Below are positions 1 to 56,924 of a DNA stretch of 56,924 nucleotides, piece after piece. The translations under genes were made by a program, and so were the position numbers. The stretch's first letter is position 1. Each line of letters starts with the position of its first letter. The notes beneath the pieces were generated by a model. The model made no database searches. It was given only the letters and a program-made list of their open reading frames with translations, and was not told where the DNA came from. Source of the stretch: a virus; the IMG/VR virus record IMGVR_UViG_3300032895_000004, positions 1 through 56,924 of that record; one strand, given 5' to 3'.

Positions 1-192
1 GGTGTCACCATCCTCCCTGACCCCTCCAATCCTGAGCATGGGCACCCAACGGCCTCGTCGGAAACGGTCCGGCGCGTCGATAGCGACCTTCATGGCGCGA
101 AGCTCATCCCCTTCCGCTTCTTCCCCGGAAACCTCTTTTTTCCCCCGGCTTGGGCGGAGTGGTGGAACGAGGTCGACAAACTCGATCAATGA
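1..192 (+). CDS. Hypothetical protein, 5' end outside window
   Basis: The frame starting at base 1 is open for 63 codons and ends in TGA at 190-192. It has no start codon, so the gene is cut by the window edge. The C-terminal part is rich in aromatic residues (FFPGNLFFPPAWAEWW) and ends EVDKLDQ. I do not recognise a family. It is one of few rightward genes and lies only in the unique 811-base left flank. A gene cut here means base 1 is not a clean genome terminus. Confidence 0.5.
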   Translation, partial: GVTILPDPSNPEHGHPTASSETVRRVDSDLHGAKLIPFRFFPGNLFFPPAWAEWWNEVDKLDQ

Positions 193-208
193 AACCACCG
201 GGGCGGAC

Positions 209-451
209 TTAGCTCGCTTGCTCGCTCTCCCGCCGCTCACGGTTCATTTTCATAAGCGCGCCACCGAGCTGGTCGAAGACCGCGCGCGTCACGATGTCGG
301 CGAACTCCTCAGCCGTCTCGGGCATTTCCCCTCGAGCCTCGAGCGACGTCCCGACACCCATCATTGTCTCGTGGAATGCCTGGATGAGATTCCCTCCGAA
401 CCACTCCGCATTTCCCTTGTCCACCGCTACCTCCCGCCTGAATCGAGCCAT
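209..451 (-). CDS. Hypothetical 80-residue protein
   Basis: Starts MARFRREVAVDKGN and ends RRESEQAS with TAA. The composition (two amphipathic, acidic helical stretches, a GGNLIQAFHE segment) is that of a compact soluble helical protein. I chose the ATG at 451 over an upstream start at 487 because the extra residues look non-coding. It is convergent with the partial rightward gene ending at 192 and occurs only in the unique left flank. No family recognised. Confidence 0.55.
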   Translation of the reverse strand: MARFRREVAVDKGNAEWFGGNLIQAFHETMMGVGTSLEARGEMPETAEEFADIVTRAVFDQLGGALMKMNRERRESEQAS

Positions 452-522
452 CGGTGTCGTCCCACGCCCAGCACAGGCCGGACCCACTTAGATTCAACCA
501 TCGGCGACAAGGCATCGGTTCA

Positions 523-612
523 TCAGTGCTGATGGGAAGCGGCGGCGATGATCGCCGCGCCGCCAAAGGTGACCAGATACCACAGCCAGCCGTAGCGATA
601 CCGGGCGGGCAT
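523..612 (-). CDS. Small single-span membrane protein candidate
   Basis: A 29-residue ORF from ATG 612: a short basic N-terminus (MPARYRYG) followed by one hydrophobic helix (WLWYLVTFGGAAIIAAA) and a polar end (SHQH). An in-frame GTG at 651 would add 13 residues. No convincing ribosome-binding site is visible, so the start and the gene itself are uncertain. Small membrane proteins of this type are common in phages and usually of unknown role. Confidence 0.35.
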   Translation of the reverse strand: MPARYRYGWLWYLVTFGGAAIIAAASHQH

Positions 613-685
613 GCGATTCCCGGTTCCCGCCTCTGCCTCGGCCCGTGTCACCGGAAGGAACGCCCGTCTGCTCAGTTCAAACGCG

Positions 686-949
686 GTGACTCTGCGTTGT
701 GAATGTGGGAAGCGGCTGGCGATGCTCCAGGTAAAGGACGGCGGTTACGGTTCAGCCGGTCCCGGAGGCGCATTCGTAGATGGCTTCTGGTATGTCCCGA
801 CACGGCGGGGACAGCCCGTCGTAGCTGACTACTGGCACCAACACACCTCCCGGTGTGGACGCGCTCCCGAGATCCGAGGGGAGCGGCTCGTGGAACTCGT
901 GCGGTCGGCACAAGCGCGGGGCGTCAAGTCGATCACCCTGCCGGATTAG
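686..949 (+). CDS. Zinc-ribbon-like protein spanning the repeat boundary
   Basis: From GTG 686 the product is 87 residues: an N-terminal LRCECGKRL pair of cysteines, a Gly-rich middle, then ADYWHQHTSRCGRAPEIRG and a helix (RLVELVRSAQARGV). The paired Cys/His suggests one bound zinc. The ORF runs smoothly across base 811/812, where the repeat begins, which supports the left join as a genuine gene arrangement. An in-frame ATG at 611 is possible but the added residues look non-coding. In the right copy only the C-terminal part survives (53415-53552). Confidence 0.6.
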   Translation: MTLRCECGKRLAMLQVKDGGYGSAGPGGAFVDGFWYVPTRRGQPVVADYWHQHTSRCGRAPEIRGERLVELVRSAQARGVKSITLPD

Positions 950-1044
950 CCGGGCATCAGCACCCGACCGAACGAGTCTGCCAAGTCTCGGTCGCACCAG
1001 ACGACAGGTTGGCCCAAGCCCGAATAGGGGGCCGGACAGCCGGT

Positions 1045-1485
1045 CTAGGCGGCCGCGGCGATCAAAAGTTCCGCAGAGGTTGTCTCTGAGGTGTGACGCC
1101 GGAGGAGATGCTCGCGAGTGTGGGTGGCGAAGCGGTACGTGCACCCCTTCTCCATGCCACCATCCTCGATAAGCCGAGCCAACAACACTCCAACGGTCTC
1201 GTCGGCGCTCAGAACAGCCGGTCCGTGACTCCCGTGATCGCAGTCGCCGGGCACCCGCGACAACGAAACGATCATGAGGGCGTTGGACACAGGAACCACC
1301 AAGTTCGCCACGCCCCCCGACGCTTCGACCTCGGCCAGTGCGTCAGCGATCCGGTCCGAGCGGAGTGCCGGAACCACCGGAATCGACCCGTCGGGCGCGC
1401 GCTTCAGGAGGTCCGTGAACTCCGGCTCGATCATCTTCCGGGCGATCAGCGCGGTAAGACCGCCGCGTTCGCCGTCCTCAGGCAT
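1045..1485 (-). CDS. Hypothetical 146-residue protein (left copy)
   Basis: Start taken at MPEDGERGG (1485), which overlaps the 3' end of the upstream gene by 8 bases; a longer frame to 1752 is antisense noise. The protein has an N-terminal helix (LTALIARKMIEPEFTDLL), an alternating hydrophobic core (SGGVANLVVPVSNALMIVSL) and an Ala-rich end. No family recognised. An identical copy lies at 53648-54088. It converges on the rightward zinc-ribbon gene ending at 949. Confidence 0.65.
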   Translation of the reverse strand: MPEDGERGGLTALIARKMIEPEFTDLLKRAPDGSIPVVPALRSDRIADALAEVEASGGVANLVVPVSNALMIVSLSRVPGDCDHGSHGPAVLSADETVGVLLARLIEDGGMEKGCTYRFATHTREHLLRRHTSETTSAELLIAAAA

Positions 1486-1849
1486 CCTGCCACCTTGTGA
1501 GCTCCGCCGAGAGCTGTGTCTCGGCCAGTGCTTCTGCTGTGCGTGTATATACATCCTCGAGCGATCCGGGAGCAATCGGCCCGACCTGCCTGGGTATACC
1601 CGGGTCTGCGGTACGGCAATGCTCCCTGCGCCAGAGGCTGCCCTCCTCCGACCACATCTCAACGACCTCCCGATAGATAGGACTGCCGGACATCGTCTTG
1701 AGTGCGATGTGAAAGTACACCAATTCTCCCTGTTCACGGGCCATGTGGACATCCAGCCGATGTGCCTCCATCCCCAAGGTGCCCACTTTGAGCCGGAACG
1801 GGTGCAGCTCCGGGCCCTCCCACCCCGGAAGACTCATGGTGTCGCACAC
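1478..1849 (-). CDS. Hypothetical 123-residue protein (left copy)
   Basis: Begins MCDTMSLPGWEG (1849); the internal ATG at 1837 is an equally good start. The sequence is mixed alpha/beta with a central HMAREQGELVYFHIALKTM strand region and an acidic helical C-terminus. It overlaps the next gene by 8 bases, so the two are probably translationally coupled. No family recognised. Identical copy at 54081-54452. Confidence 0.65.
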   Translation of the reverse strand: MCDTMSLPGWEGPELHPFRLKVGTLGMEAHRLDVHMAREQGELVYFHIALKTMSGSPIYREVVEMWSEEGSLWRREHCRTADPGIPRQVGPIAPGSLEDVYTRTAEALAETQLSAELTRWQDA

Positions 1850-1873
1850 TAGTTGACCAGGGAAAACGGCGGC

Positions 1874-2065
1874 CTAATTCGGACATAGAGCCTTCCCGCC
1901 CGGATCACCGTCTGGAAGCCGCGGAGGCTTGGGCAGCCCAGCCAACGTCCTCCCCAGCGAGGCGGCCAGTTCCTGATCGCGCTGCTCGAGGGCGTGCGGG
2001 TACACCCGAAGGGTGATCGACGGGTCGGCATGGCCGAGCCGAGCCCCAACCGTGACGGCTCGCGC
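1874..2065 (-). pseudogene. C-terminal remnant of a tyrosine recombinase (integrase)
   Basis: The frame ending in TAG at 1874 reads VGARLGHADPSITLRVYPHA then LEQRDQELAASLG. This is the C-terminal active-site signature of phage tyrosine integrases: the LGH box with its His, and the Tyr nucleophile in VYPHAL about 10 residues later. Only about 60 residues remain; upstream in the same frame comes the TGA stop of an unrelated zinc-ribbon gene (2066-2068), so the catalytic Arg regions are absent. It cannot be an active integrase. It suggests descent from a temperate phage. An overlapping 66-residue frame is a shadow. Second copy at 54477-54668. Confidence 0.75.
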
Positions 2066-2294
2066 TCATGCCATCTGGCCTTCGTCTTCGAGAGGCAGTA
2101 GCTCGTCCCTCAACCTGAATGTGCCGTGACCGCACCACCGACAGGTAGATCCGAACCCGAAGTCGTCGGAGTGGAACTGCATGGCACTCTTGCGCTGGCA
2201 CTCGGGGCAACGGCGAGACTCGGCTGATCGCCTTGCAGCCGTCCGGCTGTTGGCGGTAGCGGTGCGGACGTTCCCGTTCTGAAAAGGTAGCCAT
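2066..2294 (-). pseudogene. Zinc-ribbon protein gene with apparent single-base frameshift
   Basis: The coding frame reads RRCPECQRKSAMQF, then CRWCGHGTFRLRDELLP and ends EGQMA, a typical two-CxxC zinc ribbon (CPEC and CRWC). This frame has no start codon before a TAG at about 2297. An ATG at 2294 (MATF) lies one frame off; removing one T from the TTTT run just after it joins MATF to QNGNVRTATANSRTAARRS and restores one continuous protein. Either a homopolymer indel error or real decay. The same state is in the second copy (54669-54897). Confidence 0.65.
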
Positions 2295-2296
2295 AT

Positions 2297-2854
2297 CTAT
2301 AAGAGTCCCTGAGCGTCCGGACCGTGACAGTCGTCGGGAGATTTCTCGGGAAACTTCTGTGGATTTAGTGCGGCCCGAAGATTGGCTAGCACCTTAGTCC
2401 ACGTCGGACCCCCGTCGCGGGTGTCAGCCCAGTCCACTACGGCTTGACCAACTTTCCGCAGCCGGTCCCGCTCGGCTTGGAGGCCGCTGGCACGGTGCCA
2501 CTGCTCGTTCGCGCTGGTCCTAGCCTCAGTCAACATCTGCTGAAGCGTGACCCTCTCGGATTCGGAGTGAGCGAGATCACCCTTTGTCTGTCGCCACCCC
2601 AACTCGGCCTGGTTCCGCTCGGCCACCAGGGCGTTGAAGGAGCGGTTGAACAACCGAGCGACCATGAGAGCCGTGGCCTGTGTCTCGGCACAGATGACGC
2701 AGTGATCTCCGGCCCAGTTGTTGTCGCAAGAGTGGTCCGAGGCGAGCGACTTCACGAGGTCCTGCTCCTCGCGGATGGCCTGTTCGAGAGCAGCGGTGCG
2801 GACCGCCTCCTCGACCCGTTGCGTAAATGTGGACGATGAAACCGGATCAGGCAT
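2297..2854 (-). CDS. Helical protein with Cys/His cluster (left copy)
   Basis: Start taken at MPDPVSSST (2854), overlapping the methyltransferase stop by 8 bases; a longer frame to 3016 is out-of-frame noise. The 185-residue product has long charged helices (EEAVRTAALEQAIREEQDL; NRSFNALVAERNQAELGWRQ; a Q/E-rich coiled-coil-like middle) and a CDNNWAGDHCVICAE cluster that could bind zinc. Possibly a DNA-associated structural protein; no family recognised. Second copy at 54900-55457. Confidence 0.7.
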   Translation of the reverse strand: MPDPVSSSTFTQRVEEAVRTAALEQAIREEQDLVKSLASDHSCDNNWAGDHCVICAETQATALMVARLFNRSFNALVAERNQAELGWRQTKGDLAHSESERVTLQQMLTEARTSANEQWHRASGLQAERDRLRKVGQAVVDWADTRDGGPTWTKVLANLRAALNPQKFPEKSPDDCHGPDAQGLL

Positions 2855-4130
2855 GGGCCACCTCCGGGTACTCGATCTCGACGAGCCACATGCCGACGCG
2901 CTGCCGGCCGAGCTCGGCGTTGCGCTCGTCCAGGTCGATCCCGATGGCGTCGCGGCCGTGGCCAGTGGCGACGGCGAGAGTGGTCCCTGAACCGGCGAAG
3001 GGGTCAAGCACGACACCGTTACGCCAGGAGTCGTGGCCGCAGTCCGACCATCCGAGGGTCAGGCGCTCTGAGAAATCAGGAGCGTCCGTCGATGAGCCAG
3101 CCCTTGCATGGCGCTGGGGATCTCCGAGCGTTCGGTGCCCGTTGCCAGTGCTGTTGACGTGCTCCACCAGACGCCGGCTGGGTTCGCCACAGACCGTGCA
3201 GACCCGGCGCGGGCACATCGCCTCGATGGGCGTCACGCACAGGTCGGACGGGAAGGCGGCGTAGTGGCTGCCTTTGTAGGGCTCAGTGGGGATCACCCAG
3301 TAGTCGAGGGGTGGCGCTCCGGCTGGATGCGACGGCACTCGGGTCTGGTAGTTCGCCGTCTGGACCTCGACCGGGTCGCCGTGCTTGGGCCCGTTGGTCG
3401 TGCGGAACCGCTGGTCGACTGCCTCGGTGCGGACCGCGTCCATATCGAAATACCGCGTGCGGCTCTTGCAAGCGATCGTCAGATAACTCGTGGCCGGTCG
3501 GAACTTGTCGCTGAGCGCGCCGACAGGAGGGTTCGGGCGGCACCAGGCGACCACGTTGCGGACCCGCCAGCGGTCGGTCTGCCGTCCTGTGAGCGCGTTG
3601 AACCCGTAAGACAGAGCGACGGCGAACAGTTCGGGGACGAGCACCTTGGACTTGTCGAGTGGCCAGCCGTCCCTGTCGGACCGCGTGCGTCCGGGTCCGG
3701 TGCGCTCGCCCGCGCCGGGTTGGTTATACGCCGTGTTCATAGGCTTCGCTCGAGCCGCCCGGGCTTTTGTTGCGCTCCCGTCAAACGTCGGCTGACCGGC
3801 ACGCATCGCCCAGGTCCCGTTGCTCGGGTCGGCCGGGGTGTAGTCCCCACCAGCACCACCGGAACCGCTGTAGGTGTCCCCGAGCTCGACCACGATGGAG
3901 CCGTGCGGAGCCAGCACCCGCTCGAGCGCCTCGATCACGTCAAGCAGGGTGTCGAGATACTCGCCGGGCGTCGGCTCTGACCCGATCTCCTTGGCCTTAT
4001 CCGGGTGGTCCTTGGGCAGGTAGGAGCGCAGAGCCAGGAAGGGCGGTGAGGTCATCACCAGGTCGACCGAGGCGTCTGGCAGCTTCGCCAGTGCATCGAA
4101 CACGTCGCCCACGATGTAGCGGGCGGTCAC
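2847..4130 (-). CDS. DNA methyltransferase, beta-class amino-methylase (N4-cytosine / N6-adenine)
   Basis: 427 residues from GTG 4130. The catalytic motif IV, TSPPF (residues 27-31), precedes the S-adenosyl-methionine-binding motif DPFAGSGTT (residues about 376-384), the order that defines the beta class. Between them lie a target-recognition region and a CPRRVCTVCGEP cysteine cluster with a later CGH, probably a structural zinc site. TSPP[YF] fits transfer to an exocyclic amino group; the recognition sequence cannot be read. No restriction partner is adjacent, so it is likely an orphan methylase protecting or marking phage DNA. Second copy at 55450-56733. Confidence 0.9.
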   Translation of the reverse strand: MTARYIVGDVFDALAKLPDASVDLVMTSPPFLALRSYLPKDHPDKAKEIGSEPTPGEYLDTLLDVIEALERVLAPHGSIVVELGDTYSGSGGAGGDYTPADPSNGTWAMRAGQPTFDGSATKARAARAKPMNTAYNQPGAGERTGPGRTRSDRDGWPLDKSKVLVPELFAVALSYGFNALTGRQTDRWRVRNVVAWCRPNPPVGALSDKFRPATSYLTIACKSRTRYFDMDAVRTEAVDQRFRTTNGPKHGDPVEVQTANYQTRVPSHPAGAPPLDYWVIPTEPYKGSHYAAFPSDLCVTPIEAMCPRRVCTVCGEPSRRLVEHVNSTGNGHRTLGDPQRHARAGSSTDAPDFSERLTLGWSDCGHDSWRNGVVLDPFAGSGTTLAVATGHGRDAIGIDLDERNAELGRQRVGMWLVEIEYPEVAHA

Positions 4131-4270
4131 GACGGGCCCTTAGCGGGAGAGTCCATACCCCGGCTGGACACTGGCGCCGAACCTGGGCGAGCGTCCTCGC
4201 GGATAGCCCCCTCTCCCGCAGGAGATTCTACCTGGTCAGGGGCGGTTATCGGTCGCGGTAAGGCGCGCAC
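4127..4270 (-). CDS. Possible 47-residue leader ORF before the methyltransferase
   Basis: An open frame ends in TGA overlapping the methyltransferase GTG (GTGA) and can start at GTG 4270, with GGGAGG four bases upstream inside the preceding gene. The product would be Pro/Ser/Ala-rich with no recognisable fold. Within it lies an inverted repeat (GCGGGAGAG at 4143-4151 and CTCTCCCGC at 4211-4219), so this stretch may be a structured leader and not a gene. Confidence 0.3.
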   Translation of the reverse strand: MRALPRPITAPDQVESPAGEGAIREDARPGSAPVSSRGMDSPAKGPS

Positions 4271-4389
4271 GCCGCCTCCCACTGATCGTCGGTCACGCTG
4301 TCGGGCTCGGCGAGCTCGGCGTCGAGAACAGCCCACAGGCGACGTTCGGCCTCGTCCCGCGGTCTACTGGAAGTGAAAGAAACCGTCAT
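4246..4389 (-). CDS. Small 47-residue protein
   Basis: MTVSFTSSRPRDEAERRLWA then an acidic helix (LDAELAEPDSVTDDQWEAA) and a YRDR end, stop TAA at 4246. The start ATG overlaps the stop of the upstream gene by 4 bases (ATGA, 4386-4389). Codon use matches its neighbours. Function unknown. The right repeat copy contains only the part up to base 56924. Confidence 0.6.
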   Translation of the reverse strand: MTVSFTSSRPRDEAERRLWAVLDAELAEPDSVTDDQWEAACAPYRDR

Positions 4390-4613
4390 TCGGCCAACTC
4401 GCATATGCGCCAAAGGCGAGCCATGAAGGAACGCACCGCCTCGCGGATTTCGGGATCGTTCAGCGGGTCAGTCCACCCAGAGTCGGGCGAATCCCACGGC
4501 CTCAGGTTCCCCGGTGGGCCAAACCCGTTCCGAGCCATCACAGCCCGAATCCGCATGGGACGTTGAAGATCGCCCTCGCTTAGGACGAACTCAGGCAGCG
4601 GTTGAACCGTCAT
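4386..4613 (-). CDS. Hypothetical 75-residue protein
   Basis: MTVQPLPEFVLSEGDLQRPM leads into a Trp/Pro-rich middle and a C-terminal helix (REAVRSFMARLWRICELAE). It is bracketed by ATGA overlaps on both sides (4386-4389 and 4610-4613), so it belongs to a translationally coupled run. No family recognised. Confidence 0.65.
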   Translation of the reverse strand: MTVQPLPEFVLSEGDLQRPMRIRAVMARNGFGPPGNLRPWDSPDSGWTDPLNDPEIREAVRSFMARLWRICELAE

Positions 4614-4924
4614 GGCGCAGCCAACCAGTCGTCAACGATGGCCTCGGCTTGCTCGACTACGTGCTCCTCATCGAACGCCTGGTGGATCGCCTCGTCACTG
4701 AAGTAGTGCAGCCCCCACCAGTCAGGGATCGGCACCTGACGGTCACCGTGCCACCGCTCCCCTTCGGGCTTACGGTCCCAGACGTGGAACGGCGGCTCCC
4801 AGCGGTCCCGACACTCCAAGATCGACGCCGGGTTACGCAGCGCCGGGCGGGGGGCCTCTGAGCCGAGGATGGCCCAACCCCAGACCAAGACCTGAGTGCG
4901 CCAATCGGGGAGCAGATCAGGCAC
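4610..4924 (-). CDS. Hypothetical Trp-rich protein
   Basis: I favour GTG 4924 (VPDLLPDWRTQ), which overlaps the upstream stop by 8 bases; an in-frame ATG at 4954 would extend it by 10 residues. The sequence is rich in Trp and ends in an acidic helix (HQAFDEEHVVEQAEAIVDD). No family recognised. Confidence 0.6.
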   Translation of the reverse strand: MPDLLPDWRTQVLVWGWAILGSEAPRPALRNPASILECRDRWEPPFHVWDRKPEGERWHGDRQVPIPDWWGLHYFSDEAIHQAFDEEHVVEQAEAIVDDWLAAP

Positions 4925-5228
4925 CGACCCACACTCCCTCGCGAAAGAACCCATGTGTCCCGCAGCCCTCAGGCGGCACGCAGTAGATCGACGGGCTGAC
5001 GGTCAGTGGCTCCCTCGACACCAGCGTCCAGCCTTCGCCACCGAGCGGAAGCATCGTGTGAACTCGGTGGCCACCCAGGGCCGTTGAACAGTCGTGGAAC
5101 CACCAGACGTGCTCGCCGTCATCGTCAAGGATGCAGTTCGGCGGCTCCCCCGTCATCGGGTAGAGCACGTCGTTTCGAGGAGGCACCTGGTCGCCCGCGT
5201 TTCTTCCAGGAGTACTTCGCTCAGTCAC
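4917..5228 (-). CDS. DUF6527-like small protein
   Basis: 103 residues. The middle reads GEHVWWFHDCS, GWTLVSREPLTVSPSIYC and ends CGTHGFFREGVW. The SPSI-C ... CG-HG-F-G pattern, with paired Cys/His, resembles the DUF6527 family as I remember it; this is pattern memory, not a search. The conserved Cys/His could bind zinc. It overlaps its neighbours by 8 bases on both sides. Confidence 0.55.
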   Translation of the reverse strand: MTERSTPGRNAGDQVPPRNDVLYPMTGEPPNCILDDDGEHVWWFHDCSTALGGHRVHTMLPLGGEGWTLVSREPLTVSPSIYCVPPEGCGTHGFFREGVWVGA

Positions 5229-5397
5229 GACTCGCCTCCAACCGCGCGCGCTCCCTGCGGCTCTCGCCCCTGCGCTGGTCGATGAGCGCGAGCTGCTCGT
5301 CGGCGGACCGAGTGCGGCGCCTCTCTTTGAGCATCAGGGCCTTCTCCTGGCGACGTTCACGCCACTTCGGCCAGTTCTTGCGGAGATGATTACTCAC
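5221..5397 (-). CDS. Small, highly charged helical protein
   Basis: 58 residues from GTG 5397, whose GTGA overlaps the stop of the secreted-protein gene. About a third of residues are Arg or Lys (KWRERRQEKALMLKERRRTR), followed by a D/E/Q stretch; predicted to be one long amphipathic helix. It could bind nucleic acid, but no family is recognised. The longer frame to 6183 is antisense noise. Confidence 0.55.
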   Translation of the reverse strand: MSNHLRKNWPKWRERRQEKALMLKERRRTRSADEQLALIDQRRGESRRERARLEASRD

Positions 5398-6098
5398 GAC
5401 GGCCCCACGGTGAAGGAACTGGCCGATGATACCGGCCCGGTGATCGCGCCGGGAATCTGATTGTCCACGTAATAGAGCCCGTATGCGTAGTAGCCGTAGA
5501 GCGGCACCCCATCGGAGCCCTGGGTAAACAGCGGGGCGTTCAGCGACGTGCCGGCATCCGAGATGGTGACGTCGGGGAACGGCGAAGGTGGCGTGCCAAG
5601 GGTGGGGTTGGTCTCCACGATGAACAGCGCCCCGGTGCACGTCGTGTCCGGTACGGCGGCCTTGGCCGACCACGACTTGGCGGTGGTCTCGTTGTCGAAC
5701 ACCACCGTGGCCCCTTGCGTCGAGTAGGTGGGGGCCTGGATGAACACCTCGATGGTTTGGCCCGGTGAGCACAACGTGGGCGGCGCATACTGCGTCTCGC
5801 CGTTGTACTCGTCGGTGGAGTAGTAACAGTCGGCGGCCGGGCCCGAGGCGTCCTCCACGCCGGCCTGCACATAGGTGGCGAAGGTGTCGTCGGTGGACTG
5901 ATAGTCGACCCACGCCGCCACCCCGGGGAAGTCGGGCACCGTGAACGTCGCGTAGACGGTCGACACCGGCCCGCTGTAGGCGGTGTTTGCCGAGTAGCCG
6001 TCGACGTCGTAGGACACGCTGGCTCCCGCGTGCGCGCCGCCGATCAGCGCCATGACGGATACCGCCACGACGGCGACGAGACTTCGGATCACTCTCAT
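5394..6098 (-). CDS. Secreted eqolisin (peptidase G1)-fold protein
   Basis: 234 residues with a classical signal peptide: MRVIRSLV, a hydrophobic core, then GGAHAGA as likely cleavage region. The mature part follows the order of G1 (eqolisin) proteins: STVYATFTVPDF, a Trp strand, YVQAGVE (site of the catalytic Gln), YYSTDEYNGETQ, CSPGQTIEVFI, VVFDNETTAKSW and ALFIVE. In active members I know, the last block reads AEWIVE; here the first Glu, which I take as catalytic, is Leu, so the protein may be a non-catalytic jelly-roll. A good ribosome-binding site (GAAAGGAAA) precedes the ATG. A secreted protein is unusual here; it may act on the cell surface or wall. Confidence 0.6.
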   Translation of the reverse strand: MRVIRSLVAVVAVSVMALIGGAHAGASVSYDVDGYSANTAYSGPVSTVYATFTVPDFPGVAAWVDYQSTDDTFATYVQAGVEDASGPAADCYYSTDEYNGETQYAPPTLCSPGQTIEVFIQAPTYSTQGATVVFDNETTAKSWSAKAAVPDTTCTGALFIVETNPTLGTPPSPFPDVTISDAGTSLNAPLFTQGSDGVPLYGYYAYGLYYVDNQIPGAITGPVSSASSFTVGPS

Positions 6099-6367
6099 GG
6101 GTGTTTCCTTTCTGGGATGACGAGCCGGTCCCGGATTGGGAACGGCTTGACGTTGGGTAGCACCAACGTTCCATGCTCGACAAGCAGCGGGGGCTGAGAC
6201 ATGACCTCGCCCAGCCGCTCGACGTAGCGAACTACTGATTCCACTGGCAGGGGGTGATCGACAACCCGGCCGTCGCCGGTGAAGAAGATCAGGTGGAACG
6301 TGCGCTCGTCACACACGAGACAGTGGTCCTTGGCAAACGCGTACCCGGCCGATGCCATCGAAGTCAT
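6095..6367 (-). CDS. Hypothetical protein with CxxC
   Basis: ATG 6367 overlaps the upstream stop (ATGA); an in-frame ATG at 6373 is also possible. The 90-residue product contains KDHCLVCDERTFHLIFFTGD, a CxxC followed by beta strands, and ends RDRLVIPERKHP. It overlaps the eqolisin-like gene by 4 bases. No family recognised. Confidence 0.6.
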   Translation of the reverse strand: MTSMASAGYAFAKDHCLVCDERTFHLIFFTGDGRVVDHPLPVESVVRYVERLGEVMSQPPLLVEHGTLVLPNVKPFPIRDRLVIPERKHP

Positions 6368-6810
6368 TTCCATTGGTCTCGCTCCCTCCAAGTCGCGCGA
6401 TCGTCTGGACACTCCAACCGCAGGCGCAAACCGCACGCTCGAGCTGTCGGGTACTCCTCGTCGGACAGCGGCACGTACAGGTGGCCGACCATCGACTTGG
6501 GGTTCCACCACCACCACTCGCCGCGCCCGGTGGCTCCCACCCCGACCAGGGCCAGGCGGGCAAACCGCTGGATGGTCACCAGATCGGCCTCACGTGCCCT
6601 GTAGAGGCCGACTTCGTACTTCCGGGGCCTCAGAGCCGTCAGCCACGCAGCGACGTGCCAGGAGCCACCACAGACCCCCTCCACGGTCAGCATGATCCCG
6701 AGTCGCTGGTCTCGTCCGAGCGGGTGAACCTTGGTCCACGGACTGAGCGAGAAGTGATGACGCGGCAACGGGTGGTTGAGCGCGTAGGTGCGTTGTTGCT
6801 CGATCCTCAC
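6364..6810 (-). CDS. Hypothetical 148-residue protein
   Basis: GTG 6810 (VRIEQQRTY) overlaps the upstream stop as GTGA; a longer frame to 6927 is noise. The protein is mixed alpha/beta, with a four-Trp run (GEWWWWNPKSM) and VGHLYVPLSDEEYP, and ends in charged residues. No family recognised. Part of the coupled run 4.2-8.6 kb. Confidence 0.6.
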   Translation of the reverse strand: MRIEQQRTYALNHPLPRHHFSLSPWTKVHPLGRDQRLGIMLTVEGVCGGSWHVAAWLTALRPRKYEVGLYRAREADLVTIQRFARLALVGVGATGRGEWWWWNPKSMVGHLYVPLSDEEYPTARACGLRLRLECPDDRATWRERDQWK

Positions 6811-7223
6811 GTCGCCTCCTCGACAAGATCGGGCGGCACCTGGTCGAGGACCTGACACGACCGGGCGAACCGTTTGGTGGCCGAGTCCCAGCCGTACACA
6901 CACGCACGACATTCCCGGATCAGCCACTGACGGAAGCCCGGGTCATCGTCGTCGGGCAGGAAGGCGGTCTGGCGTTCACAGTGTGTGCATGTCGCGCCGT
7001 CGACCACCTTCTCACAGAGATGAAGCAGCGCCATGAGCGGGTCCAGGCCGGCCGCAACCTTCGTGCCCTTCTCGTAGAGCGCCACCGCCAGCCACACGAC
7101 GGGCTCCTCGTCGTGAGAGAACCGAAGTTGAATCGCGCCTGCGCCGGTCCGGCCGAGCATGTCGACAGCGGCGACAACTTGTTCGGCGTGTTCGGGGGGC
7201 ATCCCCTCGGGGCGTGTGATCAT
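6807..7223 (-). CDS. Zinc-finger-like hypothetical protein
   Basis: 138 residues. The N-terminal two-thirds is alpha/beta (EPVVWLAVALYEKGTKV; DPLMALLHLCEKVVDG), then CTHCERQTAF and ECRACVYGWD supply four cysteines for a likely zinc ribbon, with another Cys in ARSCQVL. It overlaps the next gene by 4 bases. Function unknown. Confidence 0.6.
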   Translation of the reverse strand: MITRPEGMPPEHAEQVVAAVDMLGRTGAGAIQLRFSHDEEPVVWLAVALYEKGTKVAAGLDPLMALLHLCEKVVDGATCTHCERQTAFLPDDDDPGFRQWLIRECRACVYGWDSATKRFARSCQVLDQVPPDLVEEAT

Positions 7224-7309
7224 CGTGGCTCCTCGATCACCCGACGAAGAGCACGCAGCGCGTTACCAGCCGCCGCCGCATCCGTCTTGGTCAGGTGGGT
7301 TCGACTCAA
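7220..7309 (-). CDS. Possible 29-residue helical peptide
   Basis: From TTG 7309 the frame reads SRTHLTKTDAAAAGNALRAL then RRVIEEPR, with a stop that overlaps the next gene's start by 4 bases (ATGA). It lies partly inside the 3' end of the Rpf-like gene in another frame. The stop/start overlap is the main reason to keep it; the start has no clear ribosome-binding site. Confidence 0.25.
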   Translation of the reverse strand: MSRTHLTKTDAAAAGNALRALRRVIEEPR

Positions 7310-7586
7310 TAGCTTCTGCCACCACGATCTGCTCGTCAGGCGTCGCGTTCGTCTCGTTGAAAGCCGAGCCGTACGTTGCCCAGTTCTGAACGTCGATGCC
7401 AAGAGAGCCGTAGAACTCGGGTCCTTCGGCATAGGTGGCCCACCCTCCGGGCTCCTCACAATTCGCAACGCGGGTCCACGCCGCGAACTGCGCGCACGTG
7501 ACGCCCGTGCCGTCATCGGGGTCCCAGCCATCACAAGAAGGGTCCGACGTCGGCGTCGAGGTCGTCGGGATCGGGGGGGCGCTCAC
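7263..7586 (-). CDS. Rpf-like transglycosylase-domain protein
   Basis: 107 residues from GTG 7586. A Pro/Thr/Ser linker (PPIPTTSTPTSDP) leads to FAAWTRVANCEEPGGWATYA, EFYGSLGIDVQNWATYG and EQIVVAEAIE. This matches the compact lysozyme-like fold of actinobacterial resuscitation-promoting factors and related phage enzymes; the Glu of NCEEPGGW is the expected catalytic acid. Substrate would be peptidoglycan. No signal peptide is present, and the start lies 56 bases inside the upstream gene next to a C7 run (G7 on the plus strand); losing one C would fuse the upstream protein to this linker. It lies outside the lysis region. Confidence 0.65.
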   Translation of the reverse strand: MSAPPIPTTSTPTSDPSCDGWDPDDGTGVTCAQFAAWTRVANCEEPGGWATYAEGPEFYGSLGIDVQNWATYGSAFNETNATPDEQIVVAEAIESNPPDQDGCGGGW

Positions 7587-7926
7587 GGTTCCGCTCGATG
7601 GCGTACTCGGCGAGCGAGGGCTGAGGGGTGGTTCGGATGGTGACGACGGCCCGGAGCGGTTCGTCGCCTGCGACGTCGTAGATCGGTCGCTCAGCAACCC
7701 CCACGAAGTGCATCGAGGTGCCAGCGTGTCGATGCTTGAACATCGCCAGTCCGTGCCATGCGGCCTCCTCAGTAAGAGCCGTGGGGCCGAGCTGGCCGCA
7801 GACACAGACGGCGTTGACCGTGCCGTTGCGGTTGTGCCGGAAGTAGGAGTGCTTGTGTGCAGCACCCCGAGCGTCGTCCCCGCCATCGCCAGCGCGATTG
7901 TCAGTCGAGTGCATGTGATTCTCCAT
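7531..7926 (-). CDS. Hypothetical His/Cys-containing protein
   Basis: ATG 7926 (MENHMHST) is preceded by GAGAAGG at a good distance, so I prefer it to the start at 7968. The 131-residue product has HKHSYFRHNRNGTVNAVCVC, then AMFKHRHAGTSMHFVGV and beta strands, suggesting a small metal-binding fold. It ends PPDPDDLDADVGPFL, reading through the C7 run shared with the Rpf-like gene. It may be a separate protein or the N-terminal part of a fusion. Confidence 0.6.
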   Translation of the reverse strand: MENHMHSTDNRAGDGGDDARGAAHKHSYFRHNRNGTVNAVCVCGQLGPTALTEEAAWHGLAMFKHRHAGTSMHFVGVAERPIYDVAGDEPLRAVVTIRTTPQPSLAEYAIERNRERPPDPDDLDADVGPFL

Positions 7927-8290
7927 CGTGGTCGCAGCCTTCTCTCCCTTGCTCGGCGGGTCCGACACCCGCTTTGTTGGTTAGGTGATCCACTACCGAC
8001 AACAAGCCTTGCAGGTTGGTGATCGCGACGCGTAGAGCCTCGTTGCGTTCACGAGCCTCGTCCGGGTCTCTCTGAACGCCATCCAACGCGATGACCATCG
8101 CGAACGACAACAAGGCGCGTTCGGCTTCGGACACCACGTCGGTCTCGAAAGGCTCTTCGATCACTTCGAGAATGGAGATCATCAATTCTCCACACGCCCC
8201 AATGGCAGCGGCGGGCGAACGGGCCACAAGCTCCATGCACATCTGTCGAGCCCGAGTGACGTCCTCGTTGAAAGTAGAGGGAAGAATCAC
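7901..8290 (-). CDS. Hypothetical helical protein
   Basis: 129 residues, nearly all helical (MILPSTFNEDVTRARQMCME; ERALLSFAMVIALDGV; EALRVAITNLQGLLSVV). Its ATG overlaps the upstream stop (ATGA). No motif identifies a function. It is part of the leftward run that begins at 8634. Confidence 0.65.
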   Translation of the reverse strand: MILPSTFNEDVTRARQMCMELVARSPAAAIGACGELMISILEVIEEPFETDVVSEAERALLSFAMVIALDGVQRDPDEARERNEALRVAITNLQGLLSVVDHLTNKAGVGPAEQGREGCDHDGESHALD

Positions 8291-8634
8291 GCCACCCGTC
8301 CGATCCGACGACGAGCCATCTTGCTCGGCGCAGGGATCGAGGGGTGACGACGCAGGTACTCGCGCCGCATCAGATCACGCCTCGCGTCCTCTCGCGACAT
8401 GCCCCACCCCTCGGGGTGTTCATAGGCCCGGTACAGCAACTGGCCGGTGGCCGTCGACCACACTTCGGCACGCTTACACGTGCAGACGGTGCACCGCAGC
8501 AGGATGCGCTTGCAGGCCACCACGAACACGGCGCGACGTGAGAGTGGCGCGCCGTCATCGGGCACTTCATCCCATGAATGGCCGAACGTCCGACAGTGAA
8601 CGTAAGCCTCGGGTTGCTTGCTTCTCGTTGGCAT
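8287..8634 (-). CDS. Small phage zinc-binding protein
   Basis: Start ATG 8634 follows AAGGGAGAG at good spacing. The 115-residue product reads HCRTFGHSWDEVP, CKRILLRCTVCTCKRAEVW, STATGQLLYRAYEHPEGW and MSREDARRDLMRREYLRRH. This W-CTVC-R ... TG-R-Y-P-G pattern is common in small actinophage proteins of unknown function; the cysteines likely bind zinc. It heads the leftward run that ends near 4.2 kb and carries the conserved leader at 8638-8655. Confidence 0.65.
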   Translation of the reverse strand: MPTRSKQPEAYVHCRTFGHSWDEVPDDGAPLSRRAVFVVACKRILLRCTVCTCKRAEVWSTATGQLLYRAYEHPEGWGMSREDARRDLMRREYLRRHPSIPAPSKMARRRIGRVA

Positions 8635-8637
8635 GTA

Positions 8638-8669
8638 TCTCTCCCTTGTGAGTTGGTGCCGACTGCACC
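8638..8669 (-). promoter_or_regulatory. Conserved gene leader: start-associated element plus palindrome
   Basis: The 18-base element CAACTCACAAGGGAGAGA (minus strand, 8655-8638) sits three bases upstream of an ATG and includes the ribosome-binding site. It is adjoined upstream by the inverted repeat GGTGC-CGACT-GCACC (8655-8669). The same 18 bases, again with a palindrome upstream, occur at 15080-15097. This resembles the start-associated sequences described for cluster K mycobacteriophages, though the sequence itself differs. Confidence 0.5.
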
Positions 8670-8709
8670 GGGAGACCACGGCCGTTCTCGCGCCGTCCGT
8701 GGCTCCCCG
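8670..8709. terminator. Strong hairpin, possible terminator
   Basis: On the plus strand the arm GGGAGACCACGG pairs with CCGTGGCTCCC, with one unpaired base, around a loop of about 15 bases. It lies between the 33-residue gene (8727-8828) and the leader of the gene starting at 8634. No U-tract follows on either strand, so it may instead be an RNA-processing or regulatory element. Confidence 0.4.
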
Positions 8710-8726
8710 CTGTTGTCAGCAGCGAG

Positions 8727-8828
8727 TCATCGTGTTCGTTCGGAATGCGCGGCTACGACCTCCGTCCACCAGCACCACGCGCCGACGAGGACGAAGCTCG
8801 CGAGGCACAGGTCAAGCAGAAGTCTCAT
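8727..8828 (-). CDS. 33-residue membrane peptide
   Basis: MRLLLDLCLASFVLVGAWCW then WTEVVAAHSERTR and TGA. It has one hydrophobic helix with a Trp-rich end and a polar C-terminus. GAGGAGGTGAG sits five bases before the ATG, one of the best ribosome-binding sites in this region, which argues that this tiny ORF is translated. It stands alone between two non-coding stretches. Role unknown; a superinfection-exclusion or membrane-stress peptide is conceivable but unsupported. Confidence 0.55.
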   Translation of the reverse strand: MRLLLDLCLASFVLVGAWCWWTEVVAAHSERTR

Positions 8829-9010
8829 CGTGTCTCACCTCCTCTCACACAATGTCTACAGGGTCTGACACTCGGGGATCAGTCTTTTCTCAGACGTGTC
8901 TAGGATCGTCTCTCCCGTCACCGCCTGACGCGCGAGACGAAGGGGACAGAGACGTCATCCGGACGGCTCACGGGCGATTCTAGAAATGTCTCAGACCGAT
9001 GCTCGTGGAA
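8829..9010. other. Non-coding region with GTCTGAGAC-type motifs
   Basis: About 180 bases between the DUF932 gene and the 33-residue peptide gene. It holds several related short motifs (CAGACGTGTCTAGG, TCTCAGACC, GTCTGACAC) that could be protein-binding sites, and a comparatively AT-rich stretch around 8,850-8,900 where a leftward promoter could lie. I cannot define -35 and -10 boxes with confidence. Confidence 0.35.
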
Positions 9011-10042
9011 TTACGAAGCCACGACTTCGCGGGCCAACGTCAGAGCACGAGCCTTCGCCGCCTGCGGACGAAGCAACTGACGACCCATGTAGGTCTGCGT
9101 GTTCCGGTAACCCCGAAGGTGATCCAGGTACTCGCCAGCCGCCTGCACGAGCCCGTACGCATTGTCTTTGATCGGCTCGACGGTCGGTGTGCCGAACAGA
9201 CCGAACATCGCCGTGCGAGCCAGCTCGACGTTGCGCACCACGCGTTCACTCACGACGCCTTCAGGCGGCATCGGGATGAACTCATTGACGAACATCTGCC
9301 GATGCTTGGCGGTGACTCTGATCTTGGTCAGTTCGTTACAGATTTCCAACCACCGCGCTGTCTCGTCGCGCACGCCGTGAATCGCCTGCTTGGCCTCCTC
9401 GATCCGATCACGCCAGTTTTTGGTGTGCGCGAACGAATACGCCACGCCCTCTCTCTCCCCGAGAGCTTCGGAGGCTCCGTAGGTGTTGGCACACACCACT
9501 CGAACGTTGGTCGGCAACACCTTGCACCGACCGTGTCCGTCGTGACGATTGAGCACCACGAAGTAGGGATAACTCTGCGACGTGTCACCGCGCACCAGGA
9601 ACGGCTCGTCCAGATAGGCGCACACATAGGTCATGCGACCCTCGTCCAGACACCCGGCTGTATCCCACTGAGCCTTTTGATCGAGCAACGCCTCCACGAT
9701 CCCGCCCATCTCGGAGTTGTCGATCAGCGAATAGGACTCATTGGTGACGGCCAGCGTGACGTTCGTGTCCGATCGAACGATCCGCTTCCACCCCTCGATT
9801 TCCTGAATCTCGGCCGTCGTACGTTGCCGTCTGTCGGCGTCGTCGCCTTTGCCAGATCGAACGGTCTGAACTCTGATCGTCCGATCGTCCACGGCATAGA
9901 CGGGCTTCTCGATCGGGTCCCACGCCAGACCGGCCAACTCGCGCGCCTCGTCCCAACTGCCGGGGTAGTCGGGCACAAGCGTTTCGAGTTGGTGCCAGCT
10001 CGGTGTGCGAACACAAAAGCCGGACTCAAATAGATGACTCAT
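9011..10042 (-). CDS. DUF932-family protein
   Basis: 343 residues from ATG 10042, preceded by AAAGGAGAACA. The N-terminus MSHLFESGFCVRTPSWHQLE, then SWDEARELAGLAWDP and a long alpha/beta body with VTNESYSLIDNSEMGGIVE and PYFVVLNRHDGHGRCKVLP, match phage/plasmid proteins of the DUF932 family (related to YfjQ/YubP of plasmids). Family function is not established; it is usual near replication or plasmid-maintenance genes. Here it is separated from both neighbours by non-coding DNA, suggesting its own control. Confidence 0.75.
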   Translation of the reverse strand: MSHLFESGFCVRTPSWHQLETLVPDYPGSWDEARELAGLAWDPIEKPVYAVDDRTIRVQTVRSGKGDDADRRQRTTAEIQEIEGWKRIVRSDTNVTLAVTNESYSLIDNSEMGGIVEALLDQKAQWDTAGCLDEGRMTYVCAYLDEPFLVRGDTSQSYPYFVVLNRHDGHGRCKVLPTNVRVVCANTYGASEALGEREGVAYSFAHTKNWRDRIEEAKQAIHGVRDETARWLEICNELTKIRVTAKHRQMFVNEFIPMPPEGVVSERVVRNVELARTAMFGLFGTPTVEPIKDNAYGLVQAAGEYLDHLRGYRNTQTYMGRQLLRPQAAKARALTLAREVVAS

Positions 10043-10074
10043 TGTTCTCCTTTGTCGGATGGGGCGATCTGCCC

Positions 10075-10145
10075 CGCACTCTCCTGACACCCACGCTGGA
10101 CGCTGCGCAGCCCCGTCAGCCATAGCGAGATGTCAGGAGAGTGCG
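10075..10145. repeat. 15-base perfect inverted repeat upstream of the DUF932 gene
   Basis: CGCACTCTCCTGACA (10075-10089) and its exact reverse complement TGTCAGGAGAGTGCG (10131-10145) flank a 41-base spacer. The pair lies between the gene ending at 10162 and the DUF932 start at 10042. It may be an attenuator hairpin in the DUF932 leader, a terminator stem with a long loop, or two operator half-sites. Confidence 0.75.
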
Positions 10146-10161
10146 CGACGTACCGCGCTGA

Positions 10162-10431
10162 CTAACTCGCCTCCTCCCACTCCGACACCCAGCGCCCAGT
10201 CAGCCACCAGCCGCCGTGCTCGGTCTGTTGCCATCGCCACGGCCCGCGAGCCTCGTCCATCTGGCTGGCCATCTCGCGGGCTAGACGTTTGGCCACGATC
10301 AACGACGATGCGCAGTCCCACAGCTCATCGTCCGCCATGGCCTCGGTGCCGGGCCCGCACAAGTTGACGAGCCACGCTCCGTGGCTCCTAATGATCCACG
10401 CCCAGGTGGTGCGGCCCATGTCGCTACGCAC
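10162..10431 (-). CDS. Hypothetical Trp-rich 89-residue protein
   Basis: GTG 10431 is chosen because AAGGAGA lies six bases upstream; the in-frame ATG at 10419 lacks such a site. The product has TTWAWIIRSHGAWLV, an Ala/Met-rich helix (SSLIVAKRLAREMASQMDEA) and a Trp-rich end (GPWRWQQTEHGGWWLTGRW). It overlaps the preceding gene's stop by 8 bases. No family recognised. Confidence 0.6.
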   Translation of the reverse strand: MRSDMGRTTWAWIIRSHGAWLVNLCGPGTEAMADDELWDCASSLIVAKRLAREMASQMDEARGPWRWQQTEHGGWWLTGRWVSEWEEAS

Positions 10432-10603
10432 GGCCAGTCTCCTTCCGTCTGCGAGCCTTTCTCCGATGATCGGCCTCGGCACATTTCCGGGCCGCCTCGG
10501 GGTCAGTGAACTTTGCACCGCACACCGCGCATTTCCACGACGTGCCGCCGACGCCCATGACCCGTTGAGGGTTCGTGTATCGAATGATCGTCCGCGATTT
10601 CAT
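10424..10603 (-). CDS. Small zinc-finger protein
   Basis: 59 residues from ATG 10603 (ATGA overlap with the upstream stop at 10600). WKCAVCGAKFTDPEAARKCA then EADHRR has the spacing of a single zinc finger (Cys, Cys, Cys, His), and the C-terminus is basic (KARRRKETGRA). Probably binds nucleic acid or protein; function unknown. Confidence 0.65.
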   Translation of the reverse strand: MKSRTIIRYTNPQRVMGVGGTSWKCAVCGAKFTDPEAARKCAEADHRRKARRRKETGRA

Positions 10604-10824
10604 CGCGGGCACAACTCGGTCTCACCGCACGCGGGATCATCGACCTCGTGAACGAGACACAGGTTCAGTTCGCTCCGCAGCACCTCGCGCTCCGAGGCGT
10701 CGGGCACCCAGTAGTGAGCACCGGCGACTTCGACATAACGCTCATCGGTGGCGCATTCAGCACACACCGAGAGGTCGCGGTGGGCACAGACGGCCGAACC
10801 GTCTGGGTTGTATCGAATGTTCAT
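10600..10824 (-). CDS. Cys-rich 74-residue protein
   Basis: ATG 10824 (MNIRYNPDGSAVC) follows AAAGGAGG. Cysteines occur as AVCAHRDLSVCAECA, NLCLVHEV, DPACGETELC, which would suit one or two zinc sites. An upstream frame to 10887 is rejected because the ribosome-binding site lies inside it. Function unknown. Confidence 0.65.
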   Translation of the reverse strand: MNIRYNPDGSAVCAHRDLSVCAECATDERYVEVAGAHYWVPDASEREVLRSELNLCLVHEVDDPACGETELCPR

Positions 10825-10930
10825 TTGGTTGCCTCCTTTGAGGTTGAGTGGGACTCGGTGTCCCGCCCCGACTCGTTCACACGACAACGTGGGAACGAGT
10901 CGAGACGCGACATCGAGGTCGCCGGATGGT

Positions 10931-11671
10931 TCAGGCAGCCTTGACGGACGAACGACCGTTGCGGCGGGCGGGAGCCTTGACGCTCACGGCCTTCTTGGCA
11001 GCGCCGATCGACTTCTGCACCTTCGCCGCCTTCTCGGCGTCGATCGCGTCGCGGTTCGGCGTCGGAGGTCGCTTACCCTTCCGACCACCAGCGATCCATG
11101 CCTTCTCGGCACGGTTCTCGTTCATGGCTGCGCTGGCTCGCTCCGCCGCCGCCTTCGCGGCAGCCGACTGAGCGTCAGCTTCGGCAGTTCCGCGACGAGC
11201 GCGACTCGTCCCGGTACCACGAGAACGCTTCACTGACTTCGCCGACTCGGCGCGAGTCAGATCGGCAGCCGACAACTTCGGAGCTGGCTTGCCGTCAACG
11301 ACGGCACCGATCCGGTGTCCATTGGGCAGCACGATGTCCCAGGACTTGGCGTGCGGGTCGATGATCCCGTAGTTCGTGGCGAGCAGCGCGGCGAACGCCT
11401 GAACACCGAGACGAGGCGACCCATCGGGGTTCAGCCCACGCGAGAAGTGTCCGGCCATGCGGCTGAGTGAGTACGCCATCGGCGATTCGATGGGCTTGCC
11501 GTCGGCGGTCCACACGATGTTTTTGGGCTGGCGCGGCGTGCGCGTCGTCTTGGTTCGTGTGGTCGGCTTCTTCGCCGGAGCCTTCTTGGCTGCCGACACT
11601 GACTTGGTCGCTCGCTTCACGGGCGTCGCCTTGGCGGCGGTCTTGCGGGTGGTGCTCTTGGTGAGTGTCAC
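10931..11671 (-). CDS. Histone H1-like Lys/Ala-rich protein
   Basis: 246 residues from GTG 11671 (AAAGGGA upstream). The first 50 residues are almost only Lys, Ala, Thr, Pro and Arg (SVSAAKKAPAKKPTTRTKTT); a middle block (ESPMAYSLSRMAGHFSRG; ALLATNYGIIDPHAKSWDIV) looks folded; the last 100 residues are again basic and Ala-rich (AAAKAAAERASAAM; SIGAAKKAVSVKAPARR). Such tails bind DNA without sequence specificity in bacterial H1-like and HupB-type nucleoid proteins. A role in compacting or protecting phage DNA is inferred. It faces a GACTC/GAGTC-rich control region. Confidence 0.65.
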   Translation of the reverse strand: MTLTKSTTRKTAAKATPVKRATKSVSAAKKAPAKKPTTRTKTTRTPRQPKNIVWTADGKPIESPMAYSLSRMAGHFSRGLNPDGSPRLGVQAFAALLATNYGIIDPHAKSWDIVLPNGHRIGAVVDGKPAPKLSAADLTRAESAKSVKRSRGTGTSRARRGTAEADAQSAAAKAAAERASAAMNENRAEKAWIAGGRKGKRPPTPNRDAIDAEKAAKVQKSIGAAKKAVSVKAPARRNGRSSVKAA

Positions 11672-11828
11672 TTCGATTCCCTTTCGTTTTGTTGACTCGA
11701 TCTGAGTCGATCACCAGACTACCCGACTCCCGAGTCTGAGGTCGAGTCGATCCCGAGAGGGACATCGACGTCAGCGACAATTCCGAAACAATCTTCGGCG
11801 GGTCGACTCGGCGCTACTGTCCCGGGAC
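11672..11828. promoter_or_regulatory. Divergent control region with GACTC/GAGTC palindromes
   Basis: This 157-base region separates the leftward histone-like gene from the rightward ASCH gene. It contains GACTC-GATCT-GAGTC (11694-11708), GACTC-CC-GAGTC (11725-11736), a direct repeat of GAGTCGATC (11704-11712 and 11744-11752) and a GTCGACTCG site near 11802. Repeated half-sites in a divergent promoter region suggest binding by one regulator. Promoter boxes are not clear to me. Confidence 0.45.
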
Positions 11829-12206
11829 GTGATCCCGGCGATCAGTGTTCGCCAGCCCTGGGCCGGTCTGATCGTCTCGGGCGTCAAGGACGTCGAGAAC
11901 CGGACGTGGCGTACCTCTCATCGCGGCCGTGTGCTCGTCCACGCCTCCGCACGCCCCGATGTAGTCGCGCAGGGCTCTCACGGCTCAGACGGCATTCTGG
12001 GGGCCAACGGAGCCATTCTGGGGGCGGTCACGCTGGTCGACTGTCTGTTCGATCAGAGCGTCAGTCGTTGGGCCGAGCCAGGGCTATGGCACTGGCTCCT
12101 GATCGACCCCGAGTTGTTCGCGGAGCCGATCCCGGCGTCGGGTCGTCTCGGTATCTGGCACCCGTCGAGAACGACGTGTCGCCAGTTACGCCGCGTCTTG
12201 CAGTAG
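11829..12206 (+). CDS. ASCH-domain protein
   Basis: 125 residues from GTG 11829. ISVRQPWAGLIVSGVKDVEN, TWRTSHRGRVLVHAS, GAILGAVTLVDCLF and WHWLLIDPELFAEPIPASGR follow the order of the ASCH fold, a PUA-related beta-barrel that binds RNA or modified nucleotides. Phage ASCH proteins are usually single-domain like this one; the ligand is unknown. It is one of three rightward genes outside the left flank and its end overlaps the convergent ABC-ATPase gene by 21 bases. Confidence 0.85.
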   Translation: MIPAISVRQPWAGLIVSGVKDVENRTWRTSHRGRVLVHASARPDVVAQGSHGSDGILGANGAILGAVTLVDCLFDQSVSRWAEPGLWHWLLIDPELFAEPIPASGRLGIWHPSRTTCRQLRRVLQ

Positions 12207-13334
12207 TCGTCTCGCCTCAGCGAGAGCCATCGTCTCGCCGGCCCACGCGAACGTCGCCGAGGGTCGAGCTCCCTGTTTCCACCACCCGCCCAGCGTTGTG
12301 TTGCGATTGGTCGGTCTGGCGACGCGACCGCTCGAGGTCGGCAAGCCAGGGCGATGCACCAAGGCCCACTCCGGAGACCGATCGAACGCCCGAATGAATG
12401 AGGGGTGCGCAGGATGAATGTGCATCCGGTAACCGACCGCCTTATAGCTAGCTGCCACACGGTTCATCAACACGAACACCAGACCGAGACCTTGCCAGTC
12501 CGGCAACGTGACGACGCGAGAGAACACCTTTATGTCACGGCTGCGAGCGTGCGGCTGGTGTAGAACGCCGCAGAAGGCGGCGGGCTCGTCGTTCGCGAAC
12601 AACACGAAGCACCGCGCGCCGCGGTTCAGCTCCTTGGTCAGATAGTGAAACGGAGCGAACAGGCTCCAGGCGGAATAGGGCACACGGCCGACCGTGACCT
12701 CGATGGGCGGTCGGGGTTGAAGATGCCTCCACTCGAACGACATGGTGGCCGGCTCCAACACCCAATCCGGTTGTAACCAGTCGATGATGTCGAAGTGACA
12801 CGACGCCGCCACGAAGCGCCGATCGTTGCGCCGGACCCACTTCTGCACGGCGTGCGCGCCGATCTTGGCAACCTGGCGATCGACAACGGACGTGAACTCG
12901 TCCACGGTGATGATCTGATCGCTCGGTGTTTCGAGCAGACGGCGCGCCAATTCGACGCGGAACTTCTCCCCCGTCGAAAGCACACCGTAGGGTCGCATCC
13001 AGGCGGGGATCGTGTTGAACCCGACCGCCTGACAGATGCCCGAAATCTCCTCCATGCTCAGATGCTTGGCGAAGTCGTCCAGGACGTTGGGTTCCTTCCA
13101 CCGCAGAGGCTTGTCGAACACGCCGCCACCGAACGCGTCCTTGAGAATCGTGCTCTTTCCCGCGCCAGACGGGCCCACGATGAGACCGACGTTCCAGTCG
13201 CGCTCCTCGATCGGCAGTTCGCCGTCCCACGATCGTTCGGTCGTCTCTGCTCGCGGGACGTCGAACATCGTCTCCAGTTGACGGGCGCGCACCGAACGAG
13301 AAACGGGCGACGAAACTTCCACGTGAACTCTCAC
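12186..13334 (-). CDS. ABC-type ATPase fused to a GNAT-like acetyltransferase domain
   Basis: 382 residues. Walker A is GPSGAGKS (residues 54-61); the ABC signature is LSTGEKFRVELARR (119-132); Walker B with catalytic Glu is IITVDEF (141-147); the switch His is in AASCHFD (about 180). The C-terminal half has a GNAT-type acetyl-CoA loop, TLPDWQGLGLVFVLMNRVA (about 276-294). This is the architecture of COG2401. No membrane segments, so it is not a transporter. Its GTG overlaps the stop of the broken gene upstream (GTGA), which in turn abuts a ParB-like gene; the three look like one cassette of unknown role. Confidence 0.85.
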   Translation of the reverse strand: MRVHVEVSSPVSRSVRARQLETMFDVPRAETTERSWDGELPIEERDWNVGLIVGPSGAGKSTILKDAFGGGVFDKPLRWKEPNVLDDFAKHLSMEEISGICQAVGFNTIPAWMRPYGVLSTGEKFRVELARRLLETPSDQIITVDEFTSVVDRQVAKIGAHAVQKWVRRNDRRFVAASCHFDIIDWLQPDWVLEPATMSFEWRHLQPRPPIEVTVGRVPYSAWSLFAPFHYLTKELNRGARCFVLFANDEPAAFCGVLHQPHARSRDIKVFSRVVTLPDWQGLGLVFVLMNRVAASYKAVGYRMHIHPAHPSFIRAFDRSPEWALVHRPGLPTSSGRVARPTNRNTTLGGWWKQGARPSATFAWAGETMALAEARRLLQDAA

Positions 13335-13717
13335 GCTGTCGCCGCCTCCAACTGCGGCAAGGCGGACCCGGCGTACAGCTCGAACAAGGTTCGCCCGTCG
13401 TCAGCAAGCATGTAGGGCAACATGACTTCCTCGACGCTGACCATCTCGGTCCGAATGATCGCCGCCTGAGCCGACCCAGTCCTTCAACACACACCACGCC
13501 ACTCTCGTGGCCTGATCCATGTCGGGCGTTCGTCGGCCCGGCTGTCGACCGGCACGTTGCAGCACGGCGTACACGTTGAGCGGGTGCACGGGCAATCGAA
13601 AGCGCCGCGGCCCGGTCACGGTGGGACAGACGAAGGACACACCGAAAGGGACGCCGCCCGTGTAGAGCGTGGTGACCTCCTCGGCTCCGTCGTGTAGTTG
13701 AGCAAGGGGCTGGCCAT
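13331..13717 (-). pseudogene. Broken middle gene of the ParB / ABC-GNAT cassette
   Basis: Three pieces in different frames can be joined. MASPLLNYTTE starts at ATG 13717 (TGATG overlap with the ParB-like stop). The next piece reads VTTLYTGGVPFGVSFVCPTV, then RRFRLPVHPLNVYAVL and ARVAWCVLKDW-type residues. After a one-base shift near 13,471-13,480 (GGG in GACTGGGTCGGC) the third reads AQAAIIRTEMVSVEEVMLPY then MLADDGRTLFELYAGSALP to TGA at 13331. I recall phage proteins of about 150 residues that begin NYTT, have KDWLEAQ and end EVMLPY; compared with these about 20-25 residues are missing after NYTTE. Real decay or assembly error. Confidence 0.65.
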
Positions 13718-14334
13718 CAGACGATGAGACCCGACACGTCGAGTCCTTCGGCCTCGAACCGCGCCAGCAACTCGGCCTGATGCGCCTCGTCGGTGCACAA
13801 GATCACCACTCGATACTCCAACAGATCACCGAGTTGGGAAGACGTGTCCAGATTCTTGACGGGCGGGCTCACTTTCGTTGCCAACGCCAACACTCCCGCC
13901 GAGTCGAACCCGGAGCCGAGCAGACGAGGACCGATCTTCTGTTCGTGACGTTGGAGAATCGTGAGCAGCTCCCCGTTATCCCAGCCGCCGAGAATCGTGT
14001 GCTGATTGTCGGCGACCACGTACGCCTCGGCCTCGTCGTCGTCTCGCGTCTCCACGCCGCGAATGACGGGCACCTGCCAATCGACAACGCCCATCGGCGG
14101 ATCGCCGCCCTGTTCGCGCATCGCTGCCAGTGCAGCCACCCGACCGTGACCCGTGAGCATCCGTCCGGTTCGTTCGTCAATGATCGGCGGACTGGTGAAC
14201 CCGAATCGTCGCATGGAGTCGATCAGTTCGGGAATGTCGTGCCGTTTCGGGTTGCGAACGGCGGGCATCTTCGCCACCTCATCGAGCGGCCGACGTTCGA
14301 TCCAGTGACTCTCTCGTTCGATCGTCTCAGCCAT
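13717..14334 (-). CDS. ParB-like nuclease-domain protein
   Basis: 205 residues. PKRHDIPELIDSMRRFGFTS, PPIIDERTGRMLTGHGRVAA and DDDEAEAYVVADNQHT are the ParB/Srx-type N-terminal domain, with the GHGR box and the ADNQ motif. There is no following HTH and no ParA partner, so partitioning is unlikely. Single-domain ParB-like proteins in phages sit beside modification or DNA-handling enzymes, and some are nucleases or CTP-binding switches. It heads the cassette with the broken gene and the ABC-GNAT protein. Confidence 0.85.
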   Translation of the reverse strand: MAETIERESHWIERRPLDEVAKMPAVRNPKRHDIPELIDSMRRFGFTSPPIIDERTGRMLTGHGRVAALAAMREQGGDPPMGVVDWQVPVIRGVETRDDDEAEAYVVADNQHTILGGWDNGELLTILQRHEQKIGPRLLGSGFDSAGVLALATKVSPPVKNLDTSSQLGDLLEYRVVILCTDEAHQAELLARFEAEGLDVSGLIV

Positions 14335-14554
14335 CGCCGACCGCCTCTCGGACCACCTTCGGGTTCACGCCGTAACTCAAGGCGATGGCTCGAACACTCG
14401 CACCGGCATCGCGCAATCGCGAGAAGGCACGAGCTCGCCGCGCGTACGCCTTGGCGAGCTGCGCCTTGCACTTCTCGACGTCGGCGATCGCCTCATCCGC
14501 CTCACGCCAGTCGCCGGGCGGCGCATCGCCGAGTTGCGGGACGGGAGCGGCCAT
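14327..14554 (-). CDS. Small helix-turn-helix protein
   Basis: 75 residues: an N-terminal coiled segment (EADEAIADVEKCKAQLAKAY), a basic stretch (ARRARAFSRLRD) and a C-terminal HTH (ASVRAIALSYGVNPKVVREA). Its stop overlaps the ParB-like start by 8 bases. The HTH suggests DNA binding, perhaps autoregulation of the cassette. Confidence 0.65.
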   Translation of the reverse strand: MAAPVPQLGDAPPGDWREADEAIADVEKCKAQLAKAYARRARAFSRLRDAGASVRAIALSYGVNPKVVREAVGDG

Positions 14555-15072
14555 CAGTCCTCGATGCCGACCCCGGGCAACGGGTCCTGGCCCTTTGCAG
14601 CCGCCTCGGCCTCAGCGATCAGCGCGTTGACGCGGTTGGCTTCGTCTTGCAACGCCTGCCACGTCGAGTCGGGCGACAGGAAGGCTTCGGTCACCCGGAA
14701 GTGATGCTCACGCTCAGCTGCATCCTCGGCACCGACCACCGCCTTGTGGTTGATCCCGTTCACGAACCCGCGCAACACGATCACCACCGGCTCCGCGTGT
14801 TCGAGCTTGCGCTGCGTGGCTCGGAAGAAGGAGCGCAGCGACTTGGTCACGTTGTCCGCTCCGTTGCACCCGGACTGGATGACCTCTTCGCCCTCAAACT
14901 CGCCGAGACGGCGCCGCGGTTGAGTCGCCCGTGGCATCGCGCGTTCGGCGATGGCCTTCTTCGCTGGCGAACTGGCTTTCTTCGCCGGGGTCTTGCCGCC
15001 TGCGATGGCCTTCAGGCCGGTCGTGCCGACGCCTTGTGACTTCGCGCTGCGGGATTGGGTCGTGCTTGGCAT
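14554..15072 (-). CDS. Protein with histone-like N-terminal tail
   Basis: 172 residues from ATG 15072 (AAGGGAGAG upstream, within the conserved 18-base leader). The N-terminus is Lys/Ala-rich (GGKTPAKKASSPAKKAIAER), like the protein at 10931-11671. A compact alpha/beta domain follows: NVTKSLRSFFRATQRKLEHA, PVVIVLRGFVNGINHKAVV and a helical C-terminus. It resembles no family I know; a DNA-associated role is inferred from the tail. Confidence 0.6.
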   Translation of the reverse strand: MPSTTQSRSAKSQGVGTTGLKAIAGGKTPAKKASSPAKKAIAERAMPRATQPRRRLGEFEGEEVIQSGCNGADNVTKSLRSFFRATQRKLEHAEPVVIVLRGFVNGINHKAVVGAEDAAEREHHFRVTEAFLSPDSTWQALQDEANRVNALIAEAEAAAKGQDPLPGVGIED

Positions 15073-15079
15073 GGTGGGG

Positions 15080-15116
15080 TCTCTCCCTTGTGAGTTGACT
15101 ACTACAGGGACTGTAG
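15080..15116 (-). promoter_or_regulatory. Second copy of the conserved gene leader with palindrome
   Basis: CAACTCACAAGGGAGAGA (15097-15080) repeats the 18 bases at 8655-8638 exactly. Just upstream is the inverted repeat CTACAG-GGA-CTGTAG (15102-15116), which overlaps the stop codon of the upstream nuclease gene. Same order, palindrome then leader, at both loci. Confidence 0.5.
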
Positions 15117-15515
15117 CGGGAGGGTGTTCGACTCGGGCGGATGGGCACGAGCCTGGTAGGCGCGGTCGATCAGGTCGAACCCCTTGCCGGTCTTGATCAT
15201 GCTGGTCGGTACTCGGATCACCGCCCACCCGAGGATCGCTGCCTCGCCGTACTTCTCGGCGTCGTTCTCCAGCCCCTTGCCGGTCGAGTGGCGTCCCACG
15301 ATGATCGCCTTCGGCTTGCCGGTCTTGGGATCAGTGGTGATCACCGGACGCGAGAAGGTGCCGCCTTCGACCTCGATCGCCAGCTTCAGTTCGGGGTAGG
15401 CGAAGTCGAACCGCCAGCGGCGATGCGGGTGGAACTTGAACTCTCGCTCAAGTCCGAAGGGGTGGTAGGCGACGAGCCAGTCGTGCACTTCTTGCTCCCA
15501 ATCGCGTGTGGTCAT
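15102..15515 (-). CDS. PD-(D/E)XK-like endonuclease
   Basis: 137 residues from ATG 15515. FGLEREFKFHPHRRWRFDFA then YPELKLAIEVEGG is the hallmark of a PD-(D/E)XK fold: Asp in FDFAYP, then E-x-E at the end of the next strand. GRHSTGKGLENDAEKYGEAA and ILGWAVIRV follow, as in DUF559/Vsr-like and resolvase-like phage nucleases. Its substrate (branched DNA, mismatches or foreign DNA) cannot be told from sequence. It overlaps the neighbouring gene by 4 bases. Confidence 0.75.
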   Translation of the reverse strand: MTTRDWEQEVHDWLVAYHPFGLEREFKFHPHRRWRFDFAYPELKLAIEVEGGTFSRPVITTDPKTGKPKAIIVGRHSTGKGLENDAEKYGEAAILGWAVIRVPTSMIKTGKGFDLIDRAYQARAHPPESNTLPLQSL

Positions 15516-15700
15516 CGGTGCGCCCGCTGGGCTCGGAGGGTGGCCTTGCGTCCACGCCCGGTCAGGAACCGACCGAGACCGTCGAACGAACGCGCGAACA
15601 GCTCGCCCAGTGGCGTGCCGGGACGCGCTTCTGGCTCGTCCTCGACGGGTTCGGGCTGGCGTCGCCGGTCGTGCCACCATCTCGCCGGGTTGAACTTCAC
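15512..15700 (-). CDS. Hypothetical 62-residue charged protein
   Basis: GTG 15700 (VKFNPARWWHDRR) overlaps the HNH gene's stop (GTGA). The middle is acidic and Pro-rich (PEPVEDEPEARPGTPLGELF) and the end basic (GRGRKATLRAQRAHR). No family recognised; it lies between two nuclease genes in a coupled run. Confidence 0.55.
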   Translation of the reverse strand: MKFNPARWWHDRRRQPEPVEDEPEARPGTPLGELFARSFDGLGRFLTGRGRKATLRAQRAHR

Positions 15701-16065
15701 CGGATCACCAGTCCCATCGTCGTTGCCTCCTTCGGGTGATCTTCCACCCAATCGTTATGCGCCGCGCAAAGCTGCACGAGATTGTCGAGCGTGAACAGAC
15801 CACCGGCGCTCGCCTTCTTCAAGTGGTGCGGCGTTGGCGGTCCGAAGCAGATCAGATCGGCCAGCGTGAGCGCTGGCCTCGTGGCCTCCTCACAAGCCGC
15901 TCGGAAGGACAGAAACCGGCAGCCTTGGTCACGCTCGAACACCGCGGCCACCACGGCGTCATGCTCTGGCCGCGCGTCACGTCGCTTCTTTGACACGGGG
16001 TTGATCCGCTTGCGGCGAGCCAAGTGCTTCGTCCCGGCCTTGAGGCGCGTGCGTTTCATCGCCAT
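15697..16065 (-). CDS. HNH endonuclease
   Basis: 122 residues: a basic N-terminus (MKRTRLKAGTKHLARRKRIN), then CRFLSFRAACEEATRPAL, PHHLKKASAGG, LDNLVQLCAAHNDWVEDHP. The HH, the DNLVQLC Asn and the AAHNDWVEDHP His make a complete HNH core. Phage HNH enzymes with this layout commonly assist packaging or nick DNA; the far-away terminase leaves the role open. Start could be MAMKR or MKR. Confidence 0.85.
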   Translation of the reverse strand: MAMKRTRLKAGTKHLARRKRINPVSKKRRDARPEHDAVVAAVFERDQGCRFLSFRAACEEATRPALTLADLICFGPPTPHHLKKASAGGLFTLDNLVQLCAAHNDWVEDHPKEATTMGLVIR

Positions 16066-16286
16066 TCGTCAGGGACGGGCATCTCGCACGACCCGTCCTC
16101 GCCTTCGATAGGGAGGGCCATCGCCAGCGGCAACTCGGCCAGGAGCGCGCGCGCCGTGTCTTCGCGCATCTGGATCACCAGTCGAACGCCTCCCATCGTC
16201 TCGATGAACAGCAGCGAGTCGACGTGGCCGCAGCAGTCGCAGACCATGGCGCGCGGGATGATCTTCTTGACGCCGACAACCCTCAT
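16056..16286 (-). CDS. Hypothetical CDCC-containing protein
   Basis: 76 residues from ATG 16286, with ATGA overlap at 16283. AMVCDCCGHVDSLLFIETMG is a short Cys/His knuckle followed by strands, then an acidic end (EGEDGSCEMPVPDEW). It overlaps the HNH gene by 10 bases. Function unknown. Confidence 0.6.
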   Translation of the reverse strand: MRVVGVKKIIPRAMVCDCCGHVDSLLFIETMGGVRLVIQMREDTARALLAELPLAMALPIEGEDGSCEMPVPDEWR

Positions 16287-16492
16287 CGCACCACCGCTCG
16301 CACGAGGTCGAACACGCCATAGGCGGCCAGAGCCAACACCCCGCCGACCATGATCCCGAGCAGCCCGAGCGCACCCGCCGAGGCGAGCCACCGCGCAGCG
16401 GCTCCGACCCCGGGCATGACGTCGGGTTGCTGATCGGCGGGCAGCTCGTCGCCCTGCGCCATCCGTTCGATTCGACTCCGTCGGTCAGACAT
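16283..16492 (-). CDS. Small membrane protein
   Basis: 69 residues from ATG 16492. The N-terminus is charged and cytoplasmic in character (MSDRRSRIERMAQGDELPAD); the second half is one long or two short hydrophobic helices (LASAGALGLLGIMVGGVLAL; AAYGVFDLVRAVVR). No family recognised. Overlaps the upstream zinc-ribbon gene by 8 bases. Confidence 0.6.
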   Translation of the reverse strand: MSDRRSRIERMAQGDELPADQQPDVMPGVGAAARWLASAGALGLLGIMVGGVLALAAYGVFDLVRAVVR

Positions 16493-16781
16493 CCGCCTTC
16501 CTCCGATCCTTTCGCGGCCGCTGGTTGGGCCCGCGCTTACGAGCGGCCACCCGCTCGGGACTCTTGCACGTCGCGAAATGCATTCGATGAAGCGGCGTCC
16601 CGACGTCGCCAGCCTCGCCCTTGCGGAGCACGCGGACCGTGGGGGTGGGCACGTCGTAGTCGAGAACTTCCACGTTGCCGCCGTAGGGGACGGGCTCGGG
16701 ATCAACGGGGCACTTGGACCCGCGAAGCGTGACGCACCACATGACGTCGAGCCCGCAGAACTTGCAGGGCGACAGTCTCAT
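16485..16781 (-). CDS. Zinc-ribbon phage protein
   Basis: 98 residues. MRLSPCKFCGLDVMWCVTLR, GSKCPVDPEPVPYGGNVEVL, PLHRMHFATCKSPERVAAR and a basic tail. The CxxC, C, CPVDPEPV and HFATC arrangement is typical of small actinophage zinc-ribbon proteins that sit near replication genes. ATGA overlap with the next gene upstream (16778-16781). Confidence 0.7.
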   Translation of the reverse strand: MRLSPCKFCGLDVMWCVTLRGSKCPVDPEPVPYGGNVEVLDYDVPTPTVRVLRKGEAGDVGTPLHRMHFATCKSPERVAARKRGPNQRPRKDRRKADV

Positions 16782-17317
16782 CGCCGTCGCCGATCACGGG
16801 GGAACTTCGGACACGCGTCGTTGCACACTTCCTCGTCGTACACGTGCCCGGTCTGATAACAGCCGTTTCGCCACGCCTCCCACTTCTTCGGCCGGCAGGT
16901 GGAGCAGGGGCGTGCCGAGACGTTGTTCCGGATGATCGTCTCCCAGTCGAGGGACCCATCCTCGGTGCGGAGGTCATAGGTCCACCCGGGTGGATCGTCG
17001 TTGCACTCCAAGCAGGGGCCTCGGTGCGCGGGGAGCGCGGCCTGAGCACGGCGCACCTTGGCAACCTCATCGCCGAACTGCGAGATGGTCGGCCACTTGT
17101 CATGGTCGGCGCACCACGCGCCCGCCGCTTCAAGCAGAGTCGCCAGGGGCACGTCGCTGAAGCGCAGCCCGATCAGCTCCTCGATGTCATCGAAGTCTGC
17201 ACCGAAGGGGACGTTCAACGGTGCAGCTCGTAGCAACCGCACGACGGCGTGAGCCTTGTCGCGTTCCTCGGGATTGGGAGCGAACAGTTCGGCGTCGAGT
17301 TCGCTGGACGAGCTCAT
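16778..17317 (-). CDS. Zinc-binding protein next to the replication initiator-like gene
   Basis: 179 residues. The helical N-terminal half (EERDKAHAVVRLLRAAP; LLEAAGAWCADHDKWPTISQ; FGDEVAKVRRAQAAL) precedes GPCLECNDDPPGW and SARPCSTCRPKKW, a CxxC pair, plus YDEEVCNDACPKF. The position immediately after the winged-helix gene (ATGA overlap at 17314) suggests a helicase-loader or replication accessory role; this is inferred from position only. Confidence 0.6.
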   Translation of the reverse strand: MSSSSELDAELFAPNPEERDKAHAVVRLLRAAPLNVPFGADFDDIEELIGLRFSDVPLATLLEAAGAWCADHDKWPTISQFGDEVAKVRRAQAALPAHRGPCLECNDDPPGWTYDLRTEDGSLDWETIIRNNVSARPCSTCRPKKWEAWRNGCYQTGHVYDEEVCNDACPKFPRDRRRR

Positions 17318-18117
17318 GGGGCGGCCTCCTTGGGTAGAGGATCATGCGACTTCCGGCGTTCACTTGCTAACGCACTTCCTATGGTCTCACGTAACGACGT
17401 CTCGTGACGACCTCGCGCTGGGTCGCGGCGAACCGGCTTCGACTTCGCGATGGCAGTCTGCAACCCGGCCAGTGTCCACACTTCGACACCGGACGCGATG
17501 GCGCGTTCCACGTCGCTCACCGCAACACCGGCTCGAAGGACCGACTCGATGATGCCGAGCACTGCGACAAACGGCGTCTTGCCGTTGGATCGCAGCGCGG
17601 GCTTGACGGGTTGCTCGAAAGCCAGTTGCGTCAGATCGTGAGCCTTCCGAGACAACGGGTTGTCGCATCGTTTTGGAGAGACTGTGCCGTTGTCAAACGG
17701 CAAGAGTTGTGTTTCTTGAGTTTTATTTGAGTTACTAAGCAGAGAGGATCGTCCAGAGATTCCTTTTCGCGTCTTGGGTGATTCGTTTTTCGACCGTCTG
17801 AGATTCGTTTTTCGACCCTCAGAAAAGGCATCCCCCTGATTCGTTTTCTCTGGCATCAGGAAGCGATAGACCGACGGCACACCGCGACCGCGACCGATCG
17901 AGATGACTTCTAGGAGACCACGCTCGGTCATGTCTGCGAGCGTGCGCGTGATCGTCGGCACCGAGCATCGAGCCTTCGTCGCCAGCTCGTTACGAAGCAT
18001 CCAAATCTGTTGTTCGTGAACGTCGTTCACCACGTCGGCGATGGCCAGGTGCACGATGAGACGTTCGCCGAAATAGGGCGAATGCTTGAACACCCACGAC
18101 ATTGCTTCGACGCTCAC
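17314..18117 (-). CDS. Winged-helix DNA-binding protein, replication-initiation type
   Basis: I choose GTG 18117 (VSVEAMSWVFKHSPYFGERL) because related phage proteins, as I recall them, begin MSVEAM and because a palindrome lies just upstream; GTG 18165 and ATG 18102 are alternatives. MLRNELATKARCSVPTITRT and LADMTERGLLEVISIGRGRG form the winged helix. A low-complexity linker and a helical C-terminal domain (EVWTLAGLQTAIAKSKPVRR) follow, as in lambda O-like or DnaD-type replication proteins. About 267 residues. Confidence 0.65.
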   Translation of the reverse strand: MSVEAMSWVFKHSPYFGERLIVHLAIADVVNDVHEQQIWMLRNELATKARCSVPTITRTLADMTERGLLEVISIGRGRGVPSVYRFLMPEKTNQGDAFSEGRKTNLRRSKNESPKTRKGISGRSSLLSNSNKTQETQLLPFDNGTVSPKRCDNPLSRKAHDLTQLAFEQPVKPALRSNGKTPFVAVLGIIESVLRAGVAVSDVERAIASGVEVWTLAGLQTAIAKSKPVRRDPARGRHETSLRETIGSALASERRKSHDPLPKEAAP

Positions 18118-18142
18118 GCGTGGTCGAGTTTCGTCAGTCCTG

Positions 18143-18173
18143 ACACGAGACGGGGAACGTAACACTCTCGTGT
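18143..18173. promoter_or_regulatory. Palindromic site in the divergent promoter region
   Basis: ACACGAGA (18143-18150) and TCTCGTGT (18166-18173) form an 8-base inverted repeat with a 15-base gap, between the leftward winged-helix gene and the rightward recombination gene. The spacing suits a dimeric regulator binding one face of DNA. The rest of the region up to 18279 is non-coding and ends with GAGGAGAA before the rightward ATG. Confidence 0.45.
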
Positions 18174-18279
18174 GTCGAAGTGTGGGACCCTGGGGTCATA
18201 CACCATCCCGTCACAGCCTCCCGTTACGATCGTGTTCGACGTGATTTTTCAAGGGTCACCGTCGGACGAGGAGAACCAC

Positions 18280-19473
18280 ATGCCACCAGCCACGAAACGT
18301 CCAGCGCGAAAGCGCGCTGCTACGCCCATCGACGCTCAATCGAAGGACGTCACACGCGCCAGCGATCCCGAGAACAATCCTGAGCCCGAGGAGGCCGATC
18401 ACGCCGATCTGCTTCCGGTAATCCACCGCGCCGAAGTGGTGCCGATCGCCGAAGGCGGGTTGGAGCTCCCGGTCATCGACACGGCGCGGCTCATCGAGCT
18501 GAACAAGGCCTATGTCGCCTTGTGCGAAGGCATCCTGAACGACAGCGATTATCAGTCGATCGGTAATCGAGCGTTCAAGAAGAAGTCCGCGTGGCGCAAG
18601 TTGGCGACCGCCTTCGGGGTGTCCGTCGAACTGATTGACGAGGACATCACCTACGACTCATCGACCAACCGGATCGTGCGCGCTCACATGCGAGTGCGAG
18701 CCACCGCGCCGAACGGTCGCTTCATGGAGGGCATCGGCATCTGCGACGTGTTCGAGCGGTGCTGCCTTCAGGGATGCGGCACGCGGCACACCCATTGCGA
18801 TGCCGCCTGCGACGGTGCGCGCCACTTCAGTCACGCCGAACACGACATACCGGCAACAGCGATGACTCGAGCCACGAACCGTGCTTGCGCGGATTTGTTC
18901 GGGATGGGCGAGGTCTCTGCCGAGGAGATGGAGGGCGACGGGGAACGGTCGCGGAGCGCGCCGTCCTCGTCCACCGGCCGGAAAGTCCCGAGCGTGAACG
19001 AGCTGCGTGCCGACATCGCGCGACGGATCGCGCAATGGCCCGAGGGGTCCGACGCCCGCAAGAGACTGGCGGCGGACTGGAAGCACCATCGACTTCCAAA
19101 GGGGAGCGTGCTCACGGCCGCGCAATGCCGTTTCGCCGGCGACCTCCTGAGCAACGTCGAGGCCGAGTACCCCTCAGCCCCCGCGTCAGAAGGCCAGGAG
19201 AGCCCCCCAGACGCCTCTGAGAGCCCCGCAACCTCGGGGGGCAATACCGATGACCCGGTGACCATTCCGGCGGACACACCCGACGATCTGGTGGAGGCGA
19301 CGATCACCGAGGCCCAGGAGCGCTCGCTAGCCGAAGTGGTCGAGTGGCTGGCCGCCCGCCATGTTGCCGTGGTCGGTGACGACGAGACCAAGATCAGGCG
19401 CGCCTACTGCGCGCGACGAATTCTCGAACAACGAGACGCCGGGAACGGCGAGACCAACAAGGAGCAGGGATGA
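18280..19473 (+). CDS. Single-strand-annealing-like recombination protein
   Basis: 397 residues from ATG 18280 (GAGGAGAACC upstream). After a basic tail, residues about 75-240 read LIELNKAYVALCEGILNDSD, AFKKKSAWRKLATAFGVSVE, IVRAHMRVRATAPNGRFMEG, then HDIPATAMTRATNRACADLF and GMGEVSAEE. The variant-strand core followed by a T/R-rich ARTRA-type helix and a DL-G motif is like phage annealing proteins of the ERF/Rad52-like superfamily, and like uncharacterised relatives. A Cys/His cluster (CCLQGCGTRHTHCDAACDG) is inserted. The C-terminal half is acidic and Pro/Ser-rich. Function inferred. Confidence 0.5.
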   Translation: MPPATKRPARKRAATPIDAQSKDVTRASDPENNPEPEEADHADLLPVIHRAEVVPIAEGGLELPVIDTARLIELNKAYVALCEGILNDSDYQSIGNRAFKKKSAWRKLATAFGVSVELIDEDITYDSSTNRIVRAHMRVRATAPNGRFMEGIGICDVFERCCLQGCGTRHTHCDAACDGARHFSHAEHDIPATAMTRATNRACADLFGMGEVSAEEMEGDGERSRSAPSSSTGRKVPSVNELRADIARRIAQWPEGSDARKRLAADWKHHRLPKGSVLTAAQCRFAGDLLSNVEAEYPSAPASEGQESPPDASESPATSGGNTDDPVTIPADTPDDLVEATITEAQERSLAEVVEWLAARHVAVVGDDETKIRRAYCARRILEQRDAGNGETNKEQG

Positions 19474-20045
19474 CCACCATCGAAACCTCAACACCGACCC
19501 GAGAGGAGCAGGTCGCCGTCTTCATCCAGGGGCTACGCGACTTGGCCGACTTCCTCGACGGTCACCCGGACGCCGTACCTTCGATCGGCGGCGTCACCGT
19601 CGAACGATGGGCATGGAGCGCCGACGAGCTGGCGGAGCGGGTTCGGACTCTTGGAGCGGGCGAGAAGTTCGAGGAGTACGGAACCATCGGCCTTCGTCTG
19701 AAGTTCGGGCCGCACAAGGTGCAGACGCGCGCCTTGCAAACGGACACCTGCGAGAAGAAGCCGACGGGCAAGATCACGACGATCACTCGCGAAGTGGACC
19801 CCGCCAAGGAGGAACTGCCGACCGGCGCACGCAACCTACGATCGCGCACCGTGATCACCTTTGACTTCGAGGAACCCGAATACGAGTGGGATTGCGCGCC
19901 GCTGCTGGCTGGCTCGAAGCCCGACCTGCACCTGGTGGAGTCACCCGACGACGCTGAGACTCCTGTCGAGGACTTGTCACCCGACGACCAGGAGCCCGAC
20001 CTGAACTACCCGCACGGGCGTGGCGAGGACGACGACACGTACTAG
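19470..20045 (+). CDS. Hypothetical partner of the recombination gene
   Basis: 191 residues; its ATG overlaps the upstream stop (ATGA, 19470-19473), so the two are co-translated. EEQVAVFIQGLRDLADFLDG opens a helical/beta domain with EYGTIGLRLKFGPHKVQTRA, and the last 60 residues are strongly acidic (ESPDDAETPVEDLSPDDQEP). It could regulate or hand DNA to the annealing protein, by analogy with acidic-tailed single-strand-binding partners; not a recognisable OB fold. Confidence 0.6.
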   Translation: MTTIETSTPTREEQVAVFIQGLRDLADFLDGHPDAVPSIGGVTVERWAWSADELAERVRTLGAGEKFEEYGTIGLRLKFGPHKVQTRALQTDTCEKKPTGKITTITREVDPAKEELPTGARNLRSRTVITFDFEEPEYEWDCAPLLAGSKPDLHLVESPDDAETPVEDLSPDDQEPDLNYPHGRGEDDDTY

Positions 20046-20068
20046 ATCGCCAGGGGAAGGGGGGGGAC

Positions 20069-20107
20069 GAGAGAGCCCCGGGGGACTGACACCCCGGGGC
20101 TTCTCTC
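20069..20107. terminator. Bidirectional terminator hairpin between convergent operons
   Basis: AGCCCCGGGG (20074-20083) pairs with CCCCGGGGCT (20092-20101), extended by GAGA/TCTC past one bulged base, around a loop of eight bases. The stem is GC-rich and very stable. It lies between the rightward gene ending at 20045 and the leftward holin-like gene ending at 20167. A short pyrimidine run (TTCTCTC) follows on the plus strand. Confidence 0.8.
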
Positions 20108-20166
20108 GCTTCAAGGGCGAGACGCCATGCCTAACGCCTCGGCCTCGATCGTAGCGGTGGGCCTGC

Positions 20167-20613
20167 TCAGGCCCCAGAGATCAGGCCGGTGACGAGCTGC
20201 ACGACACCAGCGATCGCCGCCGAGATGGCAGCGGTCACAACGGCCACCACGTCGGGCAGAGAGGTCACGTGCGTTGCGCCGGCCACCAGGCCCCCACCGA
20301 GAATCGTCACGAACGTCGCGACGATCGAGACGGCCAGCTTGCCGAGGTCGTGGGTGACCACGGGCGGCACGCTGAGTTGACGGTTCAGGCCGATCTTGCC
20401 GATCTTGGGGGCAGCCGGGATCAGACCCAGCACGTAGTGCAGGACGGCCACCAACCCCGCCGCACCCGCTGAGTACAGCAGGGCGAGAAGGGTCGGCATC
20501 GAAACGATGTTGGTCGCGCCTGCGACGAGCGCCGTGCCGAACGCGGCCAGGAAGGTCACGATCACGTGCACGACGAGCTGAACCGCTGCGGACTTCGTAG
20601 ACAGCTTGAGCAT
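20167..20613 (-). CDS. Holin candidate with internal duplication
   Basis: 148 residues from ATG 20613. The protein is two similar halves: FLAAFGTALVAGATNIVSMP and FVTILGGGLVAGATHVTSLP, each followed by an Ala/Val-rich second helix ending LGLIPAAP or VTGLISGA. That gives four hydrophobic helices, with a basic linker (KIGKIGLNRQ). Gene size, helix pattern and position beside lysis enzymes suggest a holin; the doubled two-helix unit is unusual. The ATG overlaps the stop of the PLD-like gene by 1 base. Confidence 0.65.
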   Translation of the reverse strand: MLKLSTKSAAVQLVVHVIVTFLAAFGTALVAGATNIVSMPTLLALLYSAGAAGLVAVLHYVLGLIPAAPKIGKIGLNRQLSVPPVVTHDLGKLAVSIVATFVTILGGGLVAGATHVTSLPDVVAVVTAAISAAIAGVVQLVTGLISGA

Positions 20614-21167
20614 TAGGAACCTCCGTTTGGTTGGGGACAGTGAGCGATCATCCAGGCGTACGCCGCCTCGATCTGTGAGGTGAGCAGCGACGCGTCGAAA
20701 GGCCAGAGCCCGATGGTGCATTGGTTGTTCTCCTTGCACGCCGACTCAGTCCAGTTGAACGACCCGGTGACCACGGCGGTGTCGTCGCCGACGTAGACCT
20801 TCCAATGCGAGATGTCCGTGCCGTCGGGTGCGGTGCCCACGGCCAGCCGCAGGTTCGGCATCCCGATGCAGGCGATCAGCGGAGCCAGCGCGCGCTGCTC
20901 GGTCTCCGACGCCCACTCGGATGAATCGAGGACGCACAACGTCGGCAGTCCTGCTCGGATCTTCGCCACGAAGGCCGCTATGAGCGCCGGGTGGGTGAAC
21001 GAGTACATGGCGAGGGCCTGGCGTACGCGCGTCGCGTTGATCGTGGCGACGATCGCCTCCTCCACCTGGTCGGTGGGAGAGTTGAACGTCAGATGATCCG
21101 CCGGCCAGCCCACCGGGAACGGCGAGGCCGCGTACTGATCGAGCGCGTCGAGGAAGGCGATGGTCAC
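20613..21167 (-). CDS. Phospholipase D-like nuclease, single HKD motif
   Basis: 184 residues. The HKD signature HWKVYVGDDTAVVTGSFNW (His-x-Lys-x4-Asp-x6-Gly-Ser-x-Asn) is intact and followed by ESACKENNQ. Only one motif is present, so it would act as a dimer like Nuc/BfiI-type enzymes. N-terminal half: EEAIVATINATRVRQALAMY and LRLAVGTAPDGTDISHW. No signal peptide. Its place between the holin candidate and a papain-like peptidase is unexpected: it may degrade host DNA or lipids at lysis or exclude other phages. Confidence 0.8.
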   Translation of the reverse strand: MTIAFLDALDQYAASPFPVGWPADHLTFNSPTDQVEEAIVATINATRVRQALAMYSFTHPALIAAFVAKIRAGLPTLCVLDSSEWASETEQRALAPLIACIGMPNLRLAVGTAPDGTDISHWKVYVGDDTAVVTGSFNWTESACKENNQCTIGLWPFDASLLTSQIEAAYAWMIAHCPQPNGGS

Positions 21168-21370
21168 GTCTGCTCCTTGGTGGTCTCGAAGGCGCGGGGG
21201 TGCCGCTTGTGCAGGCGGTACAGCTTCACCGCGTCGCGAGCCTCATCGACTTCTCGACGTGGTGAGGGGTTACGGTGCCACCACGGCTCGAACACCCACA
21301 TGAGGATGATCGACGCCGCCACGATGGCGAGGCAGACCAGCGGAATCAGGATCGGGCCGATCGCCTTCAC
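21164..21370 (-). CDS. Small membrane protein of the lysis region
   Basis: 68 residues from GTG 21370, whose GTGA overlaps the papain-like gene's stop. One hydrophobic helix near the N-terminus (IGPILIPLVCLAIVAASIIL) then a basic, charged tail (HRNPSPRREVDEARDAVKLY; RLHKRHPRAFETTKEQ). Could be a holin partner, antiholin or spanin-like anchor; no family recognised. Confidence 0.6.
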   Translation of the reverse strand: MKAIGPILIPLVCLAIVAASIILMWVFEPWWHRNPSPRREVDEARDAVKLYRLHKRHPRAFETTKEQT

Positions 21371-22209
21371 GCGGCCGCCACGAGCTGTCGGTAGTCGCAT
21401 TGCGCGCCGAGGCTCACGAAGGTGGAGAGATGGAAGAAGTACGACCCGTTATCTCCCCAGCTTTTCGTCCAGTGATTGCGACCGCGCAGGATCGTCTTGT
21501 CCGGCACCACCAGGCCCGTCTCGGTCAGCGTCAGCTTCACGATCGCCGACCAGGTTGTCTCGTGACCACCGGCCAGCCCTGACTTGACGGCAGCCTCAAG
21601 ACCGCCCGCGTCGATGAAGCCGTTGGAGTCGGGGGTCATCCACGCGTTGTACCAGGGCTGGCCGATCTGGATGCACCCGGTCTGCATGAGTGAGACGAGG
21701 TTCTGCGCGCCACTCGCCACCTTGTCGCCTGCGATGAGCCCGAGGGACTTCAGGCCTTGCACGAGGTACGGGCCCGACGAGCCGCAGTCGGTCGGCGGCC
21801 ACTCCGAACCCGGGTCGCCCGTCGCGTCGGTAATCAGGTGATACAGGGCGATGGCGAACTTCTCCGCTCCCACCGTGTCGGCGTAGCTGGCGAGCGGGGG
21901 CAGGTTCAACTTGCCCGGGGCGGCGAGAAAGGCGGTCTCATCGAGCACGTTCGAGAGGCCCTCCACCCCCGAGTTCGCCACGCAGCTCCCGAGCGCGTCG
22001 ACCTCCGTCGCGCCGGGGATCAGCGTGGCGGTGTCGATGCCCTGCTCGATCAAGTCCTCCTGATCGAGCACGTCCACGTTGGGCTCGTGGTCGACCTCGC
22101 GCAGTGGCGTCCCCGCGTAAGCGTGCAACCGATCGAGGGTCAGATGAGGCTCGGCAACTTGGTAACGGCCGAACAACGTGGTGCGAGGAGTGGTCTTGTC
22201 AGTCGGCAC
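21367..22209 (-). CDS. Papain-like (C1) cysteine peptidase
   Basis: 280 residues. The catalytic regions occur in papain order: ALGSCVANSGVEGLSNVL with the nucleophile Cys (about residue 76), then AVKSGLAGGHETTWSAIV with the His, and RNHWTKSWGDNGSYFFH with the Asn-Trp block (NSWG-like). The N-terminus (LFGRYQVAEPHLTLDRLHAY) is a short proregion-like stretch and there is no signal peptide. In a phage lysis region this may cleave cross-link peptides in the cell wall, or act inside the cell; the former is inferred from position. Confidence 0.75.
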   Translation of the reverse strand: MPTDKTTPRTTLFGRYQVAEPHLTLDRLHAYAGTPLREVDHEPNVDVLDQEDLIEQGIDTATLIPGATEVDALGSCVANSGVEGLSNVLDETAFLAAPGKLNLPPLASYADTVGAEKFAIALYHLITDATGDPGSEWPPTDCGSSGPYLVQGLKSLGLIAGDKVASGAQNLVSLMQTGCIQIGQPWYNAWMTPDSNGFIDAGGLEAAVKSGLAGGHETTWSAIVKLTLTETGLVVPDKTILRGRNHWTKSWGDNGSYFFHLSTFVSLGAQCDYRQLVAAA

Positions 22210-22219
22210 GGTCAGTCTC

Positions 22220-22510
22220 CTAGTGGTGGGTTACGGCGCTTCCGATCGCCACGCCAGCATAAGTCCCGGCGAAGTTCGCCGCCGAGATGGTCGCCATGAG
22301 CACCAGCGACTGCCTCGATCGCCACCCCGTCTTGAAGATCGAGTCAATCGCCAGCGCCGCGCAGACCAGGCTCGCAAGCCACTGGAGAATGTCGAGGCTT
22401 CCCGCGATGGGCGCGTTGTAGTGCGCCTCGGAAATGACCATCGCCGTGGCGACCAAGTCTTGGCAGGTCATGGCGATGAAGGCCAACAGAGCCGTTTTGC
22501 GAAGGGTCAT
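22220..22510 (-). CDS. Three-helix membrane protein, holin candidate
   Basis: 96 residues from ATG 22510 (ATGA overlap). Three hydrophobic helices: TALLAFIAMTCQDLVATAMV, DILQWLASLVCAALAIDSIF and LVLMATISAANFAGTYAGVA, with a basic loop (KTGWRSRQS) between the second and third. The topology suits a class I holin or an accessory membrane protein. Two holin-like genes in one lysis region are common in actinophages. Confidence 0.6.
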   Translation of the reverse strand: MTLRKTALLAFIAMTCQDLVATAMVISEAHYNAPIAGSLDILQWLASLVCAALAIDSIFKTGWRSRQSLVLMATISAANFAGTYAGVAIGSAVTHH

Positions 22511-22824
22511 CGCTCCGACTTGCGGTGGGCCTCGTGCAGCTCGTGTAGTTCGTTGAGGGTCGGGGCCCTCTTCGGAATCGTCGGGTGACAGTGGCGGCAC
22601 ACCTTGTACGGCGTCCCTGCGACCTCATGCTTCGCGAGCCGCCAGCACCCCTTCGTGTGACAGTTGTGGTGGCGGTACACGGCGACCACGCCAGCCAGCA
22701 GAGTGACCTCGCCGAGGTCGGAGCCAAACCCCGAGAAAAAGCCGTAATAGGCACCCGGCTCGTTGACCGTCCCGGTGCGTACCTCAATCCACCACCACAA
22801 CGAGGTGAAGAAGTGAGCGATCAC
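22507..22824 (-). CDS. Membrane protein with Cys/His tail
   Basis: GTG 22824 overlaps the upstream stop as GTGA and gives a start near the first helix (VIAHFFTSLWWWIEVRTG); the longer start at 22881 is unlikely. GAYYGFFSGFGSDLGEVTLL, then VYRHHNCHTKGCWRLAKHEV and YKVCRHCHPTIPKR. The FGSD, NCH-K-C and CRHCHP motifs recur in small actinophage proteins near lysis genes; zinc binding on the cytoplasmic side is likely. About 105 residues. Confidence 0.65.
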   Translation of the reverse strand: MIAHFFTSLWWWIEVRTGTVNEPGAYYGFFSGFGSDLGEVTLLAGVVAVYRHHNCHTKGCWRLAKHEVAGTPYKVCRHCHPTIPKRAPTLNELHELHEAHRKSER

Positions 22825-23162
22825 GGGGAGATACCAGGGAGGCTCGGCGGCGTTGGACACCCCGTCGTGGTCGGCGGGCACTCGTGCTCACCGACTTCGA
22901 TCAGATAAGTCGCGAACGCCACCAGCTCGGCGTCGACCGTGACAGCCGTCGTGTGATCCTTCGCCGTTTGTTCATGGTTCGCCTTGGACTGAGCCTCGGC
23001 TTCGTGCGCCGCCTTGTACGCCGCGTGCGCCGCCTGCTGTGCGCTGATGGTCGCAGCCTGTTGCGGTCCCGAGTTGACCAGAGCGTTGGAGAGATACACC
23101 AACGCGAGAACGACCACAGCTGATTCGAGCAACCGGAGCCAGAACCGCCAGGGATGGTTCAT
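22821..23162 (-). CDS. Membrane-anchored coiled-coil protein, spanin-like topology
   Basis: 113 residues: a short basic N-terminus (MNHPWRFWLRLLE), one transmembrane helix (SAVVVLALVYLSNALV), then an Ala/Glu/Lys/Gln-rich helix (AHAAYKAAHEAEAQSKANHE) and a Pro/Cys-rich tail. The topology is that of inner-membrane spanins or wall-facing anchors; no lipobox. Function inferred from topology and position only. Confidence 0.6.
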   Translation of the reverse strand: MNHPWRFWLRLLESAVVVLALVYLSNALVNSGPQQAATISAQQAAHAAYKAAHEAEAQSKANHEQTAKDHTTAVTVDAELVAFATYLIEVGEHECPPTTTGCPTPPSLPGISP

Positions 23163-23482
23163 AGCACGTCCTCCAGATCGGTCACGTCGTGGCCGTGGTC
23201 GACGCGGAGATGGCGGATCATCGCGCGGCCGAAGGCCTCCTGCTTGTGCTCGATCCGACCCAACGTCTCCCCGGCCGAGTTTGGGTCGCCGTTGCCCTTG
23301 CCATTTTTCCGGAGCTCCAACCGAATGGCCGGCATGAACACCCGGGTCCAGAAGAAACGAAGGACCAACCCGAGAAGCACCAGCGTTGCCGCGATTCCTC
23401 CTAGGAACTCGCCGACACCGGGGAGATTGGTCGCGAGGTACGCGCCGACAGCGGCCATGACGACCAGGAGCGCGGCGAGCAC
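23159..23482 (-). CDS. DUF2746-like membrane protein
   Basis: 107 residues from GTG 23482. Two hydrophobic helices (LAALLVVMAAVGAYLA; GGIAATLVLLGLVLRFF) then a soluble tail with LELRKNGKGNGDPNSAGETL and GRIEHKQEAFGRAMIRHL. The L-RKNG...GDP-SAG-TL-RIE pattern recalls DUF2746 proteins found after tail or lysin genes in actinophages. ATGA-type overlap with the next gene. Confidence 0.55.
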   Translation of the reverse strand: MLAALLVVMAAVGAYLATNLPGVGEFLGGIAATLVLLGLVLRFFWTRVFMPAIRLELRKNGKGNGDPNSAGETLGRIEHKQEAFGRAMIRHLRVDHGHDVTDLEDVL

Positions 23483-23483
23483 G

Positions 23484-23792
23484 TCAGCGCCTGTCGCCCT
23501 TCGCGACCGACTTCAGCAGGTCCGGCCACGCCTGATCGTCAGCGTGGAGAAAGTCGTGCACCGACTGGTCGAGGTCGGCCGGGTAGTGCGCGGGTCCCGA
23601 CTGCGATGCAGCGTTCGCGTAGAAGTTGAGAATCGTTTGCTGCTTGCCTCGCAACGCGTAGTAAGCGGCCCAGATCGGAATCTCCGACGTCGGGTTGAGC
23701 GCCCGCTGCCAGATGCCGAGCGCCTGGTCTTGCAACCACGCGGCGAGCTGGTCGGCGCTCTCGAGAAGGGGGTCGACGTAGGTGGTGGTCAT
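23484..23792 (-). CDS. Hypothetical 102-residue helical protein
   Basis: Mostly helical and soluble: YVDPLLESADQLAAWLQDQA, ALRGKQQTILNFYANAASQS and DQSVHDFLHADDQAWPDLLK. It sits between the GH25 lysozyme and the membrane-protein group. No family recognised. Confidence 0.65.
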   Translation of the reverse strand: MTTTYVDPLLESADQLAAWLQDQALGIWQRALNPTSEIPIWAAYYALRGKQQTILNFYANAASQSGPAHYPADLDQSVHDFLHADDQAWPDLLKSVAKGDRR

Positions 23793-23805
23793 GGGCTTCA
23801 GCCTT

Positions 23806-24432
23806 TCACGCGTTGTTCAGCACGAGCATCGGTACGAAGGAGGGAGCAGGAGTGACGGCGAAGAACGACTCGAACTGCGCTTCGCTCCCGAGCCAGACAT
23901 CGAGGTCGACGTCGCTCGGGATGCCGTCGACCGGCCCGCCGTCGCTGAACTGGTGCATGAGGCACGGGTAGCTGGTGACGCCGGGCAGACCGTTCCACTG
24001 CGCGAGCCACAGTCCCGCCGCAATGTGGAACCCCTCCTGATACTCGGCCACGTCCAGGTACTGAAGCGCTGCTGGGTTGGCCGCGATCAGGGTCGCCAGG
24101 TGCGCGATGTACTCGGAGGTCGACAGTCCTTCGGGCAGCTCGTCGTCGTCGGCTTCCGGGAGCGCACCAACCAGCGCTGTGTACTTGGCCTGCTCAGCCA
24201 CTGGGTCGGCGGTGCCCTCGTCCATGAGATAACCGCCCACCGCGAACCCTGCTGCACGGATCGCGGCGAGAACCACTTGCAGGTTCGGCGTCACAATGCC
24301 GAGGCCCTGGATCACCTTCAACATGACGAACGGACGATCCCCACCCCCACGAGCTGCCAGGTCCGCGTAGGCGGCCGCCCAGTCAATCGCTCCGAGGTCT
24401 TGGTTGTCGGAGAGGTCTGTGCCGTAGTGCAC
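23806..24432 (-). CDS. GH25 lysozyme (N-acetylmuramidase), endolysin candidate
   Basis: 208 residues, one catalytic domain. YGTDLSDNQDLGAIDWAAAY has the N-terminal Asp of the (beta/alpha)8 barrel; FVMLKVIQGLGIVTPNL, IRAAGFAVGGYLMDEG (acidic pair D-E-G at the expected catalytic strand), GLWLAQWN and YPCLMHQFSDGGPVDGIPSD with a final DLDVW follow in family order. It cleaves the MurNAc-GlcNAc bond. No separate wall-binding domain and no signal peptide, so it should need a holin. In actinophages this region encodes the main lysin. Confidence 0.85.
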   Translation of the reverse strand: MHYGTDLSDNQDLGAIDWAAAYADLAARGGGDRPFVMLKVIQGLGIVTPNLQVVLAAIRAAGFAVGGYLMDEGTADPVAEQAKYTALVGALPEADDDELPEGLSTSEYIAHLATLIAANPAALQYLDVAEYQEGFHIAAGLWLAQWNGLPGVTSYPCLMHQFSDGGPVDGIPSDVDLDVWLGSEAQFESFFAVTPAPSFVPMLVLNNA

Positions 24433-24449
24433 GACCGCAGCCTAAGAGG

Positions 24450-25229
24450 TCACGCCGCTTTGATGCATGAATACAGCGCGTAATAGGGCGGGACGGTCGG
24501 TACCGAGGACCCGCTGCCGGTGTTGCCGATCGTGACCCCGGTGGCCGCGCTCCCTGTCACCGAGGCTGCCGTCACCCCGCTGCCGCTGGTGGTGATCGTG
24601 TAGGACCCGGCCCCGAAGGTGATATCCGCGAAGGCACCGGACCCCGGAGGATGCGTGTGGTCGGGGTCGGTGATCGGGTGATTGTGCGACGGCAGTTGAG
24701 CCACGGTCAATGTCACCGTTGCAGCGCCACCCTGGGCTCCCTCGGCGTAGCTGCCGCCCGCTCCGACGATGAACACCCCTTCGAGGTTGGGCAGCACGTT
24801 CGAGCCTCGAAACGCGTAAAGCGCCGGGTAGGTGGTCGGGTTGAACGTCGACCCGTTGCATTGAAGCCAGTTGGCGGGGGGTATCTTCTCCCACCACGCG
24901 ATCATCCCGACGTCGGTGGACCCGCCGCCTTGCACCGACGTGAACACCCACAGGTCGGTCCCCACTCCAAGAGCGATCACGGTCTGGCCCACGTAGGGGA
25001 TGAAGTCGCCCGCCACCGGGACGTTGGTCAGAACGGTCGGAGTCTGACCGGGCATGACCGGTGGTTGAAAGGAACAGGTGCACGGCGGACCAACCGTCAC
25101 AGCGGTGACCGTGCCGTATTGGACGACGGGAATCGGCAAGTTCGCGATGGCCGCGTTGACCGCGGCGGTGATCGCGTCGCTCGCGTCGCCTGCTTCGCCC
25201 GACGGGGTGCTGGGAGGAGTGGTGGTCAC
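24450..25229 (-). CDS. Phage tail collar-domain protein
   Basis: 259 residues. The C-terminal half is a complete tail collar domain: MIAWWEKIPPANWLQCNGST, YPALYAFRGSNVLPNLEGVF, IVGAGGSYAEG, LTVAQLPSHNHPITDPDHTH (His-rich metal site) and VPPYYALYSCIKAA. The N-terminal half (PIPVVQYGTVTAVTVGPPCT) is probably the attachment domain to the tail tip. Collar domains occur in fibres and receptor-binding proteins. Confidence 0.85.
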   Translation of the reverse strand: MTTTPPSTPSGEAGDASDAITAAVNAAIANLPIPVVQYGTVTAVTVGPPCTCSFQPPVMPGQTPTVLTNVPVAGDFIPYVGQTVIALGVGTDLWVFTSVQGGGSTDVGMIAWWEKIPPANWLQCNGSTFNPTTYPALYAFRGSNVLPNLEGVFIVGAGGSYAEGAQGGAATVTLTVAQLPSHNHPITDPDHTHPPGSGAFADITFGAGSYTITTSGSGVTAASVTGSAATGVTIGNTGSGSSVPTVPPYYALYSCIKAA

Positions 25230-26407
25230 GACACACGTCTCCCCGTGCCGTAGGCGAACTGGCTATTCCCCATCGAGTAGTTCCACGTGTCGATCACATA
25301 GGTCCGAGGCCCGACGACACCAGCGCGTGCGAAGGTGACCGCGATGACGTCGTTGGCGTCGAGTGACGCATCCGTCGGAATGTACATGATGATGCCGTCG
25401 AACAGACCCTTGCCGGCCAACCCGATCGCGTTCGCCATCGCCTGCGCCTGATCTTGGGTGGTGCACAGCGAGGTCGTCACATACTGGATCGTGAGCGGGT
25501 AGTTGCCGGTGCCCGCGACCGGGTAACTGCCTGGCCCGTTCGACAGCTCGCCGATGTAGGTATAGGAACTCGGGTCGGTGTCCTGCCAGTCGGCGCGGAG
25601 CGGCGTGGCGACCCCTGAGCCCTGCGAGATGACGATGACCCAGTTCGGCACCGAGTCGTTCGACAGCGTGTGTTTCAGTTCGTTGACCACGCAGTTGGGA
25701 CCTTGCACGAACTGGCGCACGACCGGCAGAGTGCTCGGGTCCACGACGGGCTGCAAGGTGATCACCCCGAAGGGATCGGCGAACAGTTCCATCCCGGCTC
25801 CCGAGGCCAGAGTGCAGCAGAACTGCCACGGGTCGTCGCCCACGTTGGCGTTCGCCACAGCGGGCACGAAAGAGGACGGCGAGAAGTTGTACTGAAACGT
25901 CACGTTCGGCAAGACCGTGGTGATCACGTCTTGGATCGCCGTGCCGACGTCGGACACACCGTCGGTCGCGTAGGGCTGGGTGAACAAGGCGCGTTGGATA
26001 CGACCGCCGTGGTCCGTGCCGCTCATGGTGATCACGACGGCTCCCGGATCGGCGCCGAGGTCGGCCACCACGTCGGTCAGCAGGAACACGCCCAGCGACT
26101 TCACCTCCGTGCTGCCGTCGGGATACATGACCCCGTGCCAGAGTTGTGCTTCGGCCCCGTCCGGCCACAACGGCGTCGTCGGGTCGCTCGGGATCAACTT
26201 GCTGTCTGTGCTCACGCACTGCACGTTGGTGAAGGTGCGACGGATCAGCGCCGTTTGATCGCAGACGACTTCGCCCGAGCTGTCGATCACGAGGATCGGC
26301 CCCGCGATCTTCGAGCCACCGATGGTCTCGAACACATTGATGAAGCGGTACAGCTCCACCACGTCGCTCGCAAGGGCGGACTCGTACGCTTCGGTGACCG
26401 CCTGCAT
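25226..26407 (-). CDS. Minor tail protein
   Basis: 393 residues, beta-rich: YESALASDVVELYRFINVFE, ALIRRTFTNVQC, VKSLGVFLLTDVVADLGADP, DPWQFCCTLASGAGMELFAD, FGVITLQPVVDP and LANDVIAVTF-type segments. The order resembles baseplate-hub-like minor tail proteins (DUF5047 type) next to tail collar genes in actinophages. It overlaps the collar gene by 4 bases. Confidence 0.7.
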   Translation of the reverse strand: MQAVTEAYESALASDVVELYRFINVFETIGGSKIAGPILVIDSSGEVVCDQTALIRRTFTNVQCVSTDSKLIPSDPTTPLWPDGAEAQLWHGVMYPDGSTEVKSLGVFLLTDVVADLGADPGAVVITMSGTDHGGRIQRALFTQPYATDGVSDVGTAIQDVITTVLPNVTFQYNFSPSSFVPAVANANVGDDPWQFCCTLASGAGMELFADPFGVITLQPVVDPSTLPVVRQFVQGPNCVVNELKHTLSNDSVPNWVIVISQGSGVATPLRADWQDTDPSSYTYIGELSNGPGSYPVAGTGNYPLTIQYVTTSLCTTQDQAQAMANAIGLAGKGLFDGIIMYIPTDASLDANDVIAVTFARAGVVGPRTYVIDTWNYSMGNSQFAYGTGRRVS

Positions 26408-28900
26408 CTACGGGCTATTGACTTGGCGCAACGAGACCGTCGTGTCCTGAATGGGGTGCTGGCCGGTCTCATATTGGAACTCGACCTCGGGCGAACCGAT
26501 CACGGTCACATACCATTGACCACCGAGCGGTGACTGCAAAAGAAGTGCCCCGGTCTGAGTGAGCAAAGCTTCGAGGGCGTTCTGGTCGGTCAGGTTGCCA
26601 GTACGGAACACCAGCCCCCAATCCACGCCCTTGAAACCATCGGTCAGCTTCACGCCCAGCGGGCGACCTTGCGGATCGAACTCGGTGTCGACCTGGCGCA
26701 GGGTCTTGCTCGGGTTACCGTTCAGATCGAGCGCCACGCCACTGCCTTGCACGAGTGGGTTCGACAGGCCCCACTTCGGATAGACCGTCGACTGCGTCGA
26801 CACGGTATTGCTCCACGGCGAGTACACGGTCGTGCCCTGATAAGGCGCGACGACTCGGACTCGATAGACCATCGTGGTGAGAGGAACGGACTCGGTGTCA
26901 TAGCAGGATGCGGTCTGCGCAGCGGACTCCAGCACCAGCGCGCCGAACCGAAGGTCGTTCCACGTGGCGCCGCCGTCCTGGGAGACCTGGAATTCCATCG
27001 ACGCCACACCGACGTTGCCACCCAGGGTCCACTCCGTCGCCACGCCGGGGAACAGGCCCCACTGGTCGGCGAAATGTTCCTCGTTGGCCGCGCACCCGCT
27101 GATCGTCACGACGAGCGCCGCATACGCTGCGCCCGAAGGCGCGGTGGCCTGTCCTGAGAGCACGGTGTTGGCACTTGCCGAGTCGTTAGCGGTGTCGATC
27201 GTGGTGGTCGACAGCAGAGTGCCCGCTGAGTTGTACCAGGAGACCCCCAGAGTGGCGCTACGAGCCACGGAGGCGGCGCGCAGCACGACCCATACGGTCA
27301 GCTCCTCCCCGCCGCTTACAGGGCATCCTGAGAGGCCGCCCGACCACTGCGCGCTGATGGCCCCGCTGGCGGTGGCCTTCAGTTGCAAGGAGTACGAGCC
27401 GTCCGAGGCCCAGGTGGTCACCGCCGAAATGGCCGTGTTGGAGCCCGCACTGAAGCCAGTGGTGGTGCCGAGCTCGACCGACGACTGGTTGGCCGTGCCG
27501 AGGTTGTCCGCTCCGGTCGCGGTGAGCAACACGGCGGGCAACTGGGTGCCGGGGTAGTCCACGACGGAGCCCACCAGGCTCGGCTGAGCGGGCGAGTCGT
27601 AGTTGACCGAGAACGACGAATACTCCCAGGGGGAGGTCTCGCCATTGGATTGCGTGACTTGAACGTATGCACGGAAGCTGGTCGCGTTTGCCAACGCGAG
27701 CCCGACCATCGCGCTGGCCGCGGAACCGGCCTCGACCCCGGAGTCCCACGTCGATGGCGAGACGCCCGGGGTGAACCCACCGGCCCCGTACTGCGCGGCG
27801 CTGTAGATCACCACTCGCCACGCGGTGAGCGACTGACCGGAGGCGGGAGAGGGGGACCACACCACCGTCGGTTCAGGAGTGATCACCGACCCGCTCGGCG
27901 ACGTGACACTGAGAGTCGGTCCGAGGCTCGTGGTGAACTGACTGAAGGCGGCGAACGGGCCGTCGTCACCGGCCGAGGACTCTTGGGTCGCCAGTGCCCA
28001 CGAGATGGTGTGACCGTTCGCGAAGAGGTTGGCGGGGAGAGCGACGGTAAAGGTGGCGCCGGGCGCAGCGGCCAACGTGTTCCACACCGCCCCGCTCTGC
28101 AACGCTTGCGTGGTGGCGTTGAAGTACTGAACGGCACCCGAGTCGACTTTGACCTGAAGCGCGTACGCATGCATCGACGCCCCGTTGGTGGGGTTGTAGC
28201 TCGCTTCGAGGTCGATGATCTGCGTGGCATCTGCCGCCGAGCCCGACGTCGGTGAGGTCTGCGTGGGCGCCAGAGGCGCGATTGGGACCTCGTAGAGTGC
28301 GACGGTGATCTGTCCCTCGCCGCCCGCCGTCCCGGAGCCGGCCCACTGAATGTTCCCCGTCGAGCCCTCTGACGCCACGACGAGGTCGGCGACGTAGGTG
28401 CTGCAATAGGTCACATAGTTGACGGCGACGCGCTCGGTCCAACCCCCGGAGGGGACACCCGTAACCGGAGTGCCCCCGCCGCCGTAGGCCCCAATCAAGA
28501 TCGAGACCACCGTGTCGTTCGTATAGCTAGTGGTCACCGCTGGCGTGACGATTCCACTACTGATGCCGCCGACGTTCGCCGCGTCGATGGCGATGCCCCC
28601 GCCGGTCGCGCGATAGCCAAAGGCGTTGAGCACGTAGGAGGCGACGCCCGCTTCGCCGAAGCCGAACGTCAGTTCACCGGCCGAGAGATCAGCAGTGGTC
28701 AGAATCTTGCAAAGGCACGCCTGATCAGTCGCACCGATCGCCAACACGGTCCACCCCGAAGGCACCGAAAGGATGGAGCCGTTGGTGGCACAGGTGAGGA
28801 ACACCAGGTCGCCTTGTTGAGAGCCCGAAGGAATCTCGATCGACCCGCTGGCGCCCTCGCCTTCGACCGGCGTTTGCGCGGCGGTAAAGGCCAAGCTCAT
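26408..28900 (-). CDS. Large minor tail protein with Ig/Fn3-like repeats
   Basis: 830 residues. An N-terminal jelly-roll-like domain (GSQQGDLVFLTCATNGSILS; SAGELTFGFGEAGVASYVLN) is followed by at least two Fn3/Ig-like units (PLAPTQTSPTSGSAADATQI; WRVVIYSAAQYG; AFRAYVQVTQSNG-type strands) and a C-terminal domain (VYPKWGLSNPLVQG; LEALLTQTGALLLQSPLGGQ; WYVTVIGSPEVEFQYETGQH) resembling distal-tail proteins. Ser/Thr/Gly-rich, as expected for an exposed tail-tip protein. Overlaps the tape measure stop by 4 bases. Confidence 0.75.
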   Translation of the reverse strand: MSLAFTAAQTPVEGEGASGSIEIPSGSQQGDLVFLTCATNGSILSVPSGWTVLAIGATDQACLCKILTTADLSAGELTFGFGEAGVASYVLNAFGYRATGGGIAIDAANVGGISSGIVTPAVTTSYTNDTVVSILIGAYGGGGTPVTGVPSGGWTERVAVNYVTYCSTYVADLVVASEGSTGNIQWAGSGTAGGEGQITVALYEVPIAPLAPTQTSPTSGSAADATQIIDLEASYNPTNGASMHAYALQVKVDSGAVQYFNATTQALQSGAVWNTLAAAPGATFTVALPANLFANGHTISWALATQESSAGDDGPFAAFSQFTTSLGPTLSVTSPSGSVITPEPTVVWSPSPASGQSLTAWRVVIYSAAQYGAGGFTPGVSPSTWDSGVEAGSAASAMVGLALANATSFRAYVQVTQSNGETSPWEYSSFSVNYDSPAQPSLVGSVVDYPGTQLPAVLLTATGADNLGTANQSSVELGTTTGFSAGSNTAISAVTTWASDGSYSLQLKATASGAISAQWSGGLSGCPVSGGEELTVWVVLRAASVARSATLGVSWYNSAGTLLSTTTIDTANDSASANTVLSGQATAPSGAAYAALVVTISGCAANEEHFADQWGLFPGVATEWTLGGNVGVASMEFQVSQDGGATWNDLRFGALVLESAAQTASCYDTESVPLTTMVYRVRVVAPYQGTTVYSPWSNTVSTQSTVYPKWGLSNPLVQGSGVALDLNGNPSKTLRQVDTEFDPQGRPLGVKLTDGFKGVDWGLVFRTGNLTDQNALEALLTQTGALLLQSPLGGQWYVTVIGSPEVEFQYETGQHPIQDTTVSLRQVNSP

Positions 28901-31752
28901 CCCGACACCCCACCACGGATGGGCGACTGTCCCGTCTTGATCTGTTGGGTCAGCGCGGTGAGCCCTTGCTTCGCCGCCATCGACGCCTGACTGGCCGTCG
29001 CGCTGTCACCGACCTGGATCACCACGGCACCCGGCGCGACGGTGACCACCGAGGACTGCACGGTGGTAGTGCTCGACGCACCGAGCGACCCGATCCCGGC
29101 CAGTCCTCCCGGCCCTGGGCCGGTCTGCGTAGTCGGCATCGAGAGCCCGGCCGAGGTCAAAATTTCCACGATGCGCGCTCGGTTGTTCAGAGGCAGCACA
29201 ACCTCGGGCCCTGCTTCACCAACAAGCGCCAGAGTCGGCTTCGTGATCAGGCCGCCCTCGGCCAGGAGGCCGAAGGTGACGGTCGACAGCACGGACTTGC
29301 CCGCGTTCAGAATCCCGCCGATCGCCCCCGCCACTTTGGAGGCCACCGACTCGATGTCATCGAGCGCATCCTTGATCGCGTCAAAAATGGTTTTGACCCC
29401 GTCCCACGCGGTGGAGAGCACGGTCTTGATCCCGGACCAGACGTAACTCCACACGGTGCCCAGCGTGGACAGGGCGCCTTTTATCCCGTCGGTGATCCCG
29501 CTGCTGATGTCGTGGAACACGCCCGAGACAGCTCCCCACACGGTGCTGAGAACCGAAGACGCCCCGTTCCACACCGCGCTCCACACCGCCTTGAACCCGT
29601 TGACCACGGCGGTCAGAGTCCCGGTGATGAAGCCGGTGACGTCATCGAACACGGACTTGATCCCGTCCCACGCGGTCGAGATGACCGAGTGCAGAGCGTT
29701 GCCGAAAGCGGTCCAGTTCCCGGTGACCAGCGCGATGAACGCGTCGATGATCCCCTTGATCACGCCGATCACGGTGGCGACGATGGTGGAGATCAGGTCC
29801 CAGGCCGTCTTGAACACGCCGGTGATGACGTTCCACGCGGTCGTGAAGATGGCCTCGACCACTCCCCATGCTTCGGTCACGTTGTCGACCACGACGGCGA
29901 CCCCGTCCTTCACCACCCCACCGATCACGGACCACACGGCCTGGAAGGCCGCGTCGAGAACAGCCCATATCTGCTGCCAGTGCAGCGCGAACTCGATCAC
30001 CGCCGCCAGCACGATCCCGATGGGACCGAGGAAGGCCAGGAGCACGATGCCGAGCGTGCCGAACCCCGAGCGAAGATCGTTGACCGCGTCATCGAACCAG
30101 TGCTTTATGTCGGACCACACCTGTTGCCAGTGAGTCGCCAGGTAGTCGATCCCGGCCGCGAGCGCGGCGACCGCCAGAATGATGCCGCCGATGATCGGGA
30201 CCACCACGGACATGCTGGCGATCCAGAACCCGATGGCCGTGACCAGGATGCCGCCGATCACGGCTGCCAACGCGATCAGCAGCTCCTTGTGCTGCATGAC
30301 GTAGTTCCCCGCCTTCACCAGCCAGTCGAGGAAGGTCCGGATGGCGGGCAGCAGAACGCTGCCCAGCTTCGTCGCGTAGTCCTCGACGGTGGCCTTCAGC
30401 ATGTCGAACTGATGATCGAGAGTCTGCGCCTGCTTCTCGGCCGCCTCGTGCGCCGCGTTGGTCTTGTTGACCGAATCGATGTACTTCTGCAACACGGCCG
30501 GGCCGGCCTGGATGGTCTCGGCCAGTTTCTGCGATGCGGAACCGAACCCCAGAGTCTTGAGCGTCGCCGCCGCCTCGGCCGTCCCCATCCCGGCGAGGAC
30601 GGGTTGCAGCTCCGCGAAGATCGTGGTGAGGGGGAGCAGTTGGCCCTTCGCATTGAGGAAGGACACGTTCGCCGCCTGCTGCGCCGCGGTCACCGCAGCG
30701 GTCGGAGCGATGATCCCCGAGAAGGCGGACCCCAGCGCCGAGATGGCCCCACGGCCGGTCTCGCCGTGATTGGTGATGTCGACCAGCAAGCCGGCCAGCG
30801 CCGACAACGGTGGCGCTGCTGCGCCCATCTGCGTGCGGGCCCGCTGCAACGAGGAGGTCACCTGATCGAGCCCGACCCCGGTCTGACGTGACGCCTCGAA
30901 CAAGATGTCGCTGGTCGTGGCGGCGGCCGACAGCGGAAGCTGGTACGCCTGCATGATCTTCGCCAGATCGGACGTCGCGTTGGCGAGTGAGACCTGGGAC
31001 GCCTCGGCCAGATCGGAGGCCGTTTTCATAATCAGCGTCGAGTTCGCCGCGTCGAGTTGGTGACCCGCGATCTCCTCGAACACGGCGGCCACCGGGGACA
31101 GGGCCTCAATCATCGTGTTCCCACTGAAGATTGAGGTCCCCGCGGTGTCGAGGAGCGCGTTACCGATCCCTTGTGCCTTGGCGATGGAGATATCGGCGTT
31201 GGCCGACAGCGACGTGGTCGCGGTCTGGAAGTCCATGCCCAGCTTGATCGAGGCGGCCGCGAAGCCGAGGACCGCGACGGTGGTCCCGATCGCGATGACC
31301 TTGCCCAGCGCGCCCATCTTCCCGGCGAACCCATCGGTGGCCGTGCCGGCCGTGCCCATCTTCCCGGTGATGTTGTCGAGGGTGGAGTTCCCGGTGGAGT
31401 TGAGATTGACCAGGCCGCCGGTCAGGAATGAGAGCGCGGAGCCGAGGGAGTCCATGAGCCCCCCGCCCCCCTTCTCGGCGCTCTTGGCGATGTCGTCGCC
31501 GACGTTCTTTCCCGCGGTGTCCAGATCACCCAGCGCGAGAGCTCCGGCCCCAGCCGCGTCGGAGATGTCGCTCGCAATCCCGTCGGCTCCGTCCTTCACC
31601 CCGGCGCGCATTCCAGCGCCCGCCGCTGCCCCACTGGCAGTTGCGTCGGCCTCGAGCCCGGTGAAGGCCTCGGCGGTCTGACCCTGCAAGTCCTCCTCGA
31701 ACTGCGAGCCGTCAGCGGTGACGAGGATCGAGGCCTCGCCGATGACGTTCAC
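28897..31752 (-). CDS. Tape measure protein
   Basis: 951 residues, the longest gene, just downstream of the tail assembly chaperones. The N-terminal region (LGMDFQTATTSLSANADISI; MAALKT-like LNATSDLAKIMQAYQLPLSA) is a TP901-type core; RTFLDWLVKAGNYVMQHKEL precedes three hydrophobic segments (LLIALAAVIGGILVTAIGFW; VVVPIIGGIILAVAALAAGI; IVLLAFLGPIGIVLAAVIEF). A long run of Trp-spaced repeats (WNVITGVFKTAWDLIS; VWSAVWNGASSVLSTVW) forms the rod. It sets tail length; at about 1.5 angstrom per residue the tail would be roughly 140 nm. Confidence 0.9.
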   Translation of the reverse strand: MNVIGEASILVTADGSQFEEDLQGQTAEAFTGLEADATASGAAAGAGMRAGVKDGADGIASDISDAAGAGALALGDLDTAGKNVGDDIAKSAEKGGGGLMDSLGSALSFLTGGLVNLNSTGNSTLDNITGKMGTAGTATDGFAGKMGALGKVIAIGTTVAVLGFAAASIKLGMDFQTATTSLSANADISIAKAQGIGNALLDTAGTSIFSGNTMIEALSPVAAVFEEIAGHQLDAANSTLIMKTASDLAEASQVSLANATSDLAKIMQAYQLPLSAAATTSDILFEASRQTGVGLDQVTSSLQRARTQMGAAAPPLSALAGLLVDITNHGETGRGAISALGSAFSGIIAPTAAVTAAQQAANVSFLNAKGQLLPLTTIFAELQPVLAGMGTAEAAATLKTLGFGSASQKLAETIQAGPAVLQKYIDSVNKTNAAHEAAEKQAQTLDHQFDMLKATVEDYATKLGSVLLPAIRTFLDWLVKAGNYVMQHKELLIALAAVIGGILVTAIGFWIASMSVVVPIIGGIILAVAALAAGIDYLATHWQQVWSDIKHWFDDAVNDLRSGFGTLGIVLLAFLGPIGIVLAAVIEFALHWQQIWAVLDAAFQAVWSVIGGVVKDGVAVVVDNVTEAWGVVEAIFTTAWNVITGVFKTAWDLISTIVATVIGVIKGIIDAFIALVTGNWTAFGNALHSVISTAWDGIKSVFDDVTGFITGTLTAVVNGFKAVWSAVWNGASSVLSTVWGAVSGVFHDISSGITDGIKGALSTLGTVWSYVWSGIKTVLSTAWDGVKTIFDAIKDALDDIESVASKVAGAIGGILNAGKSVLSTVTFGLLAEGGLITKPTLALVGEAGPEVVLPLNNRARIVEILTSAGLSMPTTQTGPGPGGLAGIGSLGASSTTTVQSSVVTVAPGAVVIQVGDSATASQASMAAKQGLTALTQQIKTGQSPIRGGVSG

Positions 31753-31761
31753 TAGCCCGCC

Positions 31762-32522
31762 CTATCCGGGTGCCAGCTCCTCGTCGTCATCGACCCACGA
31801 CTCCTCGTCGTCAAGACCCCAGGACTCGCGCAGGCGCTCTTCCCGCGTGGCGTCGTCGGTCGGCATGCAGATCGTGTCGTGGAACCAGATCGCGAGCTGA
31901 TGTCGGGTGCGTGGCTTCTTGCCACTCCACTGGACCATCGGCTGCTGCTGCACCAGGTCATCGACATACAGGGACTCTAGAACGTCGGCGGCCTCTTCCG
32001 CCGTGAGGCTTTCTAAGTCGAGACCCTGCCGTCGTGCACGACCACGGCAATCGGCTCCGGTCTCTTCGTACCATTGTCGGAGCCAGAGATACGCTCCAAA
32101 GGGCGGCCTGACCCGTCCTGCCAAGTGTCGCTGATCCACTTGACAAGGGTTTCGAGCATGTGCTCGCTGAACACCAGATCGCGGCGCTCCATCGTTTCGA
32201 TGAACCGTTCGCGCTGCTCGGGCACCACGATGTCGGCGATCAGGCGGGCCGCATCGTCCGGGGCTAACCGAGGCTCCCGCTTGCCGGTCTCAGGGTTGCG
32301 TACATGCTCGGCGCGGTTGAGCGCCGCGATCAGCCGCTCGGGCCGCATCGACACCGACACGTCGAAGCGGAACTCGAACCGCTGCCGCGCGCCGCGCTCG
32401 TCCTTCTCGGCGCTATAGCCGACGATTCGCAGCGGTTCGACCGGACGCGGGTTGTCGAGCGCCAGTGCGGCATCCATCTCCTCAGAGGAGAGGTCCGAGG
32501 GCAGATCGCCGAAGATGGGCAT
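31762..32522 (-). CDS. Tail assembly chaperone, long form made by -1 frameshift
   Basis: The upstream chaperone frame (142 codons from 32522) can slip at CCCTTTG (32103-32097, minus strand) into the -1 frame, which has no own start. The join reads SGRPL then GAYLWLRQWYEETGADC, LESLTAEEAADVLESLYVDD, RHQLAIWFHDTICMPTDD and an acidic end, 253 residues in total. This G/G-T arrangement upstream of the tape measure gene is conserved in long-tailed phages; the two forms at a fixed ratio chaperone the tape measure and recruit the tail tube protein. Confidence 0.8.
32013..32522 (-). CDS. Tail assembly chaperone, short form
   Basis: 169 residues. MPIFGDLPSDLSSEEMDAAL, FEFRFDVSVSMRPERLIAAL, PDDAARLIADIVVPEQRERF and LETLVKWISDTWQDGSGRPL: a helical protein typical of the first tail chaperone. 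It ends VVVHDGRVST; the last 110 bases overlap the -1 extension frame. Confidence 0.8.
   Translation of the reverse strand: MPIFGDLPSDLSSEEMDAALALDNPRPVEPLRIVGYSAEKDERGARQRFEFRFDVSVSMRPERLIAALNRAEHVRNPETGKREPRLAPDDAARLIADIVVPEQRERFIETMERRDLVFSEHMLETLVKWISDTWQDGSGRPLERISGSDNGTKRPEPIAVVVHDGRVST
32097..32103 (-). promoter_or_regulatory. Slippery heptamer for programmed -1 frameshift
   Basis: Minus-strand CCCTTTG is read as C-CCT-TTG in the zero frame, a perfect X-XXY-YYZ site. Slippage re-pairs CCC and TTT and continues GGA GCG TAT CTC in the extension frame. It lies 27 codons before the short-form stop, as usual for tail chaperone genes. Confidence 0.75.
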
Positions 32523-32536
32523 GGTGGTGTCTCCTG

Positions 32537-32941
32537 TCAGTCGTCTGTTGCGAGATGCAGACTAGCGGTCAAGAAGGGGATCGGCTTGGTTCCCGGGTGG
32601 TGGACCAGCTTCACCGGGTGCGGCGCGCCCTCCCAGAACAGGGCTTGCTTCTTGTTCGGGCGAATCAGGTGGGGCTCGGTGCCGTCGTGCACGAACAGCG
32701 CGTAGGGACAGGTCCACGACCCCACCTGAATGCTGAGCGTCGTGCCGGTCGAGGGCCCCCATCGCTTCGTGATCGACGCCGACAGCCGGCCGGTCTTGTT
32801 GTGTGGCACCAGATAGGCACGCGCCCCGTCCTGGACGCGCTGCGCCCGGACGGCGAGGTTGCGACCCACCGTGCCGTTCTGCGCGGAGAGCATGTCGCCG
32901 ATGATTGGTTCGTTCCACGTGATCTTGACGGCGGCGGGCAT
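32537..32941 (-). CDS. HK97-gp10-like tail completion protein
   Basis: 134 residues. ARAYLVPHNKTGRLSASITK, SWTCPYALFVHDGTEPHLIR and ALFWEGAPHPVKLVHHPGTK are the features of the gp10/neck-type family: N-terminal helix, P-x-NKTGRL loop and YALFVHDGT-PH. It probably joins tail to head. TAATG-type one-base overlap with the next gene. Confidence 0.8.
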   Translation of the reverse strand: MPAAVKITWNEPIIGDMLSAQNGTVGRNLAVRAQRVQDGARAYLVPHNKTGRLSASITKRWGPSTGTTLSIQVGSWTCPYALFVHDGTEPHLIRPNKKQALFWEGAPHPVKLVHHPGTKPIPFLTASLHLATDD

Positions 32942-33456
32942 TACGTGGCTCCCACTTCGATGGTGGCGCGCGTGGCGATCAGGCCGCCCTCGGGGCCGAT
33001 CGACTCGATCCCGGTGATCGAGAAGCCGTCCCCCATGTCAGTGAACGAGTAGTCGGCCCAGATCGACACCAGCGCGTTCCACACCGCCGTTTGGTCCGAG
33101 ATGGCTGCGACCGCTGCCTGACCGATCACGCTCGGCGGTGCCGCCGTGCCGGAGTCGTCAACCGATGGGGTGGTGCGGATCAGGGTGACGATGAACTGCA
33201 CGGTGATCACCAGCTCGTCGGGGAGCTGCACATTGGTCTGCGACCCACGTGGGTCGCCCTGACGGATCAGTCCCACGTTCACGATCAAGGCCGGGCCATC
33301 GAACACGGGCACCGAGCCCGGGGACACGTACGCGTTCGGCGCGGGCGGAGTCGCGGTGTTCATCGGGAGCACCACGTCGGCGGCTTGCAGCTCGCCGACG
33401 AGCAGGCTCAGGAGTCGCTGGGCCTCACCAGGGAGGTTGTCGAATACGACCCCCAC
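32941..33456 (-). CDS. Tail terminator-like protein
   Basis: 171 residues from GTG 33456. FDNLPGEAQRLLSLLVGELQ, YVSPGSVPVFDGPALIVNVG, ITVQFIVTLIRTTP and AVWNALVSIWADYSF fit the small alpha/beta proteins that close the tail tube in siphoviruses. Position between connector and tube genes supports this. Family assignment is by pattern and order. Confidence 0.65.
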   Translation of the reverse strand: MGVVFDNLPGEAQRLLSLLVGELQAADVVLPMNTATPPAPNAYVSPGSVPVFDGPALIVNVGLIRQGDPRGSQTNVQLPDELVITVQFIVTLIRTTPSVDDSGTAAPPSVIGQAAVAAISDQTAVWNALVSIWADYSFTDMGDGFSITGIESIGPEGGLIATRATIEVGAT

Positions 33457-33462
33457 AGGGGC

Positions 33463-33987
33463 CTACGAGCCGTCCGAGGCCCCGTCGGGTCCCTCACTAC
33501 CGCCCTCGTCGTTCGAGCCCTCAGAGGGGCTCTCAGGGTCGTCTGAGGCGGTCTGACCGTCACTCTGGTCGTCTCCCGAACCCTCGTCGTGGGATTCTGC
33601 GTCCCCGGGCTCGGTCTTCGTCTGAGACGATCCTCGGGTGACCTTTGACTTGGCCGGGGGCTTCTCGTCCTTCGCGCCGGTCTCGGCCAGCGCCTTGCGG
33701 AACTTCTCGACCTCCTGACGCAGGTCGGCGTCGGACAGCGCGTCGACGCGGGCCCGCTCGGCGGCTTGCTCGGCGGGGGAGTGATCCGCGTGCACCTGCT
33801 CGAAAAGATCGATCTCCTCGGCCGTGGCCCCGACCGCCTTGCGTTCATAGCGGTCGCGTGGGAACGCCGTCTCGCCTCGAATCAAGTTCGGGGCGTAGGG
33901 GTCGAAGGTCGATCGGGGGTTGGGGTACATGGCGGTCCCTTCGTGTGGGTCGCGCGGCTTCTTCGCTGCTCGCTTCCTCGGTGTCAT
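33463..33987 (-). CDS. Head-tail region protein with long acidic Ser-rich tail
   Basis: 174 residues from ATG 33987 (ATGA overlap with the connector gene). A basic N-terminus (MTPRKRAAKKPRDPHE), a middle helix (SDADLRQEVEKFRKALAETG) and a 60-residue low-complexity tail of Ser, Asp, Glu and Gly (EGSGDDQSDGQTASDDPESP). Similar small proteins follow connectors in actinophages; the tail is probably disordered. Confidence 0.65.
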   Translation of the reverse strand: MTPRKRAAKKPRDPHEGTAMYPNPRSTFDPYAPNLIRGETAFPRDRYERKAVGATAEEIDLFEQVHADHSPAEQAAERARVDALSDADLRQEVEKFRKALAETGAKDEKPPAKSKVTRGSSQTKTEPGDAESHDEGSGDDQSDGQTASDDPESPSEGSNDEGGSEGPDGASDGS

Positions 33988-34859
33988 GCCCCGGAGATTA
34001 GGCGACGAGGCCGCCCAAGATCGGGACTCCATACCGTCGCGTTCTCGGTGACGCCGTGCGGGTTCTGGTAGCGGAGGAAGAAGTCAATCTCGGGGATGCC
34101 GGTTCGACCTTCGGCGATGTAGTCGATGATGTCGCGCACCTGCGTGGTGACGCCTTGCCGAGCGGTCTGGGTGACCCGAGCGGGCAGCGCGTTGGGCCGG
34201 CCCATCGAGCCCAGCGCGAACTCGTAGGCCAGCCGCCGCGCCGCACGCCGGCCGGACACAGGCGGGTTGCGTCCCCACCGGAAGTAGACACTGAAGGTGC
34301 CCGGCTGAGTGTCGGGCAGATCGTTGCGTTGCGAGGTGGGCCAGCCGAACCGATCGGTCGGGTCGTAGTCGACGGTCGGCAGGATGCGCACCAGCGTGCG
34401 GAAGTCGGCGGCCAGCTCGTACTCCTCGGCCGGGATCAGCTCGCCGTCGATCAGCACGTGGTCGATCGAGACCACCGGGTAGAACCCAAGGTCGACCTCG
34501 GGGGGGTTGATGTTGCCGTAGTGCGAGAGCGGACCTTGCGCGGCCATGCCGCCGGCCATCGCCGAGCCGAGCGACGGCGCGTAGTAGCCGCCGTAGGTGA
34601 GGCCGAAGGGCTGGCGGGTGTCGAGGTCTGTGGGTCGGGCCACCGGGCGAACGTTGATCACCGGGGAGATGCCGGGGAACTTGCGACCGCTGGCCCAGTA
34701 CAGAATCTCGCTCGCCGACACCGCGACTTCTTCAGCCAGGTTGGGATCGGTGACCTGGTTCTCGGTGGCCCCCATGAACGGCGGGTAGCTGAGCACCGCC
34801 GCACCGTCGATCCACGGGCCGAGCGGACCCGCCCGAAGCCCCTCAGGGGGCATCGACAT
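33984..34859 (-). CDS. Head-tail connector / adaptor protein
   Basis: 291 residues. LAEEVAVSASEILYWASGRK, a Tyr/Gly-rich middle, DLGFYPVVSIDHVLIDGELI, AADFRTLVRILPTVDYD, ARRLAYEFALGSMGRPNALP and DIIDYIAEGRTGIPEIDFFL. The helical start with an ILYWASGR block and the beta-strand core match head-tail adaptors of actinophages. Confidence 0.75.
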   Translation of the reverse strand: MSMPPEGLRAGPLGPWIDGAAVLSYPPFMGATENQVTDPNLAEEVAVSASEILYWASGRKFPGISPVINVRPVARPTDLDTRQPFGLTYGGYYAPSLGSAMAGGMAAQGPLSHYGNINPPEVDLGFYPVVSIDHVLIDGELIPAEEYELAADFRTLVRILPTVDYDPTDRFGWPTSQRNDLPDTQPGTFSVYFRWGRNPPVSGRRAARRLAYEFALGSMGRPNALPARVTQTARQGVTTQVRDIIDYIAEGRTGIPEIDFFLRYQNPHGVTENATVWSPDLGRPRRLISGA

Positions 34860-34861
34860 GG

Positions 34862-35854
34862 CTACGAGTAGGCCCCAGCCGTCACGAGGCCGGGAGCAGG
34901 CACCGTGGCCGCACCAGCCCGCACCCGCTGGCGAACCTGCGTCGAGGCGACAGGCCAGTCGCCGTTCGGGCCCGCACCCCAGTTCGGGTTCTCGTACGCC
35001 TGGCCGGTGTAGGTGTTGGCGAACCGCGCGTCCGTCACGTCCGAGGCTTCACGGATGAACCCGTTGCACAGCGGGAGTGCCCACCAGAAGTACGGCAGAT
35101 AGGTGGCCTGCTTGCCCTTCAGGATGGCCTTGGCCCAGAACTCGAGCGACACGCCGTTGGGCTGGCCGACCGACCCCAGGTTGGGATCGGCGAAGCCGTA
35201 GTTCCCCGGACCGGCCGTGGTGTTCGAGGAAGGCAACGACCCATTGGGCACGATGACCCCGGTGTCGGTCCAGGTGATCGCTCCGTCGCCGACGATCGCC
35301 AGGAACTGCTCCGCGCCCTCGGTGCGCCCGTAGATCTTGTAGTAGACCGCGCCGGTCACCGCCGTCCACGTCAGCGCGTTCGACCCGGTGGTGCCCGAGG
35401 CAACCGTCCCAACGACCTCGGCGCAGGCCAGGGTCTCACCGAGCTGGTTGCACGCCGACACTCGGTAGCCGTAGTTTCCCGCCGCTAGCTGGCCGCCGGT
35501 GGTCGAGGGAGTCACGGTCAGGCCGGTGGGGGTGGTCAAGGCCGTGGCGTTGTTCGAGAGGATCGTCCCGCCAGTGAGCAGGTTCTCGACGTAGTTGTCA
35601 GGCGTCACCAGGTCAAGCTGCACCGTCCAGTACTTGATCATGTCCGGGTGCTTGTAGTGGTCGGACATATCCCCGTTCGCGTTGATGGTCACGAGATCGA
35701 CGCCCGTCTCCTTCACCGGGGTGAGGGTGGCCTTGATCAGCTTCTCGGTCACGAACACGCTGGCACCGACCGGCACGTAGCCGTTCTGGTCGAGCTGCGC
35801 GATCCGCGTCGCGACCGCAAAAATCTGAGAGCTGCCGTCGTCCGCTGAACTCAT
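34862..35854 (-). CDS. Virion protein with inserted Ig/Fn3-like module (major tail protein candidate)
   Basis: 330 residues from ATG 35854 with a perfect TTAAGGAGG upstream. The outer parts (VTEKLIKATLTPVKETGVDL; KYWTVQLDLVTPDNYVENLL; VSLEFWAKAILKGKQATYLP) form one domain, interrupted by PTGLTVTPSTTGGQLAAGNY, GYRVSACNQLGETLACAEVV, YYKIYGRTEGAEQFLAIVGD and LPSSNTTAGPGNYG. That insert is an Ig/Fn3-like module nearly the same in layout as one in the adjacent gene. Tail tube versus capsid decoration cannot be decided from sequence alone. Confidence 0.65.
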   Translation of the reverse strand: MSSADDGSSQIFAVATRIAQLDQNGYVPVGASVFVTEKLIKATLTPVKETGVDLVTINANGDMSDHYKHPDMIKYWTVQLDLVTPDNYVENLLTGGTILSNNATALTTPTGLTVTPSTTGGQLAAGNYGYRVSACNQLGETLACAEVVGTVASGTTGSNALTWTAVTGAVYYKIYGRTEGAEQFLAIVGDGAITWTDTGVIVPNGSLPSSNTTAGPGNYGFADPNLGSVGQPNGVSLEFWAKAILKGKQATYLPYFWWALPLCNGFIREASDVTDARFANTYTGQAYENPNWGAGPNGDWPVASTQVRQRVRAGAATVPAPGLVTAGAYS

Positions 35855-35866
35855 GGCTTCGCCTCC

Positions 35867-37177
35867 TTAACTTTCCTTGTTGACCCGGCACGCGAAGTGT
35901 CGGGCACCGTCGAACGTCGCTGCCGCGTACCGCTCAGCGCGGAACGTGATCGTGTTCACTCCACGGTCCAGCGCCTCCTCGAAGGAGTCTGGGATCACCA
36001 CCGGAGTGTCGACGGCTGCGCTCACCAGGTCCGTGGCGTACATATATTCGGTGCCCGCCGCCGGGGTGGCGTTGTCCGGGCCGAGACCGTCGTAGCCGGG
36101 GTCGGGCACAACGATGTTGTCGAACGTGGTCAAGAGGAGCGGCGGGTCACCGGGCCACGTGTCGATGGCGATGGTCGAGACCGCTGTGCCCGGGCCGGTG
36201 CGACGAGCCCCGATGAACGACGGCGCGGTGTCCGGCGTGCAATGGATCATCCCCGGGCCGCCACCGCCGGTCTGCGCCAGCGCATCTTCGAGTATCTGCT
36301 GACCGCGCGCGATCGACGGCACGGTGCCTGGCGTCAGATCGACCACCGTGTCGGGGTTGGTCAGGTAGTCGTTCGGCAGGCCCTGCGCCTGGGCGAAGTA
36401 GCCATGCCAGAACTCCTTGCCCACCGCGGCGGGAGTCGCCAGGTCGAGCAGGTCGGAGGCCCACGTCTTGAAATCGTGCGCCTCGAACCCGAAGGCCGAG
36501 CAGGTGTCCTCCACCACGATGAGGTACGGCTTGAAGTTCACCCACCCCAGGTTCGTGTAGGTGCCCGGGCCACCCGTCGTGTTGGAGCTCGGCACCGCCG
36601 CACCGGGCGACGCGCTCCCGGTGTCGGTGTAGCTGTCGGTGGTCAACCCCTGCGCGAGCAACCCGAGCGACCCACCGATGCGGCCGTAGACCTTGGCCGT
36701 GATCCCACGCGCGACGTAGTCCTCGGGGAACACCCAGCCGGACACCACCACTGACCCCGCGCTCCCCTCGCCGGGGATCGTGGCGGTGACCGGCGTCGAG
36801 TCCGTGGTCTCGCCGTTGGCGTCCACGAAAGTGACCACGTAGGTGTACTCCGTGCCGCCGACCAGGTCGCCGCCTGTGGCCGACGGAGTGGCCGAAGCAC
36901 CCTCGGGGGCAGCCAGCGCCGGGGCGTCGACGGTCGTGTTGTCGCACACGTCTCGCAGCCATCCCGGCAGGTTGTTGCGCGGCCGGTAGCTGAACCCCCC
37001 CGTCCATCGCGTGTCGAGGCTGGCTCCCATCGACGTGCCGTCTGTGTTCGGCGCGGCCGTCGAGGGCTGCGCCTCCCAGCCGCTCGGCAACGGCAGAGCC
37101 GCGACGAGCAGGCTGAGGACAGGCGGCTTCGGGAGGTTGCCGTCTCGAAGCGGGACGTACAGGGGGTGATCGCTCAC
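35867..37177 (-). CDS. Virion structural protein with Ig/Fn3-like module
   Basis: 436 residues, directly after the capsid gene. The module PEGASATPSATGGDLVGGTE, YTYVVTFVDANGETTDSTPV, ITAKVYGRIGGSLGLLAQGL and VPSSNTTGGPGTY parallels that of the neighbouring gene. The flanks (YLIVVEDTCSAFGFEAHDFK; RGQQILEDALAQTGGGGPGM; EYMYATDLVSAAVDTPVVIP; ALDRGVNTITFRAERYAAAT) form an alpha/beta body with ERYAAA. Likely a capsid-associated or encapsulin-like protein; role inferred from position. Confidence 0.65.
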   Translation of the reverse strand: MSDHPLYVPLRDGNLPKPPVLSLLVAALPLPSGWEAQPSTAAPNTDGTSMGASLDTRWTGGFSYRPRNNLPGWLRDVCDNTTVDAPALAAPEGASATPSATGGDLVGGTEYTYVVTFVDANGETTDSTPVTATIPGEGSAGSVVVSGWVFPEDYVARGITAKVYGRIGGSLGLLAQGLTTDSYTDTGSASPGAAVPSSNTTGGPGTYTNLGWVNFKPYLIVVEDTCSAFGFEAHDFKTWASDLLDLATPAAVGKEFWHGYFAQAQGLPNDYLTNPDTVVDLTPGTVPSIARGQQILEDALAQTGGGGPGMIHCTPDTAPSFIGARRTGPGTAVSTIAIDTWPGDPPLLLTTFDNIVVPDPGYDGLGPDNATPAAGTEYMYATDLVSAAVDTPVVIPDSFEEALDRGVNTITFRAERYAAATFDGARHFACRVNKES

Positions 37178-37180
37178 TGG

Positions 37181-38926
37181 TTACCCAGTCGGGGCGATGG
37201 TCCCCGAGGAAGCACCGTTCGGGATCACCGCTGCGTAGACGAGCAGAGATTCGATCCCACGAAACGCGACCGTCTCGAACACTTCAACGAAGGTCTCGTA
37301 GTCGTTGGTGCTGTCGAGCGAGCTGTCCCGCACCACGCCCAGGTCGAGCGTGCCGCCGTCGAGCCGCTGGAAGTTCCCTTCGGGGAAGAGGGAGAAGGCC
37401 AGGTGCGTCGGCCACGCGTCCACCGCGCCGGTGGCTTGCGCCCCGAAGGCCTGCGACACGATGGTCACCGTCTTGCCCGACGCCCCGTAGGTGCCCGCCG
37501 GCCGGCCGTCGATCATCCAGATCGGGTTGACCCCACGGTTCTGGAGCCACTGGTTGATCAGCGCATCGGTCACGCCTCGAGGGTCGAAGCCCGCCGAGTC
37601 GTGGGCAATCTCCTGCGCCACGTCGGAGCGGATCATGTCCTTCAGCCACTCGGGAGCGACGAAGGAGAGCATGATCGAGCGCGGGATGCGGTGACGCTGC
37701 CGATAGGCCGAGCAGATCAGGTCGAGGTCGGTGAGCAGATCACGCGACACGCCCAGGGTCTCGCCGATGGTGACGCCCGTCGAGTTGGCGTCCAGTTTCG
37801 ACAGGGCGTTCAGCTCACGCACCTGCGCGGCGTAGGCCATCGCCAGCGTGGTCTGCGCGGCGACCCACTCCGGGTCGAAGCGACCTTGCATGTTGCCGAT
37901 CTGGATGCGGGTCGGCACCGCGTCGACGTACACAGTCACCGGGTCCGGGCACACGATGGCGGCGATGGCCTTGGTGTCGTCACCCGGGTCGGCGTCGGTC
38001 GCCTCGGTCCACACGGCGGTGGAACCCGACAACGTGCCGAAGTCGGGCGGGGGCACGAACATGAGCGCCCCTCGATCGGCCTGGCTTGAAGGCAGCGCGT
38101 CGATCAGCGGCGTGTCGTCCGTCGCCCAGGTGGGCACCGAGTAGTCGACGGCGGGCGGGCCACAGATGCCACCGGAGGCCACCAGCGCTCGGCTGTCGAA
38201 CCGCTCCCGAATCTTGCGCTCGTTGCCCACGACGTCGCCAGCCCGAAGGCGGGCGTACTCGGGGTATTCGGACTCGGCGTGCGCGACGTACACGACACCG
38301 CGCGGTGCGCCACGTCGGGGGAGGCGGCGCAACAGGTGCGCCATCTCGTCGCCCAGCTCGGCGGCGGACTCGAACACGTGCCCGTTGGGGAACCGGCCAC
38401 CGGCCCCGGTGGAGTACACCTTCGTGTCCCCTTGCGGAGCGCCACCGTTGGGAGACGGCTTGGCCGGGGTGCCCATGTTGCGCTGCGCCATGCGGGTCAC
38501 TCGCGACCCCTCAGCACCAGCGGCAGCGGCCGTGGGCTGAGTCTGGCCGTCGCCCTCTCCTTCAGCAGGAGCCGGCGTCTTGGCCTTGGCAGGGTCATCA
38601 TCGTATGCACCCTCGGCCTGGTCGCCCTCGCCGCCTTCGCCATCGCCCTCGCCGCCTTCGCCCTTCAGGACGTGCATACGCTGGCGCAGCTCCTCCGCGG
38701 TCTTGTCGGCTTCGGCCTGAGCCTGCGCACGACCATCCCGCTCGGCCTTCACCTTCTCGGCGTTCTCGACCACGGCCCCCATCGCGGCCACGACCTCGGG
38801 ACTCTTGGTCTCGGTCGCGTCCAGCTCGGACCATTGCTCATCGAGGCGCGCTGAAACCTGATCCAGCTCCTCGGGAGTCGCAGCACTGAGGTCTGCGAGC
38901 AGTTCTGCAAGTCGTTCGTCGTCCAT
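37181..38926 (-). CDS. Major capsid protein with N-terminal scaffold-like region
   Basis: 581 residues. Residues 1-85 are helical and acidic (RLAELLADLSAATPEELDQV; SARLDEQWSELDATETKSPE), 86-150 are Gly/Glu low complexity, and an HK97-type capsid domain follows (ADRGALMFVPPPDFGTLSGS; PVTVYVDAVPTRIQIGNMQG; AQTTLAMAYAAQVRELNALS; IPRSIMLSFVAPEWLKDMIR; WPTHLAFSLFPEGNFQRLDG). The N-terminal part is probably the delta/scaffold segment removed by the protease encoded at 41954-44122. GAGGAG precedes the ATG. Confidence 0.85.
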   Translation of the reverse strand: MDDERLAELLADLSAATPEELDQVSARLDEQWSELDATETKSPEVVAAMGAVVENAEKVKAERDGRAQAQAEADKTAEELRQRMHVLKGEGGEGDGEGGEGDQAEGAYDDDPAKAKTPAPAEGEGDGQTQPTAAAAGAEGSRVTRMAQRNMGTPAKPSPNGGAPQGDTKVYSTGAGGRFPNGHVFESAAELGDEMAHLLRRLPRRGAPRGVVYVAHAESEYPEYARLRAGDVVGNERKIRERFDSRALVASGGICGPPAVDYSVPTWATDDTPLIDALPSSQADRGALMFVPPPDFGTLSGSTAVWTEATDADPGDDTKAIAAIVCPDPVTVYVDAVPTRIQIGNMQGRFDPEWVAAQTTLAMAYAAQVRELNALSKLDANSTGVTIGETLGVSRDLLTDLDLICSAYRQRHRIPRSIMLSFVAPEWLKDMIRSDVAQEIAHDSAGFDPRGVTDALINQWLQNRGVNPIWMIDGRPAGTYGASGKTVTIVSQAFGAQATGAVDAWPTHLAFSLFPEGNFQRLDGGTLDLGVVRDSSLDSTNDYETFVEVFETVAFRGIESLLVYAAVIPNGASSGTIAPTG

Positions 38927-39060
38927 CGTGGGGCTCCTCGGTGAGGTTGAAAACTCGCCTTCGTGGTGGCTGAGCGGTCTACGACCTGCCCCAACCGGGA
39001 GCCGCTACGCGACTTGCTGGCGGACAGCTAAGCATCTCGTTGCGACGGATGCAAGCATCC
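38927..39060. other. Short non-coding gap upstream of the capsid gene
   Basis: 134 bases without a supported ORF. It carries the ribosome-binding site of the capsid gene and may carry a leftward promoter, since capsid genes are often separately boosted; no clear -35/-10 pair is visible. Confidence 0.3.
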
Positions 39061-39411
39061 TCAGAACGAAGGCACCAGCGGGGGCTGTTCGACCATGAAA
39101 GACCCTGCGTCTGTGACCTGTGGCGCGCCACTGCTGGCCCACTCGTAGGTGACCCGGAAGGGGTCAGTGGTCGGCGGGGTGAAGGGGGTGGTGTCAAGGT
39201 CGACGTGGTAGAGGCCGACGCCATCGCGCACCACTTCCTCGTCAGTGCCGTAGGTGTATTGCACCGGCTCGCTGCCGTCGACCTGGAACAGGAACACCAC
39301 CACGTCGGGGTCGCTGGGAGTCGAGGTCGGGTTGCCCTCGGTGTCATAGGTCACCACCGAGAAGGGCTGCTCGGTGAACACCTGCACGATGTCGCCTTGC
39401 ACGTAAGCCAA
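39061..39411 (-). CDS. Small beta-rich structural protein
   Basis: 116 residues: GDIVQVFTEQPFSVVTYDTE, VVVFLFQVDGSEPVQYTYGT, EEVVRDGVGLYHVDLDTTPF and PFRVTYEWASSG. The pattern of a carbohydrate-module-like beta sandwich recurs in phage accessory virion proteins (compare 39621-39953). Role unknown. Confidence 0.65.
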   Translation of the reverse strand: MAYVQGDIVQVFTEQPFSVVTYDTEGNPTSTPSDPDVVVFLFQVDGSEPVQYTYGTDEEVVRDGVGLYHVDLDTTPFTPPTTDPFRVTYEWASSGAPQVTDAGSFMVEQPPLVPSF

Positions 39412-39423
39412 TGCCTCGTCCTC

Positions 39424-39621
39424 TCAGATGCGAGCGCCGACGACAACCGTAGCCAGCCGCCGATCGCTCGCCTCGACATGCGCCGTTGGCCTCGCGGCCC
39501 CTGTGAGGACACCCAGCGCCCGATCGCTCGTGAGAACGCTGCCCGCTACGGGCCCCCCGAGCTGTTGGCCCGTTGCCACCATGACGAGCTGGCCGGTGAT
39601 CGCGCCAGTGGCGAGCGACAT
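39424..39621 (-). CDS. Small hypothetical protein, structural region
   Basis: 65 residues from ATG 39621: ATGAITGQLVMVATGQQLGG, PVAGSVLTSDRALGVLTGAA and HVEASDRRLATVVVGARI. Repeated short strands with Gly turns suggest a small beta barrel. TAATG overlap with the upstream gene. Confidence 0.6.
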   Translation of the reverse strand: MSLATGAITGQLVMVATGQQLGGPVAGSVLTSDRALGVLTGAARPTAHVEASDRRLATVVVGARI

Positions 39622-39953
39622 TAGAGGGGAGGCGTGACGATGTTGACGGACTGGACGTTGACGACGGCCACGTTCCCTTCTCCGATCCACTCGATCGTGA
39701 GTGGGCCATTCATGCCGCTGGTGTTGATCGGTGCCGAGTAGACCCCGGTGCTCGATCGCACGATGGAGCCCGTGCCCCCGTAGGTCCAGACTGTCTCCGT
39801 CCCCGCGTTCAGGAACTTGAGGACGATCGTTGAGGGGTCAGTGAGTACCCCGCTACCGCCGAGCTGCGGAGGCAGGCCATCGTAGAACTCGACTTGCGCC
39901 GTGATGGCCGTGCCCGCGTAGACCGGCTGCGGAAGCTGGTTGCTGATCGTCAC
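39621..39953 (-). CDS. Small beta-rich structural protein
   Basis: 110 residues: VYAGTAITAQVEFYDGLPPQ, STIVLKFLNAGTETVWTYGG, TGSIVRSSTGVYSAPIN and PLTIEWIGEGNVAVVNVQSV. Layout (STIVLKF, TWTYG, S-GVY-API) parallels 39061-39411, suggesting the two arose by duplication of one accessory virion domain. Confidence 0.65.
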   Translation of the reverse strand: MTISNQLPQPVYAGTAITAQVEFYDGLPPQLGGSGVLTDPSTIVLKFLNAGTETVWTYGGTGSIVRSSTGVYSAPINTSGMNGPLTIEWIGEGNVAVVNVQSVNIVTPPL

Positions 39954-39977
39954 CGGCTCAAGTATGGACGACGGCCG

Positions 39978-41000
39978 TCATGGGACAAGGGACACGAGCG
40001 CCACCCCGGCCGAGACCGAAGTCACTGCCGCACCCGCTGGGGTGACGCCTACGGTGGCGAACCCGCTGGTGAGAGAGACCACCACCGAGCCAGGCACTTG
40101 GCTCAGCGGGTGGACGGCGAACGAGATGGCCGCTGCGTAACTGCCGGAGGCTGGCACCTGCACGACGCCTTGACCGGTCATGTGGATGGACCCGGCAACC
40201 GCACCCGACCCTGGCACGTCGATCAGCCCCGCGGCAGCGGCGGTGATCGACCCGTGCAACGTCCCGCTCGCGTACTGATCGAGCGAGGTGCCGCTCATCG
40301 AAATGGACGCGGACAGTACGCCGGTCTCGACCAACTTCGGCTGCGGTGCCGACATGGTCACGCTGCCCGCGAATGATCCGCTGCCCGGGAAGTAGGGATA
40401 CAGGATGCACCCAACCGTCCCCCATGTATGAGACGACGCCAACGTCCACGTCGCGGTGACGGCACCGCTCGCGGTGACGGTCTGGTAGCAGTCGGTCAGG
40501 TCCTCGACCGTGTCGGTGTTGGGGTTGTCGTTCCACGGTGAGGCTGGGCCGGCCGTTGGCACAGCGCCGGACGCAAACATCGCCGCAAAGGCTGTTTGAT
40601 TGGCCGCAGTCGGGTCAATGGTGAGTGCCGGTGCTGTGCTCGCCCCGTTGGCCGTCGTGAACGAGCCGGTAACTACGGCTGTGTCGGGCCAGTCCTCACC
40701 AGAGATGCGCCACTGTGAGCCGGTCGCGGTAGTGGCCGTCAGTTTGTTCGATGTCCCACTGGCGTAACACCACCACAGCTCGATGCTCTTGCCGTTGTTG
40801 AGCAGCACGCCGCCCAGGTATTGCCAGCCAGCCGAGTTGGCGATGCCGCTGAGGTTTGAGAAGTCCGGGACGGAGGTGACCGACCCCGAGTTGTCGCGGA
40901 GCGCCGCTATCACCAGATCGCCCGCCACCGGGGTGGCTGTGAAGACATTGCCGGACTGTGCGCCCGAGTTGACCTGGCCGGTGATGATCGAGAACTGCAC
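39978..41000 (-). CDS. Virion protein with jelly-roll-like N-terminal domain
   Basis: 340 residues from GTG 41000. The first 210 residues (TATPVAGDLVIAALRDNSGS; LLNNGKSIELWWCYASGTSN; FAAMFASGAVPTAGPASPWN; HTWGTVGCILYPYFP) resemble the N-terminal domain of the large minor tail protein at 26408-28900. The rest is Ser/Gly/Ala/Val repeats (VPGSGAVAGSIHMTGQGVVQ). Probably displayed on the virion surface. Confidence 0.6.
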   Translation of the reverse strand: MQFSIITGQVNSGAQSGNVFTATPVAGDLVIAALRDNSGSVTSVPDFSNLSGIANSAGWQYLGGVLLNNGKSIELWWCYASGTSNKLTATTATGSQWRISGEDWPDTAVVTGSFTTANGASTAPALTIDPTAANQTAFAAMFASGAVPTAGPASPWNDNPNTDTVEDLTDCYQTVTASGAVTATWTLASSHTWGTVGCILYPYFPGSGSFAGSVTMSAPQPKLVETGVLSASISMSGTSLDQYASGTLHGSITAAAAGLIDVPGSGAVAGSIHMTGQGVVQVPASGSYAAAISFAVHPLSQVPGSVVVSLTSGFATVGVTPAGAAVTSVSAGVALVSLVP

Positions 41001-41025
41001 CGCGTCGCCCGCTCTGGGCTACCGC

Positions 41026-41301
41026 CTACGCCGGGGCAGCGTCGGCGTCAGGCAGGGGCGTGTCGAGGAACCGACCGGCCGCGTGGTGCGCCTTGTGGAT
41101 CGCCAGTTGCAGCTCGGCCAGGTGTTCAGGCTTGACCGCGATGGCGAAGGGAGTCACGTCGTACGCGCTGCCGTCAGAGAGAACGAAGGTGCCACCGATC
41201 GGTCCGGTGGCGAAGTTGACGGTGCGGCCAGCCGCCATGTCCTCGTCGTCCAGCGCGTAGTCACAGTCGAAACCACCGCCGGGTTGAGGGGTGACCTTCA
41301 T
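41026..41301 (-). CDS. Hypothetical 91-residue protein
   Basis: Good ribosome-binding site (AAGGAGACTGC). GGGFDCDYALDDEDMAAGRT, FVLSDGSAYDVTPFAIAVKP and EHLAELQLAIHKAHHAAGRF. Mixed beta then helix; no family recognised. It lies between two structural genes. Confidence 0.6.
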   Translation of the reverse strand: MKVTPQPGGGFDCDYALDDEDMAAGRTVNFATGPIGGTFVLSDGSAYDVTPFAIAVKPEHLAELQLAIHKAHHAAGRFLDTPLPDADAAPA

Positions 41302-41310
41302 GCAGTCTCC

Positions 41311-41940
41311 TTAGCTGAACGAGCCCGTGACGGCCCCGATGGCGAAGCCCACCGTGGCCCCGGAGGAAACGGTCAGAGACGAGGTCAACGCCCCGCCCAC
41401 GATGTAAGTCCCCGAGGACGACGCGGTCCAGATGCCGAAGTACCCCACCGTGGCCGAGGGCATCGACGTGAAGTTCTGCGCGGTGGTCGAAGCGTTGGCT
41501 CCCGCTGAGGCGGCTCCAAAGCTGATCGACTGCCGGGCGTACGAGCCGCCTGTGCATTCCGATGCGCCAGTAGTGCCGGGGTCAGCGGTGTGCAACGACA
41601 GGTATTGCGGGGTGACCGCGAAGGTCAGGGTCACGGTGCCCGTCGCCGTCGCGTTGGCCGACAGCAGCAACTCGGTGGCCGAGATGACGTAGAGCACGGT
41701 GGTCGAGCCCGGGATGCCCGTGCCGGTCACTCCCATTCCCGCCACGATGTTCGAGGTCGTGAAGGAGTTGGTCGTGGTGACGATCGGCGACCCGTTGGTG
41801 GTGGTGCAGGAGGCAACGGTGCCAGCGGTGCCGCTCGGAGGGATTACCGCCTGGAGGGCGGTGTTCTCGTAGGCCGTCGCCAGGCGCGACATGAACTGCG
41901 TCCTGACCCACAGGATGAGCAGTCGAGCTACCAGCAGCAT
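41311..41940 (-). CDS. Structural protein with LHTADPGTTG domain
   Basis: 209 residues from ATG 41940 (GGAGGA five bases upstream); a second ATG at 41892 (MSRLATAYEN) is possible. After a Thr/Ser/Gly-rich middle, the C-terminal domain YLSLHTADPGTTGASECTGG, SYARQSISFGAASAG and ATVGYFGIWTASSSGTYIVG matches a beta-rich domain frequent in phage tail and head accessory proteins. Confidence 0.7.
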   Translation of the reverse strand: MLLVARLLILWVRTQFMSRLATAYENTALQAVIPPSGTAGTVASCTTTNGSPIVTTTNSFTTSNIVAGMGVTGTGIPGSTTVLYVISATELLLSANATATGTVTLTFAVTPQYLSLHTADPGTTGASECTGGSYARQSISFGAASAGANASTTAQNFTSMPSATVGYFGIWTASSSGTYIVGGALTSSLTVSSGATVGFAIGAVTGSFS

Positions 41941-41953
41941 GGGGTCCTCCGGG

Positions 41954-44122
41954 TCACGAGCGGGTGGCTGCCATACGGTCGCGCAGGTCCCTCACCGCAA
42001 GTCGACTGAGAGGCCCCCAGAGGCCCGTCAGAGCGGCGTAAGCGGCCTGGCCGGGGTCATCCTGCCCAGCACGCAGAGCGAGCTGCTCAGCGACCCCTGA
42101 GGCCACCAGGGATCGAGGGGCACCATCGGCCACGCGCGCCCGCATACGAGGCATCCGAGTGACCGGGAACCCGCCATAGTTGACGGCCAGCGCGGCGATC
42201 ATCTCCCAGTGATTGCCGACCCGCCGCCAGTCGGGCGAGATGACCGAGGCCCGAAGTAGCCGCACGTCCTCTTCGGTCGCCCAGGGACGAAGCGCCCCGC
42301 AGAACCACAGGCCGTGGACTCCGTCGCGCACCGCCACGTCGGCAATGGCCTTGCCGGTGTGGACGTAGTGCGCCTGCGCCTCGGGGGCCCACAAACTCAG
42401 ATCGGCGTGGGTCGTGTTGACCGTGATCGGCCCCGTCGGGATTTCGTCGCCTTCGGCGGTGAGCACATAGCCGGCCGTGAAGCGCCGATATGAGTACTTC
42501 CCGCCTTTCGGAGCGACGAGGCACTGACCTTGTGGTGAGCCGGTGTGGCACACGCCCCAGGGCACATGGCCGTAGACCCGGCCGTCCTCCTCGACGCGCA
42601 TCGGCGTCACTTCGTCGGGCTCGTCCATGAGGAACCAGCCGCTCGGCGGACGAGACGGTGCGGCGCTGGCGGTGAGAGCTCCGTCCGCACAGGGCTCGCA
42701 ACTCTCGAAGTCGAGCACGTGGATCGCCTCGATCGCCGCCTCCTCGCCATCACCCACCGGGCGTTGCGCGGGAATCGAGCCGGGGTCGGCCGAGCCGTCG
42801 CCCATGACGATGTACGCACCGGGGAAGGCGGGCTGCGTGCACATGGTCATTGCCATGATCGTGCCCTGCGTCAGCGTGGTGACCGGCATCGCCGTGTCAT
42901 CGAAGTTCGACGGGCCGATCGGAAGCGGCATCTCGATCGGAGCCTCGATGTCCTCGATCACGTTGCCCACATCGATCGAGATACCGAGACGGCCCATCTG
43001 CTCCAACGCCTGCGCCGCGTCGAGCGCGTCCTCCGTTGTCAGGAAGTGACCGTTCCCCGAGATGGTGGTGCCGTCACGGCTGATCGCCTCGATCACGCCC
43101 ACCAGCACCGCACCCGCATGACCACCGAACTCGGGCGTCTTGTTCAGGTACATGAGGGGCATCGGCGGATTGCGCCAGTCGAGGGCCTGAGGGGCGATGG
43201 TTCGACCGTCGTCGGTCAACGTCCCTTCGGTCACGGCGACCGGGATGGTGAACGCTGGCCCGAGCGCCGCAGGCGACACGTCCGGGGCAGCCGCGCTCGG
43301 GCCAGGAGTGGGGGCTGCGAACCCGGTCCCTCCCTGAACCGCAGCGGCGTCCTTCAGAGAGCCGTCGGCGTTCCAGTTGTCGGGAATCTTCGAGACGCAG
43401 CCCAGCGACTTGGCGCGCTTCTGAATGTGACGGCGGATCGCATCGTGATCGGCCGACCCTCGGCCCACCGCGCTGATCGCGCTGTCGACCGAGTTCTCAC
43501 CGGAGCAGGAGAGGATCGGATAGGACCCGTCGGGCATCGCTGCACCGGAGCTGGCCGCCTTGTCACGATCGGCTTGCGAGATGAACGCCCAGTACGGCAG
43601 CGCACCAACAGCGAGCCCGGGCGAGAGGTCGAAGCCTCGGCCGTAGCGGTACATGAGCAGCATGACGTCGTGTGGCGCGATGGGCTCGCCGCGTTGAGCG
43701 AAGGCGAGAATGCGTTGAATCTCAGCCTGCCCGTTGTTGCCTTCGGCCGTCGGCTGGTCCGTGTCATCGACCGGGGTCTCACCTGGTACGCGTATGCCGG
43801 GACAATCGCAGTTGACCATCGAGCACGGGCCGGTGTTCGTGCCGGTGTCCGTGTCGGCGTGCGCCGAGGCCAGATGGTTGCACTTCGACCCATCCGATTG
43901 CGTATTCAGGCATTGCACGTCGTCGGCCACGTCCCCGGCTGGTTCAACCCCGGGCGCACCATCCGACTGGGGCGGAGGAGGAGCAGCCGGTGGCGCCGAG
44001 TTCGGCGAGGGCGGGGGCGGTGCCGCTGCGGTCAAAGCCCGATAGAACTGATCGACCACTTCGGCGCGGGTGCCCACGGCGGTCAGTCTGCCAGATACCA
44101 GTGCCAGGGCGGCATCTTTCAC
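41954..44122 (-). CDS. Capsid maturation protease, multidomain
   Basis: 722 residues. Order: helix (ALVSGRLTAVGTRAEVVDQF), Pro-rich linker, Cys cluster (CSMVNCDCPG), a GSYPILSCSGENSVDSAISA / ADHDAIRRHIQKRAKSLGCV domain seen in phage prohead proteases, then FTIPVAVTEGTLTDDGRTIA, PPMPLMYLNKTPEFGGHAGA and VLVGVIEAISRDGTTISGNG. The PLMYLN...H-A-VGVIE layout is that of S78-like phage proteases with His in GGHAG. The C-terminal third (CHTGSPQGQCLVAPKGGKYS) is extra. It would cut the capsid N-terminal region. Confidence 0.75.
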   Translation of the reverse strand: MKDAALALVSGRLTAVGTRAEVVDQFYRALTAAAPPPPSPNSAPPAAPPPPQSDGAPGVEPAGDVADDVQCLNTQSDGSKCNHLASAHADTDTGTNTGPCSMVNCDCPGIRVPGETPVDDTDQPTAEGNNGQAEIQRILAFAQRGEPIAPHDVMLLMYRYGRGFDLSPGLAVGALPYWAFISQADRDKAASSGAAMPDGSYPILSCSGENSVDSAISAVGRGSADHDAIRRHIQKRAKSLGCVSKIPDNWNADGSLKDAAAVQGGTGFAAPTPGPSAAAPDVSPAALGPAFTIPVAVTEGTLTDDGRTIAPQALDWRNPPMPLMYLNKTPEFGGHAGAVLVGVIEAISRDGTTISGNGHFLTTEDALDAAQALEQMGRLGISIDVGNVIEDIEAPIEMPLPIGPSNFDDTAMPVTTLTQGTIMAMTMCTQPAFPGAYIVMGDGSADPGSIPAQRPVGDGEEAAIEAIHVLDFESCEPCADGALTASAAPSRPPSGWFLMDEPDEVTPMRVEEDGRVYGHVPWGVCHTGSPQGQCLVAPKGGKYSYRRFTAGYVLTAEGDEIPTGPITVNTTHADLSLWAPEAQAHYVHTGKAIADVAVRDGVHGLWFCGALRPWATEEDVRLLRASVISPDWRRVGNHWEMIAALAVNYGGFPVTRMPRMRARVADGAPRSLVASGVAEQLALRAGQDDPGQAAYAALTGLWGPLSRLAVRDLRDRMAATRS

Positions 44123-44418
44123 GAGTCCTCCTCGTCCGGGGCGTCGGTCCCCTCGGTGAACAGCACGGTGAAGTCGCAGGTGCAGCCGTCATGGTCGCCG
44201 GGTGCGAAGTACTCCACCTCGGGCCAGCCGTAGGTGTTCTGAAGCTGCTCGTCGTCCCACTCTGTGAACTGCACGCCGTCGAGGTCAGCGTGGGGCTCGA
44301 AGGCGTGAAGTGGATCGCCATGCACCCATTGGTACGAGACCACGTCAGCGTTCGCGTCGGACAGAAGGTCGGACACGATGGGCCCGGTGCCGATCTGACC
44401 CAACAGGTCGTCAGCCAT
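44119..44418 (-). CDS. MuF C-terminal-like minor head protein
   Basis: 99 residues from ATG 44418 (MADDLLGQIGTGPIVSDLLS). QWVHGDPLHAFEPHADLDGV, VEYFAPGDHDGCTCDFTVLF and an acidic end. The PGDHDGCTCDF block is the usual end of MuF-type minor head domains. It seems to be split off from a MuF protein whose N-terminal part is fused to, or replaced by, the portal C-terminal extension. Confidence 0.6.
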   Translation of the reverse strand: MADDLLGQIGTGPIVSDLLSDANADVVSYQWVHGDPLHAFEPHADLDGVQFTEWDDEQLQNTYGWPEVEYFAPGDHDGCTCDFTVLFTEGTDAPDEEDS

Positions 44419-46783
44419 CGTCCGCTGACCCAACCGAGTCCGGAGAGCGGCCACCCGCGATGGCAAGGGCGCGCCGCACCACGCCGGTTGGCACCAGGGT
44501 TTCGGGATCGAGCGGAGCCTGCGTGCCCTTCGCTATCGACGGCTCGGAGCTGAACAGGGCCGAGGCGTACAACTGCTGTATCTGCTCGGCCAGGTAGTCC
44601 CAAGCCTGCCCACGAGCGGCCGCCATTTTGTCCCTGGCGGCCTGCAGCCTGACCGCGTTACCTCCAGGACCCGCAAGCAGTTGCGCCGTGCTTAGAGCGG
44701 CCTCCTGGGCCGTCTGGACCCACGCCTCGAAGGTGGGGCGAAGATCAGTCAGGTCGACGTGAGACGGAGAGGCCGTGACCCCGTGAGGATCGAGGCCGAA
44801 CCGCGCCGACACTTCGACGCCCAGTGCCCACGCAACTCGGGCGTTCGGCACGCTGCGGATCGCAGACGTCAGCGCCTTGTCGGTGCGCACCTTGGTCCGC
44901 AGCTTCGCCCCGGCGCGCTCGAGCTCGTGCATCAGCGTGGCCGACGCCAGCACTTGCAACCGGGTCCGAAGGTCACGGTCGATGGCGGTCAACTTGGCCG
45001 AGAGCTGGCGCGCTCGGTCGGTGATCCGAGGGTGAGCCTGCCCGAGCGACGACAGCCGGTGACCGTTCACCATCGTTACCGCGCCTTGCTCAGTGTGCGG
45101 CGGTGGACCGAGAGGTGGGCCGCCGACGGGATGCGGCGCAGCTTCGGGCGCGGGCGGCGCGCTCGACCCGGCGGGCACCGGCCCCAGCCCTGGTGGTGAA
45201 CCGGCTGGGCCGGTCGCCACCGGACCAGGAGGCGGCGTGCCGGGTGGAGGCTCGGGCACCATCGCCAGTCCACCTTTGACACCGGGCACGAGTCCCGCTC
45301 CCGTGATCGGGGGCACGGTCAGCGACGGGTCCATCCGGGCGGCGATGGCAAGAGAGATGTTGGCGGGCCACGCGCGCTGGTTGGCGATCATGCGTCCGAG
45401 CACCTCGATCGGGGTCGGCATGTCATCGTCACTGAACCCGGCGGCAGCACGAAGCGACGACCCGGACAGCTCACGCAGGTTGTAGAGCGATAGCGCGTTA
45501 GCGAACTTGTCGGGGTGAGTGACAATCTCGGTCGGGTCGTACCAGAGCAAAACCTGCGCAACGTCGGCCACGGTGTAGCCGCCGGCCGCGCCGCAGCGTG
45601 GGTCCGACATGAGCGCCATGCGGTAGTAGCCGACGGTGAGCGCATCGACGCACCGACGTACATGAGGCTCGATGTGATAGCGGAACGTGTTGTCATCGAC
45701 GGCCCAGGCGGTCCAGTGGTTCAGATCGGCCAGTCCTTCGAGCACGGCCTTGGGGAGGTCCACGCCGGTGGCGATACGCCCGATCAGCTCTTGGCGTTGC
45801 TGCGCCATGATGGCGTCGTACGGCCGGGCGAAGTCGATGAGCCTGATCTGCTGCAAAGCCTCACCGGGCCCACGCACCACGATCGGCACGACCGCCGACG
45901 CCACCCCCTCGTCGGCGATAGGCTCCATCATCGCCCGTTCGAGCTTGCCGGTGAACGATGAGTCCTCGTCGGTCTGCGCGTTGTTCGGGTTCTCCTCAAT
46001 GGAGAGCTCGGCTGGTATGCCCAACAGGCCGGAGGGCAACCGCGAGCGGCCCGAGGCGCGGATGCCCTTGCTGAGGATCATCAGCTCCTCGCACACGTCG
46101 AGGATCGAGCGCATCTCACTGTCGGCCAGCAGCTTGAACCGCGGGTGCGGCACCCACACTCGGGACACCACCGACGTGGCGGCTTCGAGTGGTATCCAGC
46201 CGTAGGCACCGCCGGGATCGACGGGGACCTCGCGCAGTTGCCAGACGTTGTTTTTGACCTGGACCTCGTCAATCGACCGGACGTTCCACTCGTCCTCGCC
46301 CGTCTCGGGATCGACGGTGCCGACGATGTACGCCTCGCCCGTCGTGGTGAAGGAAGTGCTCAGCGTCTCCATGTGCTCGGCCATCGCCACTCGGCCGTTG
46401 GCGAAGTCGCGCATGGCGTCGGCGCTGGCGTCGATCAGAGCTTGAGGGATACGGCCGGGAACCTCGGCGTTCGCCTCCTCGAAGGTCATGGGCTCGCCTT
46501 CGCCGTCCGCGGTAAACGCAGCGGGGTAGACGCGCATACGGCCGGCGGCGTTGGCTCGGTAGCGCACAGCGAAGGAGACCTCGGGGATGGAGTCACGGTA
46601 GGCCCACGAGTCGAGCTGCCACCGTTCACGAAGCAACTTCACCCGCCGAGCCTCGGGCTGCGAACGCAGGTCGATGGGCGCGGCAGCGGCCACCAGGCCT
46701 CGGTTGTTCATCGGCCCCTTGTTGAACACCGGCCGGCGGCGGGCGTTCCGACGCGGGAGGGGCAGCCGTAAGGATCGAGCCAT
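44411..46783 (-). CDS. Portal protein with long C-terminal extension
   Basis: 790 residues from ATG 46783 (TGATG with the upstream stop). WAYRDSIPEVSFAVRYRANA, DFANGRVAMAEHMETLSTSF, TTTGEAYIVGTVDPETGEDE, SRLPSGLLGIPAEL and RQELIGRIATGVDLPKAVLE, GLADLNHWTAWAVDDNTFRY then HIEPHVRRCVDALTVGYYRM are typical actinophage portal motifs. After residue about 540 a Pro/Gly linker leads to a helical region (ARQLSAKLTAIDRDLRTRLQ; RTKVRTDKALTSAIRSVPNA) that resembles a MuF N-terminal domain. It forms the ring for DNA passage. Confidence 0.85.
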   Translation of the reverse strand: MARSLRLPLPRRNARRRPVFNKGPMNNRGLVAAAAPIDLRSQPEARRVKLLRERWQLDSWAYRDSIPEVSFAVRYRANAAGRMRVYPAAFTADGEGEPMTFEEANAEVPGRIPQALIDASADAMRDFANGRVAMAEHMETLSTSFTTTGEAYIVGTVDPETGEDEWNVRSIDEVQVKNNVWQLREVPVDPGGAYGWIPLEAATSVVSRVWVPHPRFKLLADSEMRSILDVCEELMILSKGIRASGRSRLPSGLLGIPAELSIEENPNNAQTDEDSSFTGKLERAMMEPIADEGVASAVVPIVVRGPGEALQQIRLIDFARPYDAIMAQQRQELIGRIATGVDLPKAVLEGLADLNHWTAWAVDDNTFRYHIEPHVRRCVDALTVGYYRMALMSDPRCGAAGGYTVADVAQVLLWYDPTEIVTHPDKFANALSLYNLRELSGSSLRAAAGFSDDDMPTPIEVLGRMIANQRAWPANISLAIAARMDPSLTVPPITGAGLVPGVKGGLAMVPEPPPGTPPPGPVATGPAGSPPGLGPVPAGSSAPPAPEAAPHPVGGPPLGPPPHTEQGAVTMVNGHRLSSLGQAHPRITDRARQLSAKLTAIDRDLRTRLQVLASATLMHELERAGAKLRTKVRTDKALTSAIRSVPNARVAWALGVEVSARFGLDPHGVTASPSHVDLTDLRPTFEAWVQTAQEAALSTAQLLAGPGGNAVRLQAARDKMAAARGQAWDYLAEQIQQLYASALFSSEPSIAKGTQAPLDPETLVPTGVVRRALAIAGGRSPDSVGSADDG

Positions 46784-47049
46784 CAGGTGTGCTCGGTCAG
46801 GAACCCAGCGACGGCCGACAACGCCAGCACGTAGCACCCCCACCGCACGATGCTCCACTCGAAGTGTGTCAGGGCGAGCAGGACGACGCCGAGCCACACA
46901 GAGCAACACCAGGGGCACTCAGCCCAATCACGCAGCTTGCCCCCGAGACGCTGGCGGATGGGCTCAGTGAGCAGGTCCCGACCGATGAACCACGCCAGGC
47001 GATAGATGCACAGCGCCACGATCAAGGCGTTGAGCGCCGTCCACCTCAC
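46783..47049 (-). CDS. DUF1360-like membrane protein
   Basis: 88 residues: LNALIVALCIYRLAWFIGRD, LTEPIRQRLGGKLRDWAECP, WCCSVWLGVVLLALTHF and GCYVLALSAVAGFLTEHT. The RLAWFI-RD-L-EPIR...ECPWCCSVW pattern is the DUF1360 hallmark: three membrane helices and a CxxC-type knuckle. DUF1360 proteins occur in phages and bacilli; role unknown. It sits between terminase and portal genes. Confidence 0.75.
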   Translation of the reverse strand: MRWTALNALIVALCIYRLAWFIGRDLLTEPIRQRLGGKLRDWAECPWCCSVWLGVVLLALTHFEWSIVRWGCYVLALSAVAGFLTEHT

Positions 47050-47201
47050 CGCAGCGCCTCACGACCGGCGATCAAAGTCCCGAGCCCACCGAGAACGAGG
47101 GCGGCCCACCACAGCCCAACGGACGTCACCAGGCCGGTGCCCGCAACGGCGCCACAGACGACAGCCGCACCGACGAGACCAACGGCGACAGCCAGCCTCA
47201 C
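47046..47201 (-). CDS. Small two-helix membrane protein
   Basis: 51 residues from GTG 47201, overlapping the upstream stop as GTGA. RLAVAVGLVGAAVVCGAVAG and VGLWWAALVLGGLGTLIAGR are two hydrophobic helices joined by a short loop. The frame to 47249 is upstream noise. No family recognised. Confidence 0.55.
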   Translation of the reverse strand: MRLAVAVGLVGAAVVCGAVAGTGLVTSVGLWWAALVLGGLGTLIAGREALR

Positions 47202-47521
47202 CACGGGAACCCCGCCACTTGGTGACGAGTCGCCGACGTGCAGCCGCACCCCCGACCCGGGTTCAGATGCAACGTGCCTTCGGTGGTCTCAACCGCCAGG
47301 TGCGCCCGGTAGGGCAAGCGCTCGGCGCGGTCCCGGGTCGGGGGCTCGCCGGTCAGCTTCAGCTCGATGGTGACCACCTTGCGATTCGGCGCGAAGTGGA
47401 TGAACGCCCGCCGGTTAGTGATCGTCACCCGGGCCTGCGTGGCGATCTGCTCGCCGTCCAGCACGACCTCGACCGGGTGCAAGTTGCGACGGAGCCGTTC
47501 GACTTCAGTGACGACAGGCAC
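47198..47521 (-). CDS. Hypothetical beta-rich protein
   Basis: 107 residues from GTG 47521. EVERLRRNLHPVEVVLDGEQ, IATQARVTITNRRAFIHFAP, KVVTIELKLTGEPPTRD and LAVETTEGTLHLNPGRGCGC. Strands dominate, ending with a GCGC. No family recognised. Confidence 0.6.
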   Translation of the reverse strand: MPVVTEVERLRRNLHPVEVVLDGEQIATQARVTITNRRAFIHFAPNRKVVTIELKLTGEPPTRDRAERLPYRAHLAVETTEGTLHLNPGRGCGCTSATRHQVAGFPW

Positions 47522-47541
47522 GCAGGTGAGTGTAGAGGCAG

Positions 47542-47733
47542 CTAGCTCGTGGTTTCGTGATCGGTGGTAGTGGGCAGCGCGTCGATCTGCGCCTGAAGTT
47601 CGGCCGCCCAGCCTGGGTGTTCCCCGAGGAACAGTGCTTCGTACGGCGCGGTGTGGTCACGCTGGCCCAGGATCGCCCGGCGCGCTCGGCGTCGACGCCA
47701 GCGACCCGCCTTCCACCAGAGCCAGGTCAACAT
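47542..47733 (-). CDS. Hypothetical 63-residue protein
   Basis: MLTWLWWKAGRWRRRRARRA starts with Trp and Arg clusters; then YEALFLGEHPGWAAELQAQI and an acidic/Thr end. It could be a membrane-associated or DNA-binding peptide; no family recognised. TGATG overlap with the next gene upstream. Confidence 0.55.
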   Translation of the reverse strand: MLTWLWWKAGRWRRRRARRAILGQRDHTAPYEALFLGEHPGWAAELQAQIDALPTTTDHETTS

Positions 47734-47900
47734 CAGCCAGTGCGAGGTCGTGGGCCTGGCGGCGTTCGCAGTTCGGTCCAGAGCTTTTCACGCAGTCTCC
47801 GGATTTCGGCACGGCTGTCGGCGGTCATCGGTCGCACGCGCTCAGCTTGGTCGAGTCTCCGCACGGCGGCGAGAAGTCGACGTCGTCTCCCATTGTTCAT
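47733..47900 (-). CDS. Basic 55-residue protein
   Basis: MNNGRRRRLLAAVRRLDQAE, RVRPMTADSRAEIRRLREKL and WTELRTPPGPRPRTG. Strongly basic and helical. Located between the terminase large subunit (stop at 47902) and the preceding small gene; probably translated by coupling with the terminase. Confidence 0.55.
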   Translation of the reverse strand: MNNGRRRRLLAAVRRLDQAERVRPMTADSRAEIRRLREKLWTELRTPPGPRPRTG

Positions 47901-47901
47901 G

Positions 47902-49548
47902 TCAGCCTCTTCTCAGCGCCGCCCGTGCGGCTCGTTGCATGTGTGGTGGTAGTCCTTCTAGCGCACCGGGGCGGCCGCGACCGGGAATCCGCCCTGTCGC
48001 CAGTTCGATCGTGGTCGGACCGCCACTCAGCAACAGCAGATCGGTCACTCCGAATACCAGAGCGTCGACCCGGTCGGGCGACTCGCTCGGCTGATCGCGG
48101 TCGTCGTCGGCGTCGTCAGCTCGACGTCGATCAGCAGCCGCTCGATCGGCAACGCGTTCACTCCGAGCGGCACCACCATCCGACTCCTCGCGTTCTTGCG
48201 GCGGTACCCAGGTGGTCATCTGCTCCTCGAGCCCGGCCAGTTTCGTGCCGACATGATGAACCCGGCCCTGTTCGTAGAGCGCCACCACCGGCTCCGCTCG
48301 CAGTCGCTTGCCGAGACTGGCTGGGACAAGCTTGAACGGCAGCGTGGCTTTCAACGCCGTGGCGGTGGAACGCATGACCAGTCGTACCTGCTCGCCCTGA
48401 AAGTTTTTCTCGCCGAGAACGCGATCGAGTCGGCCGGGAAAGTGAGGCACGCTCACCCGCCGATGGCCGTCGCTGGTGGTGAGCCGTTCCGGGTCGTTGA
48501 GCAACGCCAGCCCGGCCAGTTCGCCCCACTCGCTGGGTGTCATGCGACCGGACAGATCGGCCAGCACGTAGGCGTGTTGATCGGAGCCACGAGCGATCAC
48601 CACGATCCCGCACTCGTCCCCAGTCGTCCCCCAAGAGGGGTCCACCGCCACCACGGCCATGACCAACCGCGGGAGATCGTCGGGATCGAGCACTCGATGT
48701 TCGTCCAGCAGGTCTTGGGTCCACAAGGCTCCCTCGACCGCTTCGAGCAGTTCCCCCATCATCTCCTGGCGACCGAGCCGGGTGCCGTCGTACAACTTGT
48801 GGAGCTGAGCCACGTACTCGGGATCGGCGAACGGGTTGTCGTCGGCCGAGATGCCAGTCACCAGCCGGATGCGCGCTTGCTTGCTGCCCTCCTTCTTCAG
48901 CTCGGCGATCAGCGGACGTGTCCGAGGGGTGGTCGACGCCACGGCGTGTACTCGTCGCCCGGTCAGATCGGCTCCCACGTGGGCGTAGCGCCGGGCGATC
49001 CGCCGAGACAGAGTGGCCTGGTCGTAACCGCTGCGGAGATAGGGCCACGCCGCCAGCTCCTCGTACCAGTCGAAACACGAGTTCCCGCTGGCTCGGAGCC
49101 GGTCGACGTCCTTCTTCGAGTTGACACCGAGGAGGCGAGCCTGCGACCCGTTGGGCCAGAACGCGAAGCTGCCGCCGCGCCTGGTTTGCCCCACGACCTT
49201 CGGATTATGCGCTGTGAGCCCCGAGACGCCCTCCACGCAGGATTCCCAGGCGTCGCCCAGTGTCGGGGCGATGATGCGCATTCTGTGCGGTCTCCTGCCA
49301 CGTAGGCACGGCGGGCCTTCAGCGTGCGCGTTCATGGCGGCGGCGCAGGCATCCGTCTTGCCGGTGTTGCGGCCGGCCATCAGGAGCCATAGGGCCCAGT
49401 CGTCATCCTCGGGCAGGCGCTGGTAGGGAAGTGGCCGCCAGGCCAACGGGTCCGGGGCGTCGAGCGCGATGTCCTCGGTGATCTGCGCGGTCCGCAGGCG
49501 CAGGTACTCGGCAACCAGCCAGTCCCGGTCGACGGTGGGGGTGGTCAC
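47902..49548 (-). CDS. terL: Terminase large subunit
   Basis: 548 residues from GTG 49548 (GTGA overlap). ATPase: LLMAGRNTGKTDACAAAMNA (Walker A) and CFDWYEELAAWPYLRSGYDQ (Walker B with Glu), then AVASTTPRTRPLIAELKKEG (coupling motif). Nuclease: VVAVDPSWGTTGDECGIVVI with the first Asp, KRLRAEPVVALYEQGRVHHV and PDRVDALVFGVTDLLLLSGG with the last Asp. It packages DNA from concatemers. The motifs fit actinophage terminases of the headful or cos type; I cannot tell which. The start at 49620 is rejected because it lacks the overlap. Confidence 0.92.
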   Translation of the reverse strand: MTTPTVDRDWLVAEYLRLRTAQITEDIALDAPDPLAWRPLPYQRLPEDDDWALWLLMAGRNTGKTDACAAAMNAHAEGPPCLRGRRPHRMRIIAPTLGDAWESCVEGVSGLTAHNPKVVGQTRRGGSFAFWPNGSQARLLGVNSKKDVDRLRASGNSCFDWYEELAAWPYLRSGYDQATLSRRIARRYAHVGADLTGRRVHAVASTTPRTRPLIAELKKEGSKQARIRLVTGISADDNPFADPEYVAQLHKLYDGTRLGRQEMMGELLEAVEGALWTQDLLDEHRVLDPDDLPRLVMAVVAVDPSWGTTGDECGIVVIARGSDQHAYVLADLSGRMTPSEWGELAGLALLNDPERLTTSDGHRRVSVPHFPGRLDRVLGEKNFQGEQVRLVMRSTATALKATLPFKLVPASLGKRLRAEPVVALYEQGRVHHVGTKLAGLEEQMTTWVPPQEREESDGGAARSERVADRAAADRRRADDADDDRDQPSESPDRVDALVFGVTDLLLLSGGPTTIELATGRIPGRGRPGALEGLPPHMQRAARAALRRG

Positions 49549-50075
49549 ACGCCGTGGATGATCTGACGCAGGTGGCTCGTGCACCAGCGGTCTTGCGGCG
49601 AGTGAACGGCCTCTCGGCACCCAGGGTGCGTGCAGGCATCCGCCAGTTCAGTCTCGAGGTCGGGGTGTTCACTGGCCTGGTGAGCCTCGGCAACCTGGCG
49701 ACGCAGTTCGGCTCGTTCGTCGGCGTTGACCTCTCCGACGTACATGACTCGTACCGTGCGGTTGCAGACAAGGCACACGTGCTGAGTGCTGGGCGCAGCG
49801 AGCGCGGCGGCCTCGTGATCATCGACCCGTCCGTAGAGCTCTACGGGACGTTCCCGGCCGAGAACGGTCGCCCCATCGGCATGAACGGTCGGCTCACGAG
49901 CCTTCGACTTCCGAGCAGGACGAGGCCGCTCGAAAACCTCAAACCCAGCGGGCTCATCGACCAACGGCGCCAGCGCCTCCAGAGCCGTGTCGATTCGCGC
50001 TATCAGATCGACCAGCTCGGCGCGACGAGCCTGAAGCTCCCTGATCGTTTCTGACAGTCCGGGGAGAGGTTTCAC
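49545..50075 (-). CDS. Cys/His-rich protein upstream of the terminase
   Basis: 176 residues. An N-terminal helix (LSETIRELQARRAELVDLIA) suggests a coiled coil; HVCLVCNRTVRVMYVGEVNA and DACTHPGCREAVHSPQDRWC with a final TSHLRQIIHG form a Cys/His zinc domain. The middle contains an Arg/Lys-rich stretch (ERPRPARKSKAREP). It may help DNA recognition by terminase; no family recognised. Confidence 0.6.
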   Translation of the reverse strand: MKPLPGLSETIRELQARRAELVDLIARIDTALEALAPLVDEPAGFEVFERPRPARKSKAREPTVHADGATVLGRERPVELYGRVDDHEAAALAAPSTQHVCLVCNRTVRVMYVGEVNADERAELRRQVAEAHQASEHPDLETELADACTHPGCREAVHSPQDRWCTSHLRQIIHGV

Positions 50076-50782
50076 GTCCCAGACGTCTCGAACGTCTCGG
50101 CATCGTCTGAGACACGATCCTGAGCCGTCTCAGACGATCCTGACGTGCCCACGGGGAGAGCAGAGTCGTCCACGAGAAGGGACGAGACGTCGATCGCCTC
50201 TCGCATGGAGGCGATTCGAGCCTCCAGAGCGTCAACGTCGATCCCGGCCGCTGTCATCAGATCACGTAGCTGGTCAAGGTGTTCGTTCAGCGCCTGCTCG
50301 GTGAACTGTTTGACTTCGACCACCTGAACAATGGGGGCATACACGCCGGTCAGACGGGCCTTCATGTCGAGCGCCATCAGAGCGGCGCGCGTGCTCTCCA
50401 CGCGAGTCCGATGCGAGACCTTCTCGTACACCGGCCGGCCAGCGGCCATCACCTGATTACCGAACTGGTCATACAGCGGGACCAGCCCGCGTCGAAGATG
50501 CGTGGTCTCCAAGAAGAGCTGATCGACCGCCTCCTCGATCAGTTGCGCCGAGACGGCCTTGTCCGTGGCCGTCAGCGTCCGATTGGCTCGTTTGACGGCG
50601 GCGTGCGCCCGACTCGGGCTGGTGAAGCCCAGCTCCTCGGCGATCTGGCGATAGCTGGCACCCCCCACTTTCAGCGCCCACGCTGCGGCGTCGCGTGACG
50701 TCCGATCGTCGGTTGAAGGCGCTGCGGGGGCCTCCGTGCCTGTCGGCGTGTCTACGACAGCTGGTGTTCCGGAACGGGGCAC
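50072..50782 (-). CDS. Terminase small subunit candidate, HTH protein
   Basis: About 236 residues from GTG 50782. ASYRQIAEELGFTSPSRAHA and AVKRANRTLTATDKAVSAQL form the helix-turn-helix and long helix seen in small terminases; EKVSHRTRVESTRAALMALD, VVEVKQFTEQALNEHLDQLR are helical; the end is acidic Ser/Glu. Position immediately upstream of terminase genes supports DNA-end recognition. Start position is uncertain because the gene overlaps its neighbour. Confidence 0.75.
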   Translation of the reverse strand: MPRSGTPAVVDTPTGTEAPAAPSTDDRTSRDAAAWALKVGGASYRQIAEELGFTSPSRAHAAVKRANRTLTATDKAVSAQLIEEAVDQLFLETTHLRRGLVPLYDQFGNQVMAAGRPVYEKVSHRTRVESTRAALMALDMKARLTGVYAPIVQVVEVKQFTEQALNEHLDQLRDLMTAAGIDVDALEARIASMREAIDVSSLLVDDSALPVGTSGSSETAQDRVSDDAETFETSGT

Positions 50783-50958
50783 TCTGTGACTGTAGCCAGT
50801 CCGAGAAGCACCGAGATAGGAACCCACCCTCCGTCGCTCCAGACGAGGGCGTCCCCACACACAACGAATCGCAGCCGCAGCGCCAGATCAACAGCCGTGA
50901 CACCCCACGAGATAGGTGGCCCCGTCACCTTCAGACCGGAACCCCGTTCGGCCTCCAT
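50752..50958 (-). CDS. Hypothetical protein
   Basis: MEAERGSGLKVTGPPISWGV, TAVDLALRLRFVVCGDALVW and SDGGWVPISVLLGLATVTEC. ATG 50958 gives a 28-base overlap with the gene upstream; a start at 51021 gives 91 bases. Beta-rich; no family recognised. The overlap with the small-terminase start region is 31 bases. Confidence 0.5.
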   Translation of the reverse strand: MEAERGSGLKVTGPPISWGVTAVDLALRLRFVVCGDALVWSDGGWVPISVLLGLATVTECPVPEHQLS

Positions 50959-51182
50959 ACAGGCCCAGTACCGCCGAGGGTCACCGAGGGCAGGGACCGG
51001 GTGGTCCGAGCGCTCGGACACTCGAACAACCCCATCAGGAAGCTGCGCACGGCGTCCCCCTCGGTGCCTTCGTCATCCCGCCGAGCGAGGACCCACGCCA
51101 CGTCGGCCTCCTCAAACCGACGCTGAATCATGCGAGCTCGAATCTTGTCGTCAGAGAGGTCTACTCTCCCGCCATTAGGCAT
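50931..51182 (-). CDS. Hypothetical helical protein
   Basis: 83 residues from ATG 51182, overlapping the zinc-finger gene by 8 bases. GRVDLSDDKIRARMIQRRFE, EADVAWVLARRDDEGTEGDA and VRSFLMGLFECPSARTTRSL. Charged helices then a low-complexity end. No family recognised. Confidence 0.6.
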   Translation of the reverse strand: MPNGGRVDLSDDKIRARMIQRRFEEADVAWVLARRDDEGTEGDAVRSFLMGLFECPSARTTRSLPSVTLGGTGPVWRPNGVPV

Positions 51183-51708
51183 TGCCGACCACCGTGAGGT
51201 GCCGCGAGTACTTCGACCGCTTGGGGTTGGTCCAGTCCTCTGGCCGAGCCCGGCCCTGGTGGATGCGGAGTCCCTGGATCGTGTCGAAGATGCGCCCGCA
51301 GGAGCACTCACACCCCCGCGTGGGGGCTCTCAGGTTGGTTGGGTCGTACTCGGGGTGTTTGGTCCGCATGTGCCGGGCCAGCGCCGTGAAGGCGCGGTTG
51401 CAGCACGGGCATACGCCGTGGGCGAAGCGGTGACGGTCGCGAATCAGCCGTTGACGGGTCGCCTCGGCATCCGCCTCAGCGGCTTGAAGTTGGTCCGCCA
51501 GATGGCGCTCGCGGGCTTCGGCGTTGCGGAGCTTCTGCTCGGTCGTCTCGCCGAGCCACACGCGTGGATGACCTCTTGGGCAGTACCAGGTCTGCCCAGT
51601 GCGCTTGGTCTCGTCGTAGTAGCGGCGCGACATCGCGAAGTGCTGATCGCAGCCCGGCGCTCCGCACTCGACCGTCTCGTATTCCTTCTCGAGCCAGATA
51701 CTTGCCAT
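51175..51708 (-). CDS. Multi-zinc-finger coiled-coil protein
   Basis: 177 residues from ATG 51708 (TGATG with the upstream stop). An N-terminal Cys cluster (VECGAPGCDQHFAMSRRYYD; YCPRGHPRVWLGE), a coiled coil (LRNAEARERHLADQLQAAEA), a classical C2H2 finger (CPCCNRAFTALARHMRTKHP) and a second Cys/His pair (CSCGRIFDTIQGLRIHQGRA). C2H2 fingers of this style are widespread in actinophages; DNA or RNA binding is likely. Target unknown. Confidence 0.75.
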   Translation of the reverse strand: MASIWLEKEYETVECGAPGCDQHFAMSRRYYDETKRTGQTWYCPRGHPRVWLGETTEQKLRNAEARERHLADQLQAAEADAEATRQRLIRDRHRFAHGVCPCCNRAFTALARHMRTKHPEYDPTNLRAPTRGCECSCGRIFDTIQGLRIHQGRARPEDWTNPKRSKYSRHLTVVGNA

Positions 51709-52073
51709 CAAGTTCGCACCGCCTCGATCACGCGGCCACGAACCTCCAACCGTTCACCCAGGTCGCCCCAGCGCACCTGGACGACGATCAGGTGGGGGTC
51801 CTCTGCCAAGCATTCGGTCACCGTGGCTCGGAACACGTCGCCGGTGTCGCTGGTCTCCCACCACTCCATGCTGCCGTCTGGGGCGATATAGAACGACGCC
51901 TCGCCGTTGATCATGGAAGGGACCACCGGTGATACGAGCTGAGTCCAGTCATCGTCGTGTCCGGGACTCGAAGGCAAGTGCGCGGCGATATTGAGGACGG
52001 TCTGGCGAGCTTCCTCGACCCGTTCGGAATCTCACCCGCTCACGATCATGGCGTCATGCGAGTTCGTGCCCAT
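51708..52073 (-). pseudogene. Gene with in-frame TGA after 13 codons
   Basis: ATG 52073 overlaps the upstream stop as TGATG and starts MGTNSHDAMIVSG, then an in-frame TGA (52034-52032), then DSERVEEARQTVLNIAAHLP and the rest, SPVVPSMINGEASFYIAPDG, WETSDTGDVFRATV, RLEVRGRVIEAVRT. The continuous helix after the stop and the perfect start overlap argue that the full ORF is one gene of 121 codons. TTG 51977 could restart translation and give 89 residues. Point mutation, sequencing error or readthrough are all possible; TGA is used as a normal stop elsewhere here. Confidence 0.6.
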
Positions 52074-52330
52074 CAGGTTTCTCCTGTATCTTCGTCGCCA
52101 ACTTCGCCAAACTGAATGCGCTGGGCCAGTTCCAAAAGATCGGCCTGGGTCCGTCTGGCGCAGATGTCGGCCCACGCCAGCATCCGCTCCTCGGCGGCTT
52201 GCCGCTGCGCCCTGGCCTCGGGACCACCTATGTGGCGATCGAGAGCCTCCACCTCCTCAAGCGTGACGCCGAACCCTTCGCAGATCATGCGCTTTATTGC
52301 CTCGTCGGAGAACAGACTCGGATTAGACAA
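52073..52330 (-). CDS. Hypothetical helical protein, TTG start
   Basis: 85 residues from TTG 52330, which overlaps the exonuclease stop by 8 bases. SNPSLFSDEAIKRMICEGFG, VTLEEVEALDRHIGGPEARA and RMLAWADICARRTQADLLEL. Helical, acidic, no recognised family. The longer frame to 52375 is upstream noise. Confidence 0.6.
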   Translation of the reverse strand: MSNPSLFSDEAIKRMICEGFGVTLEEVEALDRHIGGPEARAQRQAAEERMLAWADICARRTQADLLELAQRIQFGEVGDEDTGET

Positions 52331-52853
52331 GGGACTGCACCGCCTCGTAGAGGGCCTTGGCCCACCGGGCGTCACCGAGGGCTGAATGCTCCAGGAACCC
52401 GCTACGGTCCACGCCCATCAGCTCGGAGAGCTTCGTGCTGTCCCAGGGCAACCCGACCTTGAGCCCCTGGGCTGTCAGGACGCCGACGCAGAGCGTCTCT
52501 ACGTCGATCAGGTGGTAGTGCCAGCCGGGGTCGATCTCGTACCGCCACATGAGACGGCGCAGCCGCTCCTCGTCGAAGTTAGGGACTGCTCCGACGAGGT
52601 GACGGCCACGGGTGAGGCGAGCCAGCATCGACATGGCCTCGTCCTTCTCGATGCGCTTGTGCGGGAGGTACCGCTCCTCGAAGTGCGTGATCTCCAACGC
52701 CCTCGGGTCGGCGAGCGCCAGCTCCCGTGCGGTCACGGGTAGCTGCCACTCATACGCCTGGCCGTCAACAATCAGACCGATTTCCCAGATGGGGTGCACG
52801 TCCGGGTCGAGGCCGAGCGTCTCGGTGTCGATGAATGCGACCTGTTCAGGCAT
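52323..52853 (-). CDS. DEDDh 3'-5' exonuclease (RNase T / DnaQ-like)
   Basis: 176 residues. VAFIDTETLGLDPDVHPIWE has Asp and Glu of ExoI; RGRHLVGAVPNFDEERLRRL has Asp of ExoII; FLEHSALGDARWAKALYEAV has His and Asp of ExoIII (H-x4-D). All four acidic residues and the His are present, so it should be active on DNA or RNA ends. It may trim ends in phage replication. Eight-base overlap with the upstream gene. Confidence 0.85.
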   Translation of the reverse strand: MPEQVAFIDTETLGLDPDVHPIWEIGLIVDGQAYEWQLPVTARELALADPRALEITHFEERYLPHKRIEKDEAMSMLARLTRGRHLVGAVPNFDEERLRRLMWRYEIDPGWHYHLIDVETLCVGVLTAQGLKVGLPWDSTKLSELMGVDRSGFLEHSALGDARWAKALYEAVQSLV

Positions 52854-53121
52854 CTTTGCCCCCTAACATTTCCGTGTGGACGTTATGAAGCGTGGTCGCT
52901 AGCTTTGTCAGCGTACCGCACGTCTCGGCCATTGATATGGCGTGGGCTTTGAACAGGTCGGCCGCTCGATCAAAGAAGGCGTTGATCCGCTCGACCATTT
53001 CCTCATCGCTCAGGTCGTCCAGCGAGTACCCGAACCAGCGGAAGTGCTCTCGGATCTGCGCGCAGACCTTGGCGTTCCTTCGCTCGAGTCGATGCTGCTT
53101 CCAGGCTCTCAGAGGAGTCAT
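52846..53121 (-). CDS. Hypothetical helical protein
   Basis: 91 residues from ATG 53121. RAWKQHRLERRNAKVCAQIR, WFGYSLDDLSDEEMVERINA, FFDRAADLFKAHAISMAETC and TLTKLATTLHNVHTEMLGGK. All-helical, soluble; no family recognised. A long frame to 53514 crosses the repeat junction and is not the gene. Confidence 0.6.
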   Translation of the reverse strand: MTPLRAWKQHRLERRNAKVCAQIREHFRWFGYSLDDLSDEEMVERINAFFDRAADLFKAHAISMAETCGTLTKLATTLHNVHTEMLGGKDA

Positions 53122-53125
53122 CTGC

Positions 53126-53414
53126 TTAGGTCGGCTCCCTCGTGTAGAACCCGCGTTCGATCGTGAAATCCAGGCCAACGTCGCAAACAGAGCAACGACC
53201 TGAATAGCTGGCTGTGACCTCGCCCGTTTCGGCACCATAGACCTCATAGTCCTCGCGAAACGTTCGCAACGCCTCATGGTCGATGGGCGTATCGGCTTCG
53301 CGCCGAAGTCGGTCGAACTCCTCCATCGGCAAGGTCCCGTAGCCTTCATCGGCCTGCTTGCGGGCGTCGGCCCGTTGCTGCTCTGCGAGGTGGAGACACT
53401 TTGGGCAGATCGCC
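53126..53414 (-). CDS. Zinc-ribbon protein, 5' end lost at the repeat junction
   Basis: The frame reads GWAICPKCLHLAEQQRADAR, GTLPMEEFDRLRREADTP, YEVYGAETGEVTASYSGRCS and VCDVGLDFTIERGF, ending TAA at 53126. Two CxxC pairs (CPKC, CSVC) define a zinc ribbon. No start codon precedes ICPKC: beyond 53414 the frame enters repeat sequence and meets TAG at 53434. The true N-terminus must have been on sequence missing at the junction; an internal ATG at 53332 would lose the first CxxC. Confidence 0.65.
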
Positions 53415-53552
53415 CAGCCCGTCGTAGCTGACTACTGGCACCAACACACCTCCCGGTGTGGACGCGCTCCCGAGATCCGAGGGGAGCGGCTCGTGGAACT
53501 CGTGCGGTCGGCACAAGCGCGGGGCGTCAAGTCGATCACCCTGCCGGATTAG
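53415..53552 (+). pseudogene. 3' fragment of the rightward zinc-ribbon gene (right copy)
   Basis: Identical to the last 138 bases of the gene at 686-949, coding PVVADYWHQHTSRCGRAPEI and the rest to TAG. The N-terminal CxC half is missing because of the switch at 53414/53415. An ORF to the left continues into antisense of another gene and is chimeric. Confidence 0.65.
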
Positions 53553-53647
53553 CCGGGCATCAGCACCCGACCGAACGAGTCTGCCAAGTCTCGGTCGCAC
53601 CAGACGACAGGTTGGCCCAAGCCCGAATAGGGGGCCGGACAGCCGGT

Positions 53648-54088
53648 CTAGGCGGCCGCGGCGATCAAAAGTTCCGCAGAGGTTGTCTCTGAGGTGTGAC
53701 GCCGGAGGAGATGCTCGCGAGTGTGGGTGGCGAAGCGGTACGTGCACCCCTTCTCCATGCCACCATCCTCGATAAGCCGAGCCAACAACACTCCAACGGT
53801 CTCGTCGGCGCTCAGAACAGCCGGTCCGTGACTCCCGTGATCGCAGTCGCCGGGCACCCGCGACAACGAAACGATCATGAGGGCGTTGGACACAGGAACC
53901 ACCAAGTTCGCCACGCCCCCCGACGCTTCGACCTCGGCCAGTGCGTCAGCGATCCGGTCCGAGCGGAGTGCCGGAACCACCGGAATCGACCCGTCGGGCG
54001 CGCGCTTCAGGAGGTCCGTGAACTCCGGCTCGATCATCTTCCGGGCGATCAGCGCGGTAAGACCGCCGCGTTCGCCGTCCTCAGGCAT
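53648..54088 (-). CDS. Hypothetical 146-residue protein (right copy)
   Basis: Identical in translation to 1045-1485 (starts MPEDGERGG). Same 8-base overlap with its upstream neighbour. It belongs to the redundant end and is probably not a second gene in the real genome. Confidence 0.65.
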   Translation of the reverse strand: MPEDGERGGLTALIARKMIEPEFTDLLKRAPDGSIPVVPALRSDRIADALAEVEASGGVANLVVPVSNALMIVSLSRVPGDCDHGSHGPAVLSADETVGVLLARLIEDGGMEKGCTYRFATHTREHLLRRHTSETTSAELLIAAAA

Positions 54089-54452
54089 CCTGCCACCTTG
54101 TGAGCTCCGCCGAGAGCTGTGTCTCGGCCAGTGCTTCTGCTGTGCGTGTATATACATCCTCGAGCGATCCGGGAGCAATCGGCCCGACCTGCCTGGGTAT
54201 ACCCGGGTCTGCGGTACGGCAATGCTCCCTGCGCCAGAGGCTGCCCTCCTCCGACCACATCTCAACGACCTCCCGATAGATAGGACTGCCGGACATCGTC
54301 TTGAGTGCGATGTGAAAGTACACCAATTCTCCCTGTTCACGGGCCATGTGGACATCCAGCCGATGTGCCTCCATCCCCAAGGTGCCCACTTTGAGCCGGA
54401 ACGGGTGCAGCTCCGGGCCCTCCCACCCCGGAAGACTCATGGTGTCGCACAC
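54081..54452 (-). CDS. Hypothetical 123-residue protein (right copy)
   Basis: Identical in translation to 1478-1849 (MCDTMSLPGWEG). Redundant end of the contig. Confidence 0.65.
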   Translation of the reverse strand: MCDTMSLPGWEGPELHPFRLKVGTLGMEAHRLDVHMAREQGELVYFHIALKTMSGSPIYREVVEMWSEEGSLWRREHCRTADPGIPRQVGPIAPGSLEDVYTRTAEALAETQLSAELTRWQDA

Positions 54453-54476
54453 TAGTTGACCAGGGAAAACGGCGGC

Positions 54477-54668
54477 CTAATTCGGACATAGAGCCTTCCC
54501 GCCCGGATCACCGTCTGGAAGCCGCGGAGGCTTGGGCAGCCCAGCCAACGTCCTCCCCAGCGAGGCGGCCAGTTCCTGATCGCGCTGCTCGAGGGCGTGC
54601 GGGTACACCCGAAGGGTGATCGACGGGTCGGCATGGCCGAGCCGAGCCCCAACCGTGACGGCTCGCGC
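54477..54668 (-). pseudogene. Tyrosine integrase C-terminal remnant (right copy)
   Basis: Same as 1874-2065: RLGHADPSITLRVYPHAL with the LGH box and Tyr, cut off upstream by the zinc-ribbon gene's TGA. Confidence 0.75.
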
Positions 54669-54897
54669 TCATGCCATCTGGCCTTCGTCTTCGAGAGGCA
54701 GTAGCTCGTCCCTCAACCTGAATGTGCCGTGACCGCACCACCGACAGGTAGATCCGAACCCGAAGTCGTCGGAGTGGAACTGCATGGCACTCTTGCGCTG
54801 GCACTCGGGGCAACGGCGAGACTCGGCTGATCGCCTTGCAGCCGTCCGGCTGTTGGCGGTAGCGGTGCGGACGTTCCCGTTCTGAAAAGGTAGCCAT
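54669..54897 (-). pseudogene. Frameshifted zinc-ribbon gene (right copy)
   Basis: Same as 2066-2294, including the TTTT run where one T would have to be removed to join MATF to the CPEC/CRWC protein. Identical state in both copies means the lesion is in the consensus, or that both copies derive from the same reads. Confidence 0.6.
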
Positions 54898-54899
54898 AT

Positions 54900-55457
54900 C
54901 TATAAGAGTCCCTGAGCGTCCGGACCGTGACAGTCGTCGGGAGATTTCTCGGGAAACTTCTGTGGATTTAGTGCGGCCCGAAGATTGGCTAGCACCTTAG
55001 TCCACGTCGGACCCCCGTCGCGGGTGTCAGCCCAGTCCACTACGGCTTGACCAACTTTCCGCAGCCGGTCCCGCTCGGCTTGGAGGCCGCTGGCACGGTG
55101 CCACTGCTCGTTCGCGCTGGTCCTAGCCTCAGTCAACATCTGCTGAAGCGTGACCCTCTCGGATTCGGAGTGAGCGAGATCACCCTTTGTCTGTCGCCAC
55201 CCCAACTCGGCCTGGTTCCGCTCGGCCACCAGGGCGTTGAAGGAGCGGTTGAACAACCGAGCGACCATGAGAGCCGTGGCCTGTGTCTCGGCACAGATGA
55301 CGCAGTGATCTCCGGCCCAGTTGTTGTCGCAAGAGTGGTCCGAGGCGAGCGACTTCACGAGGTCCTGCTCCTCGCGGATGGCCTGTTCGAGAGCAGCGGT
55401 GCGGACCGCCTCCTCGACCCGTTGCGTAAATGTGGACGATGAAACCGGATCAGGCAT
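54900..55457 (-). CDS. Helical protein with Cys/His cluster (right copy)
   Basis: Identical to 2297-2854, 185 residues from MPDPVSSST. Confidence 0.7.
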   Translation of the reverse strand: MPDPVSSSTFTQRVEEAVRTAALEQAIREEQDLVKSLASDHSCDNNWAGDHCVICAETQATALMVARLFNRSFNALVAERNQAELGWRQTKGDLAHSESERVTLQQMLTEARTSANEQWHRASGLQAERDRLRKVGQAVVDWADTRDGGPTWTKVLANLRAALNPQKFPEKSPDDCHGPDAQGLL

Positions 55458-56733
55458 GGGCCACCTCCGGGTACTCGATCTCGACGAGCCACATGCCGAC
55501 GCGCTGCCGGCCGAGCTCGGCGTTGCGCTCGTCCAGGTCGATCCCGATGGCGTCGCGGCCGTGGCCAGTGGCGACGGCGAGAGTGGTCCCTGAACCGGCG
55601 AAGGGGTCAAGCACGACACCGTTACGCCAGGAGTCGTGGCCGCAGTCCGACCATCCGAGGGTCAGGCGCTCTGAGAAATCAGGAGCGTCCGTCGATGAGC
55701 CAGCCCTTGCATGGCGCTGGGGATCTCCGAGCGTTCGGTGCCCGTTGCCAGTGCTGTTGACGTGCTCCACCAGACGCCGGCTGGGTTCGCCACAGACCGT
55801 GCAGACCCGGCGCGGGCACATCGCCTCGATGGGCGTCACGCACAGGTCGGACGGGAAGGCGGCGTAGTGGCTGCCTTTGTAGGGCTCAGTGGGGATCACC
55901 CAGTAGTCGAGGGGTGGCGCTCCGGCTGGATGCGACGGCACTCGGGTCTGGTAGTTCGCCGTCTGGACCTCGACCGGGTCGCCGTGCTTGGGCCCGTTGG
56001 TCGTGCGGAACCGCTGGTCGACTGCCTCGGTGCGGACCGCGTCCATATCGAAATACCGCGTGCGGCTCTTGCAAGCGATCGTCAGATAACTCGTGGCCGG
56101 TCGGAACTTGTCGCTGAGCGCGCCGACAGGAGGGTTCGGGCGGCACCAGGCGACCACGTTGCGGACCCGCCAGCGGTCGGTCTGCCGTCCTGTGAGCGCG
56201 TTGAACCCGTAAGACAGAGCGACGGCGAACAGTTCGGGGACGAGCACCTTGGACTTGTCGAGTGGCCAGCCGTCCCTGTCGGACCGCGTGCGTCCGGGTC
56301 CGGTGCGCTCGCCCGCGCCGGGTTGGTTATACGCCGTGTTCATAGGCTTCGCTCGAGCCGCCCGGGCTTTTGTTGCGCTCCCGTCAAACGTCGGCTGACC
56401 GGCACGCATCGCCCAGGTCCCGTTGCTCGGGTCGGCCGGGGTGTAGTCCCCACCAGCACCACCGGAACCGCTGTAGGTGTCCCCGAGCTCGACCACGATG
56501 GAGCCGTGCGGAGCCAGCACCCGCTCGAGCGCCTCGATCACGTCAAGCAGGGTGTCGAGATACTCGCCGGGCGTCGGCTCTGACCCGATCTCCTTGGCCT
56601 TATCCGGGTGGTCCTTGGGCAGGTAGGAGCGCAGAGCCAGGAAGGGCGGTGAGGTCATCACCAGGTCGACCGAGGCGTCTGGCAGCTTCGCCAGTGCATC
56701 GAACACGTCGCCCACGATGTAGCGGGCGGTCAC
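55450..56733 (-). CDS. Beta-class DNA methyltransferase (right copy)
   Basis: Identical to 2847-4130 with TSPPF before DPFAGSGTT. Probably the same gene read twice because the contig overlaps itself. Confidence 0.9.
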   Translation of the reverse strand: MTARYIVGDVFDALAKLPDASVDLVMTSPPFLALRSYLPKDHPDKAKEIGSEPTPGEYLDTLLDVIEALERVLAPHGSIVVELGDTYSGSGGAGGDYTPADPSNGTWAMRAGQPTFDGSATKARAARAKPMNTAYNQPGAGERTGPGRTRSDRDGWPLDKSKVLVPELFAVALSYGFNALTGRQTDRWRVRNVVAWCRPNPPVGALSDKFRPATSYLTIACKSRTRYFDMDAVRTEAVDQRFRTTNGPKHGDPVEVQTANYQTRVPSHPAGAPPLDYWVIPTEPYKGSHYAAFPSDLCVTPIEAMCPRRVCTVCGEPSRRLVEHVNSTGNGHRTLGDPQRHARAGSSTDAPDFSERLTLGWSDCGHDSWRNGVVLDPFAGSGTTLAVATGHGRDAIGIDLDERNAELGRQRVGMWLVEIEYPEVAHA

Positions 56734-56873
56734 GACGGGCCCTTAGCGGGAGAGTCCATACCCCGGCTGGACACTGGCGCCGAACCTGGGCGAGCGTCCT
56801 CGCGGATAGCCCCCTCTCCCGCAGGAGATTCTACCTGGTCAGGGGCGGTTATCGGTCGCGGTAAGGCGCGCAC
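56730..56873 (-). CDS. Possible leader ORF (right copy)
   Basis: Same as 4127-4270; weak support, see that entry. Confidence 0.3.
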   Translation of the reverse strand: MRALPRPITAPDQVESPAGEGAIREDARPGSAPVSSRGMDSPAKGPS

Positions 56874-56924
56874 GCCGCCTCCCACTGATCGTCGGTCACG
56901 CTGTCGGGCTCGGCGAGCTCGGCG
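56849..56924 (-). CDS. Small 47-residue protein, 5' truncated by window end
   Basis: Same as the 3' part of 4246-4389 (ending AACAPYRDR); the start lies beyond the last base of the window. Confidence 0.6.
   Translation of the reverse strand, partial: AELAEPDSVTDDQWEAACAPYRDR

Follow-up and report, generated by a model that had tools for sequence, protein, structure and literature searches.

Gene Content of the Locus

The DNA analyzed here (the window) is the complete 56,924-nucleotide IMG/VR virus record IMGVR_UViG_3300032895_000004, a phage contig that, outside the HTH/ParB/ABC-GNAT/ASCH region, is an ordinary tailed-phage genome (Table 1). The genes that the first-pass annotation had named in this region, encoding a ParB-like protein, an ABC ATPase fused to a GNAT domain (ABC-GNAT), an HTH protein and a convergent ASCH protein, are all present judging by their coordinates and profile matches, and the matches of the window ABC-GNAT, ParB-like and ASCH proteins are far beyond chance. 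The stop/start overlaps that it had reported are real as well: the HTH and ParB-like genes overlap by 8 bases, the ParB-like stop meets an ATG at 13717, and the GTG of ABC-GNAT at 13334 overlaps a TGA whose last base is 13331. On the opposite strand, the ASCH gene overlaps the 3' end of the ABC-GNAT gene. No homolog of the HTH protein was found in related ABC-GNAT loci at 1e-3. Near the module, positions 9011-10123 encode a predicted DUF932/TIGR03299 phage-plasmid protein (7e-68).

Table 1. Positions of the features discussed, in window coordinates.
Feature	Position	Strand	Evidence
ABC ATPase fused to GNAT acyltransferase, 382 aa, GTG start	12186..13334	-	phrog_11143, PF00005, PF00583
ABC ATPase domain, residues 1-204	12723..13334	-	Foldseek and hmmsearch: ABC nucleotide-binding domains
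GNAT domain, residues 205-382, HY(L) and QGxG motifs	12189..12722	-	alignment, model, Foldseek
ParB/Srx-superfamily adaptor (putative), 205 aa	13717..14334	-	phrog_620, 6.5e-23
ParB C-terminal 35-aa tail	13720..13824	-	tail HMM, 55 bits
Frame-broken remnant of LLNYTT-family gene, between ParB and ABC-GNAT	13331..13717	-	
Small HTH protein, 75 aa, overlaps ParB start	14327..14554	-	weak HTH matches only
ASCH-domain protein, convergent with ABC-GNAT	11829..12206	+	PF04266, 2e-6; phrog_3193, 9e-37
N6/N4 DNA methyltransferase	2847-4130		
Tape measure	28897-31752		
Major head protein	37181-38926		
Portal	44411-46918		
Terminase	47902-49620		

An identical 3510-base direct repeat lies at 812-4321 and 53415-56924, the right copy forming the contig end, and the 811 bases that precede the left copy have no match elsewhere in the window. 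The genome is probably circular and ~52.6 kb long, the left end of the contig being an assembly artifact.

The open stretch between the ParB-like and ABC-GNAT genes had been counted as a third conserved protein, which is not borne out. Judged against gp75 of Microbacterium phage Nicole72, no single frame encodes the whole protein: the N-terminus (MASPLLNYTTE), the middle (TTLYTGGVPFG...KDWV) and the C-terminus (QAAIIRTEM...LEAATA) occur in alternating frames, with the start and end in one frame and the middle in a second, and ~20 residues are absent after the start. The gene was not found between ParB and ABC-GNAT in ~170 related loci, where the filler of any gap within the pair looks unlike it, and it has no match in Pfam, PHROG, or NCBIfam. 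We treat it as a presumed lineage-specific insertion, broken either in nature or in assembly; an assembly error is possible because the contig ends, with their 3510-base repeat and 811 extra bases, are odd. A three-gene cassette was rejected since the third gene is broken and lineage-specific, so that of the joint cassette proposed in the first-pass annotation the two-gene ParB/ABC-GNAT unit stands and the three-gene version falls.

A Conserved Two-Gene Unit

In total, 94 viral and 80 bacterial loci were gathered, 91 and 78 of which, respectively, are uncut. A ParB-like gene lies directly upstream of ABC-GNAT in 79/91 uncut viral and 70/78 uncut bacterial loci, and in about half of the viral loci the ParB end and the ABC-GNAT start share the same ~22-base overlap. 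The conserved unit is therefore two genes, ParB-like plus ABC-GNAT, and the neighborhood of ABC-GNAT is not random, random neighborhoods being what the first-pass annotation had expected to count against a joint role. The bacterial loci are largely prophage-like, with terminase, portal and head genes downstream. TerL, belonging to three sequence clusters, is found within 3 kb downstream in 76 of the 120 loci whose sequence extends far enough. In this window the module and TerL are far apart; in Arthrobacter phage EastWest the module lies at replication genes, and in Porphyromonas phages it sits at the record end. An ASCH gene is located within 0.9 kb downstream of ABC-GNAT in 21 of 141 loci, and 19 of these are convergent as in the window. 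The unit is not universal, as ABC-GNAT occurs without a detectable tail (see below) or ParB in pT24, P12024S, PX29, vB_VmeM-32, and Enterococcus phage 9184.

A few loci carry additional metabolic genes. A Formyl_trans_N protein is encoded directly downstream of ABC-GNAT in four loci of unrelated backgrounds, and aspartate decarboxylase (PanD) in four loci, namely Gordonia phage Jace, a Gemmataceae assembly (two loci) and a Thermoanaerobaculia assembly. These companions, present in a small minority of loci, would be compatible with an aminoacyl-type modification for which they cap the product or supply the precursor.

The ABC-GNAT Protein

The window ABC-GNAT matches phrog_11143 at 5e-94 over nearly its whole length, along with PF00005 (7e-6) and PF00583 (7e-5). 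In an alignment of 37 diverse homologs, the Walker A motif (GxSGxGK), the signature (LSxG(E/Q)), Walker B (DE, carrying the catalytic Glu) and the switch His are invariant, and the acyl-CoA loop (QGxG) and the D-loop are invariant or nearly so. The AlphaFold2 model of ABC-GNAT is of high confidence (pLDDT 89.7; 88.1 for the GNAT domain model) and contains no long coiled coil. Foldseek matches of the GNAT domain are GNAT acetyltransferases, a generic fold, and its closest matches among solved structures are acetyltransferases acting on small molecules or proteins, the protein N-acetyltransferase RimI included; the full-length search returned only ABC domains among the best 50 matches.

With its motifs intact, the window protein belongs to the ABC-GNAT family (phrog_11143) whose members are predicted DNA acyl-modification enzymes. 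Both the family and the DNA-acylation idea are already known as a prediction, stated in PMC7824862 (citing Iyer 2013). The first-pass annotation had called the function of the cassette not established, which is correct experimentally as far as we found, with no experimental follow-up of the ABC-GNAT prediction in the literature searched, but overlooks that the DNA-acylation hypothesis is in print (PMC7824862). A protein of Tenacibaculum phage pT24 is homologous to that of the window (34% identity, 91% cover, 1e-53), with the same combination of ABC and GNAT domains and the same proposed role. However, the pT24 annotation shows two genes and no detectable tail, whereas the window encodes one fused protein with a tailed ParB partner.

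Any relation to Mom of phage Mu (PF25680, phrog_1384) would be distant. Both are phage-borne members of the GNAT superfamily and occupy the same slot beside ParB in Arthrobacter phages, but ABC-GNAT carries an ABC ATPase and an acyl-CoA loop of the classic QGxG form, the comparable position in Mu Mom reading RNSES. The Mom profile (PF25680) had no match in the window protein at E<=1, and the 25 families with most matches across the 37 ABC-GNAT members did not include Mom. Alignment of the GNAT domain to Mom with hhalign was weak (P 0.002, probability 13%), although in register at the HY motif and at one conserved Arg. Among viral predicted-structure matches to the GNAT domain, LP65 orf128, which is related to Mom, ranked 13th. 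Membership in Mom was rejected because of the missing Pfam match. Two further assignments were considered. An ABC transporter is not favored, as no permease was recognized among the listed neighbor clusters and all are phage genes, and membership in a known defense system was rejected because PADLOC gave only weak mad3/mad8 and partial MTase_II matches reflecting generic similarity.

The ParB-Like Protein and Its Tail

The ParB family profile matches Spo0J/ParB structures at 1e-10, and by this comparison the ParB N-terminal fold is present in the family; PF02195 matches 11 of 25 ParB-like members, and the window protein itself has no match. The GxRR CTP-binding motif is not conserved: the window has GHGR, its Arg is found in 14/25 members, and a second conserved Arg neither precedes nor follows that position among the 25. 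Chromosome partition (ParABS) is thus not supported.

The ParB-like proteins end in a tail of ~35 residues with the consensus YxVIVECxDExxQxELLERLExEGLKC. Tail and GNAT were searched separately in one set of 298 genomes, all from the bacterial class to which the planctomycete Botrimarina (L173) belongs; of these, 104 contain both, two the tail only, four the GNAT only and 188 neither, although the relatedness of these genomes inflates any p-value on this co-occurrence. The GNAT lies within 2.5 kb of the tail in 104/110 tail matches. Such one-to-one adjacency is hard to explain without a physical partnership. In this planctomycete set (loci L129-L208), ~36% of the 298 genomes carry usually one ParB-tail/ABC-GNAT pair, beside terminase and portal in many sampled loci, with internal stops in some copies; the pairs would belong to widespread prophages or gene-transfer-agent-like remnants.

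In four loci, a mini-ORF carrying the tail lies in front of ABC-GNAT and no ParB domain was detected. These are Porphyromonas phage 011a, Pseudomonas phage Komp_PAO1_1, an IMG/VR locus (L085) and Rhizobium subbaraonis (L204), with weak scores for the solo tails of 011a and R. subbaraonis. Two of the four mini-proteins, at L008:3822-3950 and L014:3801-3950, have 42 and 49 aa. The Porphyromonas solo tail is annotated as an "acr candidate", a label that is probably wrong. Rhizobium phage RHEph10 encodes an ABC homolog that lacks this GNAT and two ParB-like proteins that both lack the tail. Since tails occur solo and the RHEph10 ParBs are tail-less, the tail tracks the GNAT rather than the ParB domain, and we infer that it docks on the ABC-GNAT protein. 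A Tad2-like (PF11195) gene adjoins the RHEph10 locus (L209:3881-4824), and tblastn matches with an ABC-only extent like that of RHEph10 occur in ~150 plasmid records, mostly from Acinetobacter.

Exchange of ABC-GNAT with Other Enzymes

The DNA of Arthrobacter phage EastWest is 75% identical to that of Arthrobacter phage Wyborn as far as mid-ParB, and 68% identical once the HTH and sliding-clamp genes are reached. In the interval flanked by these stretches, EastWest encodes ABC-GNAT and the tail that goes with it; in Wyborn, the ParB tail is of a zinc-finger-like type and the enzyme is Mom (PF25680 at 7e-59). What the slot contains varies and is not limited to DNA modifiers, because Beans and Abba, also Arthrobacter phages, keep the zinc-type ParB tail without Mom and have, in the same slot, an uncharacterized 125-aa protein (Beans) or no modification enzyme (Abba). 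For the same reason, the zinc-tail was rejected as a Mom-specific adaptor.

A second swap is found upstream of the terminase. The gene order in Gordonia phage Axumite is ParB, ABC-GNAT, formyltransferase, TerL, and in Microbacterium phage Cinna (gp1-4) it is ParB, Tet_JBP oxygenase, P-loop nucleotide kinase, TerL; the two TerL are homologous (E 2e-40). In Cinna, a ParB-like gene is followed by a DNA-base enzyme in the slot that ABC-GNAT occupies in Axumite, with the oxygenase and kinase in its stead. The 35-aa tail is found on the EastWest and Axumite ParB but not on those of Cinna, Wyborn, and Microbacterium phage Antuna, in which ParB is paired with Mom. These exchanges with Mom and TET/JBP enzymes are an association and not a demonstration of function.

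ParB-like genes recur in phage hypermodification loci, as PMC11955845 and PMC12783734 show. In Rhodococcus phage Tonitrus, a ParB-like gene lies beside the TET/JBP modifier in a thymine hypermodification locus (PMC11955845). CmoX/CmoY carboxymethylcytosine systems likewise combine phage base hypermodification with ParBc neighbors, whose role is noted as unexplained in PMC12783734; they differ from ABC-GNAT in relying on SAM-derived carboxymethylation followed by ligation, and the text consulted mentions neither GNAT nor ABC proteins.

Proposed Function and Alternatives

The first-pass annotation had guessed at DNA modification for these genes, and for ParB and ABC-GNAT together this guess is well supported by the near one-to-one co-occurrence, the dedicated tail and the slot swaps with Mom and TET/JBP enzymes. 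The reading that we favor, at a probability of about 0.6, is a DNA-modifying enzyme that transfers acyl or aminoacyl groups, is driven by ATP and has its own adaptor. In its favor are the invariant motifs, the ParB gene directly upstream, the tail pairing, the Mom and TET/JBP swaps, the companion genes, the frequent TerL downstream, and the prediction in the literature. Against it stand the weak relation to Mom, the RimI-like folds, a slot that is not modifier-only, the copies lacking tail or ParB, and the rarity of the companions. In the proposed mechanism, the ParB-like and ABC-GNAT proteins would form one complex that covalently modifies the phage's own DNA bases, most likely by acyl or aminoacyl transfer to an exocyclic amine, and the modification would serve as a shield against host nucleases. 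The ParB-like domain would bind phage DNA while its 35-residue tail holds the ABC-GNAT protein; the ABC domains may dimerize on ATP, with the hydrolysis cycle loading or opening DNA for the GNAT domain, which would use acyl-CoA as its acyl donor. In those phages that have one of these genes adjoining, formyltransferase may cap the added amine, and aspartate decarboxylase may supply beta-alanine.

A more specific version is possible, although we hold it only tentatively and would sooner bet against it: a distinct hypermodification machine in which an ATP-dependent ABC-GNAT and a ~40-residue tail subunit, usually fused to ParB, install aminoacyl groups (beta-alanyl or glycyl), some of them N-formylated, with ParB-like proteins acting as interchangeable adaptors of phage base-modification enzymes.

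The same genes might instead serve packaging or genome organization, with ParB loading an SMC-like ABC ATPase beside the terminase and the GNAT regulating terminase, capsid or the ATPase itself. TerS/TerL do lie downstream in most loci, in three TerL clusters, the combination of ABC and ParB resembles ParB-SMC loading, and the closest GNAT folds include protein acetyltransferases. However, ABC-GNAT has only 382 aa and is modeled without a long coiled coil, the module takes other positions in this window, in EastWest and in Porphyromonas phages, as noted above, some copies are without any ParB domain, and the partners found in the slot elsewhere are base modifiers rather than packaging proteins, all of which makes this role unlikely.

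Proximity to RimI-type folds, together with the known phage Rac-type GNATs that acetylate RNA polymerase (PMC7824862), could also point to acetylation of a host protein during takeover (RNA polymerase, a defense protein or a ribosomal protein), targeted by ParB and ABC. This is countered by the strict association with a ParB-like partner that binds DNA, and with its tail, and by the swaps with DNA-base modifiers; we regard it as quite improbable. Least probable of all, with only a slight chance of being correct, is an acyltransferase for small molecules or nucleotides, with dNTPs or free nucleotides as substrates, or else a superinfection or defense effector: ParB/Srx folds can bind or hydrolyze nucleotides (PMC5512222) and the ABC part is weakly similar to PADLOC mad3, but that similarity is only generic for ABC proteins, and the listed neighbor clusters show no recurrent restriction or toxin partner.

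Descriptions of the tail subunit, of its solo form or of the slot swaps did not turn up in the literature searched, Iyer et al. 2013 aside. With a dedicated tail that also occurs solo, and with the Mom/TET/JBP swaps, the family prediction becomes directly testable; tail and swaps together may explain why ParB-like genes recur beside phage DNA-modification enzymes, a puzzle raised in PMC12783734.

Annotation of Family Members in Public Records

Cultured phages with ABC-GNAT members include Gordonia phages Axumite and Jace, Arthrobacter phage EastWest, Lactococcus phage P335 and Leptospira phage LE4. Public annotations of the family are misleading, with products such as "ABC iron siderophore transporter", "ATP binding protein", and "DNA polymerase". 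In the split genes at L005:3929-4983 and L012:3932-5373 the ABC half is labeled an ABC transporter, in Streptococcus phages it is labeled an iron siderophore transporter, and the split GNAT half of Enterococcus phage 9184 is the one labeled "DNA polymerase".
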